From positions 1 through 42,825 of IMG/VR virus record IMGVR_UViG_3300045243_000040: a stretch of DNA of 42,825 nucleotides; one strand, written 5' to 3'. The notes beneath the pieces are model-generated. The model had not been told where the DNA came from and ran no database searches. It saw only the letters and a list, made by a program, of their open reading frames with translations. This stretch comes from a virus. Both the position numbers and the translations under genes were made by a program. This document shows positions 1 to 42,825 of this stretch, piece by piece. Position 1 is the first letter of the stretch. Each line of letters opens with the position of its first letter.

Positions 1-127
1 AGTAGAGCGGGTCTGGGTTGCACACCCACATCGGCTCCGTCGCATCCGCCACGTTCGGCGCCTCGAAACGGAGCGGCATCGACGCGATCTGCTGCGCGTT
101 CATCTGGATCGCCCGGTTTGCAATCCA
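1..127. repeat. Terminal direct repeat, left copy (circular overlap)
   Basis: These 127 bases are identical to 42699-42825 at the other end of the window. The portal reading frame continues across the join without interruption, so the repeat marks a circular assembly. 127 is a common maximal k-mer length in short-read assemblers, so the overlap is more likely an assembly trace than a physical terminal repeat. Confidence 0.95.
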
Positions 128-346
128 GGTCCGGTCAGCGAGCAGACCGTTCCCAGGCCAGAACGCCTTGCCGGCGTCGTTCAGCCCGTTCTCGGTCCAG
201 AAGTTCGGGATGATCGAATCCCACAGGGACATGTTCGTCCCTTCGAGAGGCTCGACGTCGCGCGTCAACAGCGGCTCGTCGCGCGCAGCGATGATCGGCT
301 GGCCCACGTCGGGCCGCGCACCAAGGATCCTGTCGAGCAGGCCCAT
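1..346 (-). CDS. Portal protein, N-terminal part (gene wraps around the origin)
   Basis: This is the 5' part of the HK97-type portal gene. It starts at the ATG at 346-344 (M-G-L-L-D-R-I-L-G) and continues through position 1 into 42698-41782. The joined gene is 421 codons including the stop, so 420 aa. Portal proteins form the dodecameric ring at the capsid vertex through which terminase packages DNA, and lying between terminase and protease is the usual order. A 26-codon frame starting with GTG at about 425 ends in TGATG over this ATG and may be a coupled leader peptide. No strong Shine-Dalgarno sequence is seen. Confidence 0.9.
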   Translation of the reverse strand, partial: MGLLDRILGARPDVGQPIIAARDEPLLTRDVEPLEGTNMSLWDSIIPNFWTENGLNDAGKAFWPGNGLLADRTWIANRAIQMNAQQIASMPLRFEAPNVADATEPMWVCNPDPLY

Positions 347-472
347 CAGGACTCGTCCCCCAACAATTGACGCCCCCTTGCGGAGGCGCCAATCGGACTT
401 TTTCTCTCACTCGGCGGTGTGCTCACTGGCAACCTACCAGCGCCCAGAACGGACGTGTGCAAACTTCGCCCA

Positions 473-1960
473 TCAATAGATCACGACCTCGCTGTTCGCG
501 ATGTCCCGGTCCATCGCCGACCACAACGCAATCGATCCGGAGATCACCGGACCCGGATCCGTCTTCGACTTCGACCTCGACCACGCCCAACGATCGACAA
601 GCGGCCGCGTGCGAGCTCCACGCACCGAAGTGTTCAACTCATCCTGGCCGAGATGCACTAGATCGTCTTCCTCCACGGCGGTCGCGAACTGCCCGCAGGC
701 GTCCGCGTACTCGCCAGTCTTCAACCGGCGCACATCCAAGCCTGTCTGTTCCTCGATCCGATCAGCGATCGCGTTGGCCGGACCAAACCCGTCACAGACA
801 AGCTCCATCACCTCATGCGAAGCACACAACTCGGCCATCCGCTCTGGTACCCAGCCTGTCCCTTCACGGCAGTTGATCATCTCGACCATCTTCTTGCCGC
901 GCTCGTTCAGCCCAGCAGCGGTGATCGTGGTGCGGCGCGCCGGCGACACATCGAACGAGATACAGACGGGATCCTCCAGTACCGACTCGGCGTCCTCACA
1001 TCCCAGCCATTTCTCCAACGAAATCTCCGCATTGCCGACCAGGTCGGTATCCGGATAGTCGCCCACGTTCAGAAGCTCGGTGATGAACTGCCGCCAGCCA
1101 AGAAGGCGGATCTCCTTCTCCATGTGCTTCTCGGTGACGCGGCCACGGACCATCGCCCAGTTCACCTCGCGCCAGCGCTTCGGGTCACGCGCCACCTCTT
1201 CCGGCACCTCTTCCGGCGATTCGTAGTCGAGCGAGTACTCGTGGTAGACGAGCGAGTCCTCGTCGCCCGCGATGCCGCGCTCACGCACTCGCGTCCACAC
1301 GATCGCGTGATCGTCTTTGTCCTGGTCGGGCGCGTTGCCGGCGTAGGCCAGCTGCGGGCCACGCTCCGTCGTCGACGCACGCAGCGTCGGCACCATCGTG
1401 CCGTGCGCCCACTCCGAAAGGATCTGTGCCTCGTCGAGCACCAGCAGCGACACGTCGTCTACGCCCTTCAGCCCGGACTTCGTCCGCGTGCGGAACTCGA
1501 TCTTCGCTCCGCTCTGCAGCACGATCGCCTCGTCGCCGTGCGAGTAACGAAACCCGACCATCCGCATGGTGCCGAGGCCTGACCGTTCGATCTGGGCGAG
1601 CAGATCCGGGTTGTCGCGGATCGCCTTCTCCAGACGCTGGAAGTGGCGGGCCGAGGTCTTGAACTCGTGCGCCGAATGGATGATCAGCCGCTCCTCGAGC
1701 ACGAAGATCCCGAACAGCTCACGCGCCAGCAGCACCTCGCCCTTGCCGTTCTGCCGCGGCGCACTCAACGCAAACTCGAACGACTGCCACCGGCCATCCT
1801 CGCCTAGGCCGAGCATCGACCGCAGCATGAACTCCTGCTCCGGATCAAGCCGCAGCTTGTGCTCGCGCGACCACTCGATCGCCCGGTCACCGAGCGACCA
1901 ATCGTGCGCTTCCGGCACACGGCAGATCCGCGGCATCACCAGACTCGGCACGGTCACCAT
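473..1960 (-). CDS. Terminase large subunit
   Basis: The 495-aa protein is the DNA-packaging motor and headful or cos nuclease. The N-terminal ATPase has a Walker A motif (A-P-R-Q-N-G-K-G, residues 67-74) and a Walker B motif (L-L-V-L-D-E, residues 172-177). The C-terminal RNase H-like nuclease has acidic residues in F-D-V-S (Asp337) and V-C-D-G-F (Asp390). The open frame extends upstream to 2239, but ATG 1960 is chosen. It overlaps the stop of the HNH gene (ATGGTGA), and the upstream extension is low-complexity Arg/Gly that shadows the HNH gene. No small terminase was recognised; the HNH protein sits in that position. Confidence 0.95.
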   Translation of the reverse strand: MVTVPSLVMPRICRVPEAHDWSLGDRAIEWSREHKLRLDPEQEFMLRSMLGLGEDGRWQSFEFALSAPRQNGKGEVLLARELFGIFVLEERLIIHSAHEFKTSARHFQRLEKAIRDNPDLLAQIERSGLGTMRMVGFRYSHGDEAIVLQSGAKIEFRTRTKSGLKGVDDVSLLVLDEAQILSEWAHGTMVPTLRASTTERGPQLAYAGNAPDQDKDDHAIVWTRVRERGIAGDEDSLVYHEYSLDYESPEEVPEEVARDPKRWREVNWAMVRGRVTEKHMEKEIRLLGWRQFITELLNVGDYPDTDLVGNAEISLEKWLGCEDAESVLEDPVCISFDVSPARRTTITAAGLNERGKKMVEMINCREGTGWVPERMAELCASHEVMELVCDGFGPANAIADRIEEQTGLDVRRLKTGEYADACGQFATAVEEDDLVHLGQDELNTSVRGARTRPLVDRWAWSRSKSKTDPGPVISGSIALWSAMDRDIANSEVVIY

Positions 1961-2259
1961 GCCCGCGACCGCCGACGACCACGCATCGCGTTCCCACGCC
2001 GCGCGCCATCGCTCCGATTGCAGACTGCATGCGCCGGCCCACGGTACCCCGACCGATCCGGCGTGTGATCCAAGTCCCAATCCGAACCCGGCGCGATCAC
2101 CCCGCCTACCAGCGACCCCTCGACGAGTTCCGCGAACTTGCAATCGACGCCCAGAGCACATCTCGCCAATCCCCCATCGACGATCGAGACGAACCGCGTC
2201 CGCAGATTCCGATGATGCTGACCCCCGCGCAGAACCCACGACTTCGTCCTCGCTCTCAT
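1954..2259 (-). CDS. HNH endonuclease
   Basis: The 101-aa protein has the actinophage-type HNH layout: Cys34 and Cys40, then W-D-L-D-H (Asp64-His65), then G-P-A-H-A-V-C-N (His77, Cys80, Asn81). HNH proteins beside the large terminase are common in HK97-like phages, where they stimulate specific cleavage of concatemers by terminase. The ATG at 2259 overlaps the stop of a 30-aa upstream frame as TGATG, and the 3' end overlaps the terminase start. The T-run of a terminator-like hairpin abuts the start codon, and no separate ribosome binding site is visible, so translation may be coupled. Confidence 0.85.
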   Translation of the reverse strand: MRARTKSWVLRGGQHHRNLRTRFVSIVDGGLARCALGVDCKFAELVEGSLVGGVIAPGSDWDLDHTPDRSGYRGPAHAVCNRSDGARRGNAMRGRRRSRAW

Positions 2260-2351
2260 CAAAAAAAGACGCAGGGACGGAAATCCTCCTGCGGGGGTCG
2301 TGGGTTGGTTTTCCCTCTAAAAAACTGGGGTGGTGTTATGTGTTTGGGCAT
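2259..2351 (-). CDS. Small proline-rich ORF coupled to HNH gene
   Basis: This is a 30-codon frame (M-P-K-H-I-T-P-P-Q-F-F...) starting at ATG 2351. An AGGGCGG stretch lies upstream, and the stop is shared with the HNH start as TGATG, the coupling pattern used throughout this genome. The composition is Pro/Phe/Arg-rich and no family is recognised. Its 3' half coincides with a GC stem followed by a T-run, so it could be a leader peptide in an attenuator. It could also be a chance frame. Confidence 0.45.
   Translation of the reverse strand: MPKHITPPQFFRGKTNPRPPQEDFRPCVFF
2261..2293 (-). terminator. Terminator-like hairpin with T-run
   Basis: Read on the minus strand, CGCAGG pairs with CCTGCG across a 12-base loop. 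The second arm is followed by GTC and then seven T residues (2267-2261). This is the form of an intrinsic terminator and would separate early transcription from terminase transcription. It lies inside a possible 30-aa frame and directly against the HNH start codon. The 136 bases upstream (2352-2488) hold a GT/CA tract but no gene or promoter that I can support. Confidence 0.6.
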
Positions 2352-2488
2352 GGGTAAGCCGCCCTCTCGAGCGGCTGTGGTGATGGCTAGCGCTGGTGTG
2401 TGTGTGTGTCTGTCGAGCGGCGCTATGGCGAGCTGTTGCGTGCTCGGCGGATCGGTTGTGGAGTGTATCGGTTGCTGTGGACGTGCGC

Positions 2489-2710
2489 TTATTGTGGCAG
2501 GTTGGCGCCTGGTTGTGTGTGGCGGATTACGCCAGCTACTCCGCGTCCGATTGCCGGTATGCCTCGGAGGGTTAGAGAGTCGCTTGGGTCGCAGACGATG
2601 ATGCGGTCGCGGAGGTCGAGGCTGTTGTTGGTGATGGTGGTGGCGAGTGCTTGGGCGTGTTGGCGGTGGTGTTGGTGTTCTTGGAGGAAGCGTGGGAGTG
2701 GGATGTTCAC
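2489..2710 (-). CDS. Hypothetical protein, 73 aa
   Basis: The frame begins at GTG 2710 behind a good ribosome binding site (GAGAGGAGCC, about seven bases upstream). The N-terminal third is rich in His and Gln (Q-E-H-Q-H-H-R-Q-H), followed by a more hydrophobic stretch. No family was recognised. It follows the sigma-like HTH gene after a 40-base gap and is the last gene of the early block. The ribosome binding site is the main support. Confidence 0.6.
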   Translation of the reverse strand: MNIPLPRFLQEHQHHRQHAQALATTITNNSLDLRDRIIVCDPSDSLTLRGIPAIGRGVAGVIRHTQPGANLPQ

Positions 2711-2750
2711 TGTTGGCTCCTCTCGGTGCAGGGGGGCGGCTGCTTCGGCT

Positions 2751-2969
2751 TCATGTGGTCTCCCGGTTGCGTTGTTCGAGGACGTTGAGGAGTCGGCGCT
2801 GGGCTCGTTGGTAGTGGCCGCGTACTGTGGATTGGTCGGTGTTGGTCATGTAGGCGATTTGGTTCCAGGTGCAGCCGTGGAGTTCGCGGAGTTCGAGGAC
2901 TTGGAGTTGTCGTTCGGTGAGGAGGCCGGGTTGGCGTGCGAGGTCCCAGATGTCGCCGCGGACGATCAT
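2751..2969 (-). CDS. Sigma-70 region 4-like HTH protein
   Basis: The 72-aa protein is one helix-turn-helix unit: T-E-R-Q-L-Q-V-L-E-L-R-E, then the turn and recognition helix (W-N-Q-I-A-Y-M-T-N-T-D-Q-S-T-V-R-G-H), ending in a basic helix. This resembles region 4 of sigma factors and related phage regulators. The start is ATG 2969, which overlaps the ATPase stop as TGATG; the frame upstream is a shadow of the ATPase tail. Lying at the early/late boundary, it could regulate late transcription, which is an inference. Confidence 0.75.
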   Translation of the reverse strand: MIVRGDIWDLARQPGLLTERQLQVLELRELHGCTWNQIAYMTNTDQSTVRGHYQRAQRRLLNVLEQRNRETT

Positions 2970-4192
2970 CAGAAGGGGATGTCGTCGTCGACTGGTGTGC
3001 TGGTGTGCTGGCTCGGCACAGCAGCAGAATCGGCCGTGGTCTGCTGTGCTGTGTCTGCTTCTCCTATAGAGAAGGCTGGAGAAGCAGCACACCACGACGC
3101 ATCCACCTCTGGTGTGCCTGGTGTGCTGTGCTGTGCTGGCGTTCTCAGCACACCACTGGTTGAGTAGCATTTCGCGTTGTGCCTACGGCCGGCGGGGCCG
3201 ATTTCGTACTGGATCTTGTCGGCCGCTGCGAGGCGTTTCAGGACTCGGCCGGTCTCGCCGTCGTTCAATTCGAGCTCGCGCGCCCATTCTTTGGCGGTCA
3301 ACCATCCGCTGTCTTCGAGAGCCATGATCTGTTCTTCGATCGAGAGGCTGGTTGGCTTCTCGACGATCTCGAATCCGGTGTCGGTTGTGTAGGTGAGGTC
3401 TAGGTGGTCGCCGACTGGGAGCTCTCCTTCGCGGTCTTTGAGGAAGCGAAGCCGGGCTACGCCGTGGCTGAGTCGTTCGAGTCCGATGACGACTTCTGCG
3501 CCGCGGCTGATTGCTCCTGAGCCTGAGATGTCGCCGAGGGTGAGTTTGCGCGCGGTCGCTCCTTGGAGTTCCTTGCGGACGTGGGCGGGCATGATGAGTG
3601 CGAAGGTCCAGTCGGTTCGTAGGCGGTCGAGGTTGCGCATGAGGTCGGTGACGCCGCGTTCTTCGTTTGCGTCCCCTCGGTGTGCTTTGTAGTAGGGGTC
3701 GAGGATGATGATGGTCGGCTGGAGTCCTGAGATCGTGGCTTCGAGGCTGGCGAGTTCGCCAGGGTTTTGGTCGAGGGCTAGGCCGTCGGGGAGGCTGAGG
3801 ATATGGGTTTCGGTTTGTTCGAGTTGGGCTTCGCGGATGCTGCGTTTGATCGAGCGGACGCCTTGTTCGAGGTCGATGATGAGTGCGGGTCCGATGCCGG
3901 CTCCTGTGTAGCCGAGGAATTCGTTGCCGCTGAGGATGGCGTAGGTGATGGCGAACGCGAGCGTGGTTTTGCCGTGCCCGGAGTCGCCGCCGATGAGTGT
4001 TCGGCCGCCGCGTGTGACGAGTGGGCCGAGTAGTTCGTGGCCGTCGGGCTCGGGCAGGTTGAGGAAGTCGGTTGCGGTGAGCGGCGTCCAGCCGTCGCTT
4101 TCATCGTGGTCGGGTTCGCTGCCGTTCGACCCATACAGGATGGCGACGGTGTCGGCGAGGTCTTCGGCTGTGTAGAGCTCCTCGTCAGGCAT
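2969..4192 (-). CDS. RecA-fold ATPase (RepA/AAA_25-like) with SSB-like C-terminal tail
   Basis: This 407-aa protein looks like a hexameric replicative helicase or recombination ATPase. Walker A is G-G-D-S-G-H-G-K-T-T (68-77) and Walker B is I-I-I-L-D-P (161-166). A later S-G-S-G-A-I-S-R-G-A segment (223-232) matches the RepA sensor region. The C-terminal third has a winged-helix-like part (about 285-335) and a low-complexity Thr/Ser linker. It ends in D-D-D-I-P-F, identical to the tip of bacterial SSB. It overlaps the upstream zinc-ribbon gene by eight bases and the HTH gene downstream. No other helicase, primase or polymerase is visible in the genome. Confidence 0.85.
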   Translation of the reverse strand: MPDEELYTAEDLADTVAILYGSNGSEPDHDESDGWTPLTATDFLNLPEPDGHELLGPLVTRGGRTLIGGDSGHGKTTLAFAITYAILSGNEFLGYTGAGIGPALIIDLEQGVRSIKRSIREAQLEQTETHILSLPDGLALDQNPGELASLEATISGLQPTIIILDPYYKAHRGDANEERGVTDLMRNLDRLRTDWTFALIMPAHVRKELQGATARKLTLGDISGSGAISRGAEVVIGLERLSHGVARLRFLKDREGELPVGDHLDLTYTTDTGFEIVEKPTSLSIEEQIMALEDSGWLTAKEWARELELNDGETGRVLKRLAAADKIQYEIGPAGRRHNAKCYSTSGVLRTPAQHSTPGTPEVDASWCAASPAFSIGEADTAQQTTADSAAVPSQHTSTPVDDDIPF

Positions 4193-4376
4193 GGAAACGA
4201 TGAGGGTGCTCCCGCTGATACTCGGTGATCTCGGTTAGCTCGCTGCCGCAGGCGGGGCACTGAGTCCACTCGCGCGGCATATCTTCTTCTGTGCCATGGA
4301 ATCCCCGCTCACAGTGGAACGTCGTGCAGCCCCAGTAAACGCGCGTCGCGACAGAACCGGCGGGGACATCACTCAC
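4185..4376 (-). CDS. Small zinc-ribbon protein
   Basis: This 63-aa protein starts at GTG 4376, which overlaps the upstream stop as GTGA. It has paired cysteines (W-G-C-T-T-F-H-C and Q-C-P-A-C-G) and a His-rich C-terminus, typical of a zinc ribbon. The open frame extends further upstream, but that part lies antisense-free inside the neighbouring gene and has no ribosome binding site. It may bind nucleic acid or a partner protein; no specific family was recognised. Confidence 0.65.
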   Translation of the reverse strand: MSDVPAGSVATRVYWGCTTFHCERGFHGTEEDMPREWTQCPACGSELTEITEYQREHPHRFHA

Positions 4377-4666
4377 GTCGTCCTCCTCCGCTGGTACTGC
4401 ACAACATCCCGCTCGAGCCGGCCGGACGGCACTGATTCGCCTTTCACTAGCGCGACGAATGTGTCGGCGTCGGTGGCCGCGGTTAGTGCTGCTTTCAGTC
4501 GTCGGCGTTCGCGATCTTGTGTGGCGTTGAGCGGATAGTTCCATTCGACGAAGCCGGGGCGTAGTTTGCCGCTCTCTTGGAGGGTGAGCGCGCGTTGGCG
4601 TGCTTCATGTTCGAGCTCGTCGAGGAGTGTGGTCAGGGGGGCAGCACGAACATTGGAGTGTGCCAC
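4373..4666 (-). CDS. Hypothetical protein, 97 aa
   Basis: The 97-aa protein looks mostly helical (L-L-D-E-L-E-H-E-A-R-Q-R-A-L) and has a basic C-terminus. It sits between a resolvase-like gene (ending 4670) and a zinc-ribbon gene that overlaps its stop by four bases. The tight spacing supports a real gene. No family was recognised. Confidence 0.6.
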   Translation of the reverse strand: MAHSNVRAAPLTTLLDELEHEARQRALTLQESGKLRPGFVEWNYPLNATQDRERRRLKAALTAATDADTFVALVKGESVPSGRLERDVVQYQRRRTT

Positions 4667-4669
4667 AGT

Positions 4670-4978
4670 TCAGGCTGCTTTGTTGGGCGGCCAGGCCACG
4701 CTGGAGATCCAGTGCGGCTTGTCTCTGGGGGGCCACCAGCAGAGCCATGCTTCGGCGCCGGCGAGCTTCGCGGCGAACAAGAGGTCGGCTCGGTCTTTGG
4801 GTCCGAAGCTGTGGTACGGGCTGCGGTGTCCGGATTTGACCTCGATGAGGCGGATTGTTCCTTGTTTGCAGGCGACGAGGTCGGCGTCTCCGAGGCTGCC
4901 TGCTGCGCGGGCTACCCACCAGGCATCGTCCTCGAGCAGTCGTCGGACGGCGCGTTCTCTGGCGATGCCGCGGGTCAT
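4670..4978 (-). CDS. Hjc-like Holliday junction resolvase / PD-(D/E)xK nuclease
   Basis: The 102-aa protein has the compact archaeal-type resolvase layout. An N-terminal R-E-R-A-V-R-R-L-L-E helix carries the first Glu. Then come G-D-A-D-L-V-A with the catalytic Asp, I-E-V-K-S-G with the E-x-K pair, and a K-D-R-A-D-L-L-F-A-A-K helix. Such enzymes cut four-way junctions before packaging. The ATG at 4978 overlaps the GH16 stop by four bases. The small size and the motif order give good confidence. Confidence 0.8.
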   Translation of the reverse strand: MTRGIARERAVRRLLEDDAWWVARAAGSLGDADLVACKQGTIRLIEVKSGHRSPYHSFGPKDRADLLFAAKLAGAEAWLCWWPPRDKPHWISSVAWPPNKAA

Positions 4979-5937
4979 GCGAGCGCCCAGACCCGGACAT
5001 AATCGACCGTCATCCTTGCCGGGCCGGGGATCGTCGGCGTCCCACCCCAGCCGCCCATGTTCAACTGCACGCAGGCTGAAACCTCGTTCGCCGTCAGATC
5101 AGCGAGGCCGACATCGGCCGCCTTCGCCGTCCAGACGAGCTTGCCGTCGAAGTAGAAGTCGACATGGTCCTTGTAGACGGCCGCCCCGTACAGGTGGAAA
5201 GCGTCGAAGAGGACGACGCCGAGCGGGTTCGCGCGGCCGCTCTGCCTGGGCGGCTTGTGCATGGTCGTATGGTTGACCTCAGGTTCGCGGCCGAGCTGCT
5301 CGACGACGTCGAGCTCCCATCCGTTCGACCCGTACGGCCAGTCCCACTCCCAGACCATCCCGTTCCAGGTGCCGACCCCGGCAGCGGGTTTGCCTCGTGT
5401 CTCGATGTAGCGGGCGCCCTTGTAGCCCGGCTTCGACGTGAGGAAGGCGCTGGCCCAGACGCTGCCGTTCTTGATGGCGGTGATGACGAGGTTGCCGTTG
5501 CCGTCAAGCTCGACGTTCTGGAGGCCGTTCCAGTAGCCGAGGCCGAGACCAGCATGGCCGGAGTGGACGTTCCACTTCGCCGTGTCGGGCTTCGACCCGG
5601 CTGGCCCGTCGAACTCGTCGCTGAACAGGATCGCGCCGAGAGGGACGGGGGCCGGTCCCGGAGGCGGCGGGGGAGGCGTGACGCTGTTGGCGACGGTGAC
5701 GGAGACTGAGGCGTGGACGGCCCCGTTCGCGGAGGCCACCCCGATCGTGTGCGGCCCGTCAGGGAGCCGCGTCGTGTCGAGTGCGAATGAGAACGGGGCG
5801 GAGGAGTCGAAGCCGCCGTACTTGCCGTCGACGAGATAGTTGACCTGGCCGACGTTCGTTGCGGAGATCTGGACGGTGACTGTCCCCTTGACGGTGGCTC
5901 CGGGTGTTGGGGAAGTGATCTTGATCGTCTGACTCAC
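4975..5937 (-). CDS. GH16-family glucanase-like protein with N-terminal Ig-like domain
   Basis: This 320-aa protein has an Ig-like beta domain (about 5-82: S-P-T-P-G-A-T-V-K-G...), a poly-Pro linker (88-99) and a GH16 catalytic domain (about 103-320). The diagnostic E-L-D-V-V-E motif is at 208-213; Glu208 and Glu213 are the expected nucleophile and acid/base, with Asp210 between them. GH16 enzymes cut beta-glucans or related polysaccharides. The GTG start overlaps the previous stop as GTGA. No signal peptide is seen, so it would be released by lysis or carried on virions. It stands apart from the tail genes, which argues for a soluble depolymerase. Confidence 0.85.
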   Translation of the reverse strand: MSQTIKITSPTPGATVKGTVTVQISATNVGQVNYLVDGKYGGFDSSAPFSFALDTTRLPDGPHTIGVASANGAVHASVSVTVANSVTPPPPPPGPAPVPLGAILFSDEFDGPAGSKPDTAKWNVHSGHAGLGLGYWNGLQNVELDGNGNLVITAIKNGSVWASAFLTSKPGYKGARYIETRGKPAAGVGTWNGMVWEWDWPYGSNGWELDVVEQLGREPEVNHTTMHKPPRQSGRANPLGVVLFDAFHLYGAAVYKDHVDFYFDGKLVWTAKAADVGLADLTANEVSACVQLNMGGWGGTPTIPGPARMTVDYVRVWALA

Positions 5938-6077
5938 GGCCTTCCTCTCTTGATAGTCGAATCGGTATGAGCGGTAGGATGCTTAGGCGTCGGCGGTTCC
6001 ATGCATCCTTCTTGCCTTGTCGATGTGGCCGTCCTGGTCATTCCTCCCTCTCTCTCGGTAGTAGCGGCAGAACTCAT
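5934..6077 (-). CDS. Small hydrophilic protein with N-terminal S-A-A element
   Basis: A 47-aa polar protein (M-S-S-A-A-T-T-E-R-E-G-G...) starting at ATG 6077 and ending in GTGA overlap with the GH16 start. Its codons 3-5 hold the shared TCTGCCGCT element. It is the last member of that series in the direction of transcription. The rest is Thr/Arg/Pro-rich and unrecognised. Confidence 0.6.
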   Translation of the reverse strand: MSSAATTEREGGMTRTATSTRQEGCMEPPTPKHPTAHTDSTIKRGRP

Positions 6078-6166
6078 ACGAGCCACCGTCCTACGTCGAG
6101 CCAGAACACGCAGCCGACGCACATGGCAAGCAGGACGCCATAGCACCAGGCTGGAGGACTATCCAC
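6074..6166 (-). CDS. Single-span membrane microprotein
   Basis: A 30-aa protein starting at GTG 6166, with AAGGA upstream in the preceding gene's last codons. One hydrophobic segment (Y-G-V-L-L-A-M-C-V-G-C-V-F-W-L) fills most of it. The start overlaps the previous stop by eight bases, and the stop overlaps the next ATG. It is similar in size and design to the microproteins at 11556-11636 and 10169-10261. Function unknown. Confidence 0.55.
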   Translation of the reverse strand: MDSPPAWCYGVLLAMCVGCVFWLDVGRWLV

Positions 6167-6392
6167 GGTGTAGTTCCTTGGCTCGGGCTGTCCAGTAGGC
6201 GAGCTTGGCTCCAATGGAGGCCGTCGCGTACCACCTCTTGAACACGCGGCGCTCGGCCTCAGCGATCTGCGCGGCAGAAGCGCCGTCCGGCCAGGGCTTG
6301 CCGTCGCTCGACGTGTCGCCCGGACGCTCCGGGCCGTTGATCTTCGCGGCAGGCTGATCGTGGCCACCACGGCGTACCGATCGAGCGAGCAA
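6159..6392 (-). CDS. Hypothetical protein with two S/P-A-A elements, start uncertain
   Basis: The C-terminal part (A-E-A-E-R-R-V-F-K-R-W-Y...) looks like real helical protein, ending at 6159. The frame contains the dispersed element twice (D-Q-P-A-A-K and G-A-S-A-A-Q). No ATG or GTG is well placed. TTG 6392 gives 77 aa and is used here provisionally, and longer starts are possible. It overlaps a differently framed ORF at 6259-6438, so one of the two could have lost its original start or end. Confidence 0.5.
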   Translation of the reverse strand: MLARSVRRGGHDQPAAKINGPERPGDTSSDGKPWPDGASAAQIAEAERRVFKRWYATASIGAKLAYWTARAKELHRG

Positions 6393-6438
6393 ATAGGCGC
6401 TTGATCGCGGCACTCGATTCGGTTCGGCGCTCAGGCAC
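6259..6438 (-). CDS. Small basic protein with S-A-A element, 3' end uncertain
   Basis: GTG 6438 follows a strong GGAGG site with ideal spacing and overlaps the upstream stop by eight bases, so initiation here is well supported. The N-terminus (V-P-E-R-R-T-E-S-S-A-A-I-K-R) carries the element. The frame runs 59 codons and overlaps the next gene in another frame by about 130 bases. The true product may be shorter, or a frameshift may have occurred. Confidence 0.5.
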   Translation of the reverse strand: MPERRTESSAAIKRLFARSIGTPWWPRSACREDQRPGASGRHVERRQALAGRRFCRADR

Positions 6439-6706
6439 GGAACCTCCAGTACGGCACCGCGCCAGGAGTCCCACCGCGAACGACTGCCCACTCGTACTCG
6501 ATGTCGGTGAAGTGCTCCGGCACCGGGAGCATCTCTACGGGATCGGCCTCCATCTGCGACAGGTTGACGCCCTGCCCGAGCGCCCACTCGCACGCAAGGG
6601 TTGGAGTCTCCCCGAGATCGCGCCTGACGAACGCCGCGTCGCCGTCGGCGTCTGACAGGTACTCCGGCGCTGCCGTATGAGCGGCAGAACGAGCGTCAGG
6701 CTGCAT
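6431..6706 (-). CDS. Hypothetical acidic protein with S-A-A element
   Basis: The 91-aa protein starts at ATG 6706 behind AGGTGG. The N-terminus reads M-Q-P-D-A-R-S-A-A-H-T-A-A, followed by an acidic, Trp-containing body (E-H-F-T-D-I-E-Y-E-W-A-V-V-R-G-G). The longer open frame to 6916 is a shadow of the next gene. No family was recognised. Confidence 0.65.
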   Translation of the reverse strand: MQPDARSAAHTAAPEYLSDADGDAAFVRRDLGETPTLACEWALGQGVNLSQMEADPVEMLPVPEHFTDIEYEWAVVRGGTPGAVPYWRFRA

Positions 6707-7091
6707 CGCCACCACCTGCGTAGTCGAGAAGGCTCCGACTGCCGAGTGGGTTGCGTGGCGTCTCACCGAGGTTGCCGAACTTCTCGTTCGCCTCGGTCTG
6801 CCGCTGCACCTGAAAATCGACCGGCAATCCCGTCCGTGCGCGGAGGTACGTCGAGCCGAGCCGGGAGAGCAGCGCCCACAGCCCCTTGCGCTCCGCGAAC
6901 AGCACGTCGTACTCATCGTCGGCCAGGATCAGGCGCACGTCCACGTCGCGGAAGTCCGGGCGGCTGCTCGCGGAACCGACGAAGTACGGGTGCGAGCCTA
7001 ACGCCGAGAGGAACGGTTTGCACGCTTCGTCCAACTCGTGCAGTTCGAGCGCCGAGAGGTAGCAGCCCTTCGCGGCAGAAGGCTCAGGCAT
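6696..7091 (-). CDS. Nucleotidyltransferase-fold protein
   Basis: The 131-aa protein has the Pol-beta-type signature: V-G-S-A-S-S-R-P-D-F-R-D-V-D-V (G-S followed by D-x-D) and a third acidic position in L-P-V-D-F-Q-V-Q. It lacks the extra domains of CCA-adding enzymes and resembles minimal nucleotidyltransferases. ATG 7091 has GGAGA upstream and puts the shared element at residues 5-7 (P-S-A-A-K). ATG 7136, overlapping the previous stop, is an alternative. Its substrate is unknown. Confidence 0.7.
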   Translation of the reverse strand: MPEPSAAKGCYLSALELHELDEACKPFLSALGSHPYFVGSASSRPDFRDVDVRLILADDEYDVLFAERKGLWALLSRLGSTYLRARTGLPVDFQVQRQTEANEKFGNLGETPRNPLGSRSLLDYAGGGDAA

Positions 7092-7128
7092 CGAGTTCTC
7101 CGAGCGCGTAGGGGACCCCTCCAGACCT

Positions 7129-7320
7129 TCACGCATCGAGTGCGCCTTTCGTGTGCGCCTGTTCTAGATTCAGGCGCTCAGCTTCAAGCACGTCGATCTC
7201 AGCGTGCAGCTTCCGTTCTAGCTCGCGGTCACGACGGTGCCATGAGATCGACCACCACCACAACGTCAGTCGGACGTGCGTGCCGAAGCCGCGAGAGACG
7301 ACGAGCGAGATTGCTCGGGT
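7129..7320 (-). pseudogene. IS-interrupted gene, 3' part
   Basis: This segment encodes the C-terminal 62 residues of a protein split by the IS element. It includes L-T-L-W-W-W-S-I-S-W and a charged coiled-coil-like helix (R-E-L-E-R-K-L-H-A-E-I-D-V-L-E-A-E-R). Joined to 9566-9487 with one target copy, it gives an uninterrupted 87-aa protein. The open frame seen here starts within the IS left end and is not native. Confidence 0.8.
7313..7320. repeat. Target-site duplication, left copy
   Basis: GCTCGGGT directly precedes the IS left end and is repeated at 9487-9494. Eight bases is the usual duplication length for the IS1595 family. Keeping a single copy restores the frame of the interrupted gene. 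Confidence 0.85.
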
Positions 7321-7356
7321 GCGGGATTGTTTACTTGACACAGGGCGGATTCCCCT

Positions 7357-7506
7357 CTATCCTTTACGGGTAGATGGATTGCGCGGCTTCTTTTTCTCAG
7401 CTTCCTTTGCCTCTTTCTTCGCTTGATCGCGTACGGGCTTCGGGAACAGCTTCCGAAGCGCCTCTTGCGTGGTCAGGTCTGACGCCTTCTTCCGAGGTCT
7501 AGCCAT
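7357..7506 (-). CDS. Small basic protein divergent from transposase
   Basis: A 49-aa, Lys/Arg-rich helical protein (M-A-R-P-R-K-K-A-S-D-L-T-T-Q-E-A-L-R-K-L-F-P-K...). Its ATG occupies 7506-7504, so it shares the CATG palindrome with the transposase start on the other strand. No strong ribosome binding site is seen. It belongs to the element rather than the phage and could regulate or assist transposition; function unknown. Confidence 0.6.
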   Translation of the reverse strand: MARPRKKASDLTTQEALRKLFPKPVRDQAKKEAKEAEKKKPRNPSTRKG

Positions 7507-8422
7507 GAGCGAGTTCAACCTTCCCGAGTTGATCGAGCAGTTCGGCTCCGAGGACAAATGCCACGCCTACCTTGAAGAGCTTCGCTGGCCGGAAGGCGTC
7601 AAGTGTCCGCGCTGCGACTCGGACAAAATCTCGAGGATTGCGAAGCGCCGGCAGTTCGACTGTGACGCCTGCAGGTATCAGTTCAGCGTCCGTGTCGGCA
7701 CCCTCTTCCATGACTCCAAGCTCCCGCTGTGGAAGTGGTTCCTGGCCGTCTACATGATGGGCGAGTCCAAGAAGGGCGTCAGCGCTAACCAGCTCAAGCG
7801 GATGCTCGGCGTCAGTTACAAGACCGCCTGGTATCTCTGCCACCGCATCCGGGCCGCGATGCACGACGAGTCCGCGCCGCTCCTGCGCGGGATCGTGGAA
7901 GCCGACGAGACCTACATCGGCGGCAAGCTGCGCCCTGGCACCTACGGGAACCCGCGTGAGGCCAAGCAACATCGCCTCGACAACAAGACGGTCGTTCTCG
8001 GCGCGGTCGAGCGCGGAGGCAAGGTCAGGCTTCGCATGGCTCCCGACGCTTCCAGCGAGTCGATCAAGGGCTTCCTGGCGGACGTGGTGGCCGACGATGC
8101 GGAAGCGATCTACACCGACGCGCACCGCTCCTATCGCGGCATCGAGGACAAGAACACCCGCCATGAGTGGGTCGACCACTCGAAGGACGAGTGGGTGCAT
8201 GGGAAGGTTCACACGAACACGGTGGAGAGTGTGTGGAGTCTCTTCGACCGCAGCGTGATCGGCGCGTACCACAAGCTCAGCACCAAGCACCTGTCCGCGT
8301 ATTTGGACGAAGCCGCGTTCCGCTGGAACAACCGCGAGAACCCCTTCTGGTTCCGCGACATGATCCTTCGTCTGGTCGAAGGCGACACCATGACCTTCGC
8401 GGAGCTGACCGCCTCCAAGTAG
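7505..8422 (+). CDS. IS1595-family transposase (ISXO2-like DDE)
   Basis: The 305-aa protein has an N-terminal zinc ribbon (C34-P-R-C37 and C53-D-A-C56) and a helix-turn-helix region around 90-115. The ISXO2-like catalytic domain follows: V-E-A-D134-E-T-Y-I-G-G, I-Y-T-D205-A-H-R-S-Y and H-T-N-T-V-E241-S-V-W. The last part (H-L-S-A-Y-L-D-E-A-A-F-R-W-N-N-R) is typical of the family. It is intact, so the element may be active. ATG 7505 follows CGAGG and is preferred to the upstream start at 7469. Confidence 0.93.
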   Translation: MSEFNLPELIEQFGSEDKCHAYLEELRWPEGVKCPRCDSDKISRIAKRRQFDCDACRYQFSVRVGTLFHDSKLPLWKWFLAVYMMGESKKGVSANQLKRMLGVSYKTAWYLCHRIRAAMHDESAPLLRGIVEADETYIGGKLRPGTYGNPREAKQHRLDNKTVVLGAVERGGKVRLRMAPDASSESIKGFLADVVADDAEAIYTDAHRSYRGIEDKNTRHEWVDHSKDEWVHGKVHTNTVESVWSLFDRSVIGAYHKLSTKHLSAYLDEAAFRWNNRENPFWFRDMILRLVEGDTMTFAELTASK

Positions 8423-8425
8423 CGC

Positions 8426-8447
8426 GACGGCCTCCGCGGAGGCCGTC
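8426..8447 (+). terminator. Perfect palindrome after the transposase gene
   Basis: GACGGCCTCCG is followed immediately by its reverse complement, four bases past the transposase stop. This forms an 11-bp stem with no T-run. It may act as a terminator or transcript-protecting hairpin for the transposase. Confidence 0.6.
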
Positions 8448-8465
8448 AGCCGAGGGCCGGAGGCC

Positions 8466-8520
8466 CCGTAGCTCAGAGCGCTGTCGTAAGCCCGCACAGT
8501 GTAGGTCCGCAGCTCGGACG
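8466..8520 (+). other. Degenerate tRNA-like fragment
   Basis: This stretch shares CCCCGTAGCTCA, the GCGCTGTCGTAAGC anticodon-arm region and GTAGGTCC with the tRNA-like gene at 8594-8666. The D loop is shortened and an insertion follows the anticodon arm. It looks like a decayed second copy. Nothing else coding was seen between 8448 and 8593. Confidence 0.5.
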
Positions 8521-8593
8521 TTGCAAGTATAGGTCCCTGAAATGGCTTGAATAGGACCTTCTTGCCGTCCGATACGCGTTCTACGTTGGTGCA

Positions 8594-8666
8594 GCCCCCG
8601 TAGCTCAGGTGGATAGAGCAACGCTGTCGTAAGCGTAGGTCCCGGGTTCGAGTCCCGGCGGGGGCC
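8594..8666 (+). tRNA. tRNA-like gene with irregular anticodon loop
   Basis: Acceptor arms GCCCCCG (8594-8600) and CGGGGGC (8659-8665) pair perfectly. The D stem is GCTC/GAGC. The T arm is CCGGG-TTCGAGT-CCCGG (8642-8658). The anticodon arm ACGCT-GTCGTA-AGCGT gives a six-base loop, or eight bases with a four-bp stem, instead of seven. The amino acid therefore cannot be assigned safely; UCG (Arg), CGU (Thr) or GUC (Asp) are all readable. CCA is not encoded. It lies inside the IS, between the transposase and the passenger gene. Confidence 0.7.
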
Positions 8667-8700
8667 CGCCACTTCTCCAATTGCCGCACCTTGTGGGAAA

Positions 8701-9408
8701 TCACGAGGGTTCCTTCTTCGCGTCGACCTGAGACGCAATGGTCTCGTCTGCGGCGCGGATGGTCTCTAGCGTCTCGTCCAACTTCACTATGTCTGCATCG
8801 GAAAGTTCGAAGGCGGGCGTTTTCGTGAATACAGCCATTGGATTGGCCTCTCTGTGGGCCACCCGCCTGCCCTCTATCCGGTGGTTCATCCGGTTGCAAC
8901 ACTGATAAGCCAATCTGACCGTGTCTCTCGCGTTGGCGGGAAGTGCTGGATCGGCAAGGGCCGCGAAATGGTCTGAATGCTGCTGGGCGGGCAAGGCGTC
9001 GTGAGACCTCCACCATGCGCCGCGCTCCTTCGCTTCTTCAATAACCGCAGCGGCTGAGCGAAGCTCGCCCTGCATCGCCAGAAGACCAATTCGCAGCGTC
9101 GCTGGCGCTCCTGTAGAAGCCTCGATCCGATCAATCCTTTGGTCAAGGCTCGCAAGCTCTTCTCGAATCAACGCAAACGGCGATGAGACCCACAGCGAAA
9201 GAAGAATGAGGACCAGCGCCACGAGCAGTCCTATCGCTGCCCAGACCACTGTCCAAAACACAGCGCCCTTTTCGCCATGCCCCCACGAGAAAATGATTCC
9301 TCCCGCCAGGCCACCAAGACCGCACAGCGCGAGCAAAATCCAAGCGCGCCAATCGCTCGTGACGGTCCGCCAAAACGTGCTTCTGGCCCGGTCGCGTGGT
9401 TTTTGCAT
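8701..9408 (-). CDS. IS passenger: two-span membrane protein
   Basis: The 235-aa protein has two hydrophobic segments (about 22-41 and 50-74) and then a long soluble helical tail (L-I-R-E-E-L-A-S-L-D-Q-R-I-D-R-I-E-A). It lies wholly inside the IS and runs opposite to the transposase. It lacks the start-proximal element of the surrounding phage genes, which supports a foreign origin. No family was recognised; a host-derived cargo gene is the simplest reading. Confidence 0.7.
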   Translation of the reverse strand: MQKPRDRARSTFWRTVTSDWRAWILLALCGLGGLAGGIIFSWGHGEKGAVFWTVVWAAIGLLVALVLILLSLWVSSPFALIREELASLDQRIDRIEASTGAPATLRIGLLAMQGELRSAAAVIEEAKERGAWWRSHDALPAQQHSDHFAALADPALPANARDTVRLAYQCCNRMNHRIEGRRVAHREANPMAVFTKTPAFELSDADIVKLDETLETIRAADETIASQVDAKKEPS

Positions 9409-9486
9409 TGATCAGATTCGATAAAGTCCGGGGCGGATGGTTCGGCGCATAAGCTAGCACCAGCCTTGCGTGAAGTAAACAATCCC

Positions 9487-9494
9487 GCTCGGGT
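9487..9494. repeat. Target-site duplication, right copy
   Basis: The second copy of GCTCGGGT adjoins the right end of the IS. Together with 7313-7320 it marks a simple transposition event without deletion of flanking DNA. Confidence 0.85.
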
Positions 9495-9566
9495 GTAGGT
9501 GTTGCGTTCACGCTGGACGCGGAACCCGCTGCGCCGACCCCACGCGGCAGGATGTTCGGCGCTCAC
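9487..9566 (-). pseudogene. IS-interrupted gene, 5' part
   Basis: GTG 9566 has GAGG upstream and overlaps the preceding stop as GTGA. It encodes the first 26 residues (M-S-A-E-H-P-A-A-W-G-R-R...), including a P-A-A version of the dispersed element, and then enters the IS. Read across the excised element into 7312-7129 it gives an 87-aa protein with no frameshift. The original function is unknown. Confidence 0.8.
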
Positions 9567-9925
9567 GACGGCCTCGCAGTCAGGTCAACGTGGTCGCTCG
9601 ACGTAGGAACGCGCAGCGGCTCAGCCCCGACCTCGCGGACATGGCGAGCCATCCACTCCACGAACTCCCTCGCCTTCGGCTCGTCCATGCTCACGGCGTC
9701 GATCACAACCTCGCGACCGAGGATCAGGTTGAGCGCGTTCCGCAGTCGCCAGCGCCAGCCCGAGCCGGGGAGCTTGTAGACCTCGATGAACCACTCGGCC
9801 GGATCGTCCTTGAAGGGCGCGTAGAAGCTCACGCCGAGGATCGAGCAGCCGCACTCGCAGCGGTACTCGCGCGTGACCTGGCGCGGCGGCGCAGTAGCGG
9901 CAGGCTGATCGTTACGCGGGTTCAT
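9563..9925 (-). CDS. Hypothetical protein with Cys cluster
   Basis: The 120-aa protein begins M-N-P-R-N-D-Q-P-A-A-T, with the dispersed element at residues 8-10. A Y-R-C-E-C-G-C cluster near residue 22 suggests metal binding. The middle is Trp-rich (G-S-G-W-R-W-R-L-R-N) and the C-terminus is helical. No family was recognised. It overlaps the neighbouring genes on both sides. Confidence 0.7.
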   Translation of the reverse strand: MNPRNDQPAATAPPRQVTREYRCECGCSILGVSFYAPFKDDPAEWFIEVYKLPGSGWRWRLRNALNLILGREVVIDAVSMDEPKAREFVEWMARHVREVGAEPLRVPTSSDHVDLTARPS

Positions 9926-10172
9926 ATGTCTCCCCGAAGATGTCCGGCTTCACCGGGTAGAACTCGCCCTGCACTCCACGGATGATCCAGTCGTTGTCGC
10001 TCACGCTCAATGGCCCTTCGAGGGTCATGCAGTAGACGCCCGCCTCGTCGTTGTAGGCGACGTTGCCGCCGCTCCACCACTCGATCAGCTTCAAGCTCTC
10101 GGCGTCGGTGAACTGCATCGCCTCGATCACGACGGGCTTCTTGCGGTAGCGCTGCGCGGCAGAATCGCTCAC
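9912..10172 (-). CDS. Conserved phage protein of the R-K-K-P-V-V-I-E-A type
   Basis: The 86-aa protein reads V-S-D-S-A-A-Q-R-Y-R-K-K-P-V-V-I-E-A-M-Q-F, then a D-W-I-I-R-G-V-Q-G-E-F-Y-P-V-K-P-D-I-F segment. This pattern is widespread in phage genomes without a known function. GTG 10172 has AAGGAG with five-base spacing, which decides it over the adjacent GTG 10175. Serine-Ala-Ala at 4-6 is the dispersed element. Confidence 0.8.
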   Translation of the reverse strand: MSDSAAQRYRKKPVVIEAMQFTDAESLKLIEWWSGGNVAYNDEAGVYCMTLEGPLSVSDNDWIIRGVQGEFYPVKPDIFGETYEPA

Positions 10173-10261
10173 CACGGCTCCTTCGTCAGCCCTAGCCTGA
10201 GGATGCCCACAAGGATGAGAACGACGGCTACCGCTGCGCCAAGCGCGAATCAGGATTTCAC
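10169..10261 (-). pseudogene. Membrane microprotein frame with in-frame TGA at codon 4
   Basis: GTG 10261 overlaps the upstream stop as GTGA, and the frame ends as TGA over the next start. Codon 4 is TGA. After it the frame encodes a clean membrane span (A-L-G-A-A-V-A-V-V-L-I-L-V-G-I-L-R-L-G-L). Without the TGA it would be a 30-aa membrane microprotein like those at 6074 and 11556. It is either a nonsense mutant, a readthrough case or a base error. Confidence 0.45.
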
Positions 10262-10401
10262 TCGGCACTGTCACACGCTCCGCACTTAGAGCAGCACCAT
10301 CCGTCTGCGTTATCCCACGTCACGAAGCGGTCGGCGTCAGCGCCGCAGTTGCCACAAGCCTCGAAGTCGGGCTGTGGCAGCGTGGTCACTGCGCTAGACA
10401 C
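10258..10401 (-). CDS. Zinc-ribbon microprotein
   Basis: A 47-aa protein from GTG 10401, with two cysteine pairs (C-G-N-C and C-C-S-K-C-G-A-C). The N-terminus V-S-S-A-V-T-T is a variant of the S-A-A-T-T element. It overlaps the genes on both sides. Short zinc ribbons of this kind usually bind nucleic acids or proteins; the specific role is unknown. Confidence 0.7.
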   Translation of the reverse strand: MSSAVTTLPQPDFEACGNCGADADRFVTWDNADGWCCSKCGACDSAE

Positions 10402-10540
10402 GCGTGACGCCTCCCCACGCCGTCGTCCCGTTGGTTCCGAAGTTCATGTGTGCGCCCTTGTGTCCGGCAAGTAGCTCACATTTGAGCTTGCCGTCAAGCG
10501 TCCTCACTTCACACTTCGCGGCAGACCGATCAGCTTCCAC
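10394..10540 (-). CDS. Small protein with D-R-S-A-A-K element
   Basis: The 48-aa product (V-E-A-D-R-S-A-A-K-C-E-V-R-T-L-D-G-K-L-K...) starts at GTG 10540 behind GAGGAG. It overlaps the next gene by eight bases. The C-terminal half is Gly/Thr-rich (H-M-N-F-G-T-N-G-T-T-A-W-G-G). Two cysteines and two histidines could bind metal. Unrecognised. Confidence 0.65.
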   Translation of the reverse strand: MEADRSAAKCEVRTLDGKLKCELLAGHKGAHMNFGTNGTTAWGGVTRV

Positions 10541-10724
10541 GGCTCTCCTCGGCGTAGGCGTTCACGGCAGCGACGATCAGGTCGGCTACAGCATCAGAGC
10601 GCACTCTGGTTACCACCGTCTTGTCGTCAGCAGCACGAATGAACACAGGCGATCCGTGAATCTCAGGCATGACGTACCACGGTGTCGGCGGCGCTGCGCC
10701 GAGCAGCTGCGCGGCAGAAGTCAT
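10530..10724 (-). CDS. Hypothetical protein, 64 aa, with S-A-A element
   Basis: ATG 10724 overlaps the Dam-type methyltransferase stop as ATGA. The N-terminus is M-T-S-A-A-Q-L-L-G. The rest is a compact mixed sequence (I-H-G-S-P-V-F-I-R-A-A-D-D-K-T-V-V-T-R-V). An upstream in-frame ATG at 10745 is possible but would lie in the methyltransferase gene. Unrecognised. Confidence 0.65.
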   Translation of the reverse strand: MTSAAQLLGAAPPTPWYVMPEIHGSPVFIRAADDKTVVTRVRSDAVADLIVAAVNAYAEESRGS

Positions 10725-11200
10725 GCGGCCACCCCCGTCGCCCATCTATCGAAGACCAGCAACACGCAATCGACGGGTGAGTTGTGGCCCTTCTGACCCT
10801 CCGGGCCGCTCCCGAATGACGGGCGGCCAAGGAAGTAGCGGACGGTCGCTCCGAGGTCGAGTGCTCGGTGAAACCAACGCGCGTTCGTCCTGGCAGGCAC
10901 AAGCAGCACCGCGAGATCCGCCAGCGCTGCCTGCTCTATGAACGGGGGAATGTTCGACCATGGCGGGTTACAGAACACGCGCTCGCCTTCCCAACACAGC
11001 GGCTGCTTGGCTGTCGAAGCGTGCGGTAGTAGTCCGTTACCCGGCTCGCTCGCGCCGTCGAGGGTGAAGTTGTATTCGTCGTGGAGCGGGCCGAAGATGG
11101 AGTCCGGTGTTGTCCAGTTCTGCTTGCGTCCGCGCCCATACCAGAAGACGTAGCGGTCACGCGGCTCGGTAGTAGCGGCAGTCCGATCAGGTGAGTCCAC
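10721..11200 (-). CDS. Phage N6-adenine DNA methyltransferase (Dam-type)
   Basis: The 159-aa protein matches the phage DNA N-6-adenine methyltransferase family. It has a W-T-T-P-D-S-I-F-G-P-L-H-D-E-Y-N-F-T-L-D start, the N-P-P-W catalytic motif (78-81), an A-V-L-L-V-P-A-R-T-N-A-R-W-F-H segment and a terminal G-H-N-S-P-V-D-C-V-L-L-V-F. These enzymes often protect phage DNA from restriction. The element D-R-T-A-A-T-T sits at residues 5-11, ahead of the catalytic part, so it looks added to an ordinary enzyme. Confidence 0.88.
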   Translation of the reverse strand: MDSPDRTAATTEPRDRYVFWYGRGRKQNWTTPDSIFGPLHDEYNFTLDGASEPGNGLLPHASTAKQPLCWEGERVFCNPPWSNIPPFIEQAALADLAVLLVPARTNARWFHRALDLGATVRYFLGRPSFGSGPEGQKGHNSPVDCVLLVFDRWATGVAA

Positions 11201-11405
11201 GGAGCGCCTCCTCGACCGTGTGGCAGCCGTTCGCCGGAAGCAGGAGGTCGATCACGTCGCGGAGGCTCAGGTATTCCTCGGCGAGCGCGTACAGGCGCGG
11301 GTCGCCGTAGGTGTCGATCTCGTCGATGATCCGCTTCGCCGTCTCGACCGGCGGCTCGGTCGTTGCGGCAAATGACCTTTCAAAGTCCTTTGAATGTCCT
11401 TTCAC
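11187..11405 (-). CDS. Small helical protein with F-A-A-T-T element
   Basis: The 72-aa protein starts at GTG 11405, overlapping the upstream stop as GTGA. Its N-terminus (V-K-G-H-S-K-D-F-E-R-S-F-A-A-T-T-E-P) has a TTTGCCGCA variant of the element. The remainder is acidic and helical (R-I-I-D-E-I-D-T-Y-G-D-P-R-L-Y-A-L-A-E-E-Y). Unrecognised. Confidence 0.65.
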   Translation of the reverse strand: MKGHSKDFERSFAATTEPPVETAKRIIDEIDTYGDPRLYALAEEYLSLRDVIDLLLPANGCHTVEEALRGLT

Positions 11406-11566
11406 TTCGGCTCTTTCGCCACGACAGGCTCGTCGTAGCCGTCGTCGTCACCGACGCCATACGTCCAGAGCGCGAAGCCGGGAGGCATGACCCACGCCGC
11501 GAGAGCAGCCCGCCAGAGAGCGAACCGTGAGAGCGTTGTCGCGGCAGAGCGTGCTTCACCAGGCAT
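11402..11566 (-). CDS. Small protein with A-R-S-A-A-T-T element
   Basis: A 54-aa product from ATG 11566, with GAGGTG upstream. It has the element at residues 6-11 and then a hydrophobic, Trp-containing middle (F-A-L-W-R-A-A-L-A-A-W-V-M-P-P-G-F-A-L-W). The tail is acidic (D-D-D-G-Y-D-E). It could be membrane-associated. Unrecognised. Confidence 0.6.
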   Translation of the reverse strand: MPGEARSAATTLSRFALWRAALAAWVMPPGFALWTYGVGDDDGYDEPVVAKEPK

Positions 11567-11636
11567 AGAGCACCTCGATCAACACGAGCGCCGAGCCGAG
11601 CACGGCAACGATCAACAGAAGGCCATCAGCGGCCAC
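11556..11636 (-). CDS. Single-span membrane microprotein
   Basis: A 26-aa protein, almost all membrane span (L-L-L-I-V-A-V-L-G-S-A-L-V-L-I-E-V-L). GTG 11636 overlaps the upstream stop by eleven bases, and the stop overlaps the next gene's start region. Codons 1-3 (GTG GCC GCT) resemble the element core. Function unknown. Confidence 0.55.
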   Translation of the reverse strand: MAADGLLLIVAVLGSALVLIEVLYAW

Positions 11637-11829
11637 GGCGCACCAACTCTCGTTCGGTCATGCGCCCCGCGAAGTACGCGATAACGATTGAGGCATAGAC
11701 GAAGAACCGCTGCCAGAACAGGTCCCCTATGACCGCTCCTGTACCGGCTGCGAACAGCACTACGGCAGCCAGCGGCGGCCAAGCCGACCGCTCGAAGCGC
11801 GTCGCGGCACTAAACTCGTTCGGCTTCAC
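11626..11829 (-). CDS. Two-span membrane protein with S-A-A-T element
   Basis: The 67-aa protein starts at GTG 11829 behind GAGGAG. It reads V-K-P-N-E-F-S-A-A-T-R and then has two hydrophobic stretches (L-A-A-V-V-L-F-A-A-G-T-G-A-V-I and F-F-V-Y-A-S-I-V-I-A-Y-F) and a basic tail. No family was recognised. It is too short and too far from the lysin to call a holin. Confidence 0.65.
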   Translation of the reverse strand: MKPNEFSAATRFERSAWPPLAAVVLFAAGTGAVIGDLFWQRFFVYASIVIAYFAGRMTERELVRRGR

Positions 11830-12001
11830 GGCGACGCCTCTCCTCGAAGGTCAGGTGGTAATGGCAGTGGTCGTAGCCGCGGATTGGCCGGTTCTTGCAG
11901 TAGCGACGTGAAAGCACGACGCGAGGATGCCCGGGCCATTCGCGCTTGATGGCTGCTCCGCAGCGAGGCTGCGCGGCAGAGCGTGCGTCTGGAGCGCTCA
12001 T
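11810..12001 (-). CDS. Small Cys/His protein with A-R-S-A-A-Q element
   Basis: The 63-aa protein starts at ATG 12001. After the element (D-A-R-S-A-A-Q) it has Cys and His residues (Q-P-R-C-G, R-Y-C-K-N-R, Y-D-H-C-H-Y-H) spaced as in a small zinc site and a charged C-terminal helix (F-E-E-R-R-R-R-E-A-E-R). Unrecognised beyond a probable metal-binding fold. Confidence 0.65.
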   Translation of the reverse strand: MSAPDARSAAQPRCGAAIKREWPGHPRVVLSRRYCKNRPIRGYDHCHYHLTFEERRRREAERV

Positions 12002-12300
12002 ACCCGTACCGTCCGTTCGTCGATGACGTAGACCTTGCCCGCCGGAACGAGGCTCGATGTGCGCTTCTTGTGGTCAGCGAGTGGTTCGCCGCAGGCGTGA
12101 CAGTGGTAGAACGGCTGACCTTCGGGAAGCACCGTCCTCGACACGCAGAAGATGTGGCAGGTCGCGGCAGAACGGTCGGCTAGCTGGTTGAGCGACTTCC
12201 ACATGCCGTCGTTCGGGCAGCCCTCATGGAAGGTGGCCGTGGGCCACACGGCGATGTCCATGCGCTCCCCGCAGCCGGAGCAGTAGTGCGTGTCAGCCAT
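11998..12300 (-). CDS. Zinc-ribbon protein with internal D-R-S-A-A-T element
   Basis: ATG 12300 gives 100 aa and starts M-A-D-T-H-Y-C-S-G-C-G-E-R. A second Cys/His set follows (C-H-I-F-C and C-H-A-C-G). In-frame ATG 12204 would give 68 aa and place the element at residues 11-13, as in the neighbouring genes. The longer form fills the space to the upstream gene and overlaps its stop. It may be a fusion of an extra ribbon to an element-bearing gene. Confidence 0.65.
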   Translation of the reverse strand: MADTHYCSGCGERMDIAVWPTATFHEGCPNDGMWKSLNQLADRSAATCHIFCVSRTVLPEGQPFYHCHACGEPLADHKKRTSSLVPAGKVYVIDERTVRV

Positions 12301-12547
12301 GCCGCACCCGCTTCTTCGGCAGGCGAACCTCGTGGGTCGCGCCATCGGCGCACTCGCGCCCGTGCCCGACGAGCCATGCTTCGCATCGGCGCGGCTTGTA
12401 GCCGGGCGGCACGGTCTCGTCCTCGAACATGCACTGGTGGTAGTGGGCGTCTTGGTCGCCGTAGGGGCCAAAGTGCCCGTAGAACAGCGACCACTCGTGC
12501 TCGTGGTCATCCCACGACGGAGTAGCGGCAGTCCGATCCTCAGCCAC
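12293..12547 (-). CDS. Hypothetical protein with D-R-T-A-A-T element
   Basis: The 84-aa protein begins V-A-E-D-R-T-A-A-T-P-S-W-D-D-H-E-H-E-W-S-L-F and has several His and Cys residues (H-Y-H-Q-C, R-R-C-E-A-W, G-R-E-C). GTG 12547 overlaps the upstream stop by eight bases. A metal-binding role is plausible, but no family was recognised. Confidence 0.65.
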   Translation of the reverse strand: MAEDRTAATPSWDDHEHEWSLFYGHFGPYGDQDAHYHQCMFEDETVPPGYKPRRCEAWLVGHGRECADGATHEVRLPKKRVRHG

Positions 12548-12722
12548 GCGGGCCTCTGATCTGCATGGCCGAGACGATCCAGACACGGCCGCACTCGCAC
12601 AGTTTGGCTGCGCCCTCGATGGTCGCTATCGCCTTCCCGCAGACGCAGACGATCCCGACCGAAGCGAGCGGTGGCCGGTCGTCTAGGCGCACGGTCGTAG
12701 CGGCACTCGAGTTAGCGCACAT
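12540..12722 (-). CDS. Zinc-ribbon protein with S-S-A-A-T-T element
   Basis: A 60-aa product from ATG 12722, with AAGGAG upstream. After M-C-A-N-S-S-A-A-T-T the body is a classical small ribbon (C-V-C-G-K...L-C-E-C-G-R-V-W). The longer open frame to 12824 is a shadow of the next gene. Confidence 0.7.
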   Translation of the reverse strand: MCANSSAATTVRLDDRPPLASVGIVCVCGKAIATIEGAAKLCECGRVWIVSAMQIRGPRG

Positions 12723-13176
12723 CTTCCGTCTCCTTGAGGTAACGGGACTCGAGCGCCTGCCGAAGGTTGTACGCCCGGTTCGTCGGAACCCACAAGCCCT
12801 TGCCGACGTAGCCGACGAGGCCATGCTTCATCGCCTCACGCAGCGCCGCAGCCGTCGAGCGTGGAGACGTAGCCTCCGCGTCGTAGAGCATGATCTCGGC
12901 CGCGGTCAGGACTCCCATGCCGTGCGCGTAGGGGCCAGAGCCTTCGAGCAGCGCATGGACAGCGTGCGCGGTGCGGCGCGGGAGGTTGCCGACCCACACA
13001 TCATCGAGCAGCCGGCTCTGCGGTGCCGGAGTAGCGGCAGGAGAATCGGCGGGTGCTTGCCCGAGAGAACACCCCGGACTACTTCCGCTGACCTCTGGGC
13101 CGCTCGTCAGCGAACCCTCAGCGTGGCTGCCCGCCGCAGCCGATTCAGGAAAGTTAGCGGCGCTCGACCTATCCAC
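12712..13176 (-). CDS. Winged-helix-like DNA-binding protein
   Basis: The 154-aa protein starts at GTG 13176 behind GGAGGAG. The first 55 residues are low-complexity Ser/Pro/Ala and hold two copies of the element (S-S-A-A-N and S-P-A-A-T). The C-terminal 95 residues look like a winged helix (V-L-T-A-A-E-I-M-L-Y-D...A-A-L-R-E-A-M-K-H-G-L-V-G-Y-V-G-K-G-L-W). A role in DNA binding is inferred. Confidence 0.65.
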   Translation of the reverse strand: MDRSSAANFPESAAAGSHAEGSLTSGPEVSGSSPGCSLGQAPADSPAATPAPQSRLLDDVWVGNLPRRTAHAVHALLEGSGPYAHGMGVLTAAEIMLYDAEATSPRSTAAALREAMKHGLVGYVGKGLWVPTNRAYNLRQALESRYLKETEDVR

Positions 13177-13429
13177 GGCGCTCCTCCAGCACCCTGTTGA
13201 CCTCAGCTACGAGCCGGATGCCGTCCTGATTCCATGCATAGGTCTGGATGTGCTGCGCGAGCCGCTGAAGCAGCCGACCAACTTCGCTGTCAGCCTTGAT
13301 CGTTCGCGCTTCCATGCGCTCACCTCCTCTCGCGCCCCCGCTTGCGAGCGCGGTCGAAGTGTCGCACCGTGGAGGCGTATGAGCGGCAGCATCAGGGTGA
13401 CGATCAGATCCAGACGTGAAAGAACTCAC
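13169..13429 (-). CDS. Hypothetical protein, start uncertain
   Basis: GTG 13429 overlaps the methyltransferase stop as GTGA, giving 86 aa with the element as P-D-A-A-A-H. A second in-frame start, ATG 13315, has an ideal AGGAGGTGA ribosome binding site and would give 48 aa (M-E-A-R-T-I-K-A-D-S-E-V-G-R-L-L-Q-R-L). The helical C-terminus is certainly expressed. The first 38 codons may be a leader or an alternative long form. Confidence 0.6.
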   Translation of the reverse strand: MSSFTSGSDRHPDAAAHTPPRCDTSTALASGGARGGERMEARTIKADSEVGRLLQRLAQHIQTYAWNQDGIRLVAEVNRVLEERRG

Positions 13430-14400
13430 GAAGCTAACGCCTCCCATTCGATGATTCGCCGGCCAAGCCACTCCGCGATCTGCGGGACGAGCGCATTGCC
13501 GAGGCTCCTAAGTCGGTCCACCCGAGCGGGAACCCCATCAGCCACTCGACCCACGGCGGGTTCAACGCTCCACCAACCTGCATCGACAAGCCCACCTGCT
13601 GCCCCGGCTTCAACTTGACGCGGCCCGGATGCTCCATCGACGATCTCGTCGGCGTTGCCCACGTCTCCCGCGCCACCGCTGTAGCCAGATCGTCCCCGCC
13701 TGATCCCTTCCGGTTCGCTCTTGCTAAGTCCGGTCCCGATGGGGATGACTTCGGCGTCGGCCAGCGCCGCATCATGTCCCTCGCATAACCGGGAACCTGA
13801 TCCCACGAGTCGAGTTCTCGCGGCAGAATCCCGAGTGTGACTTCGACCATTTGCGCCAGCGAGAACGCTGCCCAGTGACGCGCCTTCAAAGAGTCTCGTC
13901 CCGTGCGGTCCGCCGACGCTCGAGGGGTAGGCCACGATCCAGACCCGATCTCTTTGGTGAGGGGCGCCAATGGCACTAGTAGCTGGTATGCAGTCCCACT
14001 CTGCGTCATACCCGCTCTCGGCCAGGTCTCCGAGAACTCGTCCAAGGCCCCGTCCAAGCAAAGCTGAGACGTTCTCCACGATGACGTAGTCGGGTCGTAG
14101 CTCGCAAATGAGTCGAGCGAACTCCGACCAGAGCCCCGACTGTTCCCCGTCGATGCCTGCGCCCTTGCCAGCGGCGCTGATGTCTTGGCAGGGGAAGCCT
14201 CCGCAAAGGACGTCGACTGGCTCAACATCGGATCCTCGGAGCTCGCGCACGTCCTCGTAGCAGGGGACGTCGGGCCAGTGTCGGGCGAGGACGCGGCGGC
14301 AGAACTCGTCGGCCTCGCACTGCCAGGCGACGCGCATCCCGGCTCGTTCCAGGCCAAGGTCGAAGCCTCCGATGCCGCTGAACAGCGAACCGACATTCAC
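13426..14400 (-). CDS. dcm: DNA cytosine-5 methyltransferase
   Basis: The 324-aa protein shows the ordered C5-methyltransferase motifs. Motif I is F-S-G-I-G-G-F-D-L-G-L, motif IV is G-G-F-P-C-Q-D-I-S with the catalytic Cys, and motif VI is E-N-V-S-A-L. Motif VIII is Q-R-D-R-V-W-I-V-A, and motif X is L-G-N-A-L-V-P-Q-I-A-E. The target-recognition region is short. GTG 14400 follows a GGCGGAG sequence that resembles the start region of 14680. It would modify phage DNA against host restriction. A second plausible protein is encoded over most of it in another frame. Confidence 0.92.
   Translation of the reverse strand: MNVGSLFSGIGGFDLGLERAGMRVAWQCEADEFCRRVLARHWPDVPCYEDVRELRGSDVEPVDVLCGGFPCQDISAAGKGAGIDGEQSGLWSEFARLICELRPDYVIVENVSALLGRGLGRVLGDLAESGYDAEWDCIPATSAIGAPHQRDRVWIVAYPSSVGGPHGTRLFEGASLGSVLAGANGRSHTRDSAARTRLVGSGSRLCEGHDAALADAEVIPIGTGLSKSEPEGIRRGRSGYSGGAGDVGNADEIVDGASGPRQVEAGAAGGLVDAGWWSVEPAVGRVADGVPARVDRLRSLGNALVPQIAEWLGRRIIEWEALAS
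13434..14228 (-). CDS. Overprinted ORF inside the cytosine methyltransferase gene
   Basis: A 264-codon open frame on the same strand, in another frame of the methyltransferase gene, starting at ATG 14228 with GAGG upstream. It reads M-L-S-Q-S-T-S-F-A-E-A-S-P-A-K-T-S and later has F-S-E-T-W-P-R-A-G-M-T, several W-P-T-P units and N-P-P-W-V-E-W-L-M-G-F-P-L-G-W-T. From memory, these phrases recur in phage proteins annotated as hypothetical. They correspond to frame-shifted readings of motif IV and motif VIII-X DNA, so they may be true overprinting or a recurring annotation artefact. Confidence 0.5.
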   Translation of the reverse strand: MLSQSTSFAEASPAKTSAPLARAQASTGNSRGSGRSSLDSFASYDPTTSSWRTSQLCLDGALDEFSETWPRAGMTQSGTAYQLLVPLAPLTKEIGSGSWPTPRASADRTGRDSLKARHWAAFSLAQMVEVTLGILPRELDSWDQVPGYARDMMRRWPTPKSSPSGPDLARANRKGSGGDDLATAVARETWATPTRSSMEHPGRVKLKPGQQVGLSMQVGGALNPPWVEWLMGFPLGWTDLGASAMRSSRRSRSGLAGESSNGRR

Positions 14401-14485
14401 GCTCCGCCCCGCCAAAGATTCATGCCTTCGACCCTCCCGATGGATACCATCCCAATCGTGGAGCGGGAAGGAGTTCCATCGGGCA

Positions 14486-14680
14486 TTAAGGCTTCTCACC
14501 TCGGATGATCTGAGCGGCCCGATTCAGCCGATTCAGCAGGTCGACCAGGTTGTCGTCCGGATCGGGAGTCAGTAGCCGCAGCACGCGGACTCGCTCGTCT
14601 TCGGTCAGATCAGGCCACCGGCGACCATGAACCGCCATCATCTCCGGGATACCTGGTCCCTCACTCGCCGACACGTTCAC
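14486..14680 (-). CDS. Hypothetical protein, 64 aa
   Basis: The protein starts at GTG 14680 with GGGAG just upstream, like the methyltransferase start. It reads V-N-V-S-A-S-E-G-P-G-I-P and ends in a charged helix (D-P-D-D-N-L-V-D-L-L-N-R-L-N-R-A-A). It lacks the TGCCGC element. The 85 bases between it and the methyltransferase hold no gene that I can support. Confidence 0.6.
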   Translation of the reverse strand: MNVSASEGPGIPEMMAVHGRRWPDLTEDERVRVLRLLTPDPDDNLVDLLNRLNRAAQIIRGEKP

Positions 14681-14915
14681 GCTCCCGCGCTCGAAGTAGA
14701 TCGAGCAATCGCAATGCTTCGTTGTAAGGCTGAGGATCGTGATCGCGGGCGTCGAGTAGCGAGGCATCGCGCTCGCCCTTCTCGATCATCCAGCGGATCT
14801 TGTCGAGCGCCGCTACGCGTTCGCTCGTCCCGAAATCTGCGAGGTCGCGGAGTAGCTGCTCATCATCCTTCGCGACTGTCGGCCACGTCTCGTCAGCGAT
14901 GTAGTCACCACTCAT
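14661..14915 (-). CDS. Hypothetical acidic helical protein
   Basis: The 84-aa protein from ATG 14915 (M-S-G-D-Y-I-A-D-E-T-W-P-T-V-A-K-D-D-E...) is strongly charged and probably all-helical. It overlaps the next gene by 20 bases. A longer form from GTG 14951 is possible. Unrecognised. Confidence 0.6.
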   Translation of the reverse strand: MSGDYIADETWPTVAKDDEQLLRDLADFGTSERVAALDKIRWMIEKGERDASLLDARDHDPQPYNEALRLLDLLRARERERVGE

Positions 14916-14990
14916 GCGCGGTGACTTTCGTTCTTTACGCCACACTGGCACCCTGACGCCTTTCGTGCCCGGAGAGTCATGCCTTCGACC

Positions 14991-15440
14991 CTATCCCTCG
15001 CAGCACGTCCACGGTTCCCAGCCTCGCGCCCGATACAAATTGTGCGCGGCGACGGTCTGCTCGTACGCGGTTGCATAGCCCGCTGTCGCGTAGGCCGAGC
15101 GTTCCCCGGAACCCATCTGGAACAAGCCAAGGTACTGGCCGTTGACCGCGTGAATCGAATAGCGGGATTCGCGGTAGGCGATGTAGAGCGCCTCTTGACA
15201 CTGCGACCCGAAGACGCGACAGATGATCGTCTGCACCGAACCACCCCAGCGCTGACTGGCGAGGTGTCGCGCCCGGATCTTGCGCTCGAGCCACAGCCTG
15301 TCGATCCAACGCAGGAACGGCACCGACGTCGCCCGGCGTTCGGCGTGCCTGGTCGGTGTGCGTGTGACGCCGGCACGGTCCTGCCACCGCCAGGTCTGTG
15401 AGCGTTGCCATTGGATGCCGCGACGGTACGAACGCATCAC
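14991..15440 (-). CDS. Lysozyme-like / transglycosylase-type muralytic protein
   Basis: The 149-aa protein has a basic N-terminus and a C-terminal lysozyme-like domain (about 75-149). The domain reads Q-E-A-L-Y-I-A-Y-R-E-S-R-Y-S-I-H-A-V-N-G-Q-Y-L-G-L-F-Q-M, with Glu in Y-R-E-S-R as the likely catalytic acid and G-L-F-Q-M as the SLT-type signature. It would cut peptidoglycan glycan strands. It lies among early genes, away from the endolysin. An open frame with a membrane span continues upstream of its first start codon. Confidence 0.75.
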   Translation of the reverse strand: MMRSYRRGIQWQRSQTWRWQDRAGVTRTPTRHAERRATSVPFLRWIDRLWLERKIRARHLASQRWGGSVQTIICRVFGSQCQEALYIAYRESRYSIHAVNGQYLGLFQMGSGERSAYATAGYATAYEQTVAAHNLYRARGWEPWTCCEG

Positions 15441-15651
15441 GGCGGCCTGACTGGTGGTGTGTGCCGTCAGGAGTCTCGGCTGGGAGTGGTGGAACGTGAG
15501 TGCGAGTGCGATGGTTGTGATCCATGCGATCAGGACTAGTCCCTTTCGTTGGGGTCGCTTCCTCGGGCTTTACGGCGCCCGGCGTTCTCGCGTTCAGGTC
15601 ATGCTTGGGGCATCCTGGTTGGACTGCGTGCTTGCGGCAAGCGCAGGTCAT
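15441..15651 (-). other. Unresolved region: zinc-like ORF start and membrane span in a second frame
   Basis: ATG 15651 overlaps the lipoprotein stop as ATGA and encodes M-T-C-A-C-R-K-H-A-V-Q-P-G-C-P-K-H-D-L, which looks like a real metal-binding start. About 40 codons later a different frame encodes a membrane span (L-V-L-I-A-W-I-T-T-I-A-L-A-L-T-F) in frame with the muralytic gene but lacking an ATG, GTG or TTG start. A frameshift, a CTG start or a sequence error could join these parts into one anchored enzyme. Confidence 0.4.
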
Positions 15652-16163
15652 TTGCTCTTGACCTTGATCGGCTGCGCGCTGACCTTCAGCGGTCGATCAG
15701 TCACATACGTCGAAAGCCCCGTGATCTGGATCTCCGCATCGGTGGCAAGGTCGAAGAACGTTAGCGTGTTGCACCCGGTCTGTGACTGATAGATCCCCTC
15801 CAGCGAGGGCGAATCAAGCACGAGCCCGTCCTGAACGTTCTGCGTTGAGCTGAGATAGTCACAGTCGTTCACCGGCACGGATTTGGCGACGTAGTAGTTG
15901 ACGATGTTGCCCTGCTGCCCGAGCACATAGACGTACCAGGGATGATCCGGAAGCGCCTGCCGCTCGACGGCATCGACAAGCGTCTTGCGCCGAGGGAAGT
16001 TCGTGATGTTCGGCGTAGGCACCTGCGCCACCGCCTGCCCGTAGACCTGCGTGCGCTGCTTGATCGCCTGCTGATTCTGCTTGACCGAAGCGTTGTTCGA
16101 GCACGCCGTCGCCAGAACCCCGAGCACGACAAGGGCGACGACTATAGAGACTAGGCTCCGCAC
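15648..16163 (-). CDS. Lipoprotein
   Basis: The 171-aa protein has a signal sequence with a lipobox (V-L-A-T-A-C, Cys21), so it should be exported and lipidated. The mature part has N-Q-Q-A-I-K-Q-R-T-Q and W-Y-V-Y-V-L-G-Q-Q-G segments and three further Cys. It follows a membrane protein gene whose end it overlaps. Phage lipoproteins often block superinfection, but that role is only inferred here. Confidence 0.7.
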   Translation of the reverse strand: MRSLVSIVVALVVLGVLATACSNNASVKQNQQAIKQRTQVYGQAVAQVPTPNITNFPRRKTLVDAVERQALPDHPWYVYVLGQQGNIVNYYVAKSVPVNDCDYLSSTQNVQDGLVLDSPSLEGIYQSQTGCNTLTFFDLATDAEIQITGLSTYVTDRPLKVSAQPIKVKSK

Positions 16164-16612
16164 GATGTGACTCGTCCCTTCTGATAGACGCCGACCGCAT
16201 AGGGCAAACTCGCAGCCTTGAACTGGCCCACGGTGTAGCCTTTATGGGAGTCGGCGTTGTATTGATTCGCCGCGTCGTTACGGTCGTTCAACTGCGCGGT
16301 GAAATTGATCCGATCGCGGCTCAGATCGCTGCCCTTGTCGGTCCGCTCAGCCACGAGCGTCTGCTGAAGCGCCTGCTCCATCGTCTGCACCGACGCGCAG
16401 AGATCGAAGAAATGGTTGTACGCCTGGATGCGAAACGGTCCGCTCTGGATCTGCTGTCGCGCCTGGAGCTTTCCCTGCCATGGAGCAGCAACCCACCCGA
16501 CGCCCCACAAGATCAGCAGCAAGACAATTATGAGCGCGAGAATGCCGAGCACCCACAGCGCCAGGTTTCCGAAGAGCCCCTTCTGGGTTCTTGGTTCGTA
16601 TGCGTTATCCAC
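16151..16612 (-). CDS. Single-span membrane protein
   Basis: The 153-aa protein has one strong membrane span (about 16-45: L-A-L-W-V-L-G-I-L-A-L-I-I-V-L-L-L-I-L-W), then an extracytoplasmic, Gln/Asp-rich helical domain. Two Cys residues may form a disulfide. It precedes the lipoprotein gene and overlaps it by 13 bases, so the two products probably act together at the membrane. Confidence 0.7.
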   Translation of the reverse strand: MDNAYEPRTQKGLFGNLALWVLGILALIIVLLLILWGVGWVAAPWQGKLQARQQIQSGPFRIQAYNHFFDLCASVQTMEQALQQTLVAERTDKGSDLSRDRINFTAQLNDRNDAANQYNADSHKGYTVGQFKAASLPYAVGVYQKGRVTSCGA

Positions 16613-17746
16613 TTATGGTGCCTCCGTAATCGGCGGACTGTTGCGGGCCAGCTTCTCGAGCCGGTCGATGAGGTTGGACGCTTCGTCTTTGCTGAGCGTC
16701 TCGCGAAGCGGCGCCCAGTGAAGTTCCTCGTAATCGTCGCGCTTTGCCATAGGTGGATCTTGATTGCGCATCTTCGCGACCGCCATATACAGGTGTTCCG
16801 TGTGCAACCTGCCAGCCTCCCGCAGCGTCCCGACCAGCACGTTCAGCTTCTTCTTCTGGTCGGCCGTGATCTTCAGCGGGCGCTTCGTCTCCGTGATCTC
16901 CTTGCCACCGGGTGCGTCGTTGGGGACCGGGACGGGTGAGTCCTCGAACAGGAGGTCGTCAGCGGGCGGGATCGGCGCGGCCGAGCGGGCGGTGCGCGTC
17001 GTCGGCACGGGCTCGGCCTCCAACGCTTCCTTGAGGCCGACTGCGGCCATCAGGCGCGGCGGGATCGGCGTGTACGACATCTCGCCGTTGCCCGGCTCGA
17101 GCGCCGGCCGTCCACCCGACGCCAGCTGCTCATAGCTGACCTGGCAGTCGAGCACCGGCACCACATACCGAACTGCCTGTCCGTTCACATTGCCGCGCCG
17201 CTCCACGATCCTGAGTTTCGCCGGCACGAACGGGCGGCCCTGCGCGATACCCTGCACGAGCTCCAGCGAGCCGAGCAACTCCCGTGCGGCGTTCTCGCCC
17301 TTCGATTCGAGCCTCCAGCCGAGTAGCGTCGTCAACTCCGGTAGTGCCACGGTCAGACGGGTGATGAGCGAGCACTTGTCGTCGCCCTCCGCTACGCACT
17401 TGCAGGGCTGGCCGTCGTCCATCTCGATCCCGTCGCAACGCCGCTCCACCAGGGTCGGCGACGTGCGCAGCTCGTAAGACTGGCGCAGGCTGTAGTTGAC
17501 CAGAACGAGGACAGGCAGTTCCGAGGTCTCGGTCGTGAGCTGGAACTGCGGGCCGGTCGGCGATTCCCAAGGGGTAGGTGTTCCGCCGTACAGGCCCGCA
17601 GCCTGAGCGATCAGCCCCTGGTCGGGGCTGGTCAGACGCCAGTGGGTGAGGCGGCGCGGTTCGCCCTTGGGGCCTTTTTCGCCCATGCGGATGCGGCCGG
17701 CCTCGGAGAGGCGGCGCTGTAGCTCGATCAGTGGTGTGGGGCTCAT
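16613..17746 (-). CDS. phiC31 gp3-like protein (recombination directionality factor family)
   Basis: The 377-aa protein matches the gp3-like family. It has G-R-I-R-M-G-E-K-G-P-K-G-E-P-R-R-L-T-H-W-R-L-T-S, Y-G-G-T-P-T-P-W, and R-R-C-D-G-I followed by P-C-K-C. The C-terminal part is a charged helical region. In phiC31 gp3 switches the serine integrase to excision, but relatives occur in phages without an integrase and may serve in replication. No integrase was found here. It sits next to a RecB-like exonuclease. Confidence 0.8.
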   Translation of the reverse strand: MSPTPLIELQRRLSEAGRIRMGEKGPKGEPRRLTHWRLTSPDQGLIAQAAGLYGGTPTPWESPTGPQFQLTTETSELPVLVLVNYSLRQSYELRTSPTLVERRCDGIEMDDGQPCKCVAEGDDKCSLITRLTVALPELTTLLGWRLESKGENAARELLGSLELVQGIAQGRPFVPAKLRIVERRGNVNGQAVRYVVPVLDCQVSYEQLASGGRPALEPGNGEMSYTPIPPRLMAAVGLKEALEAEPVPTTRTARSAAPIPPADDLLFEDSPVPVPNDAPGGKEITETKRPLKITADQKKKLNVLVGTLREAGRLHTEHLYMAVAKMRNQDPPMAKRDDYEELHWAPLRETLSKDEASNLIDRLEKLARNSPPITEAP

Positions 17747-18048
17747 GTCTCCTCCACGGCAGCGATAGCTTGTTCGATCCGATCGGCTGTCTTGACGTTC
17801 TCTTGTCCGTACTCATGCTCCAGCTCGGCGAGCTTCGCGTATGCGCGAGCCTCCCGCGTGAGCCGATTCTCGCCGCCGGCAATTTTCGAGTAGTCCCACC
17901 AGACTTCACGATGGGCGAAGTCTCGGTCGACGATGCAATAGCTCGTCGCCATTGCGCGGCTCCGTTGCGAGTTGATGCCGTCGGTTCGGATCGAGTAGCC
18001 CTCGATCGCGAGCAGGGTGAAGCGTTCGCCACGGGCAATCTCAGCCAT
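17743..18048 (-). CDS. Hypothetical protein, 101 aa
   Basis: ATG 18048 overlaps the exonuclease stop as TGATG, and the gene's end overlaps the gp3-like start. The protein (M-A-E-I-A-R-G-E-R-F-T-L-L-A-I-E-G-Y-S-I-R-T-D-G-I) has a mixed first half and a helical, acidic second half (A-R-A-Y-A-K-L-A-E-L-E-H-E-Y-G). Translational coupling suggests that it works with the exonuclease. Unrecognised. Confidence 0.7.
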   Translation of the reverse strand: MAEIARGERFTLLAIEGYSIRTDGINSQRSRAMATSYCIVDRDFAHREVWWDYSKIAGGENRLTREARAYAKLAELEHEYGQENVKTADRIEQAIAAVEET

Positions 18049-18845
18049 CAGGCGATCACGGCCTGGGGACCCGACAGCGGTGTGCCGATCACGTTGCGCG
18101 AGGTCTCCACTTGCCAGCGCGCCACTTCCATGACGTGCCGCCAAGCCTTCCAAACTCGGTCCGAGGTGTCCACCACGCACAGCATGTAGTCGTCGGGTGA
18201 GATGACAAGGCACGCCGCCCCGTCGGTCTCAGGCATCGACGGATGCTCAGCGTCAGGGTTGAATAAGTAGTAGCGCTTCCCTCCCGTGTAGCGTCGTTCA
18301 GCGAGCACGCCGACATACTCAGCTCTGCGGTAGCTGACCAACTGCAGCGCGACCTCGGGAAACGGTGGCCGAGTCTTGCCGGAATCCTTCCCGTACTGGG
18401 TCGTCTTCAGATCCAAGACGAGTGTCTGTCCGTCGATCTTGACGATCGCGTCCAGCGTGCCGGCGTATCCGGCGCTCACGTTGTAGACGGGCGCTTCGGC
18501 CATCAGGAACTCCGGCTGAAAGTCAGCGAGGAACTGGTCGTACTGCTCGAGCAAAGGGATGTTCTGCGGGTCAATGTCGACGGGTTCGCCGAGCGCTCGA
18601 GCCTCCGCGGCCCTATGCACATCTGTCCCACGGGCGAGCGCGACGCTCGTCTTCGCCCAGCGCTGATCGCAGAGCCACTTGACCGCGCCGTCTCGGTCGC
18701 CGTCCTTGAGCATGGCTTGCACGATATGTCCGCGATCGACTGCCGCCTCCGCCGTCGTGCGAATCGCCCAATTCACGAGCGGATCGCTTGTGCCCATGCC
18801 GAGTTTGGCGAGCGTCGTCGATGACCAAAGTTTTAGCTCAGCCAT
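18048..18845 (-). CDS. RecB-family PD-(D/E)xK exonuclease
   Basis: The 265-aa protein has the RecB/Cas4-like nuclease order. V-H-R-A-A-E (His77, Glu81) is followed by A-G-T-L-D-A-I (Asp132), V-L-D-L-K-T-T (Asp145, Lys147) and A-L-Q-L-V-S-Y (Gln168, Tyr172). Such enzymes make 3' ends for phage recombination or degrade host DNA. ATG 18845 follows CAGGAG. No RecT or Erf annealing partner was recognised nearby. Confidence 0.88.
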   Translation of the reverse strand: MAELKLWSSTTLAKLGMGTSDPLVNWAIRTTAEAAVDRGHIVQAMLKDGDRDGAVKWLCDQRWAKTSVALARGTDVHRAAEARALGEPVDIDPQNIPLLEQYDQFLADFQPEFLMAEAPVYNVSAGYAGTLDAIVKIDGQTLVLDLKTTQYGKDSGKTRPPFPEVALQLVSYRRAEYVGVLAERRYTGGKRYYLFNPDAEHPSMPETDGAACLVISPDDYMLCVVDTSDRVWKAWRHVMEVARWQVETSRNVIGTPLSGPQAVIA

Positions 18846-19056
18846 GGTGCTCCTGTTCGGTGGGAGGCGGTGCCGCGGCCGCCTCCCGGCCGTGCCCTAA
18901 TACGTGTGGATCGGGCAAGGCAGCCAGCCCGCGAGCAGCGCGAGCGCGCAGGCGAGCAGGATCAGCTTCGCCCTCATCGCCCCACCTCCTTCCATGTTGA
19001 AGGGCCCGCAGCTTGTCGTGGAAGGCCTGCTCCCTGGTTCCGGTCAGGATCGGCAT
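18838..19056 (-). CDS. Small ORF overlapping an in-frame-shifted signal peptide ORF
   Basis: A 72-codon frame beginning M-P-I-L-T-G-T-R-E-Q-A-F-H-D-K-L at ATG 19056, coupled to the previous stop as TAATG. The first 25 residues look protein-like, and the later part is Ala/Arg-rich. It entirely covers the 26-codon ORF at 18897-18977 in another frame. Only one of them may be the true product. Confidence 0.45.
   Translation of the reverse strand: MPILTGTREQAFHDKLRALQHGRRWGDEGEADPARLRARAARGLAALPDPHVLGHGREAAAAPPPTEQEHHG
18897..18977 (-). CDS. Membrane or secreted microprotein
   Basis: A 26-aa ORF behind a very strong ribosome binding site (AAGGAGGTGGGGCG, ATG 18977). It reads M-R-A-K-L-I-L-L-A-C-A-L-A-L-L-A-G-W, a basic start and hydrophobic core like a signal peptide or anchor. 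A possible lipobox-like L-L-A-C is present. It lies within a longer frame (18838-19056), but the ribosome binding site favours it. Confidence 0.55.
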   Translation of the reverse strand: MRAKLILLACALALLAGWLPCPIHTY

Positions 19057-19190
19057 TAGGCCCGTGCCTTCTTCGAGCGGTCTTGGCGTTGGCATCCCTC
19101 GCCCGCGTAGCAGTAGCGCTGCTGCGTCCAGCGGGAGAAGATCCATTGGCCGCCCTTGAGCAGCCGGCCGCAACGGGCGCACTTATGCAT
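19056..19190 (-). CDS. Zinc-ribbon microprotein
   Basis: A 44-aa protein, M-H-K-C-A-R-C-G-R-L-L-K-G-G-Q-W, followed by C-Y-A-G-E-G-C and a basic tail. ATG 19190 overlaps the upstream stop by eight bases. The two cysteine pairs support a zinc ribbon; the partner is unknown. Confidence 0.7.
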   Translation of the reverse strand: MHKCARCGRLLKGGQWIFSRWTQQRYCYAGEGCQRQDRSKKARA

Positions 19191-19380
19191 CGAGCCACTC
19201 CTCGAGAGTCCACGGGCAGTAGCGCTTGGCCCACGCCCGCTGCGCGCCCATCAGCGCGAGCATGACTTCGCTCGGTTCGGTGTCCCCGCCCCGCAGCGTG
19301 GGGTCTGTGGAATGCTGCGACGCTTCCCTGATTGCAGCAGATGCGTGCGGGATTGAGGACACCGGACCCAACGAACTCAC
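19183..19380 (-). CDS. Hypothetical protein, 65 aa
   Basis: GTG 19380 overlaps the preceding stop as GTGA. The product (V-S-S-L-G-P-V-S-S-I-P-H-A-S-A-A-I-R-E-A...) ends in a helical W-A-K-R-Y-C-P-W-T-L-E-E-W segment. The A-S-A-A-I part is coded TCTGCTGCA, a weaker relative of the element found downstream. Unrecognised. Confidence 0.6.
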   Translation of the reverse strand: MSSLGPVSSIPHASAAIREASQHSTDPTLRGGDTEPSEVMLALMGAQRAWAKRYCPWTLEEWLDA

Positions 19381-19628
19381 CAGTAGAGCGAGCCCTGGTA
19401 GGTATACGAGCGAATCAGGTTGAGCGTCTTGCGGATGCGTTTGCGACGTGTCATTTCTTCTTCCTCCTGTGCTCGTAAGATGCGGCCGGCCTGCTGAATA
19501 CGGGCCTGATGCGTGCGATGCCTTCCCGTGCTGGGTGCCAGCCCGAGGCGTTCGCAGACTTTGTTGCGTGCTGCGCCGCAGGCCGGGCAAGCAGTGACGC
19601 GGATGGCTTGGTCGGTGCTAACGCCCAT
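19377..19628 (-). CDS. Phage zinc-finger-like DNA-binding protein
   Basis: The 83-aa protein has C-P-A-C-G-A-A-R-N-K-V-C-E-R-L-G-L-A-P-S-T-G-R-H-R-T-H-Q, a Cys/His pattern seen in actinophage small DNA-binding proteins. A basic C-terminus follows (M-T-R-R-K-R-I-R-K). ATG 19628 overlaps the upstream stop region. A strong internal AGGAGGAAGAAGAA-ATG could also make a 25-residue basic peptide. Confidence 0.65.
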   Translation of the reverse strand: MGVSTDQAIRVTACPACGAARNKVCERLGLAPSTGRHRTHQARIQQAGRILRAQEEEEMTRRKRIRKTLNLIRSYTYQGSLYW

Positions 19629-19806
19629 CACGCTGCATCTCCGAAGCCTCTGCTACCCCGAGCATGAACGCTATTAGCACGACCAACGGCAGCCACATCG
19701 CGATTGTCCACCATGGCGGCGGACTCAGCGAGCAGTCATAGATGAAGGCTGCGATCGAGACGGCGACCAATGCCTCGTTGATGCGAAGGCCCAGCCGATA
19801 CATCAT
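19618..19806 (-). CDS. Two-span membrane protein
   Basis: The 62-aa protein has two hydrophobic segments (A-L-V-A-V-S-I-A-A-F-I-Y and T-I-A-M-W-L-P-L-V-V-L-I-A-F-M-L) and a short charged tail. ATG 19806 overlaps the regulator stop as ATGA. It is the second gene of the early operon. Function unknown. Confidence 0.65.
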   Translation of the reverse strand: MMYRLGLRINEALVAVSIAAFIYDCSLSPPPWWTIAMWLPLVVLIAFMLGVAEASEMQRDGR

Positions 19807-19985
19807 GACTCCTCTAGTACGGCAGTAGCGCCACCGTTCTCGGCTTCGACATGAGCGCGTAGCGCGCGCCGCATCTCGGCGGCGACTGTCCGGTCGCCAT
19901 CCTCCGCGAGGCGCTCAAGCGCTCGCAGCGTCTCTGTGTCTAGTTTGAGGTTGACCTTCTCGGTCAGATGTTGCCTTGCGCTCAC
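19803..19985 (-). CDS. Ribbon-helix-helix regulator
   Basis: The first early gene. The 60-aa product from GTG 19985 has the Arc/MetJ layout: a strand (E-K-V-N-L-K-L-D), then L-R-A-L-E-R-L-A-E-D-G and the second helix (A-A-E-M-R-R-A-L-R-A-H). GTG 19985 coincides with the predicted transcription start, so the mRNA is probably leaderless; GTG 20003 and ATG 19994 would lie in the promoter. It may autoregulate the early operon. Confidence 0.75.
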   Translation of the reverse strand: MSARQHLTEKVNLKLDTETLRALERLAEDGDRTVAAEMRRALRAHVEAENGGATAVLEES

Positions 19986-19992
19986 GGGTGGC

Positions 19993-20023
19993 ATTGTTAC
20001 CACTTGCGACCACGCCGTGTCAA
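19993..20023 (-). promoter_or_regulatory. Early promoter
   Basis: On the minus strand, TTGACA (20023-20018) and TAACAAT (19999-19993) are separated by 18 bases. The start point would fall at about 19987-19985, at the GTG of the ribbon-helix-helix gene. It lies just downstream of the late-operon terminator, at the early/late boundary. Confidence 0.75.
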
Positions 20024-20050
20024 GCAGGCTTTACATTCGCGGCGGCGCGG

Positions 20051-20079
20051 GAAAGGGCCGCGGCTAGAAGCCGCGACCC
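20051..20079 (-). terminator. Late-operon terminator
   Basis: On the minus strand, GGGTCGCGGCT pairs with AGCCGCGGCCC across a three-base loop, followed by TTTC. It sits eight bases past the last late gene and immediately upstream of the early promoter, so it should separate the two transcripts. Confidence 0.75.
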
Positions 20080-20087
20080 TCGTAGGG

Positions 20088-20369
20088 CTACGCAACAGGC
20101 GCGGGTGTCAGGTTGGCGAGCTCCGCCGTAACGGCGGCAGCCGCAGCCTGAACGGCCTGATCCTCGGAGGTCAGATCGGTCGCGGGATGCGAGCCGATCC
20201 ATGCCTCGACTGCGGTGTCGAGGTCGGTGATCGCCTGGATGAGTGAGGCGAGGTCGGTGTCGAACGTGGCTTGGTCGAGTGCCATGTTTATGAGTCTCCT
20301 CTCGATCCTGACTAGCCCTGCGGCCATCTGTGCCAGGATCTCTTCAAGTAGCAGTTGTTGTCGCTTCAT
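20088..20369 (-). CDS. Small coiled-coil protein of the lysis region
   Basis: The 93-aa protein is mostly helical, with an N-terminal M-K-R-Q-Q-L-L-L-E-E-I-L-A-Q-M and a later M-A-L-D-Q-A-T-F-D-T-D-L-A-S-L-I-Q. The second part can also start at ATG 20285, which has AGGAG ten bases upstream. The C-terminus is Ala-rich. Short coiled-coil proteins are common at the end of phage late operons; the role is unknown. Confidence 0.6.
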   Translation of the reverse strand: MKRQQLLLEEILAQMAAGLVRIERRLINMALDQATFDTDLASLIQAITDLDTAVEAWIGSHPATDLTSEDQAVQAAAAAVTAELANLTPAPVA

Positions 20370-20418
20370 GGCTACACCGTATGCACAAATCCTCGCGCGC
20401 GCATCGGGGAATCACACG

Positions 20419-20703
20419 CTACTTGGGTGGCTCGGTTGTGTCGCCTGGCGGCTCGATCGGATCAGGCGGAGCATCGGCGACCGGCTGAGCACCGGCGCCC
20501 TTGAAGACGCCGACGAGCTGGTTGAGAGGCGTGAAGACTTCCGCGAACGCGAGCCCGGCCCCAACAAGGGCTGCGCTCAGCGCCGCCTGGTTGTTGGCGA
20601 TGTTGCCAGACTTGTCGACGTATTTCGTCGCGAACGCGATCCCGGCGGCGAGAAGCGCACGAAGAAAGAGCCGGACAACCGGCTCAGCGAAAAACCGCTG
20701 CAT
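20419..20703 (-). CDS. Holin-like membrane protein
   Basis: The 94-aa protein has a basic start, hydrophobic segments at about 10-25 and 41-70, and a Pro-rich C-terminal tail. It sits directly after the endolysin gene, where holins are usual. No sequence-specific holin signature is visible, so the call rests on size, topology and position. Confidence 0.6.
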   Translation of the reverse strand: MQRFFAEPVVRLFLRALLAAGIAFATKYVDKSGNIANNQAALSAALVGAGLAFAEVFTPLNQLVGVFKGAGAQPVADAPPDPIEPPGDTTEPPK

Positions 20704-20715
20704 GGTGGGTCTCCT

Positions 20716-21417
20716 TTAGGTGAGGATTTGGCAGACGCGCTTCGGCTCGCGCGTATCGACGCTCAGCCGGTACGACTGCGGCCCGGCCTCATTGCCGTCC
20801 GACGCGACGAGCGGGTCCGGGCCAGCTTCGATGCAGACGACTGCGTGCTCTCCTGTGCCGGGGCCGATGACGATCGGGTCTCCGGGCCGGGCTAGTGAGA
20901 GGTCGAAGAGGATGCGTCCGTGGTTCTGGGCGTTCTCGAGCAGCGTCCCGGTGAACCCGACCCAGCGGTAGTCGAGCCCCGAGGGGTCGGGCAGTCCGGC
21001 GGCCCAGTAGCAGTAGGTGACGAAGCCCGAGCAGTCCGTCCAGATCGGCAGACGCCCTCTCGGCTCCCGCAGGAAGTCGTCGCGGGAGGTGCCCTGCGTG
21101 TAGTGGATCTCGCCGGCGTGACCGATTCCCCACTGCGCCCACTTCACGAGCGCCGCGCGTGCGGCTTCGAGACGATGCTGTGCGTCCTGCTGCGCTCGGA
21201 TGTGCTTGAGGTAGGTGCGCCACGCCCAGGAGCCTTTGCCTTTAATGCGTGCGAGCCGCCACAGCCGCCACCACATGAACCAAGCAGGGACGCGCTTCGG
21301 TGCTCGACTCGGGCGTGGCCCTTTGCGTCCGCTGCTGATCCAGGCCGCGAGGTGCCAGGACCACAGCGGAATCTTCCGCGGCGTCCGCCGCGGTCTCGGG
21401 AGTGCCATAAGGCTCAT
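20716..21417 (-). CDS. Endolysin, NlpC/P60-type peptidase
   Basis: The 233-aa protein has a basic, Trp-rich N-terminal region (1-80) and a C-terminal papain-like domain. The catalytic Cys is in W-T-D-C129-S-G-F-V-T-Y and His in G-E-H191-A-V-V, with a following V-A-S-D-G-N-E segment. It would cleave peptide bonds in peptidoglycan. No export signal is seen, so a holin is expected to release it. The N-terminal part may bind the wall. Confidence 0.85.
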   Translation of the reverse strand: MSLMALPRPRRTPRKIPLWSWHLAAWISSGRKGPRPSRAPKRVPAWFMWWRLWRLARIKGKGSWAWRTYLKHIRAQQDAQHRLEAARAALVKWAQWGIGHAGEIHYTQGTSRDDFLREPRGRLPIWTDCSGFVTYCYWAAGLPDPSGLDYRWVGFTGTLLENAQNHGRILFDLSLARPGDPIVIGPGTGEHAVVCIEAGPDPLVASDGNEAGPQSYRLSVDTREPKRVCQILT

Positions 21418-21421
21418 CTCC

Positions 21422-21922
21422 TTACTTGGTGGGCACGGTGACCGTGACCGTGGAGGGCGGTGGTGCTGCGTGGCCGCGGCCTGTGTAGAGGAGAACGGCG
21501 GTGATAATCGCGAGGGCGAGGATCAGGGCGGAGTAGAGGACGGCCGTGCTTGCACCGATTCCTTCGCGTCGGCCTTGCAAGGCGGACATGTATGAGACCA
21601 GCGGGTCGAGCCTCGCCTCGATCTTCTCGACCGCTCCGCGTAACTCCGTCTGCGTCGTGTACGTGCCGCGTTCACGCTCGATCTGGGACCGCAACTCGTT
21701 CGCTTTCTCGTCCTTGTATATCTGGATGTCCCGGGCGAGCGAGAGGGCAGCGAGGTCGGCGGTCTCCTTGATCTTGAGCGCCTTCTCCTTCTCGATGTCG
21801 ACTTCGCTGTAGCGGCGGTCACGCTCTTCAGCCAGTTCCTTCGCCGCGGCGCGGAGCGCTTCGTTGTGGGCGGAGTACGTCTCGATCGTCCAGCCGGACT
21901 CATCACGCGGCGTAACAGCCAA
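21422..21922 (-). CDS. Coiled-coil protein with C-terminal membrane span
   Basis: The 166-aa protein has a long charged coiled coil (about 20-105) and one membrane span near the C-terminus (A-V-L-Y-S-A-L-I-L-A-L-A-I-I-T-A-V-L-L-Y), ending in a short V-T-V-T-V-P-T-K tail. It starts at TTG 21922 behind a G-rich site. Position between fibres and endolysin suggests a lysis role, such as a second holin. This is an inference. Confidence 0.65.
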   Translation of the reverse strand: MAVTPRDESGWTIETYSAHNEALRAAAKELAEERDRRYSEVDIEKEKALKIKETADLAALSLARDIQIYKDEKANELRSQIERERGTYTTQTELRGAVEKIEARLDPLVSYMSALQGRREGIGASTAVLYSALILALAIITAVLLYTGRGHAAPPPSTVTVTVPTK

Positions 21923-21970
21923 TGGGTTGCCCCCCTTTCCTTCTCGCTATGAGCGCGCCGCCCATTTGCC

Positions 21971-23797
21971 TCAGCCCGTCTCCCAGATGTGGAGGCCGAT
22001 CCGTTCGATGCAGGGGACGCAGCAGCGGCAGATTTTGGCGCGGATTGCTGCAATGCCCGTCGGCGCGTCGACCGCTGGAAGCGTTGGGCCGTAGCCGCCG
22101 CCTGCGAGCCAGTCCCCCGCATCGTCATAGATCAGTGTGGGTGGGCTCGTCCCGGCGGTTCTCCAGTCCCCGATCTCTACGCCTGTGATGCCGGTAGGAA
22201 ACGCTGGTAGCAGCTCCCAGGTGCGCGTACAAGTGCGCGGGAGATGAAGTACCTGACCGCCGTTCTCGTTTGTCGCCGGCACCCAGATGTTTCCCGGGTC
22301 GGATACGAAGTCGGATCTGAAATCGTCGACGAATGCGCCGTTGGGGAGGATCGAGAACATCGACAGCCGGGTGCCGTCGATGAAGTCGAAAGTCGCGGAC
22401 CCGTCACACGGGATCCTGTAGACAACCTGCGCGAACGCCCTGCCGCCAAGGCCCGCGCTGTTGAAGCCGACACATACGAGGTAGACATCGGTGTCGGCGA
22501 GCAACGGGTCGGTGTAGAGCGACGACGCGTAGTGAACACGACGCAAGCCAGTCGCGTTGAGACCACCATCAGAGAGCGAGCCGGGAGACTCGAAGCCTCC
22601 CTCAACCGGGGTCGGGTAGAGGTCCACGGAGAGCGTCTGGACGACATTCGCGATGCCCCCGGACAGATCCCAATATTCGACTGTTTCCGGCCCGTTGATA
22701 TCAGGCCACGGCAGCATGATCGCGGCGGGCGAGCCGTGGTCGCTGCGGAGTATGTATTCGCCCGTCCAGCACCAGTTCGCGTCCGAGTTGTACCGCGTCC
22801 CGTTGTGGTCGAGCTCCGTGTCGCTGTCCTCGGTTGTGAAGACGAGATCGGTGTCGACGGTCTTGCTGGTTACATCCCAGCGTGAGTAGCTGATCCTCTG
22901 CCCGATCTGGGAAGCGAACGAGTCCCAAGTGCCCCCCTCGGACCACATGACATGACATGCGCCCGGTTCGGCTGGTGAGGCGCATGCTTCGATGTCGCCA
23001 CATAAGCCGTGTGTGCCGGCGTTGTAGAACTTCGCCTCGACCGTGTCTAGCCTCGTAAATCCGCCAACGTCGCCGCCGAACACGGTGACGCGGGCCGCGT
23101 GCCAGCGGAAGCTGTTGTCCAGGCCGTTGTCGTCAGTCTCGCCGTCCGCCCCGCCGAAACCGTGGTAGTGCTTCCAGAACGTGAACCCGGAGTCGGTGTC
23201 CTGCACGAACGGGCTGGACTCGTAGAAACTCGCGATCTGCGGATGCTCAAAGCCGCAGGCGTCGCGAAGCGATAGGCCGCAGTCACCGAAATACGGGTAC
23301 CTGACATCCTCCCGTGCGAGGACGACGACCCAGACGTTCGTTCCGTCTGTGCGCACCTGAACGTCGAGGACGTCCATGAACCACGCAGTGAGTGCGCCTT
23401 TCTGCGCGTCCGAATATTGCGGGCCGAGACCACCGACCCGGCTGCACGGATCGAAGTCCGGCAGCGTTCCGGCCACCCAGCTGAACACCGGATCAACGGC
23501 GAGGTCGTAAACGACCGGATCTGACCCGTCGTCAGGGAAATAGGCGACAGTGATCGGAACCGCAGACTCGATCCTGGCTGGCCACGCCGCCTTGTTCGTG
23601 ACATTGTCGGGGTTGGTGCTGGTCGGGTCGGTCGTGTCGCCCACGATCGCGTTGATCCACGCGACCCAGGTCCCGTTGATGTCGCGACAGTACGAGGTGA
23701 CGGTGTGGCCGGCGTCGTCGTAATCGACGTGGTTGATGACGATGCCGTCGTTCTGCGTGATCGAGTCACGCGAGTTAACGCACGGATGCCAGGGCAT
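21971..23797 (-). CDS. Large Cys-rich structural protein, probable tail or receptor-binding
   Basis: The 608-aa protein starts at ATG 23797, overlapping the repeat-fibre stop. It looks mainly beta-stranded, rich in Asp, Gly and Trp. Many cysteines occur, including a C-R-C-C-V-P-C cluster near the C-terminus. No enzyme motif was seen. The place at the distal end of the tail module suggests a receptor-binding or adhesion role. Unrecognised by family. Confidence 0.65.
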   Translation of the reverse strand: MPWHPCVNSRDSITQNDGIVINHVDYDDAGHTVTSYCRDINGTWVAWINAIVGDTTDPTSTNPDNVTNKAAWPARIESAVPITVAYFPDDGSDPVVYDLAVDPVFSWVAGTLPDFDPCSRVGGLGPQYSDAQKGALTAWFMDVLDVQVRTDGTNVWVVVLAREDVRYPYFGDCGLSLRDACGFEHPQIASFYESSPFVQDTDSGFTFWKHYHGFGGADGETDDNGLDNSFRWHAARVTVFGGDVGGFTRLDTVEAKFYNAGTHGLCGDIEACASPAEPGACHVMWSEGGTWDSFASQIGQRISYSRWDVTSKTVDTDLVFTTEDSDTELDHNGTRYNSDANWCWTGEYILRSDHGSPAAIMLPWPDINGPETVEYWDLSGGIANVVQTLSVDLYPTPVEGGFESPGSLSDGGLNATGLRRVHYASSLYTDPLLADTDVYLVCVGFNSAGLGGRAFAQVVYRIPCDGSATFDFIDGTRLSMFSILPNGAFVDDFRSDFVSDPGNIWVPATNENGGQVLHLPRTCTRTWELLPAFPTGITGVEIGDWRTAGTSPPTLIYDDAGDWLAGGGYGPTLPAVDAPTGIAAIRAKICRCCVPCIERIGLHIWETG

Positions 23798-24477
23798 CAG
23801 ACGGTCCCGGAGACGGAGAGGCCCGCACCCGGTGGTGGTGGAGGGGGAGGCGGGGGTTCGTTGAGGGGTGTGACGATCGGCGTATCGGCTTTCAGCCGGA
23901 TGATGCCGCTGGCGCGGAGGACGATGATGTAGCTGGCTACTGTCGGTGGGTCGGCTTTGAGGAGGATGACACCGCTCGAGGCTTGGTACGGGTAGACATT
24001 CGGGCCGTCAGCGCGAAGGAGGAACCGACCAGACACCGTCTGTGTCGGCTGCGTCTGCGGCCCGTCCGCCTTCAGGACGATCGTGCCACTCGACGCCTGT
24101 GCCGGATACACGGTCGGGGCGTCCCCTGTGAGGATGAACACGCCCGGGATCGGCTGCGTGCTCGTCACGATTCTCGGCGGATCACCCCGTAGCGTGATGA
24201 CGCCGGTTAGCGGCTGGTAGGCGGCAGGCAGAGCAGGCGGATCAGCCTGGATGACGATGACGCCGGATGGGATCTGGATGGTGCCGCTCTGCGCTGGATC
24301 GTCGGCGGAGAGGTTGATGACTCCATCGCTGATCGCGTAGTACGGGTAGACGTTCGGCGCGTCCGCTACGAGAACGATCACGCCCGAGGGGGCGTTGATC
24401 GTGATCGGCGAGCCGCTGACTACGCCCGCGTAGGCTTGCCCGAAGTACGGCCAGCCGTATGCGTTTGAGCCGAACAT
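23797..24477 (-). CDS. Tail fibre protein with nine short beta repeats
   Basis: The 226-aa protein is built from about nine repeats of 19-22 residues with the pattern S-G-V-I-x-L-x-A-D-x-P, from residue 31 to about 205. A poly-Pro stretch and a short C-terminal segment follow. Such repeats usually form a fibrous or solenoid beta structure. It lies between the Gly-rich fibre and the large Cys-rich protein. Confidence 0.7.
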   Translation of the reverse strand: MFGSNAYGWPYFGQAYAGVVSGSPITINAPSGVIVLVADAPNVYPYYAISDGVINLSADDPAQSGTIQIPSGVIVIQADPPALPAAYQPLTGVITLRGDPPRIVTSTQPIPGVFILTGDAPTVYPAQASSGTIVLKADGPQTQPTQTVSGRFLLRADGPNVYPYQASSGVILLKADPPTVASYIIVLRASGIIRLKADTPIVTPLNEPPPPPPPPPGAGLSVSGTV

Positions 24478-26469
24478 CTAGAGGTGGGTGATGACGATGC
24501 AGCGGCCATCTCCGCCGTTGCCGCCCGCTCCGCCTGTCCCGTTTGCTGCTGCTCCGCCGCCGCCTCCGCCGCTGCCGGTGAGGCCGTTGCCGCCCTTGCC
24601 TGCTGTGCCGATGGCGTTCTTTCCCCCACCGCCGCCGCCCGCCGCGCCACAGAACGGGCCGGTGAACGTGCCGTCGCCGCCGGGGCCACCCGTCGCGCCG
24701 CCCGTACCTGCGCCGCCGCCTCCGCCCGCCGCGTAGGACTGTGTGGCGCCGCCCGCTCCGCCCCCGCCTCCCGTGGTAGTTGAGGCGCCGCCGCCCGCGC
24801 CGCCGCCAGGTCCGCCGAAGATACTGCTGCCACCCGTCTTGCCTGCGGCGTTCGCGGCCTGGCTACCGCCGCCCGACGCGCCACCCCATTCCGCATTCAG
24901 ACCGGAAGCATTTGTGCCGTTCGAGATTGCACCCTGACCGGACACGCCTCCGCTGCCTCCGCTCGGGAACGCCGCAGCCGAGCCACCGGTCGAGCTGCCC
25001 GCCGTGCTGCCACCCGGAGCCCCGGCCGTGTTGGCTGCGCTCGCACCGTGGTTGCCGCCGCTCGCCGATCCTGCAAGGAGAAGCGAGCCGAACGTCGTAG
25101 GCGCAGATCCGTCCGAGCCGTTCACGCCCGCCGCGCCGCCCGCGCCGCCCGCGCCGACTCCCACGGTAACGCTGGTAGGCACATCGGATGGTTGGAAGAC
25201 CGCTCGAGAGACTGCGCCACCGCCGCCGCCCGCACCACCGGACACGTTCGCTGCCGCCGCCCCCGAGAACCCGCCGCCGCCGCCGCCGCCCGCGCCGATG
25301 CAGATGACCTCGACAGCCTTCGCGCCTGTGGGCTTGCTCCACGTCTGCCCGGCACCGGCCGCGTACACATGAACGTCGGTGCTTGCGCTAGTGATCGCAG
25401 CATCGACATACGCCTTCGTCGCGGCGTCCTGCGCGGAGCCGGGGTCGGTGAGGTTCGTGAGCTTGTGGCTGTTGATCGAATAGTCGGCTGTGGCGTTTCC
25501 GATCTGGTTCAGGTTGTAGTCGCCCGACGTCGCAGCGACGGCCCCTGTTCTGCCGAATACCGATGTCACAAGGTTGCTCACCGAGCCGACATCCGTCCAG
25601 GTTCCCGGACTGCCGGCGGTCGTACAGACGAAGACATGTCCGTTTCTGGCAACGATGAAGTCACCGATCACGAACGCGCCGCTGACAGGGGCGCCGCTCG
25701 CTGTCGCGCCGACGTAGCGGCTGGCCGAGGTTGCCCCAGTTAGCCCTGCCGCCGTCAAATCGGGGGCGGAGACTTCTCCGGTGAACGCCTGCTGTGATCC
25801 GCTCGACTTGTCGGCCGCGTTCGTGACCTGCGCCGCCGTGTAATCACCCGTCGCAGCGGCTACCGCGCCCGTGCGAGTAAACACGGATGTGACGAGGTTC
25901 GAGACGCTTCCTACGTCGACCCATGTGCCGGGAGAACCGGCAACGGTACACACGAAGATATGGCCGTTACGAGCAACCACGAAATCACCGACAACGAACG
26001 TCCCCGAGCCGGGCGACCCGGATGTGGTTCCGCCGACGAATCGGACCGCCGCGGTGGCACCCGTCAAGGCAGATGCGACGACGCCTTCATAGTCACCGTC
26101 AGCCGCGACGACAGCCCCGGTGCGAGTGAACACGCTCGAGACCGGCACCGAAGGGATAGCCGACTCCACATCTGTCAGCGTCTTCGCGGTAATCGTGGCA
26201 GCGATCTGATCGCCGACCACAATCGTCCGGGCGGACGAACTCTCCTGTGCCCGAGTGAACGTCAGCGTGTCCGTTGAACGGCCGGTGACACGGACAATCT
26301 CGGCGTTCGTCGTAGACGGCTGAGCGTTGACCGGCCAGATGGTTGCGTTGAACGGCACCGCCGGGAACTTCGCGCCGTCCGTGGCCGCGACGACTAGCGA
26401 CGTGCCAGAGGTCGCAGGCGATGGTGCGGTCGCAATGGTGCTGTACGCAAAGTTCGCGTGCGCATCCAT
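24478..26469 (-). CDS. Tail fibre with glycine-rich C-terminal tip
   Basis: The 663-aa protein has an N-terminal attachment part (1-110) and a duplicated middle block (about 136-205 and 244-312, both with V-A-R-N-G-H-(I/V)-F-V-C). Next comes a typical fibre phrase (N-S-H-K-L-T-N-L-T-D-P-G-S-A-Q-D-A-A-T-K-A-Y-V-D-A). A glycine-rich domain (about 392-655) ends in R-C-I-V-I-T-H-L. Glycine-rich tips recognise host receptors in several phages. No frameshift is seen. Confidence 0.8.
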   Translation of the reverse strand: MDAHANFAYSTIATAPSPATSGTSLVVAATDGAKFPAVPFNATIWPVNAQPSTTNAEIVRVTGRSTDTLTFTRAQESSSARTIVVGDQIAATITAKTLTDVESAIPSVPVSSVFTRTGAVVAADGDYEGVVASALTGATAAVRFVGGTTSGSPGSGTFVVGDFVVARNGHIFVCTVAGSPGTWVDVGSVSNLVTSVFTRTGAVAAATGDYTAAQVTNAADKSSGSQQAFTGEVSAPDLTAAGLTGATSASRYVGATASGAPVSGAFVIGDFIVARNGHVFVCTTAGSPGTWTDVGSVSNLVTSVFGRTGAVAATSGDYNLNQIGNATADYSINSHKLTNLTDPGSAQDAATKAYVDAAITSASTDVHVYAAGAGQTWSKPTGAKAVEVICIGAGGGGGGGFSGAAAANVSGGAGGGGGAVSRAVFQPSDVPTSVTVGVGAGGAGGAAGVNGSDGSAPTTFGSLLLAGSASGGNHGASAANTAGAPGGSTAGSSTGGSAAAFPSGGSGGVSGQGAISNGTNASGLNAEWGGASGGGSQAANAAGKTGGSSIFGGPGGGAGGGASTTTGGGGGAGGATQSYAAGGGGGAGTGGATGGPGGDGTFTGPFCGAAGGGGGGKNAIGTAGKGGNGLTGSGGGGGGAAANGTGGAGGNGGDGRCIVITHL

Positions 26470-26473
26470 CGGT

Positions 26474-26923
26474 CTATGAGGCCTGCATGTAGAAGACTCC
26501 GGTGGCAGGCCACTGGATCGCGAACGGCAACCCGGCCGGATCCTGGTCCGCTCCGAAGTTCATATAGGCGAGCAGGAAGTCCGTCGCAGCCGAGCCCGGT
26601 GTCGCGTCGTACACGATCGCGTACCGGAACGGAGCCGACGGAGTCAACGCCCCAGGGTTCACATCGGCCGCGTCGAACCGCTCCTCCCGTGTCGCCGAGT
26701 CGTAGCTGCGCGCGGCGCTCCCGAGCGTGAACCCGCCGGTCGTGTAGCCGCCCGACCCTGCGATCTCGTGGGCCTGCGGCGTCACCCAGAACTCGTCTGT
26801 GCCTTGATTGGGCGTGTACGCGGATGTGACCAGGGCGATCTTGATGGTGTCGCCCGTCCAGCTGAGGTCGTTGTTGGCGATGTGCTTGCCGGCCTCGCCA
26901 TAGACCTTGGTTGTAACAGCCAT
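26474..26923 (-). CDS. Minor tail / virion protein
   Basis: The 149-aa protein (M-A-V-T-T-K-V-Y-G-E-A-G-K-H-I-A-N-N-D-L-S-W-T-G-D-T-I-K) looks beta-rich and resembles small structural proteins found among phage tail-tip genes. ATG 26923 has a ribosome binding site (GGAGG). No specific family was assigned. Confidence 0.6.
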   Translation of the reverse strand: MAVTTKVYGEAGKHIANNDLSWTGDTIKIALVTSAYTPNQGTDEFWVTPQAHEIAGSGGYTTGGFTLGSAARSYDSATREERFDAADVNPGALTPSAPFRYAIVYDATPGSAATDFLLAYMNFGADQDPAGLPFAIQWPATGVFYMQAS

Positions 26924-26933
26924 GCCTTACCTC

Positions 26934-27383
26934 CTATGGGACGCCGTAGTAGAACTCGCCGGTCGAAAGCAACCGACATGGGACGTAGTTGCCGAAGTTG
27001 TCGTGACCCTTCCACGGCAGATCGGTTTCCTTCGTGTATTCGAGCGGCAGAATGAATACGAGGTCGCCGGGGATGACACCGTCGAGGTCGCCTTGAATCT
27101 CGATCTGGTGGTACGTGTATTCGACGATCGCCGTCGCCAATGGACGAGCACCCATCACCGGATCACCCGTCCAAGCCGCGTACTCACAAATGTTCGGTGG
27201 GCCAACCGACAACCGATACTGCAACGGTGTCGGATTAGGCACCTGCGCCGTCGGCGCCATCGTGAACCCATTGATCAGTGATGTCGCCCCTCCGTCGTCT
27301 CCGACGACACGGAAGATGTCGCACCAGGCAGCGTCACTGCCCCGCGGGGCGTGCCGGCTGCCATGTTGAACCTCGCCAGCCAT
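26934..27383 (-). CDS. Structural protein of the tail region
   Basis: The 149-aa protein starts at ATG 27383 one base after the minor tail stop. It contains V-V-G-D-D-G-G-A-T-S-L-I-N-G and Y-H-Q-I-E-I-Q-G-D-L-D-G-V-I-P-G-D-L-V segments and is probably beta-stranded. Position indicates a tail-tip or baseplate component. Unrecognised. Confidence 0.6.
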   Translation of the reverse strand: MAGEVQHGSRHAPRGSDAAWCDIFRVVGDDGGATSLINGFTMAPTAQVPNPTPLQYRLSVGPPNICEYAAWTGDPVMGARPLATAIVEYTYHQIEIQGDLDGVIPGDLVFILPLEYTKETDLPWKGHDNFGNYVPCRLLSTGEFYYGVP

Positions 27384-28790
27384 CTACGGCGAATACGGCG
27401 GGAAGATGTTGGTGGGATCCATTTTCCAGAGCGCCCGCGACACGTTCAGCTTCAAGGTGACGTCATCCATGCCGTTATAGGCGTCGTGCCCCGCCAGTGG
27501 TCTGACGGTGAGCTCGCGCCCCTCGATGTAGTAGTCGTCGGTCGGACTGTCACCGGCCAAACCTGTTCCGCCGGGGTAGCCAACCGCAACGTTGACGATG
27601 TCGCTGATGTCCGCGCCGGCGAGCGGCCCCCATGTCGCTGCTGCGCGAGGATCGTTGGGGTTGATCGAGCGGAGCGTCACGTCGGTGAGCGTCTCTTTCG
27701 GGTCCTTCTTGTTCGTGACGAGCAGCTGCGCGTAGGCGAGACACTCCTGATATTTGTTGTTGCCGGACACACTGTTGGGTGTGTCGGTGAGGAGGTCGCT
27801 CATCGGTGGCGCAGGGTGCTCGCCATAGAGAGCTGCCGAAGGCGCGTTGGCGAATACTTGTTGCGGCATCCTGTCCGGCGGCGTGTTCGCCGGGTAGCAG
27901 ACAGCGACGTTGATGAGGTCAGAGCGTTGCCGTGTGTAACCGAACGGAATGCGCAACTGGCCGCGGGTCGGGTCTGCTTCGATCGCCGCACCGTCTCCGA
28001 GTGGCCAGCGCATGAACGGCCACTCCGATGACGGCTGGGCCGCTACGGCGTCCGGGTCGAAGAACGAGTAGCGGCCCCGGAAGCAGAACCTTCCGTAGCG
28101 GTCGCAGAAGATGTTGGCGATGAACGGGAACTCGGCGTCGGCTGCGTCACGCAACGCGACGAGCGCAGCCTGATCGGGGTCGTACTTGACCGCCTGCACG
28201 GTGATGTTTCCGGAGGCGACGACGTACATGAGCGGGTCGATGTGCGCGTCGGCGAGGATCTCCTTGATCCGGTCGCCGACCGTCCCCGTCGTGGGTGCGT
28301 ACCAGACGCCGTCGTCGCCGCCGACCGGGGGACGGACTCCTGCTAGTCCGGGGGTGAGCCCGAATCCTGCGAGGTAGTCGAAGATGTCGACGGCCTCGAG
28401 TTGGATGCTCGCGTTGATCGGCTCCCCGGACGCGTTGACCGCTGACCCGTTGATGTCATAGGTGTAGTCATTGAGCAGACCACGGAACTGCGACTCCCAC
28501 ACCGAAGTGACCGGATTCCAAAGCTGCAACAGGAGTGGCCGGCCGGACAACTTCCCCTGGTACGGGCTCGACGAGTTGCGGTCGTCGAAAAGGCCGGACC
28601 TGTCGTTGACGTAGACGGTCGCGGTGCCGGTGTCGGTCTGCTGCAGGAACGTCTGCTTGCCGACACGGACGTCGAACCCTGAGACGAACTGGTCGGGGAA
28701 GTCGCCGCCCGGAGCGTCCATGCGGGTCCAGGTTGGGGACGGTTCGAGTGGCCCGTCGTCCCAGGCGACAAGGACGCGCCCGTCAGGCAC
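27384..28790 (-). CDS. Minor tail protein
   Basis: The 468-aa protein directly follows the tape measure gene. Its layout is like actinophage minor tail proteins: G-F-D-V-R-V-G-K-Q, a V-Y-V-N-D-R-S-G-L-F-D-D segment, G-R-P-L-L-L-Q-L-W-N-P, and F-R-G-L-L-N-D-Y-T-Y. Such proteins form the tail tip around the distal end of the tube. Confidence 0.8.
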   Translation of the reverse strand: MPDGRVLVAWDDGPLEPSPTWTRMDAPGGDFPDQFVSGFDVRVGKQTFLQQTDTGTATVYVNDRSGLFDDRNSSSPYQGKLSGRPLLLQLWNPVTSVWESQFRGLLNDYTYDINGSAVNASGEPINASIQLEAVDIFDYLAGFGLTPGLAGVRPPVGGDDGVWYAPTTGTVGDRIKEILADAHIDPLMYVVASGNITVQAVKYDPDQAALVALRDAADAEFPFIANIFCDRYGRFCFRGRYSFFDPDAVAAQPSSEWPFMRWPLGDGAAIEADPTRGQLRIPFGYTRQRSDLINVAVCYPANTPPDRMPQQVFANAPSAALYGEHPAPPMSDLLTDTPNSVSGNNKYQECLAYAQLLVTNKKDPKETLTDVTLRSINPNDPRAAATWGPLAGADISDIVNVAVGYPGGTGLAGDSPTDDYYIEGRELTVRPLAGHDAYNGMDDVTLKLNVSRALWKMDPTNIFPPYSP

Positions 28791-28793
28791 GGG

Positions 28794-31532
28794 TTACGCC
28801 TGCCTGCCGGCGTGCGGGCCGCGTCGCTGCGGCGGGTTGCGGGTGCGGGTGCGCTGCTGCTCGATCGTCACGGCCTGCGTGATGTCTCTCTTGTCGAGGT
28901 AGATGCGGATGTTGAACGTCGCCTGCAGCTTCCGCGACCCGCCATCTGTGCCTGCCTGCTGGCCGTGATGGGGGCGGCGGTGATGATGCACCTGGATCGG
29001 TCGTCCGTCCGGGCCGATGATGAACCCGCCGGCGCCTACACCCGAACCGGGCGCCGTGCCTCCTGGGCCGCGCTGCGACAACCGAGCTTCGAGCGCCTTC
29101 CGTTGCGCCTTCGTCAAGCCGAGTCCGGCGGTCTCGGCTGCGAGCGAAGCTTGCCGGTACTGGCCGAACGCGGCGTTGGCGTCGGCGCCGAGCTGCTGGT
29201 TGATCGCCGTGATCTGGTTGTAGATGTCGGTCTGCTTCTGAATGTTCCCCTTCGACGACTTGAGCGCCCGCTCGAGCGCCGCCTTCTCCTCGAGCAGAAT
29301 CTTTGTCTGGTTGCCGCCGGTCGCCTGTGCCTTCGCGAGCGCAAGTTGGAGTTTCGCGGGCTGCACGAACGTGGTGCTGCTCTGATTCTGCAAGGAGTCG
29401 AGCGCCTGCTTCGCCTGCAACTCGACCTGGAGCGCCGCGAGTTGGCCTTCCTTGTTCTTATTGCCGGATGCTATGGCTGCTCTTGCTGCGGCGAGGATCT
29501 GCTTCTCGACCTGGATGTCGTCCTTGGCCGAAGTGGTGAGCTGCGATCGTGCCTCTGCGAGTTGGAGGTCGATCGGTGTCGTGTACGAGCTCGCGGCGGC
29601 CTTCTTGGCTGCGGCGATCGCTGCGGCCTGCTGCGCTGCGTTCTGCCGTGCCCCGTCAAGAACGCCTTGCTGCGCGGCTTCGTCGTTGAGTGCCTGGACG
29701 AGACTTGCCCCTGCGAGATGACCATTAGCTATCAGCCGTTTGATTCGAGCAATGATCCGTTTCGCAGCAGCGACGTCGTCCTTCGTACCCTTAGTGAGTC
29801 CTGCTTGGGCGACAGCCAGTTGTTCGGTGATCGTCTGCGTGTATTGCGAGTAGACAGCGAGTGGCGTCGCGTTCCCGAAAGGACCAGCCTTCGCTCCGGG
29901 TCGGGCACCAGCGATATTGGGGAAGAACGATGGGCCGACATTGCCGCCACGCCCAATGTTTATGAGTCCCGGCGTGATGACGGGATCCCCAGGGATGGAA
30001 GGAACTTCGCGGTAGTAGACCTTGCCTTGGTAGATGTATTTCGCGTATAGCTTGCCGCCGCGTTTGACATATGCGGTGGCCGGTGAAGGGCCCGGGAACT
30101 GGTCGGCTTGGCTGCCGATGAAAGCTAGGGGGATTGCGGCAGCACCACTAGGACCGATCCGGGTTGCCGCTGGAGTTGTTGTGTATTGGCCAACACGGCT
30201 CGTAACCGAAGAACTGCCAGCAGGAACGATGAAAGGAGCCCCACCACGGCCCGCAACACCAGCGGCGCCTCCGCCCAGAGCCGTGCTTTCGGCAACAGCA
30301 GCCTCCCCAGCCGCGGTCGTCACTAGCCCCCATTTGGTAGCGAGACCTGTTAGTGCGTTCCCGAATGCCAGGACCTTGTTGACAGCAAAGATTGCGAGCA
30401 GCAGTTCAAGTGTGTGCTTGAACGAACCCGTCACCTTGTCGACGACCCCGACGACGGTGCCGAGCGTGTGGAAGACGGTTCCACCGATCGAAACTGCATC
30501 GTTCACGTCTCGCTGCAACCGGCCGGTCTCGTTCATCCTGGCGAGCCAATCTCCAGCCTCGGTCGTCAGCCTTGTGAACGTCGGCAACAGTGCCGTGCCG
30601 ATGATCTCCTCGGTGTCGACAAGGCTCGCGTGGAAGCGATCCGTGACGGTCGCCCCGGCCTTGGCCTGCCCCGCGAACTTTTCGGCGACGAAGGCGAGCG
30701 CGTCCATCCCCTTGACGTTGGCGGGGATGACGATGCCGAGCCTTTTGAGCGCGGTGAGTGATCCGCCCTGCGCCTTCGCGAGCGCAATAGCAGCCGACGC
30801 CAGCGAGATGTTCCGGCCCCGAGCCACGTCGGCGGCAACAGCAGTCAGCTTGAGCGACTCCGAGACATTCCCGTTCTCACGGACGAGGTAGCCGAACCCC
30901 TGCAGCAACTCCTGGTTCGTGAACCCGGAAAGATGCGAGAGCTTCAGGTCTGCGTGGTCGATCTGCTGGCCGTACTGGTCCCAAGACTTCCCGCTCGTCT
31001 TCAGCTGCGCGTCGACCTGGCGTTGCGTCGCGGCGAGCCTGAGCGCCGAACTGATGCTGGCCTTCAACAGAGTGGCGCCACCAGCGACGGCGATGAACCC
31101 GGTCGACGCAAACGCAAGCGAGCGCCCAAGACCCGCGGCAGCACCCGAACCGGCCAGCAGGCCGCGAGTCGTCTTGCCGACATCACGCTCAGCTGTTTGC
31201 GCCGCCCTCGAAGTTCCCGCCAGAGCTGGCGCAAGTCCAAGCTGCGCGTTAAGGCGGCCCTCGGCCTTGCTCGCAAGCAGCGCAGCTCGTTCCCTGACCG
31301 CCGCACTCTGTTCCGCCGACACCGCCAGCTCGCGGTATCCGGCGATCTGCGTCTTCAGCGCCTCCGTCGCACGCAGAGACGCAGCGACCGACTTGTTCGC
31401 CGACACCTGCATCGCCTCACCGACACCGAGCGACGACTCCTCCAGCTTCGTGTTCGACGCAACCGCCGTGTCTACCGTTTTCAGGTAGCCAGCGGCGTCC
31501 ATGACGAGACGAACGATCAGCGGGGCAGCCAC
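28794..31532 (-). CDS. Tape measure protein
   Basis: The longest gene, 912 aa. It is Ala/Lys/Gln-rich with long coiled coils, a hydrophobic stretch near 135-160 (S-T-G-F-I-A-V-A-G-G-A-T-L-L) and Gly/Pro-rich linkers. It follows the tail-assembly chaperone and the gp10-like gene. At about 1.5 angstrom per residue the tail would be near 135-140 nm, an estimate from the family rule. Confidence 0.9.
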   Translation of the reverse strand: MAAPLIVRLVMDAAGYLKTVDTAVASNTKLEESSLGVGEAMQVSANKSVAASLRATEALKTQIAGYRELAVSAEQSAAVRERAALLASKAEGRLNAQLGLAPALAGTSRAAQTAERDVGKTTRGLLAGSGAAAGLGRSLAFASTGFIAVAGGATLLKASISSALRLAATQRQVDAQLKTSGKSWDQYGQQIDHADLKLSHLSGFTNQELLQGFGYLVRENGNVSESLKLTAVAADVARGRNISLASAAIALAKAQGGSLTALKRLGIVIPANVKGMDALAFVAEKFAGQAKAGATVTDRFHASLVDTEEIIGTALLPTFTRLTTEAGDWLARMNETGRLQRDVNDAVSIGGTVFHTLGTVVGVVDKVTGSFKHTLELLLAIFAVNKVLAFGNALTGLATKWGLVTTAAGEAAVAESTALGGGAAGVAGRGGAPFIVPAGSSSVTSRVGQYTTTPAATRIGPSGAAAIPLAFIGSQADQFPGPSPATAYVKRGGKLYAKYIYQGKVYYREVPSIPGDPVITPGLINIGRGGNVGPSFFPNIAGARPGAKAGPFGNATPLAVYSQYTQTITEQLAVAQAGLTKGTKDDVAAAKRIIARIKRLIANGHLAGASLVQALNDEAAQQGVLDGARQNAAQQAAAIAAAKKAAASSYTTPIDLQLAEARSQLTTSAKDDIQVEKQILAAARAAIASGNKNKEGQLAALQVELQAKQALDSLQNQSSTTFVQPAKLQLALAKAQATGGNQTKILLEEKAALERALKSSKGNIQKQTDIYNQITAINQQLGADANAAFGQYRQASLAAETAGLGLTKAQRKALEARLSQRGPGGTAPGSGVGAGGFIIGPDGRPIQVHHHRRPHHGQQAGTDGGSRKLQATFNIRIYLDKRDITQAVTIEQQRTRTRNPPQRRGPHAGRQA

Positions 31533-31945
31533 TAGAACTCCCTCGTCACGGTCCCGATGACATGGTCAACCGTGTTCACCACCTGGACACGGTTCTGCTC
31601 GAGCGCCGGATCGTAGGAGCGGCCGAGCATGAGGTTGGCGAAGTTCGGGCGTCGTAGCTTCGAGTCCCGACGTGCCCGTGCGCCTTTCTCGGTCGGCACC
31701 ATGTAGACCTCTCTGGCCGTCTGTCCGATCTTCTGGATCGACCACGGCGGCGGCTTGTTCTTCGCCCGTTTCATGCCGCTAATGTCGGTCAGGGCGAGCC
31801 TGTCGGCGTCCCGCTTGATCGGCTGCACCGCCTCCATCAACCCGACCCTCATCGCCTTCAACAATGCAGGATTGGTCGCCTTCAAGTCACGCTCAAGCTG
31901 ACCGAACCCGGACACGATGACCGGGTTCTCCAAACGCCCAGCCAC
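31532..31945 (-). CDS. HK97 gp10-like tail/head completion protein
   Basis: The 137-aa protein reads M-A-G-R-L-E-N-P-V-I-V-S-G-F-G-Q-L-E-R-D-L-K and later has a basic centre (G-A-R-A-R-R-D-S-K-L-R-R-P-N-F-A-N), like HK97 gp10-type completion proteins. Its place between chaperone and tape measure is slightly unusual for that family. GTG 31945 begins immediately after the stop of the frameshifted chaperone product. Confidence 0.6.
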   Translation of the reverse strand: MAGRLENPVIVSGFGQLERDLKATNPALLKAMRVGLMEAVQPIKRDADRLALTDISGMKRAKNKPPPWSIQKIGQTAREVYMVPTEKGARARRDSKLRRPNFANLMLGRSYDPALEQNRVQVVNTVDHVIGTVTREF

Positions 31946-32532
31946 CTAGTCGTCCTCACCAGCCGAATACTTCGCGTCGAACAGGTCGACCGCCGCCATC
32001 AGGTCGCCGGGCGTCAACTCGCCGACGCCTCCGCTGTTTCCCGGGCCGACTGCGGGGAGGGTGTGCCCGACTCGGAAGTCCCAGTAGTAGCGGGGCTCTC
32101 GTCCGAGCTCTCCGAACTCGTCTCCGAATCGGTCCCAGAAGGACTGCTCGTAGAGGGCTTCCTTGTCGGCGATGATTCGTCGGGCTTCAGCGTCGACTCC
32201 AGGACCAAAGGGATGTCACCGTCAGTAGCCTTCCGGAGGCTCTTCTGCGCCTCCTCGAGCGTCTGCCTCCCGATGATCTCGGCGATCTCGTCGAAGCTCA
32301 TGTCGGGATGCTTGTGCCGGTACGAGATGTGCATGATCGCTGCGATGCCGTCCTGGTCGACGTACATGACGTCCTGCGACATCGCGGCGAGCTGGCGAAA
32401 GTTGTAGCCCGTGTACCTCTTGACGATCCGATGGTCCTCGATGGTGAGGTTCTCCGGCTCGGGGTAGACCTCACCGTCGATGGTGTAGCCGAACTCCTGC
32501 TCCGGTTCCTCGGTTGTGGTTTCAGCGGCCAC
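31946..32532 (-). CDS. Tail assembly chaperone, -1 frameshift product (gpGT-like)
   Basis: Slippage at CCCTTTG (32212-32206) joins the first part of the chaperone gene to a second frame, giving 195 aa. The second frame encodes a protein-like sequence (Y-E-Q-S-F-W-D-R-F-G-D-E-F-G-E-L, then R-Y-Y-W-D-F-R-V-G-H-T-L-P-A-V-G-P-G) that the unshifted frame replaces with a Ser/Thr/Pro-rich tail. Length and slippage agree: 587 bases plus one re-read base make 196 codons. Confidence 0.85.
32014..32532 (-). CDS. Tail assembly chaperone (gpG-like), unshifted product
   Basis: The 172-aa unshifted product lies between major tail protein and tape measure, the standard place for the G/GT chaperone pair. The N-terminal 105 residues (I-E-D-H-R-I-V-K-R-Y-T-G-Y-N-F...) are well-formed. 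After the slippery site the zero frame becomes a low-complexity Ser/Glu/Thr/Pro tail. The chaperone loads the tape measure before tube polymerisation and is absent from virions. Confidence 0.85.
   Translation of the reverse strand: MAAETTTEEPEQEFGYTIDGEVYPEPENLTIEDHRIVKRYTGYNFRQLAAMSQDVMYVDQDGIAAIMHISYRHKHPDMSFDEIAEIIGRQTLEEAQKSLRKATDGDIPLVLESTLKPDESSPTRKPSTSSPSGTDSETSSESSDESPATTGTSESGTPSPQSARETAEASAS
32206..32212 (-). promoter_or_regulatory. Programmed -1 frameshift site CCCTTTG
   Basis: The canonical X-XXY-YYZ heptamer is read as C-CCT-TTG in the zero frame and CCC-TTT-G after a -1 slip. Downstream in the -1 frame a long, well-formed protein runs to 31946. The site lies where G/GT frameshifting occurs in most long-tailed phages. 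Confidence 0.85.
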
Positions 32533-32556
32533 GCGTAGCTCCTTCTAGGGTTGGTA

Positions 32557-32964
32557 TTACGAGGTGGTGATGCCGTTGGGATCTGCGACCTTGAAGTTGG
32601 CAGGGGTCTTGTACGGCTGTCCGCGCGCAGCGGACGGGTCAAACGTGCGCAGCTGACACAACGCGTGATAGGTCGTGCGCGTGTTGTCAACGAGGCCGTC
32701 CGGCTGCCACGACACCTGAAAGATGGTGTCGTTCTTATGGAGCGGGAAGAGAAGCGCCTCTGTTTCCCTGGTTACGAACGCTTCCCCTGAGAACCCCTGG
32801 GCCTTCGTGCCCGAGAGCGTTTCGTCCACGCCGCTGACGGAGAACCCTGAGACATCGACGTCCTGCGCGTCCGACGAGAACCCGAACGTGTCGAACGCGT
32901 TGCTCATGTCTACCCCGTCCACGGTGATCCGATCGTGTAGGGCTGTTTTCTTGGTGTAAGTCAC
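32557..32964 (-). CDS. Major tail protein (tube)
   Basis: The 135-aa protein precedes the chaperone gene, as expected for the tube subunit. It reads M-T-Y-T-K-K-T-A-L-H-D-R-I-T-V-D-G-V-D-M-S-N-A-F and then is beta-rich with G-F-S-G-E-A-F and V-S-W-Q-P-D-G. It is short for a major tail protein. GTG 32964 overlaps the upstream stop. Confidence 0.75.
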   Translation of the reverse strand: MTYTKKTALHDRITVDGVDMSNAFDTFGFSSDAQDVDVSGFSVSGVDETLSGTKAQGFSGEAFVTRETEALLFPLHKNDTIFQVSWQPDGLVDNTRTTYHALCQLRTFDPSAARGQPYKTPANFKVADPNGITTS

Positions 32965-33197
32965 TTGTTGCCTCCTCTCTCGGTGACTGTTGCATCAGCC
33001 GACAACGGTGCCGGCCAATCTTCTGGGAGTCCGTACTGGCCCTCCGAAAGCTGCGGGTCGACCTCCGCGATCACGACCACGTTGCCGCGCTCGATGCCGC
33101 GCTCGAGCGCAGGATCAAGCCGCGTCACGAACTGGTCGCCCGGACGGTGGCCCCGGTACTCGCGCTGCCCCTGCACCTCCAACAGCAGATACTTCAC
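32961..33197 (-). CDS. Hypothetical protein between glycan cassette and tail tube
   Basis: The 78-aa protein starts at GTG 33197, overlapping the glycosyltransferase stop as GTGA. It reads V-K-Y-L-L-L-E-V-Q-G-Q-R-E-Y-R-G-H-R-P-G-D-Q-F and contains R-G-N-V-V-V-I-A-E-V-D. It may be a small virion component separated from the connectors by the inserted cassette. Unrecognised. Confidence 0.6.
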   Translation of the reverse strand: MKYLLLEVQGQREYRGHRPGDQFVTRLDPALERGIERGNVVVIAEVDPQLSEGQYGLPEDWPAPLSADATVTERGGNK

Positions 33198-33955
33198 GCC
33201 GCTACCAGGTCGAGACTGTCGTAGTAGGTGCGCATCTCGTCGAGCGCCTCGGCCGGGTAGAAGTCCGCGAGAACCTCGAACGGGTCGGCCGGTGATCCTG
33301 CCCCGTGGATCGCGGTCACCTCTTTGTACGAGTTCAACTGGATGCCGGGCGTCTTCCAATCGACGATCTGGCGTGTGTGAAGGTGCCAATGCCTCACCTC
33401 CAAGTCGGGGTTCGCTTGACGGATGTTCGAGAGGATCGACGTGTCGCAGCCGCGCTTCCGGTCCTCGTCGGCGGGCCGGTAGCCGACCGCCTCGAGCAGT
33501 TGCCGCGGGATGATCCTGATACCGCACCCTCCGTCGTAACCGATCTTGGGAGAGCAGATTTCGCGGCCGTCTTCGCGGACGAACGACACGTGCTGGAACC
33601 CGAAGATCGTGTTGGCTGGCGGCAGCGGCTCGGTGAAGAGGCGGTGGTCAAGCCAGTCGTCGGATCCGCAAGGGACGACGTAGTCGACCGTGTGCGGGTT
33701 GTACCGGGGGTCGGTCGCGAGTTGGATGCCGTCGTTGAACTTCGCGGACGTGTAGTCGTTGTCGCGCTCCACCCACGCGAAGTTCAGACCGACGACGTCG
33801 AGCGCGTCGAGCGATTCATGGTCGCTGACGATCACAGCGCTCGCGTCCACGCCCTCCTCGTGGAGGGCGTCGCATGTGCGGCGCAGTTGGCGAAGGCAGA
33901 TCCGGGCAAGCGGGAGCCGCCCGTGAACGGGTACGCAGAACCACAACGACTTCAT
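33194..33955 (-). CDS. Glycosyltransferase, GT-A/family 2-like
   Basis: The 253-aa protein begins L-W-F-C-V-P-V-H-G-R-L-P-L-A-R, has S-A-V-I-V-S-D-H-E, and has the metal/sugar-nucleotide motif D-Y-V-V-P-C-G-S-D-D-W-L-D. These are GT-A hallmarks. ATG 33955 overlaps the upstream stop as TGATG. It is the last gene of a six-gene modification cassette within the structural operon. Confidence 0.8.
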   Translation of the reverse strand: MKSLWFCVPVHGRLPLARICLRQLRRTCDALHEEGVDASAVIVSDHESLDALDVVGLNFAWVERDNDYTSAKFNDGIQLATDPRYNPHTVDYVVPCGSDDWLDHRLFTEPLPPANTIFGFQHVSFVREDGREICSPKIGYDGGCGIRIIPRQLLEAVGYRPADEDRKRGCDTSILSNIRQANPDLEVRHWHLHTRQIVDWKTPGIQLNSYKEVTAIHGAGSPADPFEVLADFYPAEALDEMRTYYDSLDLVAA

Positions 33956-34782
33956 CAGGCGGCCGCGGCTGCTATCTGGAAGGCGTTGGCCCACCAGTCG
34001 GGGTGTGTCAAGAGATGAAGCTGCTTCGGGTCATCGGCTGACTCCGGCGGCTCCTTCGCCTTAACGTACTCGTCAAACATCGCGGCCGTGGGATGCAGGT
34101 CCGGGTTCCACTTGCCTCCCGAGTCACTGAACCTGAAGTTGAACGGCAGAGCGCAGAACAGAGCCTCATACTCAAGGCCGAAGTCCGCGAGCGGCCGCGG
34201 CTGCAAGAGAAGGCTGGCCGAGCCGCGCGAGATCTCGCGCCCGCCTCCTTCGATGACCGTGTCGCCTACCTGCTCGCGCTTGCACTCAAGGAACTGTTCG
34301 TCGTTTGCAAACCACGCCTCGCCCGGGCCGGCGCCATAGCTGCAGAGCCTGTCGCCGTGACCGGCGGCACCGATCACGTCATGGCCGAGACCGCGCAGAC
34401 GCGCGAGCGCTTCGTGGAGGATCTCGTCAGGGTGTCGTCCCGTGCGGAACGACTCCGCGAGCGCGTTGACATGAATCCCGATCTCGTGCCCGCACGCCGC
34501 GATCGCCTCCAGACACCCCTCAAACCCTGGCGCGTCCCAATAGCCGGACCCATGGAGGATGTAGTAGCTGGAGCGGTATCCGCGCTCCTGCTCCCACAGG
34601 CCCATGCAAACGGCAGTGGCGAGCGATTCGGTGCTATCGCAGTCGTGGCGCATCCCGATCACGTTCGGCGCGCGATCGCCGGCGACGACATCGCGGAACG
34701 GGACGACGCGTTCGGCCTTCGACATGAACATCAAGTCGAGGTCTTCGAGGTCGGCCATGTTGAACGGCGCCCTGTCCCTCAC
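33955..34782 (-). CDS. Polysaccharide deacetylase-like protein (NodB/CE4 fold)
   Basis: The 275-aa protein shows the deacetylase order. G-M-R-H-D-C-D-S-T carries the first Asp and His, then come S-S-Y-Y-I-L-H and G-H-E-I-G-I-H-V-N with the metal His, and a final L-L-T-H-P-D-W-W. It would remove N- or O-acetyl groups from a sugar. GTG 34782 overlaps the previous stop. It lies between two glycosyltransferase genes. Confidence 0.75.
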   Translation of the reverse strand: MRDRAPFNMADLEDLDLMFMSKAERVVPFRDVVAGDRAPNVIGMRHDCDSTESLATAVCMGLWEQERGYRSSYYILHGSGYWDAPGFEGCLEAIAACGHEIGIHVNALAESFRTGRHPDEILHEALARLRGLGHDVIGAAGHGDRLCSYGAGPGEAWFANDEQFLECKREQVGDTVIEGGGREISRGSASLLLQPRPLADFGLEYEALFCALPFNFRFSDSGGKWNPDLHPTAAMFDEYVKAKEPPESADDPKQLHLLTHPDWWANAFQIAAAAA

Positions 34783-35381
34783 ACGAGCACCCCATCACGA
34801 ACCTCGCGCGCACGGCGGATCGCCTCGGTCTTCAGCGCTACGGCGTCGTCCATGTGCGCCATCCGGTTCGCGTTGTTGCCCCAGTCCAACTCCTCGAAGC
34901 GGAGCGGCAGTTGGACGGTGGGGCTGATGACGCCGATGATCGTGTCGGACCACAGGCGGAAGAAGTCGTCGTGCGGGTAGTGCTCGAGGTAGCGGCGGTG
35001 CGCGTCGATCCAGAGCGCCCGGTGTCCGATCGACCCTGAGCCGGGAAAGACTAGGTCGTCGTACCCGTTCTCGATTCCCTGCGCGCGGGCACCGTTGGAC
35101 CACTCCTTCCACATGCAGCCAACGAGCAAAGTTGGCGAGTAGGCGGCGAGGATGTGTTCCTGATGCTGGGGCGAGTGGACGATGTCATCGTCCTGGGAGT
35201 AGATGACCTCAGTCGGAGCTCGCAGCGCGCCGAGCAGCCGCCCGTACGTCATCTGGTCTTTCGCTTCCTTGCTGTTGTCCCAGATGACGACGTTGTCGAA
35301 GATGAGCGAGTCGATGACGGGTTGGAGTGGCACGTCACCGCGGGTGACGATCACGGCTGTGACCTCAGACTGCGGCAGCAA
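34779..35381 (-). CDS. Glycosyltransferase-like protein
   Basis: The 200-aa protein begins with V-T-A-V-I-V-T-R-G-D, then V-V-I-W-D-N-S, and has a D-x-D-type site in V-I-Y-S-Q-D-D-D-I-V-H-S. These match GT-A folds. TTG 35381 follows GGAGG at good spacing, and the gene overlaps the preceding one by 17 bases. Sugar donor and acceptor are unknown. Confidence 0.78.
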   Translation of the reverse strand: MLPQSEVTAVIVTRGDVPLQPVIDSLIFDNVVIWDNSKEAKDQMTYGRLLGALRAPTEVIYSQDDDIVHSPQHQEHILAAYSPTLLVGCMWKEWSNGARAQGIENGYDDLVFPGSGSIGHRALWIDAHRRYLEHYPHDDFFRLWSDTIIGVISPTVQLPLRFEELDWGNNANRMAHMDDAVALKTEAIRRAREVRDGVLV

Positions 35382-36021
35382 GAGTTTCCTCCCATTCGTG
35401 CATCTCGTTCATGTGCGCCATCCGCCGGTCGGCTGTCAGTTCGCGCGAGCCGCGGGTGCTGCCGTGCCTCATGTACTTGAACCGTGGACGATCCCCCGCA
35501 GCGAACACGGCGGCCATCCGGGCAAGCCTTCGCCACAGCGCCCAGTCCTGCAACGCTACGTCGGGGAATCCCCCAGCGTCCAAGAGGATGTCCGTTCGGA
35601 CGAACGACCCGGCAACGAACGGATTGTGGTCGAGGGTGAGGATCTCCGCGTTGTCCATGACGGGCGGTAGGTAGACCTCTCCGTCGTTTCGCTCGTAGCC
35701 GCACTGGACGACATCGGCGTCGACGTGCTCGATCCCCTCGAGCGCGTCAGGGAACGCAAGGTCGTCGATGTCGTGGATCCAGACCCATTCACTTCGTACC
35801 TCCTTGAGCGCGGAGTTGAGGTGGAACGCTTGCGGATATGACCGCCTGTCCTGGCGGCGCCGTGAGACTTCGAGGATGCTGGTGATGTGCCGGTAGCGGT
35901 CGGTGCCGACGATCACCTCCTGAGGGGACGGGTTCAACATCCCGACACAGTTGAGCCAGTCAGACAGGTAGTCGTCGTGGCTCGATCCGTAGAGGCAGCT
36001 GATGATCGTCACATCAACCAT
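35365..36021 (-). CDS. Glycosyltransferase, family 2-like
   Basis: The 218-aa protein starts M-V-D-V-T-I-I-S-C-L-Y-G-S and has W-V-W-I-H-D-I-D-D-L-A-F-P-D-A-L-E as its sugar-nucleotide/metal site. Later come G-S-F-V-R-T-D-I-L-L-D-A-G-G-F and Q-D-W-A-L-W-R-R-L, typical of GT2 proteins. ATG 36021 overlaps the GNAT-like gene by 13 bases; the open frame upstream of it is a shadow. Confidence 0.85.
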   Translation of the reverse strand: MVDVTIISCLYGSSHDDYLSDWLNCVGMLNPSPQEVIVGTDRYRHITSILEVSRRRQDRRSYPQAFHLNSALKEVRSEWVWIHDIDDLAFPDALEGIEHVDADVVQCGYERNDGEVYLPPVMDNAEILTLDHNPFVAGSFVRTDILLDAGGFPDVALQDWALWRRLARMAAVFAAGDRPRFKYMRHGSTRGSRELTADRRMAHMNEMHEWEETLAAAV

Positions 36022-36656
36022 TCGACGTTCCCTTCGTGGAAGCCGAGACGTTCCTTGAAGAATCTCAGCCCGTCCTGCCCGCTTGAGTGAAGGTTGTAGT
36101 AGAGGATTCCGGGGTTGCCTGCCTGGTCTTCGACCATGCCGGCGAAGAGGAGGTACATGATCTCGTCGCGGAGATGGTCGCCGTGGCCGAGGATCATGCT
36201 GACGAGCGCGAGTTCGCCGGCTCGGTGCAGCGTCATGTACGCGACGAGCTTCTCGTCTGTGAGGACGCCGTACGTGATCGTCCGGTGCTGATCGCAAGGA
36301 AACGTCGGCAGCTTGCTTCGCTCGACGTATTGACGGTAGCCGTCGCTCATCGGCCGGCCCTGACGCTCCTGCAGCGACGTGTTGATCTCGAAGATGTCGT
36401 CTGCGTACCGGCTGTAGTCGACCTCGCTGAACTGGTAGCCGAGACGTTCGCAACGGTCAGCGCGTTTCCGGGCTGTGCGGTGCATCGCCCGCCACTCGAG
36501 CAGCGTCTCGGGTGTCTCCATGATCGAAGCGCCGACCTGGTAGCGGCGATCCTGGACGGCCCGGTGCAGCGTCCACGCGAACTCCAGACACCCGCCAGTC
36601 TTGCAGTCTCCGACGAGCTCGACCGGCTGCGCGATCAGCTCGACTTCAGGCATCAC
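36009..36656 (-). CDS. GNAT-like acyltransferase
   Basis: The 215-aa protein has a GNAT or FemAB-like C-terminal half. T-Y-G-V-L-T-D-E-K-L-V-A-Y-M-T-L-H-R, then S-M-I-L-G-H-G-D-H-L-R-D-E-I-M-Y, and F-F-K-E-R-L-G-F-H-E-G-N. It probably transfers an acyl or aminoacyl group onto a sugar made by the adjacent enzymes. The start is GTG 36656 or ATG 36653. Confidence 0.7.
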   Translation of the reverse strand: MMPEVELIAQPVELVGDCKTGGCLEFAWTLHRAVQDRRYQVGASIMETPETLLEWRAMHRTARKRADRCERLGYQFSEVDYSRYADDIFEINTSLQERQGRPMSDGYRQYVERSKLPTFPCDQHRTITYGVLTDEKLVAYMTLHRAGELALVSMILGHGDHLRDEIMYLLFAGMVEDQAGNPGILYYNLHSSGQDGLRFFKERLGFHEGNVEWLM

Positions 36657-37137
36657 GGCGCATCACCAGCCAGGCCACCCTGCTGTTCCGGGGGAAGAAC
36701 GACGCAGTCCAGCCGTCCGGCACGTTCAACTGCGTGTCCGACTTGACGGTGAGCGTCACCATCTTCCGGGCGATCGTCAGCCATAGGTAGAGCGTGTCCC
36801 AGGCGCGCTCAGCGAGGTCACCCATGAACGGGTCGACTGATACGACATCCCATTCGCGGCCCTCCATCGCAGCCCGTTCTGCGAAGTCCCAGGCGTCGTC
36901 GACGTGGAACGCGTGCCCGGACGGCATGAGTGCCGCCATCTCGTACAGCTTGTCCTTGTCGGTGTCGACGAAGTCGATCGTGAAGTCAGCACGGATCAGA
37001 TGGATGCCGTCGTTCCAACCCCAGAACCCGGCAGCGAACAGCGATAACGCTGTCCCACCGTCTTTCGGAAGCAGGAACGACGGGTATGGCTGCGCCTCAC
37101 GGTTCAACGCGTCGAACGACGCAGGCTTGACGATCAA
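36646..37137 (-). CDS. SAM-dependent methyltransferase-like protein
   Basis: The 163-aa protein has a class I methyltransferase-like layout: F-A-A-G-F-W-G-W-N-D-G, an acidic strand end in D-F-V-D-T-D-K, V-D-D-A-W-D-F and W-D-V-V-S-V-D-P-F. It opens the modification cassette, starting at TTG 37137 over the connector stop. The substrate may be a sugar or protein. The glycine-rich loop is not canonical. Confidence 0.6.
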   Translation of the reverse strand: MIVKPASFDALNREAQPYPSFLLPKDGGTALSLFAAGFWGWNDGIHLIRADFTIDFVDTDKDKLYEMAALMPSGHAFHVDDAWDFAERAAMEGREWDVVSVDPFMGDLAERAWDTLYLWLTIARKMVTLTVKSDTQLNVPDGWTASFFPRNSRVAWLVMRRDA

Positions 37138-37592
37138 CTCGCCGCCTTCAGAACGACGATCGGCAACAGAGACCCGAGGAAGAACCCATCACCGTTCACA
37201 TCGGTGAAATCGGTGTACCCGGACCAGGGGAATCCGTCGTTCCAGAGGATGTCCTGCGCCCACCCGCCGAGCGAGTGGTCCGTGTCGAGGGCCTTGATGA
37301 TCGACAGGTCGTCCTCGTCGTCCATCAAGGCGAGCAGCAGATCCTCTCCGGCGTACAGGTCGGCGGTGGAGACGCGTACCCGGATCGTGACCGGGATGCC
37401 TCCGTACAGGTCGGCGTACCCCGAGAGTCCTGCCTCGAGCCCGGTGGGGTTGGCGATCAGCATGTCGATCGCGGGCGTCTCCGCGATGGAGAACGCGCGC
37501 GGCTCGATGTGCAGCGTGATGTCTGACATCGGCTGCAGCTCGTTCTCAAGTTGTGCGGCCATGGCGTCCATGACCTGCGCGATGGTCGCCAT
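37134..37592 (-). CDS. Head-tail connector / tail terminator-like protein
   Basis: The 152-aa protein (M-A-T-I-A-Q-V-M-D-A-M-A-A-Q-L-E-N-E-L) lies after the gp6-like adaptor, where the tail terminator or completion protein normally sits. It has an I-P-V-T-I-R-V-R-V-S-T-A-D strand and an acidic D-D-E-D-D-L segment. The call is from position and size; no residue-level signature is known to me. Confidence 0.65.
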   Translation of the reverse strand: MATIAQVMDAMAAQLENELQPMSDITLHIEPRAFSIAETPAIDMLIANPTGLEAGLSGYADLYGGIPVTIRVRVSTADLYAGEDLLLALMDDEDDLSIIKALDTDHSLGGWAQDILWNDGFPWSGYTDFTDVNGDGFFLGSLLPIVVLKAAS

Positions 37593-37611
37593 CGCTAGGT
37601 GGCGCTACCCC

Positions 37612-38238
37612 TCACGCTATGCCCCAGCTCTGCTTAACAGTCGCGAGCCTCTGCGCATACCGCTCCCAGGAGTAACGACCGAACGTGCTCGGGACGGCTT
37701 CGTCTACGACGCCCAGAATTCCTGGTGCCGATTCGGTGTGCCGCCACAGGTCGGCTGCGCGGTCAAGGTTCACTGACGCGCAAAGGGCGACCTCTGATGC
37801 GGTCAAATCTCCGGGGTCTACGAGGTCTATCTCGGCCATGATCTCGTTCGCTGCGACGAGCAGCACCCTGTCGGCGGCAGCGGTCTGATCGCTCGTCGGT
37901 GTCCTCACCTTGAGGATGCGGAATAGTTCGTCGGCCGTTGTGAACGGCGCCACTGTGAGGCCGATGTCCTGAATCGGGTCCGTTGGAAGCGATACACCTG
38001 CCGAGGCGTCGGCCCAGATGATCCTGTACCACTTGAGCGGCGTGTTGCTCGCCAGGCTGGTGGTGAGGTTACGGACCTGCGGATTCGTAGGGTCACCGTC
38101 TACGGGGTCAAGTGTGAGCGCGTCGATCTGCGCCCATGACCCGGCCGATGAGTCTGCCTGCTGTGCTCGCGCCACAGTCCATGGGACATCATCGAACCGG
38201 GCGGGTGGCGTGTAGTTCTTGAACGAGAAGACGGACAC
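37612..38238 (-). CDS. Head-tail adaptor (gp6-like)
   Basis: The 208-aa protein has an N-terminal Fn3-like beta part (F-D-D-V-P-W-T-V-A-R-A-Q... W-Y-R-I-I-W-A-D). A helical C-terminal part (A-D-R-V-L-L-V-A-A-N-E-I-M-A-E-I-D-L...L-D-R-A-A-D-L-W-R) resembles HK97 gp6-type adaptors. GTG 38238 starts the gene. It would sit under the portal ring. Confidence 0.75.
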   Translation of the reverse strand: MSVFSFKNYTPPARFDDVPWTVARAQQADSSAGSWAQIDALTLDPVDGDPTNPQVRNLTTSLASNTPLKWYRIIWADASAGVSLPTDPIQDIGLTVAPFTTADELFRILKVRTPTSDQTAAADRVLLVAANEIMAEIDLVDPGDLTASEVALCASVNLDRAADLWRHTESAPGILGVVDEAVPSTFGRYSWERYAQRLATVKQSWGIA

Positions 38239-38302
38239 TTATTTCGTCGTCGCTCCGCTTGCGAGTCCTGTGGTCATCTAGTCACCTCTCGGTTCTTGAT
38301 CT

Positions 38303-38959
38303 TCAGACCAGCGTTAGCACGGAATAGACAACATAAATCTGCAGTTCGTTAGCCACGTCGCCACCCGTAAAGTTGCCCAAGCCGCTGTTATTCACCTCGA
38401 GCGAGAAAGGCTTATTGACCATCTGTGGCTCATCATCGAAGCCGCCAACGCCAAAGACCATGGCGCCTACCACCCCGGTTACTAGGTCAGCCGCACCACT
38501 GACGCGCGCATTCGGCCACATAAAGGCGTTCCCGTTCTCACCGAAGGAAAGTAGACCTCCCACGTCGTTAGAGCCAGAGAGGATGGCAGCAGTGTTGGTG
38601 TTCAGATTTAGGCTGAGCGAGACGGAAGCGTCGATATTCGAGTAGTCGGCTGCCCAGACGAGCCTGAGGAAGGCATTGGTGAACAGGAGTAGCTTGTTCG
38701 CCCCCGGCGCGGCAACAACCTGTATTGGGGTTGTGGGTAACGCGAGCACTTGAGCGTTTGTGAGTGTTGCTACCGCCACGCTCGAGCCGCCGCCTCCGCC
38801 ACCTCCGCCCGCCCGTTTCGCCGCGACCGCTGCGATAGCTCGCTCCGAGTAGGCAATCGTATCCAGGTAGACTTGGTCCGCGTCGGCAGGGGAACCGTCA
38901 AGGATGGCACCGATCTCAGCGACGGATGATGCTTCGTAGCCGGTTAGCTGCTCGGTCAC
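38303..38959 (-). CDS. Probable head decoration or fibre protein with Gly linker
   Basis: The 218-aa protein has an N-terminal helical part (1-49), a run of eight Gly (50-58) and a C-terminal beta-rich domain (about 60-218). It sits between the capsid and the connectors, as decoration proteins do. GTG 38959 overlaps the preceding stop. The domain plan fits a small capsid-bound anchor with an exposed outer domain. Confidence 0.6.
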   Translation of the reverse strand: MTEQLTGYEASSVAEIGAILDGSPADADQVYLDTIAYSERAIAAVAAKRAGGGGGGGGSSVAVATLTNAQVLALPTTPIQVVAAPGANKLLLFTNAFLRLVWAADYSNIDASVSLSLNLNTNTAAILSGSNDVGGLLSFGENGNAFMWPNARVSGAADLVTGVVGAMVFGVGGFDDEPQMVNKPFSLEVNNSGLGNFTGGDVANELQIYVVYSVLTLV

Positions 38960-39096
38960 TTCTTCTTCGCCTTCGCTTTCTGCTCGACCTTCTGTGGAGC
39001 GCCGAGGCCGGAGAGGTTCTCGGTCGTGGTCGACTTCGGTGCCTCACCCGACGGGTTGTAGTAGCCCTTCTCTCGGCGCTCCCTGTACGGCGTCAT
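38956..39096 (-). CDS. Small basic protein downstream of the capsid gene
   Basis: A 46-aa protein (M-T-P-Y-R-E-R-R-E-K-G-Y-Y-N-P-S-G-E-A-P...), ending in a Lys-rich tail (A-K-A-K-K-K). ATG 39096 follows the stop of the preceding gene closely, and its stop overlaps the next start as GTGA. Such short basic proteins are often virion-bound. Function unknown. Confidence 0.65.
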   Translation of the reverse strand: MTPYRERREKGYYNPSGEAPKSTTTENLSGLGAPQKVEQKAKAKKK

Positions 39097-39099
39097 CTT

Positions 39100-39378
39100 C
39101 TAGTTGTCCGAGGTCGGCATGTTCGCGAACTGGTTCAGGCTTGGACCGGGTCCGCCGAGGATCCGGCCGACCTGCTCCTCCGAGCTTCCGCTCACGTTCG
39201 GAACCATCGTGTACTCGTCCGAACCGGGCGAAGCGACATCGCCGGGTGCGGGCGTCGGACTCGATCCCGGGCCACCGTCGACGGGCATCGACTGCCCCGC
39301 CGGGTTGTACGGCTCCGGGCCTGCGGGCATGCCGCCAGCATTCTCCTGCGTCCCGCTCTCCATTCCGTCCATCTGCAT
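39100..39378 (-). CDS. Pro/Gly-rich small protein after the capsid gene
   Basis: The 92-aa protein starts at ATG 39378 behind a strong AAAGGAGAA site. It is low complexity (G-G-M-P-A-G-P-E-P-Y-N-P-A-G-Q-S-M-P-V) with a short structured end (S-S-E-E-Q-V-G-R-I-L-G-G). No family was recognised. Its position suggests a capsid-associated protein. Confidence 0.6.
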   Translation of the reverse strand: MQMDGMESGTQENAGGMPAGPEPYNPAGQSMPVDGGPGSSPTPAPGDVASPGSDEYTMVPNVSGSSEEQVGRILGGPGPSLNQFANMPTSDN

Positions 39379-39392
39379 TTCTCCTTTCGTTA

Positions 39393-39422
39393 GGGGAGGC
39401 CCGGCATAGCCCGAGCCTCCCC
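39393..39422 (-). terminator. Stable hairpin between capsid and downstream gene
   Basis: On the minus strand, GGGGAGG and CCTCCCC pair, with an inner CGGGC/GCCGG extension. The hairpin lies between the capsid stop and the ribosome binding site of the next gene. There is no T-run, so it may cut read-through or protect the capsid mRNA's 3' end, raising capsid dose. No other feature was seen here. Confidence 0.6.
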
Positions 39423-39443
39423 TGTCCCCTCAGCGCCTCGTGG

Positions 39444-40703
39444 TTACGAGGCGGTCGTGATCAGAGCGAACGCGCCGTCGTCGACGACGTCGGCCTCGAA
39501 TGCGCCGATGATGCCGACCTCGACACCGCCGATAGCCGGCTCGACGACACGGAGCTCCACCGGAGCACCGGCCGTCTCGGCGACGAGCAGGCCAGCGGAG
39601 TCGCCGACGATGATCGTTCCGGAGTCGAGTCCACGCGAGATCACGATGTTCAGCGGACCGATGTTCTGGCCATTGACCGACATGAACTGCGTGAACGCGT
39701 TGGACGTGAGCCCCAGGAAGTAGCCGAACCTGTCCGGGGCGAGGTAGATCGTATCTGCGACCCTGCCGCTGTTCGCGAACACGGCTGCGTAGCCGGCACC
39801 GATGCCGGTCATCATCTGGGCGAACGTATCGGTCGCCCCGATCTGCGTCGAGATGTGGTGCGAGTAGGCGGAGTCGGTGAGCGCCTTGGCGGCGTCCTGC
39901 TCCGTCTTCAGCGCGTAGTCGGCCGCTGCGAGGTCGAACCACAGCGACAGCGCGTCCGGGGTCGTCCAGTTGATCGCCTGCCACGACAGGTCGCCGCCAC
40001 CGAGATAGGTGGACGCGGTCTGCGTGACGAGGTCGACGACCATTCCCTGGTTGCCGGCCTCCGTCTTCTGGGTGTTCTGGACCGAGACGATCGGCCGGGT
40101 GGTGACCTTCGGGTAGGTGAGCGTCCCGCGCATCAGCGAGGTCCGCATCGCCGAGTTGACCAGGTTCCGGTTCTTGTTGATGATCTGGAAGATCTGGTCG
40201 AGGTACTGCGGCGTCTGTAGGCCGGCGACGTTCGATGAGAGCGTGTTCGCCGGTGTGCGCTGCAGGAGAGCCATCCGCTCGCGAGCCCTGAGGACGGTGT
40301 CGTTACCGCCCGCCAGCTGCGCGATCTTGCTGCACTCGGTCGAGCCGCGCGTGAGAATCATGTCGCGCGCGTAGGTGGCGAAGTCGCGGTAGATGATGCC
40401 GTCGCCGTCGCTCTCGACTCCGTCCTCGACTCCGGCCATCGCCTGCCGTGCCTTCTTGGCGTTCGCGATCGCAGCGTTCGTGGCCGAGATGTCCTCGGTC
40501 AGCTGCGTCGTCTCCGCGTCGATCTCGGTGACGCGCTCGCGGTACTTCAGAATGTGCTCCTGCTCGACCTCGGTGAGCGTCTTGTCGTCACCTTCACGGG
40601 AGTTGATCGCTGCGTTCAGCGCCTCCCACTTCTGGGTCGTGACTTCGCGCTCGTCGAGCAGCATCGACAGGCGGTTCTCCGCCTGGGTGGTCGATGCGGC
40701 CAT
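39444..40703 (-). CDS. Major capsid protein, HK97 fold
   Basis: The 419-aa protein has an N-terminal coiled-coil scaffold-like delta domain (1-90: L-D-E-R-E-V...I-L-K-Y-R-E-R-V-T-E-I). The HK97 fold follows (from about 130: S-M-R-T-S-L-M-R-G-T-L-T-Y-P...A-G-N-Q-G-M-V-V, L-A-P-D-R-F-G-Y). ATG 40703 has GGAGG upstream. The delta domain should be removed by the adjacent protease. The 130 bases upstream hold nothing I can support. Confidence 0.92.
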   Translation of the reverse strand: MAASTTQAENRLSMLLDEREVTTQKWEALNAAINSREGDDKTLTEVEQEHILKYRERVTEIDAETTQLTEDISATNAAIANAKKARQAMAGVEDGVESDGDGIIYRDFATYARDMILTRGSTECSKIAQLAGGNDTVLRARERMALLQRTPANTLSSNVAGLQTPQYLDQIFQIINKNRNLVNSAMRTSLMRGTLTYPKVTTRPIVSVQNTQKTEAGNQGMVVDLVTQTASTYLGGGDLSWQAINWTTPDALSLWFDLAAADYALKTEQDAAKALTDSAYSHHISTQIGATDTFAQMMTGIGAGYAAVFANSGRVADTIYLAPDRFGYFLGLTSNAFTQFMSVNGQNIGPLNIVISRGLDSGTIIVGDSAGLLVAETAGAPVELRVVEPAIGGVEVGIIGAFEADVVDDGAFALITTAS

Positions 40704-40834
40704 CGTTTACACCTCCGAACGGGTTGACATGGACTGGCTCCGCTGGCGGGTGTCGATGTCAGGGGTGCCGGTCAACGCCGGGGTGCCTGTTTCGTTCGGG
40801 GTGCGCCCTGTGCGGTTCAAGAGTAGATGGTTGG

Positions 40835-41782
40835 TCAAGTGGATGAACTGGTCGAGTTGAACGCGCCGAGGATCTTCTCTAGACGCGCCTTCGCGCCGTC
40901 ACGTTGGGCCTGCGTCGCGTCGTTCGGATAGCCCTGCCCGATCCTCGAGAGTGCCGCCCTGACGCCGTTGACGTTGATCTCTCCGCTCGGCTCCTTGAAC
41001 GGCAGATGGCAGCGAGCCTTCACCTTCGGAGCACCCGCGATGTTCAGGTCGATCGCGACCGCGTTGCAGTACGCCTCCGGCGTGTCGTAGCGTCCCTCCG
41101 AACCGTCCCACGGAGCCTCCGTGTATGCACGCGCGAGCAGGATCGCCATCCCCTCGGGGAGATCGATGCCGAGGTCGGCGCACCGCTCGAGAAGTGCAGG
41201 GTTGACAGGCGGCGGCATCAGTTCCTCGTCCACGATCTGCTCCTCGCGTAGCGACAGGATCGCCGCGTTCGCGTACGCGGGCCCCGTTGCCAGCGCGACA
41301 CTGTCAAGGTGAGCGACCTGCCGTTGCACGATCCCGTCACTGGTGCGCTTCGACCGGATCGGCAAGAACTCCGCGGACACGCCGTCGTAGCCTCCATTGA
41401 GGACGAGCTCGCGCGCGGTCATCGCGTCCGGCGTATCGAGGAACTTGAACTCGCCCTCGTAGCCGCCATCGGTCTCGGTCAGCTTCACCCCGGTGCCGAC
41501 GATCCCCAATGTCCCGGACTTACGGCCACCGTTCTCGTCCAGAGCAGCATGATCTGAGCGGAGCCGGATCCGGTGCGCGTGCGGCTCGTTCCGGGCGAAC
41601 GCGCCCGGCATGAACTGCTCCTTGTACGGCTTAAAGTCGGGCGGGTCCGCCACGTCCGCGACTTCGTTGAACGGGACGACGCGCACGTTGATCGTGCGGC
41701 CGTCACCGGCCTGTGCCTGGACGGCGAAGGTGCGGACGAGGATGTCGCGCCCGACCTTTGCCTCCTCCACAACTTCGGTCAT
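40835..41782 (-). CDS. Prohead protease (HK97-type, S78-like)
   Basis: The 315-aa protein has the protease core in residues 10-190. His78 lies in L-R-S-D-H-A-A-L and Ser136 in Y-D-G-V-S-A-E-F, with Q-V-A-H158-L-D-S-V-A-L-A-T-G-P-A-Y after it. A C-terminal extension (about 205-310: W-D-G-S-E-G-R-Y-D-T-P-E-A-Y-C) is shared by some phage proteases. ATG 41782 overlaps the portal stop as TGATG. Confidence 0.9.
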   Translation of the reverse strand: MTEVVEEAKVGRDILVRTFAVQAQAGDGRTINVRVVPFNEVADVADPPDFKPYKEQFMPGAFARNEPHAHRIRLRSDHAALDENGGRKSGTLGIVGTGVKLTETDGGYEGEFKFLDTPDAMTARELVLNGGYDGVSAEFLPIRSKRTSDGIVQRQVAHLDSVALATGPAYANAAILSLREEQIVDEELMPPPVNPALLERCADLGIDLPEGMAILLARAYTEAPWDGSEGRYDTPEAYCNAVAIDLNIAGAPKVKARCHLPFKEPSGEINVNGVRAALSRIGQGYPNDATQAQRDGAKARLEKILGAFNSTSSST

Positions 41783-42825
41783 CAGTTCCTCCCTAGTCCG
41801 ACCAGCCGCGGCTGCGGCGGCTGGTTCTGTTGTGCCGGCGAAGCGCCCGCCGTCGGCGGCGCCAGCGGTGAAGGCTGCTCCGTAGCGGCCTGCGGGTCGT
41901 CCTCGTCAGTGGCGAACGGTCCGACAGCGACACCCGTTTCAGCGTGGAGCGGCTGGAACGTGTCTTGCGCGTCGAACCACACCCACTGACCACTCGGCAG
42001 CGCCTGCGAGTTGAACGCGTCCGCGATCCTTTTCGCGGTCGGGCGCAACTCGAAACGCCACCACATCTCGCCCAGCATCCCCGGGTTCTGGTAGGTCATC
42101 CCCCAGCGGATCGCCATGTTGAGCAGAACGGCAGGTATGCCGAACGCAGCTGCAAGGGCGAGCGCGTTGAATTCCTGGTTCTCTAGGAGCGCGAGATCTT
42201 TCGGGTTGAACGAGAGCTGCGCGAAGTCGATCTCGGGCGGCAGGACCGGGGGCGCCCCAGAGCGTGCCGCTGTCCGTTCCTGCCACTGGGACTGCAGGGC
42301 TTTCGCTTGCGCTGCGTCAAGCTTCCGCTGCGACTTCAATGCCACCTTCGGGATGCCGCCAGTGTTCACCTCGAGCGCCGCGTTCCCCGCTGCTAGGAGA
42401 CCCCATGCGAGCTGCGCGTACGCTCCGATCGCCGGCGTCCCGTGCGCCTGGAACGTGAAATTTGCGCCAGGGTTCCGGTCGATCTGGATGATGTCCGCCG
42501 GGTCGAGCGTGTCTCCGCCGAGGATCTTGTATTCGCGGACACCGTCCCGCCACAACGGTTCACACATCCGGGCCGGAATCGTCGTCCAGTTACGCGGAAA
42601 CCCGTTCGAGTACCGCTGCGTCACGAACGCCAACCCGTACCCCCACCCGTACATGTCGGCTACGAGCGCGAAGATCGCGTCCGACACGCCGTTCGGGTAG
42701 TAGAGCGGGTCTGGGTTGCACACCCACATCGGCTCCGTCGCATCCGCCACGTTCGGCGCCTCGAAACGGAGCGGCATCGACGCGATCTGCTGCGCGTTCA
42801 TCTGGATCGCCCGGTTTGCAATCCA
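41782..42825 (-). CDS. Portal protein, C-terminal part (gene wraps around the origin)
   Basis: This is the main part of the 420-aa HK97-type portal protein; the N-terminal residues are encoded at 346-1. It reads Y-G-W-G-Y-G-L-A-F-V-T-Q-R-Y, P-A-R-M-C-E-P-L-W-R-D-G-V-R-E-Y, and N-A-L-A-L-A-A-A-F-G-I-P-A-V-L-L-N in the region that forms the portal clip and stem. A Pro/Gln-rich tail follows. Positions 42699-42825 duplicate 1-127. Confidence 0.9.
   Translation of the reverse strand, partial: WIANRAIQMNAQQIASMPLRFEAPNVADATEPMWVCNPDPLYYPNGVSDAIFALVADMYGWGYGLAFVTQRYSNGFPRNWTTIPARMCEPLWRDGVREYKILGGDTLDPADIIQIDRNPGANFTFQAHGTPAIGAYAQLAWGLLAAGNAALEVNTGGIPKVALKSQRKLDAAQAKALQSQWQERTAARSGAPPVLPPEIDFAQLSFNPKDLALLENQEFNALALAAAFGIPAVLLNMAIRWGMTYQNPGMLGEMWWRFELRPTAKRIADAFNSQALPSGQWVWFDAQDTFQPLHAETGVAVGPFATDEDDPQAATEQPSPLAPPTAGASPAQQNQPPQPRLVGLGRN
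42699..42825. repeat. Terminal direct repeat, right copy (circular overlap)
   Basis: Identical to bases 1-127. One copy must be dropped to obtain the 42,698-bp circle, and the portal gene is then continuous. Confidence 0.95.

Follow-up and report, generated by a model that had tools for sequence, protein, structure and literature searches.

In a virus genome of 42,825 nucleotides (the window; G000 below), the small genes of one block pass just after their start codons through the six bases TGCCGC, and comparison with related sequences leads us to regard this core as probably the in-frame seam of a phage gene-cassette exchange array. The elements share one reading frame, are constrained as bases, lie between sequences that have been shuffled, and coincide with the points at which homology between phages breaks off. 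About 10–25 small unrelated genes per genome are arranged in this way in the uncultured array phages that we compared, nine of which carry TGCCGC while a tenth, the sister phage G007, has TGACGC in its place. No such system is described in the literature that we searched, although absence there is no proof.

Across the whole window TGCCGCK occurs 53 times against 30.5 expected from shuffles. Between 5950 and 13450 we count 21 matches on the coding (minus) strand, where 2.1 are expected from the rate on the minus strand in the rest of the genome (Poisson P 1.9e-14), and one match on the opposite strand; enrichment and strand bias in the block are thus real and strong. One-base variants (TGTCGC, TGCTGC, TGACGC, AGCCGC, CGCCGC and others) showed no enrichment in the window. 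The first-pass annotation had described a start-proximal, coding-strand element in about twenty genes that retain ordinary ribosome binding sites. This description stands: Shine-Dalgarno sequences precede most starts, and neither outcome named as a refutation was observed, since the element is biased in strand and position and keeps its place and frame both in related phages and in otherwise unrelated ones. Two of its details need amending. Placement within the first 4–16 codons fits most genes (the Ala-Ala pair of most window array genes lies at codons 3–14), but in-frame copies also occur inside genes in a few places (13039, 12169 and 6276); and the residue before Ala-Ala, given as always Ser, Thr or Pro, is also Ala or Phe in the window and Asp, Asn, Val, Leu and others in relatives. 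Eroded or variant copies in the window are AGTGCCGC, TTTGCCGCA, CGCCGC (13162), TACCGC (5976) and a copy read SSAV (about 10393). An IS1595-type insertion splits the block, and TGCCGC copies inside it are therefore unrelated to the system (Table 1).

Table 1. Elements of the array block in the window (G000) and associated features
Feature	Position	Strand	Details
52-nt leader near the head of the array region; candidate operon leader	14919..14970	-	also in G001, G003, G020 (94–100%)
Core TGCCGC of the first (entry) gene	13383..13388	-	start 13429, leader VSSFTSGSDRHPDAAAHT
Eroded core CGCCGC, gene 13176-12712	13157..13162	-	VDRSSAANF
Internal in-frame core, codon 46 of gene 13176-12712	13034..13039	-	ADSPAATPA
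Core, gene 12722-12540	12700..12705	-	MCANSSAATT
Core, gene 12547-12293	12525..12530	-	VAEDRTAAT
Internal in-frame core	12164..12169	-	LADRSAATCH; reads as two small genes fused
Core, gene 12001-11810	11973..11978	-	MSAPDARSAAQ
Core, gene 11829-11626	11804..11809	-	VKPNEFSAAT; membrane protein
Core, gene 11566-11402	11541..11546	-	MPGEARSAATT
Core variant TTTGCCGCA, gene 11405-11187	11365..11370	-	ERSFAATTEP
Core, Dam-type methyltransferase gene 11200-10721	11175..11180	-	VDSPDRTAATTEP
Core, gene 10724-10530	10711..10716	-	MTSAAQ
Core, gene 10540-10394	10518..10523	-	VEADRSAAK
Core, gene 10172-9912	10156..10161	-	VSDSAAQRYRKKPVVIEA
Core, gene 9925-9563	9897..9902	-	MNPRNDQPAATAPP
Core, gene starting 9566	9544..9549	-	VSAEHPAAW; broken by the IS1595-type element
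IS1595-type insertion	about 7322..9487		8-bp target duplication CACCCGAG; splits the array, outside the system
Core, nucleotidyltransferase-like gene 7091-6696	7072..7077	-	MPEPSAAK
Core, gene 6706-6431	6681..6686	-	MQPDARSAAHT
Core, gene 6438-6259	6407..6412	-	VPERRTESSAA
Core	6346..6351	-	GHDQPAAKIN; leader common to G001 35358
Internal in-frame core, ORF of the 6346..6351 core	6271..6276	-	DGASAAQIAE
Core, gene 6077-5934	6064..6069	-	MSSAATTER
Eroded core TACCGC	5971..5976	-	KHPTAHTDS; final copy ahead of the glycosyl hydrolase gene

In the nine phages the element is found 121 times on the coding strand and 15 times on the other, mostly in frame and no more than 17 codons from a start. For pairwise comparison we used 111 core-bearing elements from these nine phages, in which the core lies 1–16 codons downstream of the start. 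When the 6105 pairs of elements were extended outwards from the core, homology was found on the left in 79 and on the right in 25, and in none on both sides. When every TGCCGC of the arrays was allowed as an anchor, the corresponding numbers were 102, 33 and 1, whereas for 150 control 6-mers in the same arrays 126 of 179 homologous pairs (70%) were two-sided. Identical leaders stand before unrelated bodies and identical bodies behind unrelated leaders, the break falling at the core. Leaders of 25–26 nt recur with 100% identity in different phages, the match ending at the last base of the core or the next one; for example, the 26-nt leader and core of gene 12547-12293 recur exactly in G001 (34856-34831), followed by a different body. 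The converse is seen in gene 9925-9563, which is dissimilar to its G020 counterpart upstream and in the leader but 92% identical over 347 nt from the core (9902) onwards, and in gene 10172-9912, whose body recurs in G020 behind the leader ATGAC. In G007 one body (207/208 bases identical) lies behind two unrelated leaders, and there too the break falls at the first base of the core, TGACGC. The entry leader VSSFTSGSDRHPDAAAHT also opens the array in G001, G020 and G024; in all four phages the shared sequence stops at the first core and the bodies differ. Likewise G003 and G022 (86% over 916 nt), and G022 and G023 (76% over 913 nt), are homologous through a recombinase gene up to the first core and not beyond.

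The core is not the only seam, since some breaks sit at a start or stop codon beside it: leaders often begin at the start codon, and two cassettes shared by G000 and G020 end on the right at a stop codon, 11–14 nt ahead of the next core. We therefore rejected a core-to-core cassette as the sole unit. A conserved order of leaders, as expected from vertical descent with turnover of bodies, was also rejected, because leader pairs of G000 and G001 are not collinear. The bodies have relatives outside the arrays. For five array proteins, alignment with homologues is confined to the part downstream of the element, and the homologues lack the N-terminal extension; those of the nucleotidyltransferase-like product (7091-6696) align from residue 10–15, and the G007 orthologue of the Dam-type methyltransferase has no such extension. 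The array phages G020, G022 and G024 are without nearly all of the structural relatives of G000 that were tested, so the cassettes cross phage groups. When 84,980 genomes of bacteria and archaea were searched for the leader pattern GAMGCACGCTCTGCCGCG, the 32 hits were scattered and none lay in an array that could be recognised, so that no host or prophage was identified; the 17–36 kb part had no match in a DNA search of a phage database.

We propose that each small gene is made of two parts, a start leader (start codon to core, 1–16 codons), which often contains the stop codon of the preceding gene, and a body (core to stop), and that leaders and bodies change places, within an array and from phage to phage, through crossovers falling within or at the core. 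Since every core is read NNT-GCC-GCN, any such swap would keep the frame, and since each gene ends over the start of the one that follows, a cassette would bring its neighbour's start with it. Among the three roles that the first-pass annotation had offered, homology for shuffling cassettes gains from breaks at the same six bases, and a translational or operator element and a shared N-terminal tag are both weakened.

The main rival, which is possible but to our minds rather unlikely, is that TGCCGC is a start-associated expression element that has come to serve as a seam: by binding a ribosomal, RNA or phage factor, it would control translation of an accessory operon, and the breaks would be a by-product of forced fusion. 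The element is indeed near-universal in the blocks, lies beside the start and just past the upstream stop codon, is constrained as bases, and is confined to one operon-like block. It also recalls the start-associated sequences of cluster K mycobacteriophages and cluster EF Microbacterium phages (PMC3203893, PMC7302621), which are likewise short repeats tied in one orientation to many unrelated gene starts. The likeness to cluster K drawn in the earlier annotation is fair in kind, but the location differs: those sequences are 13 bp long and precede the start, at the ribosome-binding site (PMC3203893), whereas our core lies 1–16 codons past it. Moreover, in cluster K the extended sequences accompany the same gene family from one genome to the next; in the arrays, element and body are uncoupled, and the homologues of five array genes do without the element. 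An expression element does not require a single reading frame, yet the frame is kept while leaders vary in length; nor would it predict that leaders and bodies both end at the same six bases. Internal in-frame copies kept within fused genes, and the use of TGACGC in G007, also count against it. An alternative-frame start (NTG-CCG) at the core was rejected because the downstream frame is not consistently open. For pairing of a downstream box with 16S rRNA we know of no convincing complement.

A peptide tag (acidic-x-Ser/Thr/Pro-Ala-Ala) that directs unrelated early proteins to one place or protease would account for the constant frame and for the peptides that recur at the element (DRSAA, DQPAA, ARSAA, DPSAA and EHPAA). 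Leader changes lean to third positions, with 45 differences there against 38 at first and second positions together; this mild protein-level conservation would not be needed by a pure seam and counts against the seam reading. The wobble data nevertheless already disfavour a tag, and we regard it as improbable. The first Ala is always GCC, and in every element the preceding codon has T as its last base irrespective of the residue encoded; for Ser, TCT or AGT is used in 39/39 elements, although these two make up 11% of Ser codons; and T-GCC-GC is invariant, including two wobble positions, while the flanking leader codons vary synonymously. Among Ala-Ala pairs near starts in the arrays, T precedes GCC in 53 of 68, compared with 37 of 272 in structural genes, and no synonymous versions of the TCN-GCG-GCN type were recognised near starts. 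The bases are therefore constrained and not the peptide alone, as the first-pass annotation had held from the conserved wobble positions. In addition, G007 has x-Asp-Ala at this place, and homologues in other phages lack the tag.

Still less probable is an operator or stoperator, that is, an asymmetric repressor site set in one orientation along the operon and blocking elongation in lysogeny. Asymmetry, a single orientation and many copies in an early block are shared with the stoperators of cluster A mycobacteriophages (PMC9283540), but those are 13-bp repressor sites that stop transcription and have neither a frame nor a homology seam, whereas here the site has just six or seven bases, its locked frame and the homology breaks would go unexplained, and no repressor candidate was identified. 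Chance, codon bias or assembly artefact, which a GC-rich genome with common GCC and GCG and an origin of the records in metagenome assemblies might suggest, is already refuted by replication in ten records from several samples, with Poisson P values in individual genomes as low as 2e-14, a depleted opposite strand and no element outside the block; most array-phage records are also closed by end repeats of 127 bp, so that seams this short are much smaller than the word size likely used in assembly.

If the core is a seam, it may be recognised as the crossover site by an enzyme. The likeliest is the Xer/IntI-like tyrosine recombinase that six array phages (G003, G022, G023, G020, G024 and L325) encode 0–3.6 kb upstream of the array and in the same direction. 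This protein has the full R-K-HxxR-H-Y catalytic set but scores 50–54 bits against the IntI family, for which the cut-off is 265. No tyrosine or serine recombinase family matched in G000, where the enzyme could have been supplied in trans or lost, and no tyrosine recombinase was found in G001, G019 or G007; a serine recombinase was dismissed as the enzyme, none being found in the phages. The recombinase relatives L321 and L324 have no TGCCGC array. We found no dyad symmetry around the core, the complementarity of left and right arms being close to expectation at positions 1–18, and no excess folding in 70-nt windows (-22.4/-22.0 against -22.7/-22.2 kcal/mol for random windows, two strands), so no classical recombinase site is seen. 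Alternatively, the phages' own recombination enzymes may use the core as a short stretch of homology. We put forward tentatively, as less likely than not, a phage-borne gene-exchange system of its own kind, in which an enzyme would recombine a six-base in-frame core within coding sequences, with lineage-specific cores (TGCCGC, TGACGC), and so shuffle leaders and bodies like tiles within and between unrelated phages.

The six-base centre equals the overlap length of Xer sites, and, as in Xer/dif and phage integrase core sites, where the overlap varies between systems, it is TGCCGC or TGACGC in the array phages; the inverted recombinase-binding arms of those sites are missing. Short conserved boundary sequences, or linkers, have been proposed for the mosaic junctions in genomes of lambdoid phages and others (PMC3029335). 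The core resembles them in being a short shared sequence at module joints where inter-phage homology starts or stops and which allows exchange without functional loss, but its joints lie inside genes and in frame and number about 7–20 in each genome, leaders and bodies being freely recombined. By analogy, the array resembles bacterial integrons, which hold cassette arrays with IntI, attI and attC (PMC8618304), but is built differently. As in integrons and CALINs (PMC8618304), small, mostly unknown, co-oriented genes follow a conserved entry leader, a compact tyrosine recombinase lies upstream in six phages while the array phages without one resemble CALINs, and cassettes are common to unrelated carriers. 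The entry leader conserved in G000, G001, G020 and G024, together with the 913–916 nt of homology, which in G003, G022 and G023 stops at the first core, is at most a candidate for an attI-like feature. The array is, however, phage-borne, its seam is six in-frame bases near the 5' end of the coding sequence rather than a hairpin after the gene, its start leader and body are separate parts, and its recombinase falls far under the IntI cut-off; lacking both an attC-type hairpin and a dyad, it is not an integron.

For annotation, these comparisons carry a warning that the first 5–15 residues of array proteins would belong to the exchange system rather than to the protein family. Were an enzyme to act on the core, the system would be a phage counterpart of the integron with frame-preserving joints, and an attractive tool for in-frame gene fusions and libraries. 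The seams of phage mosaics are usually invisible; here a defined six-base seam makes about 100 joints readable, so that the long-standing question of how accessory genes pass between phages becomes directly testable.

The first-pass annotation had reported TGCCGCK near the starts of about twenty unrelated genes, and this pattern was borne out: the motif is enriched, biased to the coding strand and replicated across phages, and codon use does not explain it. Within 5.95–13.45 kb of the window TGCCGCK occurs 21 times on the coding strand, where 2.1 copies are expected, and the opposite strand has one; equivalent blocks of small genes (arrays) in three compared IMG/VR phages gave 19 against 1.9 (G001), 16 against 1.7 (G003) and 18 against 4.3 (G019), mostly on the coding strand. 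Nine arrays together hold 121 coding-strand and 15 opposite-strand copies. By an automatic rule, 97 of the 121 are in frame and at most 17 codons from a start with a ribosome-binding site; the remaining copies are mostly in frame too, within fused genes or behind starts missed by the rule. One G003 array gene contains a 12-bp tandem repeat (GCCGCAGCCNGG) encoding a long Ala-rich stretch.

The reading we favour, and consider reasonably probable from sequence comparison, is that TGCCGC serves as the in-frame seam at which cassettes of a phage gene array are exchanged. All pairs of elements (the TGCCGC core with its leader from the start codon) were extended outward from the core, with left and right homology called at one threshold. 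Among 6105 pairs, which are mutually non-independent so that the counts do not translate into a probability, 79 showed left homology, 25 right homology and none both, and the left-homologous pairs extended right of the core by a median of one base. Anchoring on any TGCCGC in the arrays gave 102 left-homologous pairs, 33 right-homologous and one with both, whereas with control anchors, 150 further common 6-mers lying no closer than 40 bases to a core, 126 of 179 homologous pairs were two-sided. Individual genes give the same picture. The body (core to stop) of one window gene is 92% identical over 347 bases in G020, starting at the core; the sequence before it is ATGAACCCGCGTAACGATCAGCC in the window but ATGAC in G020. 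In these two phages the KPVVIEA gene likewise has a common body behind differing leaders. An entry leader, VSSFT(S/P)GSDR...DAAA, opens the array in the window, G001, G020 and G024 ahead of different bodies, leaders of 25–26 bases ending at the core are identical between phages, and in G020 the body that stands behind MAERNEPTAATSS in G002 forms an in-frame fusion, joined at the core, with a different small gene. The core thus appears to be the seam between leaders and bodies.

The element is also an addition to the array proteins. The Dam-type methyltransferase of the window has a 75% identical orthologue in the sister phage G007, where the N-terminus reads MSTDPYVAWYGRG in place of VDSPDRTAATTEPRDRYVFWYGRG. 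For four further array proteins, alignments to phage-database homologues mostly begin at residue 7–8, 22–23, 10–12 and 18–19, i.e. downstream of the element; alignments to two Microbacterium phage Shocker homologues reach residue 1, yet their annotated starts lie later.

The stop codon of the preceding gene falls 1–17 bases past the start in most elements, which makes the leader overlap that gene's end; a median of about 7 bases then separates this stop from the core. With this overlap a cassette carries the start for its neighbour, and would bring that start along. The core is not the sole breakpoint: two cassettes shared by the window and G020 terminate at their own stop codons, 11–14 bases short of the next core, leaders frequently begin at the start codon, and a GTGAGC anchor is likewise mostly one-sided. 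With breaks at core, stop and start codons, leaders and bodies thus act as two separate kinds of part. In four phages a further sequence (GGGCACGAAAGGCGTCAGGGTGCCAGTGTGGCGTAAAGAC..AAAGTCACCG) close to the head of the array region is 94–100% identical, while the DNA beyond it differs; it may represent either the leader of an operon or an additional seam. An IS1595-type insertion in the window has CGGGATTGTTTACTT as its inverted repeats and CACCCGAG as an 8-bp duplication, and also holds a further ORF. In G004 and G005, relatives without TGCCGC arrays, each of three genes has GCGAGGAC immediately ahead of its start, which makes this a classical start-associated repeat, placed upstream.

Coordinates of individual features
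Feature	Record	Positions	Strand	Remark
Dam-type methyltransferase	window	11200–10721
Gene with body shared with G020	window	9925–9563
Head sequence, 45–52 nt	window; G001; G003; G020	14919–14970; 39342–39393; 19419–19463; 26805–26856		encodes MPVWRK
IS1595-type insertion	window	7322–9487		interrupts array gene starting at 9566
IS1595-type transposase	window	7469–8422	+
Imperfect tRNA-like sequence	window	8594–8667		within insertion
Tandem repeat	G003	16304–16694
Upstream repeat	G004; G005	18099–19434; 1733–2237
Recombinase and short TGCCGC array	L325 (IMGVR_UViG_3300045141_000168)	5920–12097
Recombinase gene with repeated end	G024	1715–1789 and 1919–2842

In all elements T ends the codon before Ala-Ala, whichever residue it encodes (S, P, A, T, D, N, F, L, V, G, H or I), and GCC is the first Ala codon. 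The elements were collected via the string TGCCGC itself; as an unbiased test we compared Ala-Ala pairs near array starts with those in the phages' own structural genes; T preceded GCC in 53 of 68 and 37 of 272 pairs, respectively. Ser in the elements is TCT or AGT in 39 of 39 cases, codons that make up 11% of Ser codons in structural genes, and the earlier claim of constrained wobble bases therefore holds. Leader codons beside the core vary synonymously (GAT/GAC, CGG/CGC/CGT), with 45 third-position and 38 other differences between related leaders, so that the six-base core is constrained as bases and the remainder of the leader at most as peptide.

G007 has no TGCCGC array. Here TGACGC is the most enriched start-proximal 6-mer, its copies lying mostly near starts and in frame, with 14 coding-strand TGACGCK in its block against 3.3 expected and one on the other strand. 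Two G007 genes with different leaders have 220 bases in common from exactly the core onward. At the contig ends one body (208 bases, one mismatch) stands behind two unrelated leaders, broken at the first core base, which looks like a recent exchange.

The window record carries a 127-base repeat at both ends and is therefore probably a complete genome; its terminase, portal, prohead protease and major head protein are of an actinophage-like siphovirus type. Its portal protein has 40 IMG/VR relatives, several on 28–45 kb records, and eleven portal-related genomes or fragments, the window among them, were read fully or almost fully. A search of 2.9 million records with the leader-type pattern GAMGCACGCTCTGCCGCG matched four, two of them array phages already known and one new (G020); a looser leader pattern gave mostly chance matches, and a cluster filter on the matched loci yielded G022, G023 and G024. 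Almost none of twelve tested window proteins are present in G020, G022 and G024, so arrays occur in otherwise different phages, of 26–72 kb.

In G003, G020, G022, G023, G024 and L325 we found tyrosine recombinases of about 300 residues that form one family, with Arg, Lys, HxxR, His and Tyr conserved in the five aligned. Profile and structure searches place XerC, XerA, XerD and IntI4 nearest, at scores far under family cut-offs. The array directly follows the recombinase gene in G003, G022 and G023, whose homology spans that gene and stops at the first core, and begins about 0.7 kb beyond it in G020, 0.9 kb in G024 and 3.6 kb in L325. L325, a 45-kb phage found through a recombinase search, has array peptides MTAAT, VSADRSAAT, LSSRDQPAAK, MADRTPSAAQ and MARDESSAAN and one eroded copy, AERSVAQD. 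In G024 the last ~25 codons of the recombinase gene recur about 150 bases downstream, possibly marking a segment inserted at an attachment site at the integrase gene 3′ end. No tyrosine recombinase was found in the window, G001, G019 or G007, two relatives of the enzyme lie on records with no TGCCGC array, and a search around the core found no recombinase-type dyad or attC-type folding; the recombinase is a candidate for acting on the seam, a link inferred from its neighbourhood. Among the proteins of the window phage are an exonuclease and one resembling a Holliday-junction resolvase, so short-homology recombination is an alternative route.

As an in-frame exchange seam of gene cassettes, TGCCGC would place these arrays beside integron arrays, which they are like in several respects but from which they differ by failing the attC test. 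In its working the seam would be akin to the linkers that have been proposed as module boundaries in mosaic phages, except that here it sits inside genes.

Follow-up and report, generated by a model that had tools for sequence, protein, structure and literature searches.

An IS1595-family transporter element with a highly variable and apparently replaceable cargo gene is inserted in a small phage gene

Transporter IS elements (tIS) of the IS1595 family carry a passenger gene that is unrelated to transposition (PMC3129680, citing Siguier et al., 2009). The element described here resembles the IS1595 tIS, as far as these are characterized in that article, in its transposase domains, inverted ends, 8-bp duplication and passenger gene. 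It is found in the phage contig IMGVR_UViG_3300045243_000040, and the whole stretch of DNA that was analyzed (42,825 bases) is called the window below. The frame of the element consists of the following features.

7322..9487, plus strand: cargo-bearing IS1595-family element of the transporter IS type, 2,166 bp; about 60 relatives have ends and a duplication of the same kind
7314..7321, no strand assigned: left copy of the 8-bp target duplication CTCGGGTG
9488..9495, no strand assigned: right copy of the 8-bp target duplication CTCGGGTG
7322..7343, plus strand: left terminal inverted repeat, matching the right end at 19/22 positions
9466..9487, minus strand: right terminal inverted repeat
7505..8422, plus strand: IS1595 transposase, 305 aa (Pfam and NCBIfam)
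7335..7363, plus strand: predicted transposase promoter, with -35 TTGACA (7335-7340) inside the end repeat, a 17-nt spacer and -10 TATCCT (7358-7363)
8426..8447, no strand assigned: perfect 11+11 bp palindrome past the transposase stop, terminator-like

The transposase contains the DDE_Tnp_IS1595 domain (Pfam, 1.5e-39) and an N-terminal zinc ribbon (Zn_ribbon_IS1595, 6e-16) and matches the NCBIfam profile transpos_IS1595 (3e-61), which bears out the family assigned in the original prediction. A 505-aa minus-strand frame at 7499-9016 overlaps the transposase in antisense and was rejected as spurious. The first 15 bp of the two ends (CGGGATTGTTTACTT) are identical and the inverted repeats match at 19/22 bp overall. 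The direct repeat at the flanks spans 9 bp (GCTCGGGTG, at 7313-7321 and 9487-9495), and the 8-bp duplication can therefore be read in two registers from the window sequence alone. In about 60 relatives every end starts with [C/G][G/A]nGATTrT and the duplications are 8 bp, which sets the element at 7322-9487 and the duplication as CTCGGGTG. The bounds of 7321-9486 predicted earlier had the duplication on both flanks and the inverted-repeat ends right and were one base off. The relatives used for the comparison of ends were database sequences, not ISfinder entries. At the left end, the T-A-n-n-n-T pattern at 17-nt spacing is kept over 62 elements and the promoter score was reached by none of 500 shuffles. 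The right end also has a -35 box and a -10 signal, the latter weaker than the left-end -10 but significant. The intact ends, the duplication and the open frames would be consistent with a recent insertion.

The 62 elements, the window element included, were those with recognizable ends and duplications. A convergent cargo frame of at least 100 aa that starts near the right end is found in 60 of them; the exceptions are L021 (co-directional cargo) and L046 (no cargo frame). The layout was repeated in 10 of 12 further elements from two bacterial classes, two of the 10 (L154 and L165) being copies of the already sampled L010 and L072. Eighteen elements on one branch of the transposase tree carry proteasome-like hydrolase cargo, and most others encode proteins with N-terminal membrane helices. 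The distribution of the hydrolase type requires a single change on the tree, compared with 15.7 in shuffles. The hydrolase cargo has the proteasome/Anbu fold, and the catalytic T1, D17 and K32 are retained in most of the aligned sequences. In L070, L076, L080 and L064 the elements of the hydrolase branch share the target word ACTGAAGT or ACTAAAGT, which points to a favored target site.

The window element, whose cargo has predicted N-terminal membrane helices, holds three features between the terminator-like palindrome and its right end.

8701..9408, minus strand: cargo gene (235 aa) with two transmembrane helices predicted near the N-terminus of the protein, convergent with the transposase
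8594..8667, plus strand: tRNA-Arg-like gene whose stems are perfect, with an anticodon loop of 6 nt and without an encoded CCA (ARAGORN; Rfam tRNA 51.4 bits; closest to tRNA-Arg)
8461..8540, plus strand: incomplete and degenerate second copy of the tRNA-like gene, with direct repeats D2, D9, D11 and D15 and no cloverleaf

The 235-aa frame at 8701-9408 lies between the ends, as does the passenger gene of a tIS, which transposition does not require. Searches of plasmids, phages, viral contigs and 399 genomes returned only weak partial matches to the cargo protein. Its transmembrane helices were predicted by hydropathy and by a low-confidence model, the single-sequence fold being helical with a pLDDT of 59. 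The codon-position signal of the gene is weak (GC3 0.64 vs 0.87 in the transposase), and the PADLOC match of only 0.007 places it in no known anti-phage defence family. The tRNA-like gene at 8594-8667, which the original prediction had not listed, folds into a cloverleaf with an anticodon loop of 6 nt where a functional tRNA has 7 nt. ARAGORN detected no tRNA inside the ends of any relative, and the tRNA pattern of the window had no match in viral contigs. A short tRNA-Ser-like match in L045 was discarded since it looks like a fragment and the ends of the L045 element were not found.

Such properties might be expected if this were a plain IS1595 insertion that had once trapped random host DNA, the cargo and the tRNA-like gene having no role. 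The orphan status and weak coding signal of the window cargo and the defective tRNA-like gene speak for this explanation. An accidental passenger would not account for the long convergent frame kept in the slot by 60 of the 62 elements, for a cargo class that tracks the transposase tree, or for the retention of catalytic residues in the hydrolase cargo. We consider it unlikely, although it is the strongest of the rival explanations, and prefer a cargo that is carried as a regular part of the element.

Comparison of close relatives indicated how the cargo varies. The transposases of L070 and L076 are 94.6% identical and their cargo proteins 25.6%; for L038 and L040 the values are 92.3% and 28.8%. 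Detectably related cargo was found in only 9 of 40 pairs with transposase identity of at least 70%. The DNA is about 85% identical up to the transposase stop codon, where identity breaks down to about 37%. The cargo of L076 is 48% identical to that of L163 and 26% to that of its sister L070, while the transposase of L163 is 68% identical to that of L070. On sequence comparison, this pattern suggests that the cargo may be replaced as a segment and not changed gradually.

It could be argued that the cargo diversifies extremely fast in place, with no exchange, and the inheritance of the cargo class together with the transposase is in line with such divergence. The identity, however, drops sharply to the random level while the adjoining 1.1 kb remains at about 85%, and the L076 cargo is nearer to that of a distant transposase lineage than to its sister's. 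Divergence in place is thus rather improbable, although it keeps some probability for the transmembrane class, and segment replacement is the reading that we adopt. The replaceable, hypervariable cargo is the unexpected part of these results; transporter IS elements are already known. Our literature search on IS cargo with defence functions yielded nothing useful and did not cover key IS papers, so that an earlier description is possible.

A PADLOC scan of 61 cargo proteins gave only one strong match, to the phage-defence candidate PDC-S42 (1.1e-73), which by our reading belongs to the L084 cargo. Hypervariability in a fixed format is the expectation for conflict genes. A defence or exclusion role is favored because the hypervariable cargo in its fixed format fits this expectation. 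We tentatively propose that the cargo acts in conflict, as a defence or exclusion factor encoded by a single gene, and so repays the cost of carrying it. Somewhat more speculatively, this widespread IS1595 clade could be specialized for the transport of hypervariable conflict effectors, each encoded by a single gene (for a membrane protein or a proteasome-like hydrolase) and swapped as a cassette in the interval from the transposase to the right end; phages could carry and spread such elements.

When the flanks of the window element are joined, a minus-strand frame of 87 codons plus stop is restored, with a GTG start at 9566 and its end at 7129, as had been predicted. The parts of the interrupted gene and its neighbor are as follows.

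9496..9566, minus strand: 5' part of the interrupted gene; its GTG start and the stop codon of the upstream gene overlap in GTGA, and the start context is the same in L095
7129..7321, minus strand: 3' part of the interrupted gene, with a homologue in L160; its frame (70 aa) stays open, starting with a GTG of the left end repeat (7341)
9563..9925, minus strand: upstream neighbor gene, with 92% DNA identity in L095, a related phage, as far as the start of the interrupted gene

The search for the uninterrupted protein in related phages, which the original prediction had proposed, found a homologue of the 3' part in L160 (79% over 62 aa). The similarity crosses the junction, 13 of 20 nt matching in frame on the far side (P about 0.001 by chance). 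The intact homologue and the match across the junction indicate that the element entered an existing gene, in agreement with the predicted order of events. It is very improbable that the joined frame is due to chance, with the element sitting between genes. The 5' part is merely 71 nt and the N-terminal element of the restored gene is absent from the L160 homologue, both of which would suit a chance frame; the 79% identity of the 3' part, the matching nucleotides beyond the junction and the GTGA overlap with the upstream gene, which the gene in the same slot of L095 likewise shows, all count against it. We therefore retain the interpretation of a split native gene. The restored N-terminus (VSAEHPAAW) has the P-A-A start-proximal form, and the protein genes inside the IS (MSEFNLPEL... 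and MQKPRDRAR...) lack it; on both counts the original prediction proved correct.

This form is common to about 14 small genes on the minus strand at 6.0-13.2 kb of the window, which have an S/P-A-A element just after the start codon. The DNA word of the element is TCTGCCGC or CCTGCCGC. The same start-proximal element is found in L095 at 7655-10206, on different genes. By sequence, the small genes of the window and L095 look as if they had been shuffled at this element.

The contig encodes a phage portal, a terminase and further phage genes. Positions 1-127 and 42699-42825 are identical. Such a direct terminal repeat (127 bp) normally marks a circular contig, and it indicates a circle of about 42.7 kb and a complete or nearly complete genome. 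The element was accordingly assembled within one phage context. Close relatives of the phage occur across several metagenomes, and 26 loci carry its 419-aa protein (39444-40703), which is taken to be the major capsid protein. A protein with bacterial Ig and glycosyl hydrolase 16 domains is encoded at 4975-5937, and its target is possibly a host polysaccharide. The phage had been described as lytic. In favor of this description, a domain search of the circular contig found no tyrosine or serine recombinase (integrase) domain such as a temperate phage would carry; a gene resembling Gp3/recombination directionality factors at 16613-17746, in a phage with no detectable integrase, points the other way, and the description stands only in part. 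We found no suitable literature survey on the rarity of IS elements in lytic phages.

The source is a metagenome contig, but an assembly chimera of a bacterial IS contig with phage DNA is scarcely credible, since the joining of two contigs would not make a target duplication, which here is exact over 8 bp and has the register that the relatives predict, and the restored gene has an intact homologue and the contig closes as a circle.

The insertion in the window is an ordinary IS event that is well documented from the assembled contig. A second case was found in L093, a phage with a P22-like portal gene, in which an element of the same clade (5769-7519) splits a 719-codon frame and is flanked by the duplication GACATTTC. 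Entry of this clade into phage genomes is thus repeated and not unique.

The best overall explanation, which we regard as highly probable, is a transporter IS in a phage gene, with a replaceable cargo slot and possible conflict cargo. The anatomy of the locus shows that an IS1595 tIS, mobilized by its DDE transposase, entered a small native phage gene at codon 24-27 and duplicated 8 bp there. The transposase is predicted from conserved sequence to be read from the promoter with its -35 box in the left end, and the cargo gene would be read from the right end towards the transposase. The segment from the transposase stop codon to the right end would be a replaceable slot, in which the cargo is exchanged while the ends and the transposase stay, as the sharp identity breaks and the conflicting relationships of cargo and transposase suggest. 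Exchange between elements is perhaps brought about by homologous recombination. In the window element the slot holds the gene of an orphan protein with two predicted membrane helices and, probably picked up along with it, a defective tRNA-Arg-like gene. That the phage tolerates the insertion may be explained by the split gene being one of numerous small accessory genes.

The locus provides a clear IS insertion in a complete phage genome for which the intact form of the split gene is known, and the clade represents a simple mobile element whose cargo is more variable than any other part. If the cargo genes are defence or exclusion genes, the clade would amount to a ready-made library of single-gene systems and would be one of the routes along which such genes are moved by phages.

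Differences from the tIS, as characterized in the article cited above, are that the single cargo gene of this clade faces the transposase, begins immediately inside the right end and is apparently exchanged among close relatives, and that the window copy lies in a phage genome and contains a tRNA-like gene in addition. The tRNA-like gene is similar to bacterial tRNA-Arg (CCT/TCT) in all its stems and the T-loop and differs in its 6-nt anticodon loop, the missing CCA, its place inside an IS and the degenerate second copy beside it. The hydrolase cargo of the 18 relatives, as distinct from the window cargo, resembles the proteasome beta subunit and Anbu (Ntn hydrolases) in its T1/D17/K32 positions and in its fold (Foldseek probability 1.00 and TM-score 0.72-0.80 by target length for the top Anbu matches); unlike the proteasome and Anbu proteins, it is IS-borne and highly diverse and has N- and C-terminal extensions. 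Integrase or attC sites of the kind known from integrons were not seen in the IS1595 clade, but the clade works like integrons and allelic cassette systems, of which it is not a member, in that a conserved mobile platform carries a replaceable expressed gene.

Follow-up and report, generated by a model that had tools for sequence, protein, structure and literature searches.

A layout in which one methyltransferase subunit is encoded inside the gene for the other is known from a few bacterial enzymes. In M.EcoHK31I (YGGCCR), the small subunit is encoded within the large-subunit gene, in a different frame. The relevant passages of PMC3404938 describe both M.AquI and M.EcoHK31I as consisting of two polypeptides, and state that the large subunit of M.EcoHK31I carries motifs I–VIII and X, that the smaller one holds only motif IX, and that the predicted recognition domain is placed in the larger subunit. 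Out-of-frame coding within phage methylases has been described, in the abstract and sections 5, 18, and 19 of PMC11855218, for HNH inserts (the ShiLan domain); a nested methyltransferase subunit is not described in those parts of the paper. A literature search whose coverage stopped short of subscription papers returned nothing on nested subunits in the methyltransferases of phages, on their breadth in phages, or on recognition modules sitting in the small subunit.

The locus described here, with a large product (alpha) and a nested one (beta), resembles M.EcoHK31I as portrayed in those passages in that alpha has motifs I–VIII and X, and motif IX is on the small polypeptide. By analogy, it is best seen as a member of the M.EcoHK31I kind, because of this two-polypeptide layout with motif IX on the small subunit (PMC3404938, in part). 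It differs in that the recognition domain of M.EcoHK31I is predicted in the large subunit while the candidate modules here are in beta, a point that we count against the assignment. M.AquI (CYCGRG), in the same partial account, is similar in having its catalytic and C-terminal halves on two polypeptides, and some relatives of our locus (class B below) resemble it; unlike M.AquI, our locus has motif X in alpha and an overlap that spans the whole of beta. Motifs IX and X are both on the second polypeptide in the class B relatives but not here.

Organization of the locus

The window, i.e., the whole stretch of DNA analysed, is a 42,825-base virus sequence in which both genes lie on the minus strand. 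The features used below are as follows.

13426..14400, minus strand: alpha, cytosine-5 methyltransferase gene, frame 0, with motifs I–VIII and X
14234..14237, minus strand: GAGG, Shine-Dalgarno-like by sequence, five bases ahead of the beta ATG at 14228
13434..14228, minus strand: beta, nested open reading frame in the +1 frame relative to alpha, 264 codons and a stop
14185..14202, minus strand: putative motif IV of alpha, GGFPCQ (translation)
13945..13968, minus strand: putative motif VIII of alpha, GAPHQRDR (translation)
13641..13934, minus strand: PTP modules of beta (WPTPRAS, WPTPKSS..GPDLARANRKGSGGDDLATAV, WATPTRS), proposed recognition region (translation; single-chain relative L172)
13540..13857, minus strand: alpha residues 182–287, predicted disordered (AF2 pLDDT below 50)
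13509..13565, minus strand: motif-IX-like segment of beta, LNPPWVEWLMGFPLGWTDL (constraint, translation, weak DRM match)
13483..13500, minus strand: putative motif X of alpha, GNALVP (translation)

Alpha likely starts at the GTG at 14400, frame 0 being open from 14499. It matches Pfam PF00145 (4.3e-40) and phrog_363 (9.1e-81), and motifs I, IV, VI, VIII, and X could be located in frame 0; GGFPCQ, GAPHQRDR, and GNALVP are the segments that we take to be motifs IV, VIII, and X. The original prediction of an uninterrupted 264-codon frame on the same strand over the methyltransferase was borne out: beta begins with an ATG at 14228, contains no internal stop, and ends eight bases short of the end of alpha. 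The +1 frame is open beyond this ATG, upstream as far as 14396 (320 codons). Beta is thus nested, in +1, inside the alpha gene, as the small subunit is in M.EcoHK31I, the two loci being compared by description.

Three phrases of the +1 product had been expected over particular alpha motifs, and all are present. EASPAKTS (14178–14201) does lie over motif IV; TWPRAGMT (within SETWPRAGMT, 14004–14033) lies over the alpha sequence GYDAEW, just before motif VIII; and the third (LNPPWVEWLMGFPLGWTDL) is found just upstream of motif X and not over it. In frame 0, the bases encoding this last segment read VEPAVGRVADGVPARVDRL. Beta matches phrog_1008 (4.5e-22), as do all 81 aligned relatives; no match was found among Pfam and NCBIfam models. 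The phrog_1008 family is described just as a DNA methyltransferase, and the overlap with alpha is absent from its listing.

Upstream of the methyltransferase, also on the minus strand, are a Gp3-like recombination directionality factor (PF18897, 8e-29; 16613–17746) and an exonuclease (phrog_298, 1e-27; 18048–18845). Elsewhere in the record, a 412-codon open reading frame (28812–30050, plus strand) is antisense to a 912-codon one (28794–31532, minus strand). Long antisense frames of this kind, common here at high G+C, are probably due to chance.

Conservation of the +1 frame

An alternative to a second gene is that the +1 frame is an untranslated by-product, arising from high G+C together with motif conservation in the methyltransferase. 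Long chance frames are indeed common in this record, which contains 82 open reading frames of at least 150 codons at ~64% G+C. The length of beta is therefore weak evidence, and we rejected it as an argument. When the alpha gene alone was subjected to synonymous shuffling, one +1 stop was observed and 4.1 were expected (P = 0.02).

Relatives were more informative. We fetched 80 loci with the beta-frame protein and 80 with the methyltransferase protein, the latter set not being chosen on the +1 frame. The stop count retained 76 and 57 of these, respectively; 10 of 171 loci had no motif IV pattern, and the other losses were duplicates or sequences containing N. In the 57 distinct methyltransferase-chosen loci, 92 stops were found in the +1 frame from motif IV to the end, compared to the 229 expected under synonymous shuffling, while the +2 frame, used as a control, had 435 compared to 446 expected. 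The +1 frame stays open in relatives with a G+C content as low as 47%, which argues against a compositional by-product.

Comparisons between motifs VIII and X used 131 distinct regions out of 154, from 171 loci. No +1 stop was present in 120 of them, and nine had one only past the nested motif, i.e., the motif-IX-like segment of beta, so that the frame is open through the nested motif in 129 of 131. A single region (L131) has a stop before the nested motif, inside the modules, which counts against a nested subunit; another, from phage L003, is a single-chain form (see below) and for that reason has no nested motif in +1. Frequent stops among homologues, which would have spoken for an artefact, were thus not seen. 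Judged from these sequence comparisons, the evidence for a second frame is far beyond chance.

Substitution patterns lead to the same view. From motif VIII to motif X, alignments of the +1 products were superior to those of the frame-0 products in 8308 of 8515 pairs; within the set not chosen on +1 this held for 1461 of 1485 pairs, and for the window compared with every other region, in 126 of 130 cases, though pair counts are not independent of one another. As controls, frame 0 was the better one in all 990 pairs over the stretch that begins at motif I and ends shortly before motif IV, and in all 36 pairs of nine single-chain enzymes over the VIII–X segment. Our first omega counts used pairs picked by +1 identity, which lowers omega(+1); frame-neutral DNA alignments, which remove that choice, gave over 134 pairs an omega(+1) of 0.063 [0.053–0.074] and an omega(frame 0) of 0.687 [0.52–0.92]. 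Differences at frame-0 codon positions 1, 2, and 3 were 0.361, 0.155, and 0.128, as is characteristic of coding in +1. The same type of count between motifs I and IV gave an omega(+1) of 2.0 and an omega(frame 0) of 0.05. Between motifs IV and VIII, omega(frame 0) was 0.07, and the +1 estimates disagree (dSN/dSS of 1.17, indicating no +1 constraint, vs. dNN/dNS of 0.54), which we count against our reading. Synonymous change in alpha was 0.94 of expectation from the gene start to 25 codons before motif IV, 0.47 near GYDAEW, 0.15–0.18 at the nested motif, and 0.93–0.97 at the end. Synonymous constraint thus begins near motif IV and is strongest at the nested motif.

Frame 0 is also maintained. 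None of 160 viral-contig loci had a frame-0 match that stopped short of query residue 330, a position beyond motif X (the check displays failing loci only, and for half of the loci the beta frame was the sole basis of selection). Selection on +1 only would be expected to produce ~2.8 frame-0 stops per locus (199.9 over 71 regions); the zero observed in the VIII–X count is partly by construction, as motif X was required within the same open reading frame. Both frames are therefore kept open. On this evidence, both frames are under selection in the family, the amino acids of the alpha linker are weakly constrained, and the second frame is real rather than an annotation artefact. Of the two options offered originally, overprinting of a catalytic gene is the one supported by the open, selected +1 frame. 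The other, a recurrent artefact, fails: although the phrases between motifs IV and VIII are partly forced by frame-0 conservation, in the stretch devoid of frame-0 motifs +1 is conserved more strongly than frame 0 and is far from neutral, with an omega(+1) of ~0.06. We regard an untranslated by-product as extremely unlikely.

Relatives and the identity of beta

Among actinobacterial and phage relatives, three arrangements were found. In single-chain enzymes (L172, L181, L183, L184, L185, L187, L192, L200, L204, and phage L003), the catalytic half and motifs IX–X are in one frame; L172, for example, has GAPHRRERVFILA, LLPTPRAS..GPDYQRRNRDGSGGDDL, FSEWMMGWP, and GNGVVPQQ, in that order. In the split arrangement (class B: phages L001, L002, L007, and L010; Streptomyces L174, L179, L180, and L182), frame 0 stops after motif VIII and the remainder, motif X included, is in +1. 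The nested arrangement, with motif X in frame 0 (class A), is that of our record and nearly all viral-contig loci. When 39 loci were searched with a IX–X pattern, it was in the frame of the catalytic half in 10, in +1 in four, and in +2 in one; 21 had no match to the pattern and three had no catalytic half. Matches to phrog_1008 in G007, G008, and G009 are separate pieces in different open frames of one locus. In class B the two frames overlap, and the phage records of this class are mostly annotated as two methylase genes.

The beta profile of class A matched the profile of the class B C-terminal half with an hhalign probability of 99.3 (E 9e-21). The C-terminal two thirds of beta match the VIII-to-X region of single-chain methyltransferases, and its motif-IX-like segment, LNPPWVEWLMGFP, aligns with FSEWMMGWP..GNGVVP of these enzymes. 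Sequence similarity thus shows that beta is homologous to this region. Given the profile match and the in-frame relatives, beta corresponds to the part of a normal enzyme that comprises motif IX and the recognition region, and is probably the DNA-recognition part. In the PDB, the top match to the beta profile was plant DRM LEPDEVEMLLGFPKNHT; this match is weak (E 0.7) and is counted against this assignment. The designed SAKe proteins, the only PDB sequence match (beta residues 89–109), were judged to be a composition match.

Predicted structures bear on whether beta could instead function apart from the enzyme, say as a regulator or a nuclease. In the AF2 model of alpha, residues 1–160 and a part close to the C-terminus are confident, and the model matches M.HhaI and M.HaeIII across ~166 columns of 324–327 residues, about half of the length in the case of M.HhaI; its disordered stretch coincides with the modules and motif IX of beta. 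For beta, the AF2 model is poor, and a fold search with it returned no match, which counts against a nested subunit and leaves room for a separate role, as does the fact that beta has an N-terminal segment of its own (SWRTSQ, SETWPRSGM), predicted as strands. A separate role nevertheless accounts neither for the match between the C-terminal two thirds of beta and single-chain methyltransferases nor for an alpha without an ordered recognition region, and we consider it very unlikely. The original prediction had also asked whether the second protein ever occurs without the methyltransferase; in the loci read, no such case was seen, the catalytic half being always adjacent or surrounding.

Two relatives, L015 and L036, carry an HNH-like zinc-binding insert in +1, just past the motif-IX-like segment and inside the methyltransferase gene. 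They resemble the ShiLan-type inserts of PMC11855218 (in the parts cited above), which, like beta, are second proteins in another frame within a phage methylase. The ShiLan-type HNH is, however, a mobile endonuclease, while beta itself belongs to the enzyme family.

Proposed expression of beta

A second protein could be made from its own start or by a +1 ribosomal frameshift after motif VIII, which would yield one fused catalytic-recognition protein. Class B phages do switch frame just past motif VIII, and the fused order works in single-chain relatives. A fused class A product would, however, lack motif X, which sits in frame 0, and the constraint on +1 begins upstream of motif VIII and therefore cannot be explained entirely by a shift after it. 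Shine-Dalgarno-like matches (at least five bases) ahead of a +1 ATG, found in 32 of 141 loci with ~10 expected, likewise favor a separate start. An ATG near the proposed start of beta is in slight excess (81% of loci vs. 74% expected) and is missing from 19%, which counts against that start. In a comparison in which 134 loci were matched and seven were not, a second +1 ATG, over GYDAEW, was retained by 115 of the 122 loci that have Tyr-Asp at this point (seven without it vs. 60 expected); this ATG may serve as an internal start, or its residue may be what is conserved. Overall, we find frameshifting unlikely and favor a separate start for beta.

Distribution

A tblastn search with beta matched 118 phage records, 87 of them from Mycobacterium phages; among the matches listed (60 of 118), 59 of 60 have an annotated gene underneath, mostly a methylase or methyltransferase. 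A viral scan with the beta-frame protein returned at least 599 stretches, 597 of those being relatives. The phrog_1008 profile matched 27 of the 398 genomes sampled from a single phylum, the one to which G006 (Bradyrhizobium, locus L203) belongs, and a plasmid search with the open reading frame gave three records. In all 12 loci fetched, beta overlaps the alpha open reading frame at +1 by 606–1122 bases; alpha showed no match to the simple motif X pattern in seven of them, whose C-termini therefore differ. Beta carries no annotation in any of four class A phage records that were inspected (L005, L006, L008, and L009), and specificity predictions from alpha alone would therefore take the linker for the recognition domain.

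Discussion

We propose that the locus very probably encodes a two-subunit cytosine-5 methyltransferase, with both subunits made from one stretch of DNA in two frames. Frame 0 would yield alpha, the catalytic domain (motifs I–VIII and X) with a disordered linker replacing the recognition domain. The +1 frame, presumably translated from 14228, a separate start inside alpha near motif IV, would yield beta, bearing motif IX along with the recognition modules. Alpha and beta would then assemble into one active enzyme, as in M.EcoHK31I, and such an enzyme may serve the usual phage purpose of marking its own DNA against host restriction. Relative to the M.EcoHK31I kind, what differs is the putative placement of recognition modules in beta and the breadth in phages.

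With little more than even confidence, we extend this reading to a very widespread phage and prophage family encoding catalytic and specificity subunits in two frames of one DNA. Specificity would reside in the string of PTP modules of beta, swapped between viruses, while the linker of alpha need only stay open. Frameshifts between motifs VIII and X would link this family to single-chain enzymes, so that a given segment would have served as a recognition domain in one lineage but as a linker in a different one. Such a family would provide a large natural collection of genes with long overlaps on the same strand, both products being selected and having a clear functional link, and a system for studying how one DNA sequence serves two frames.
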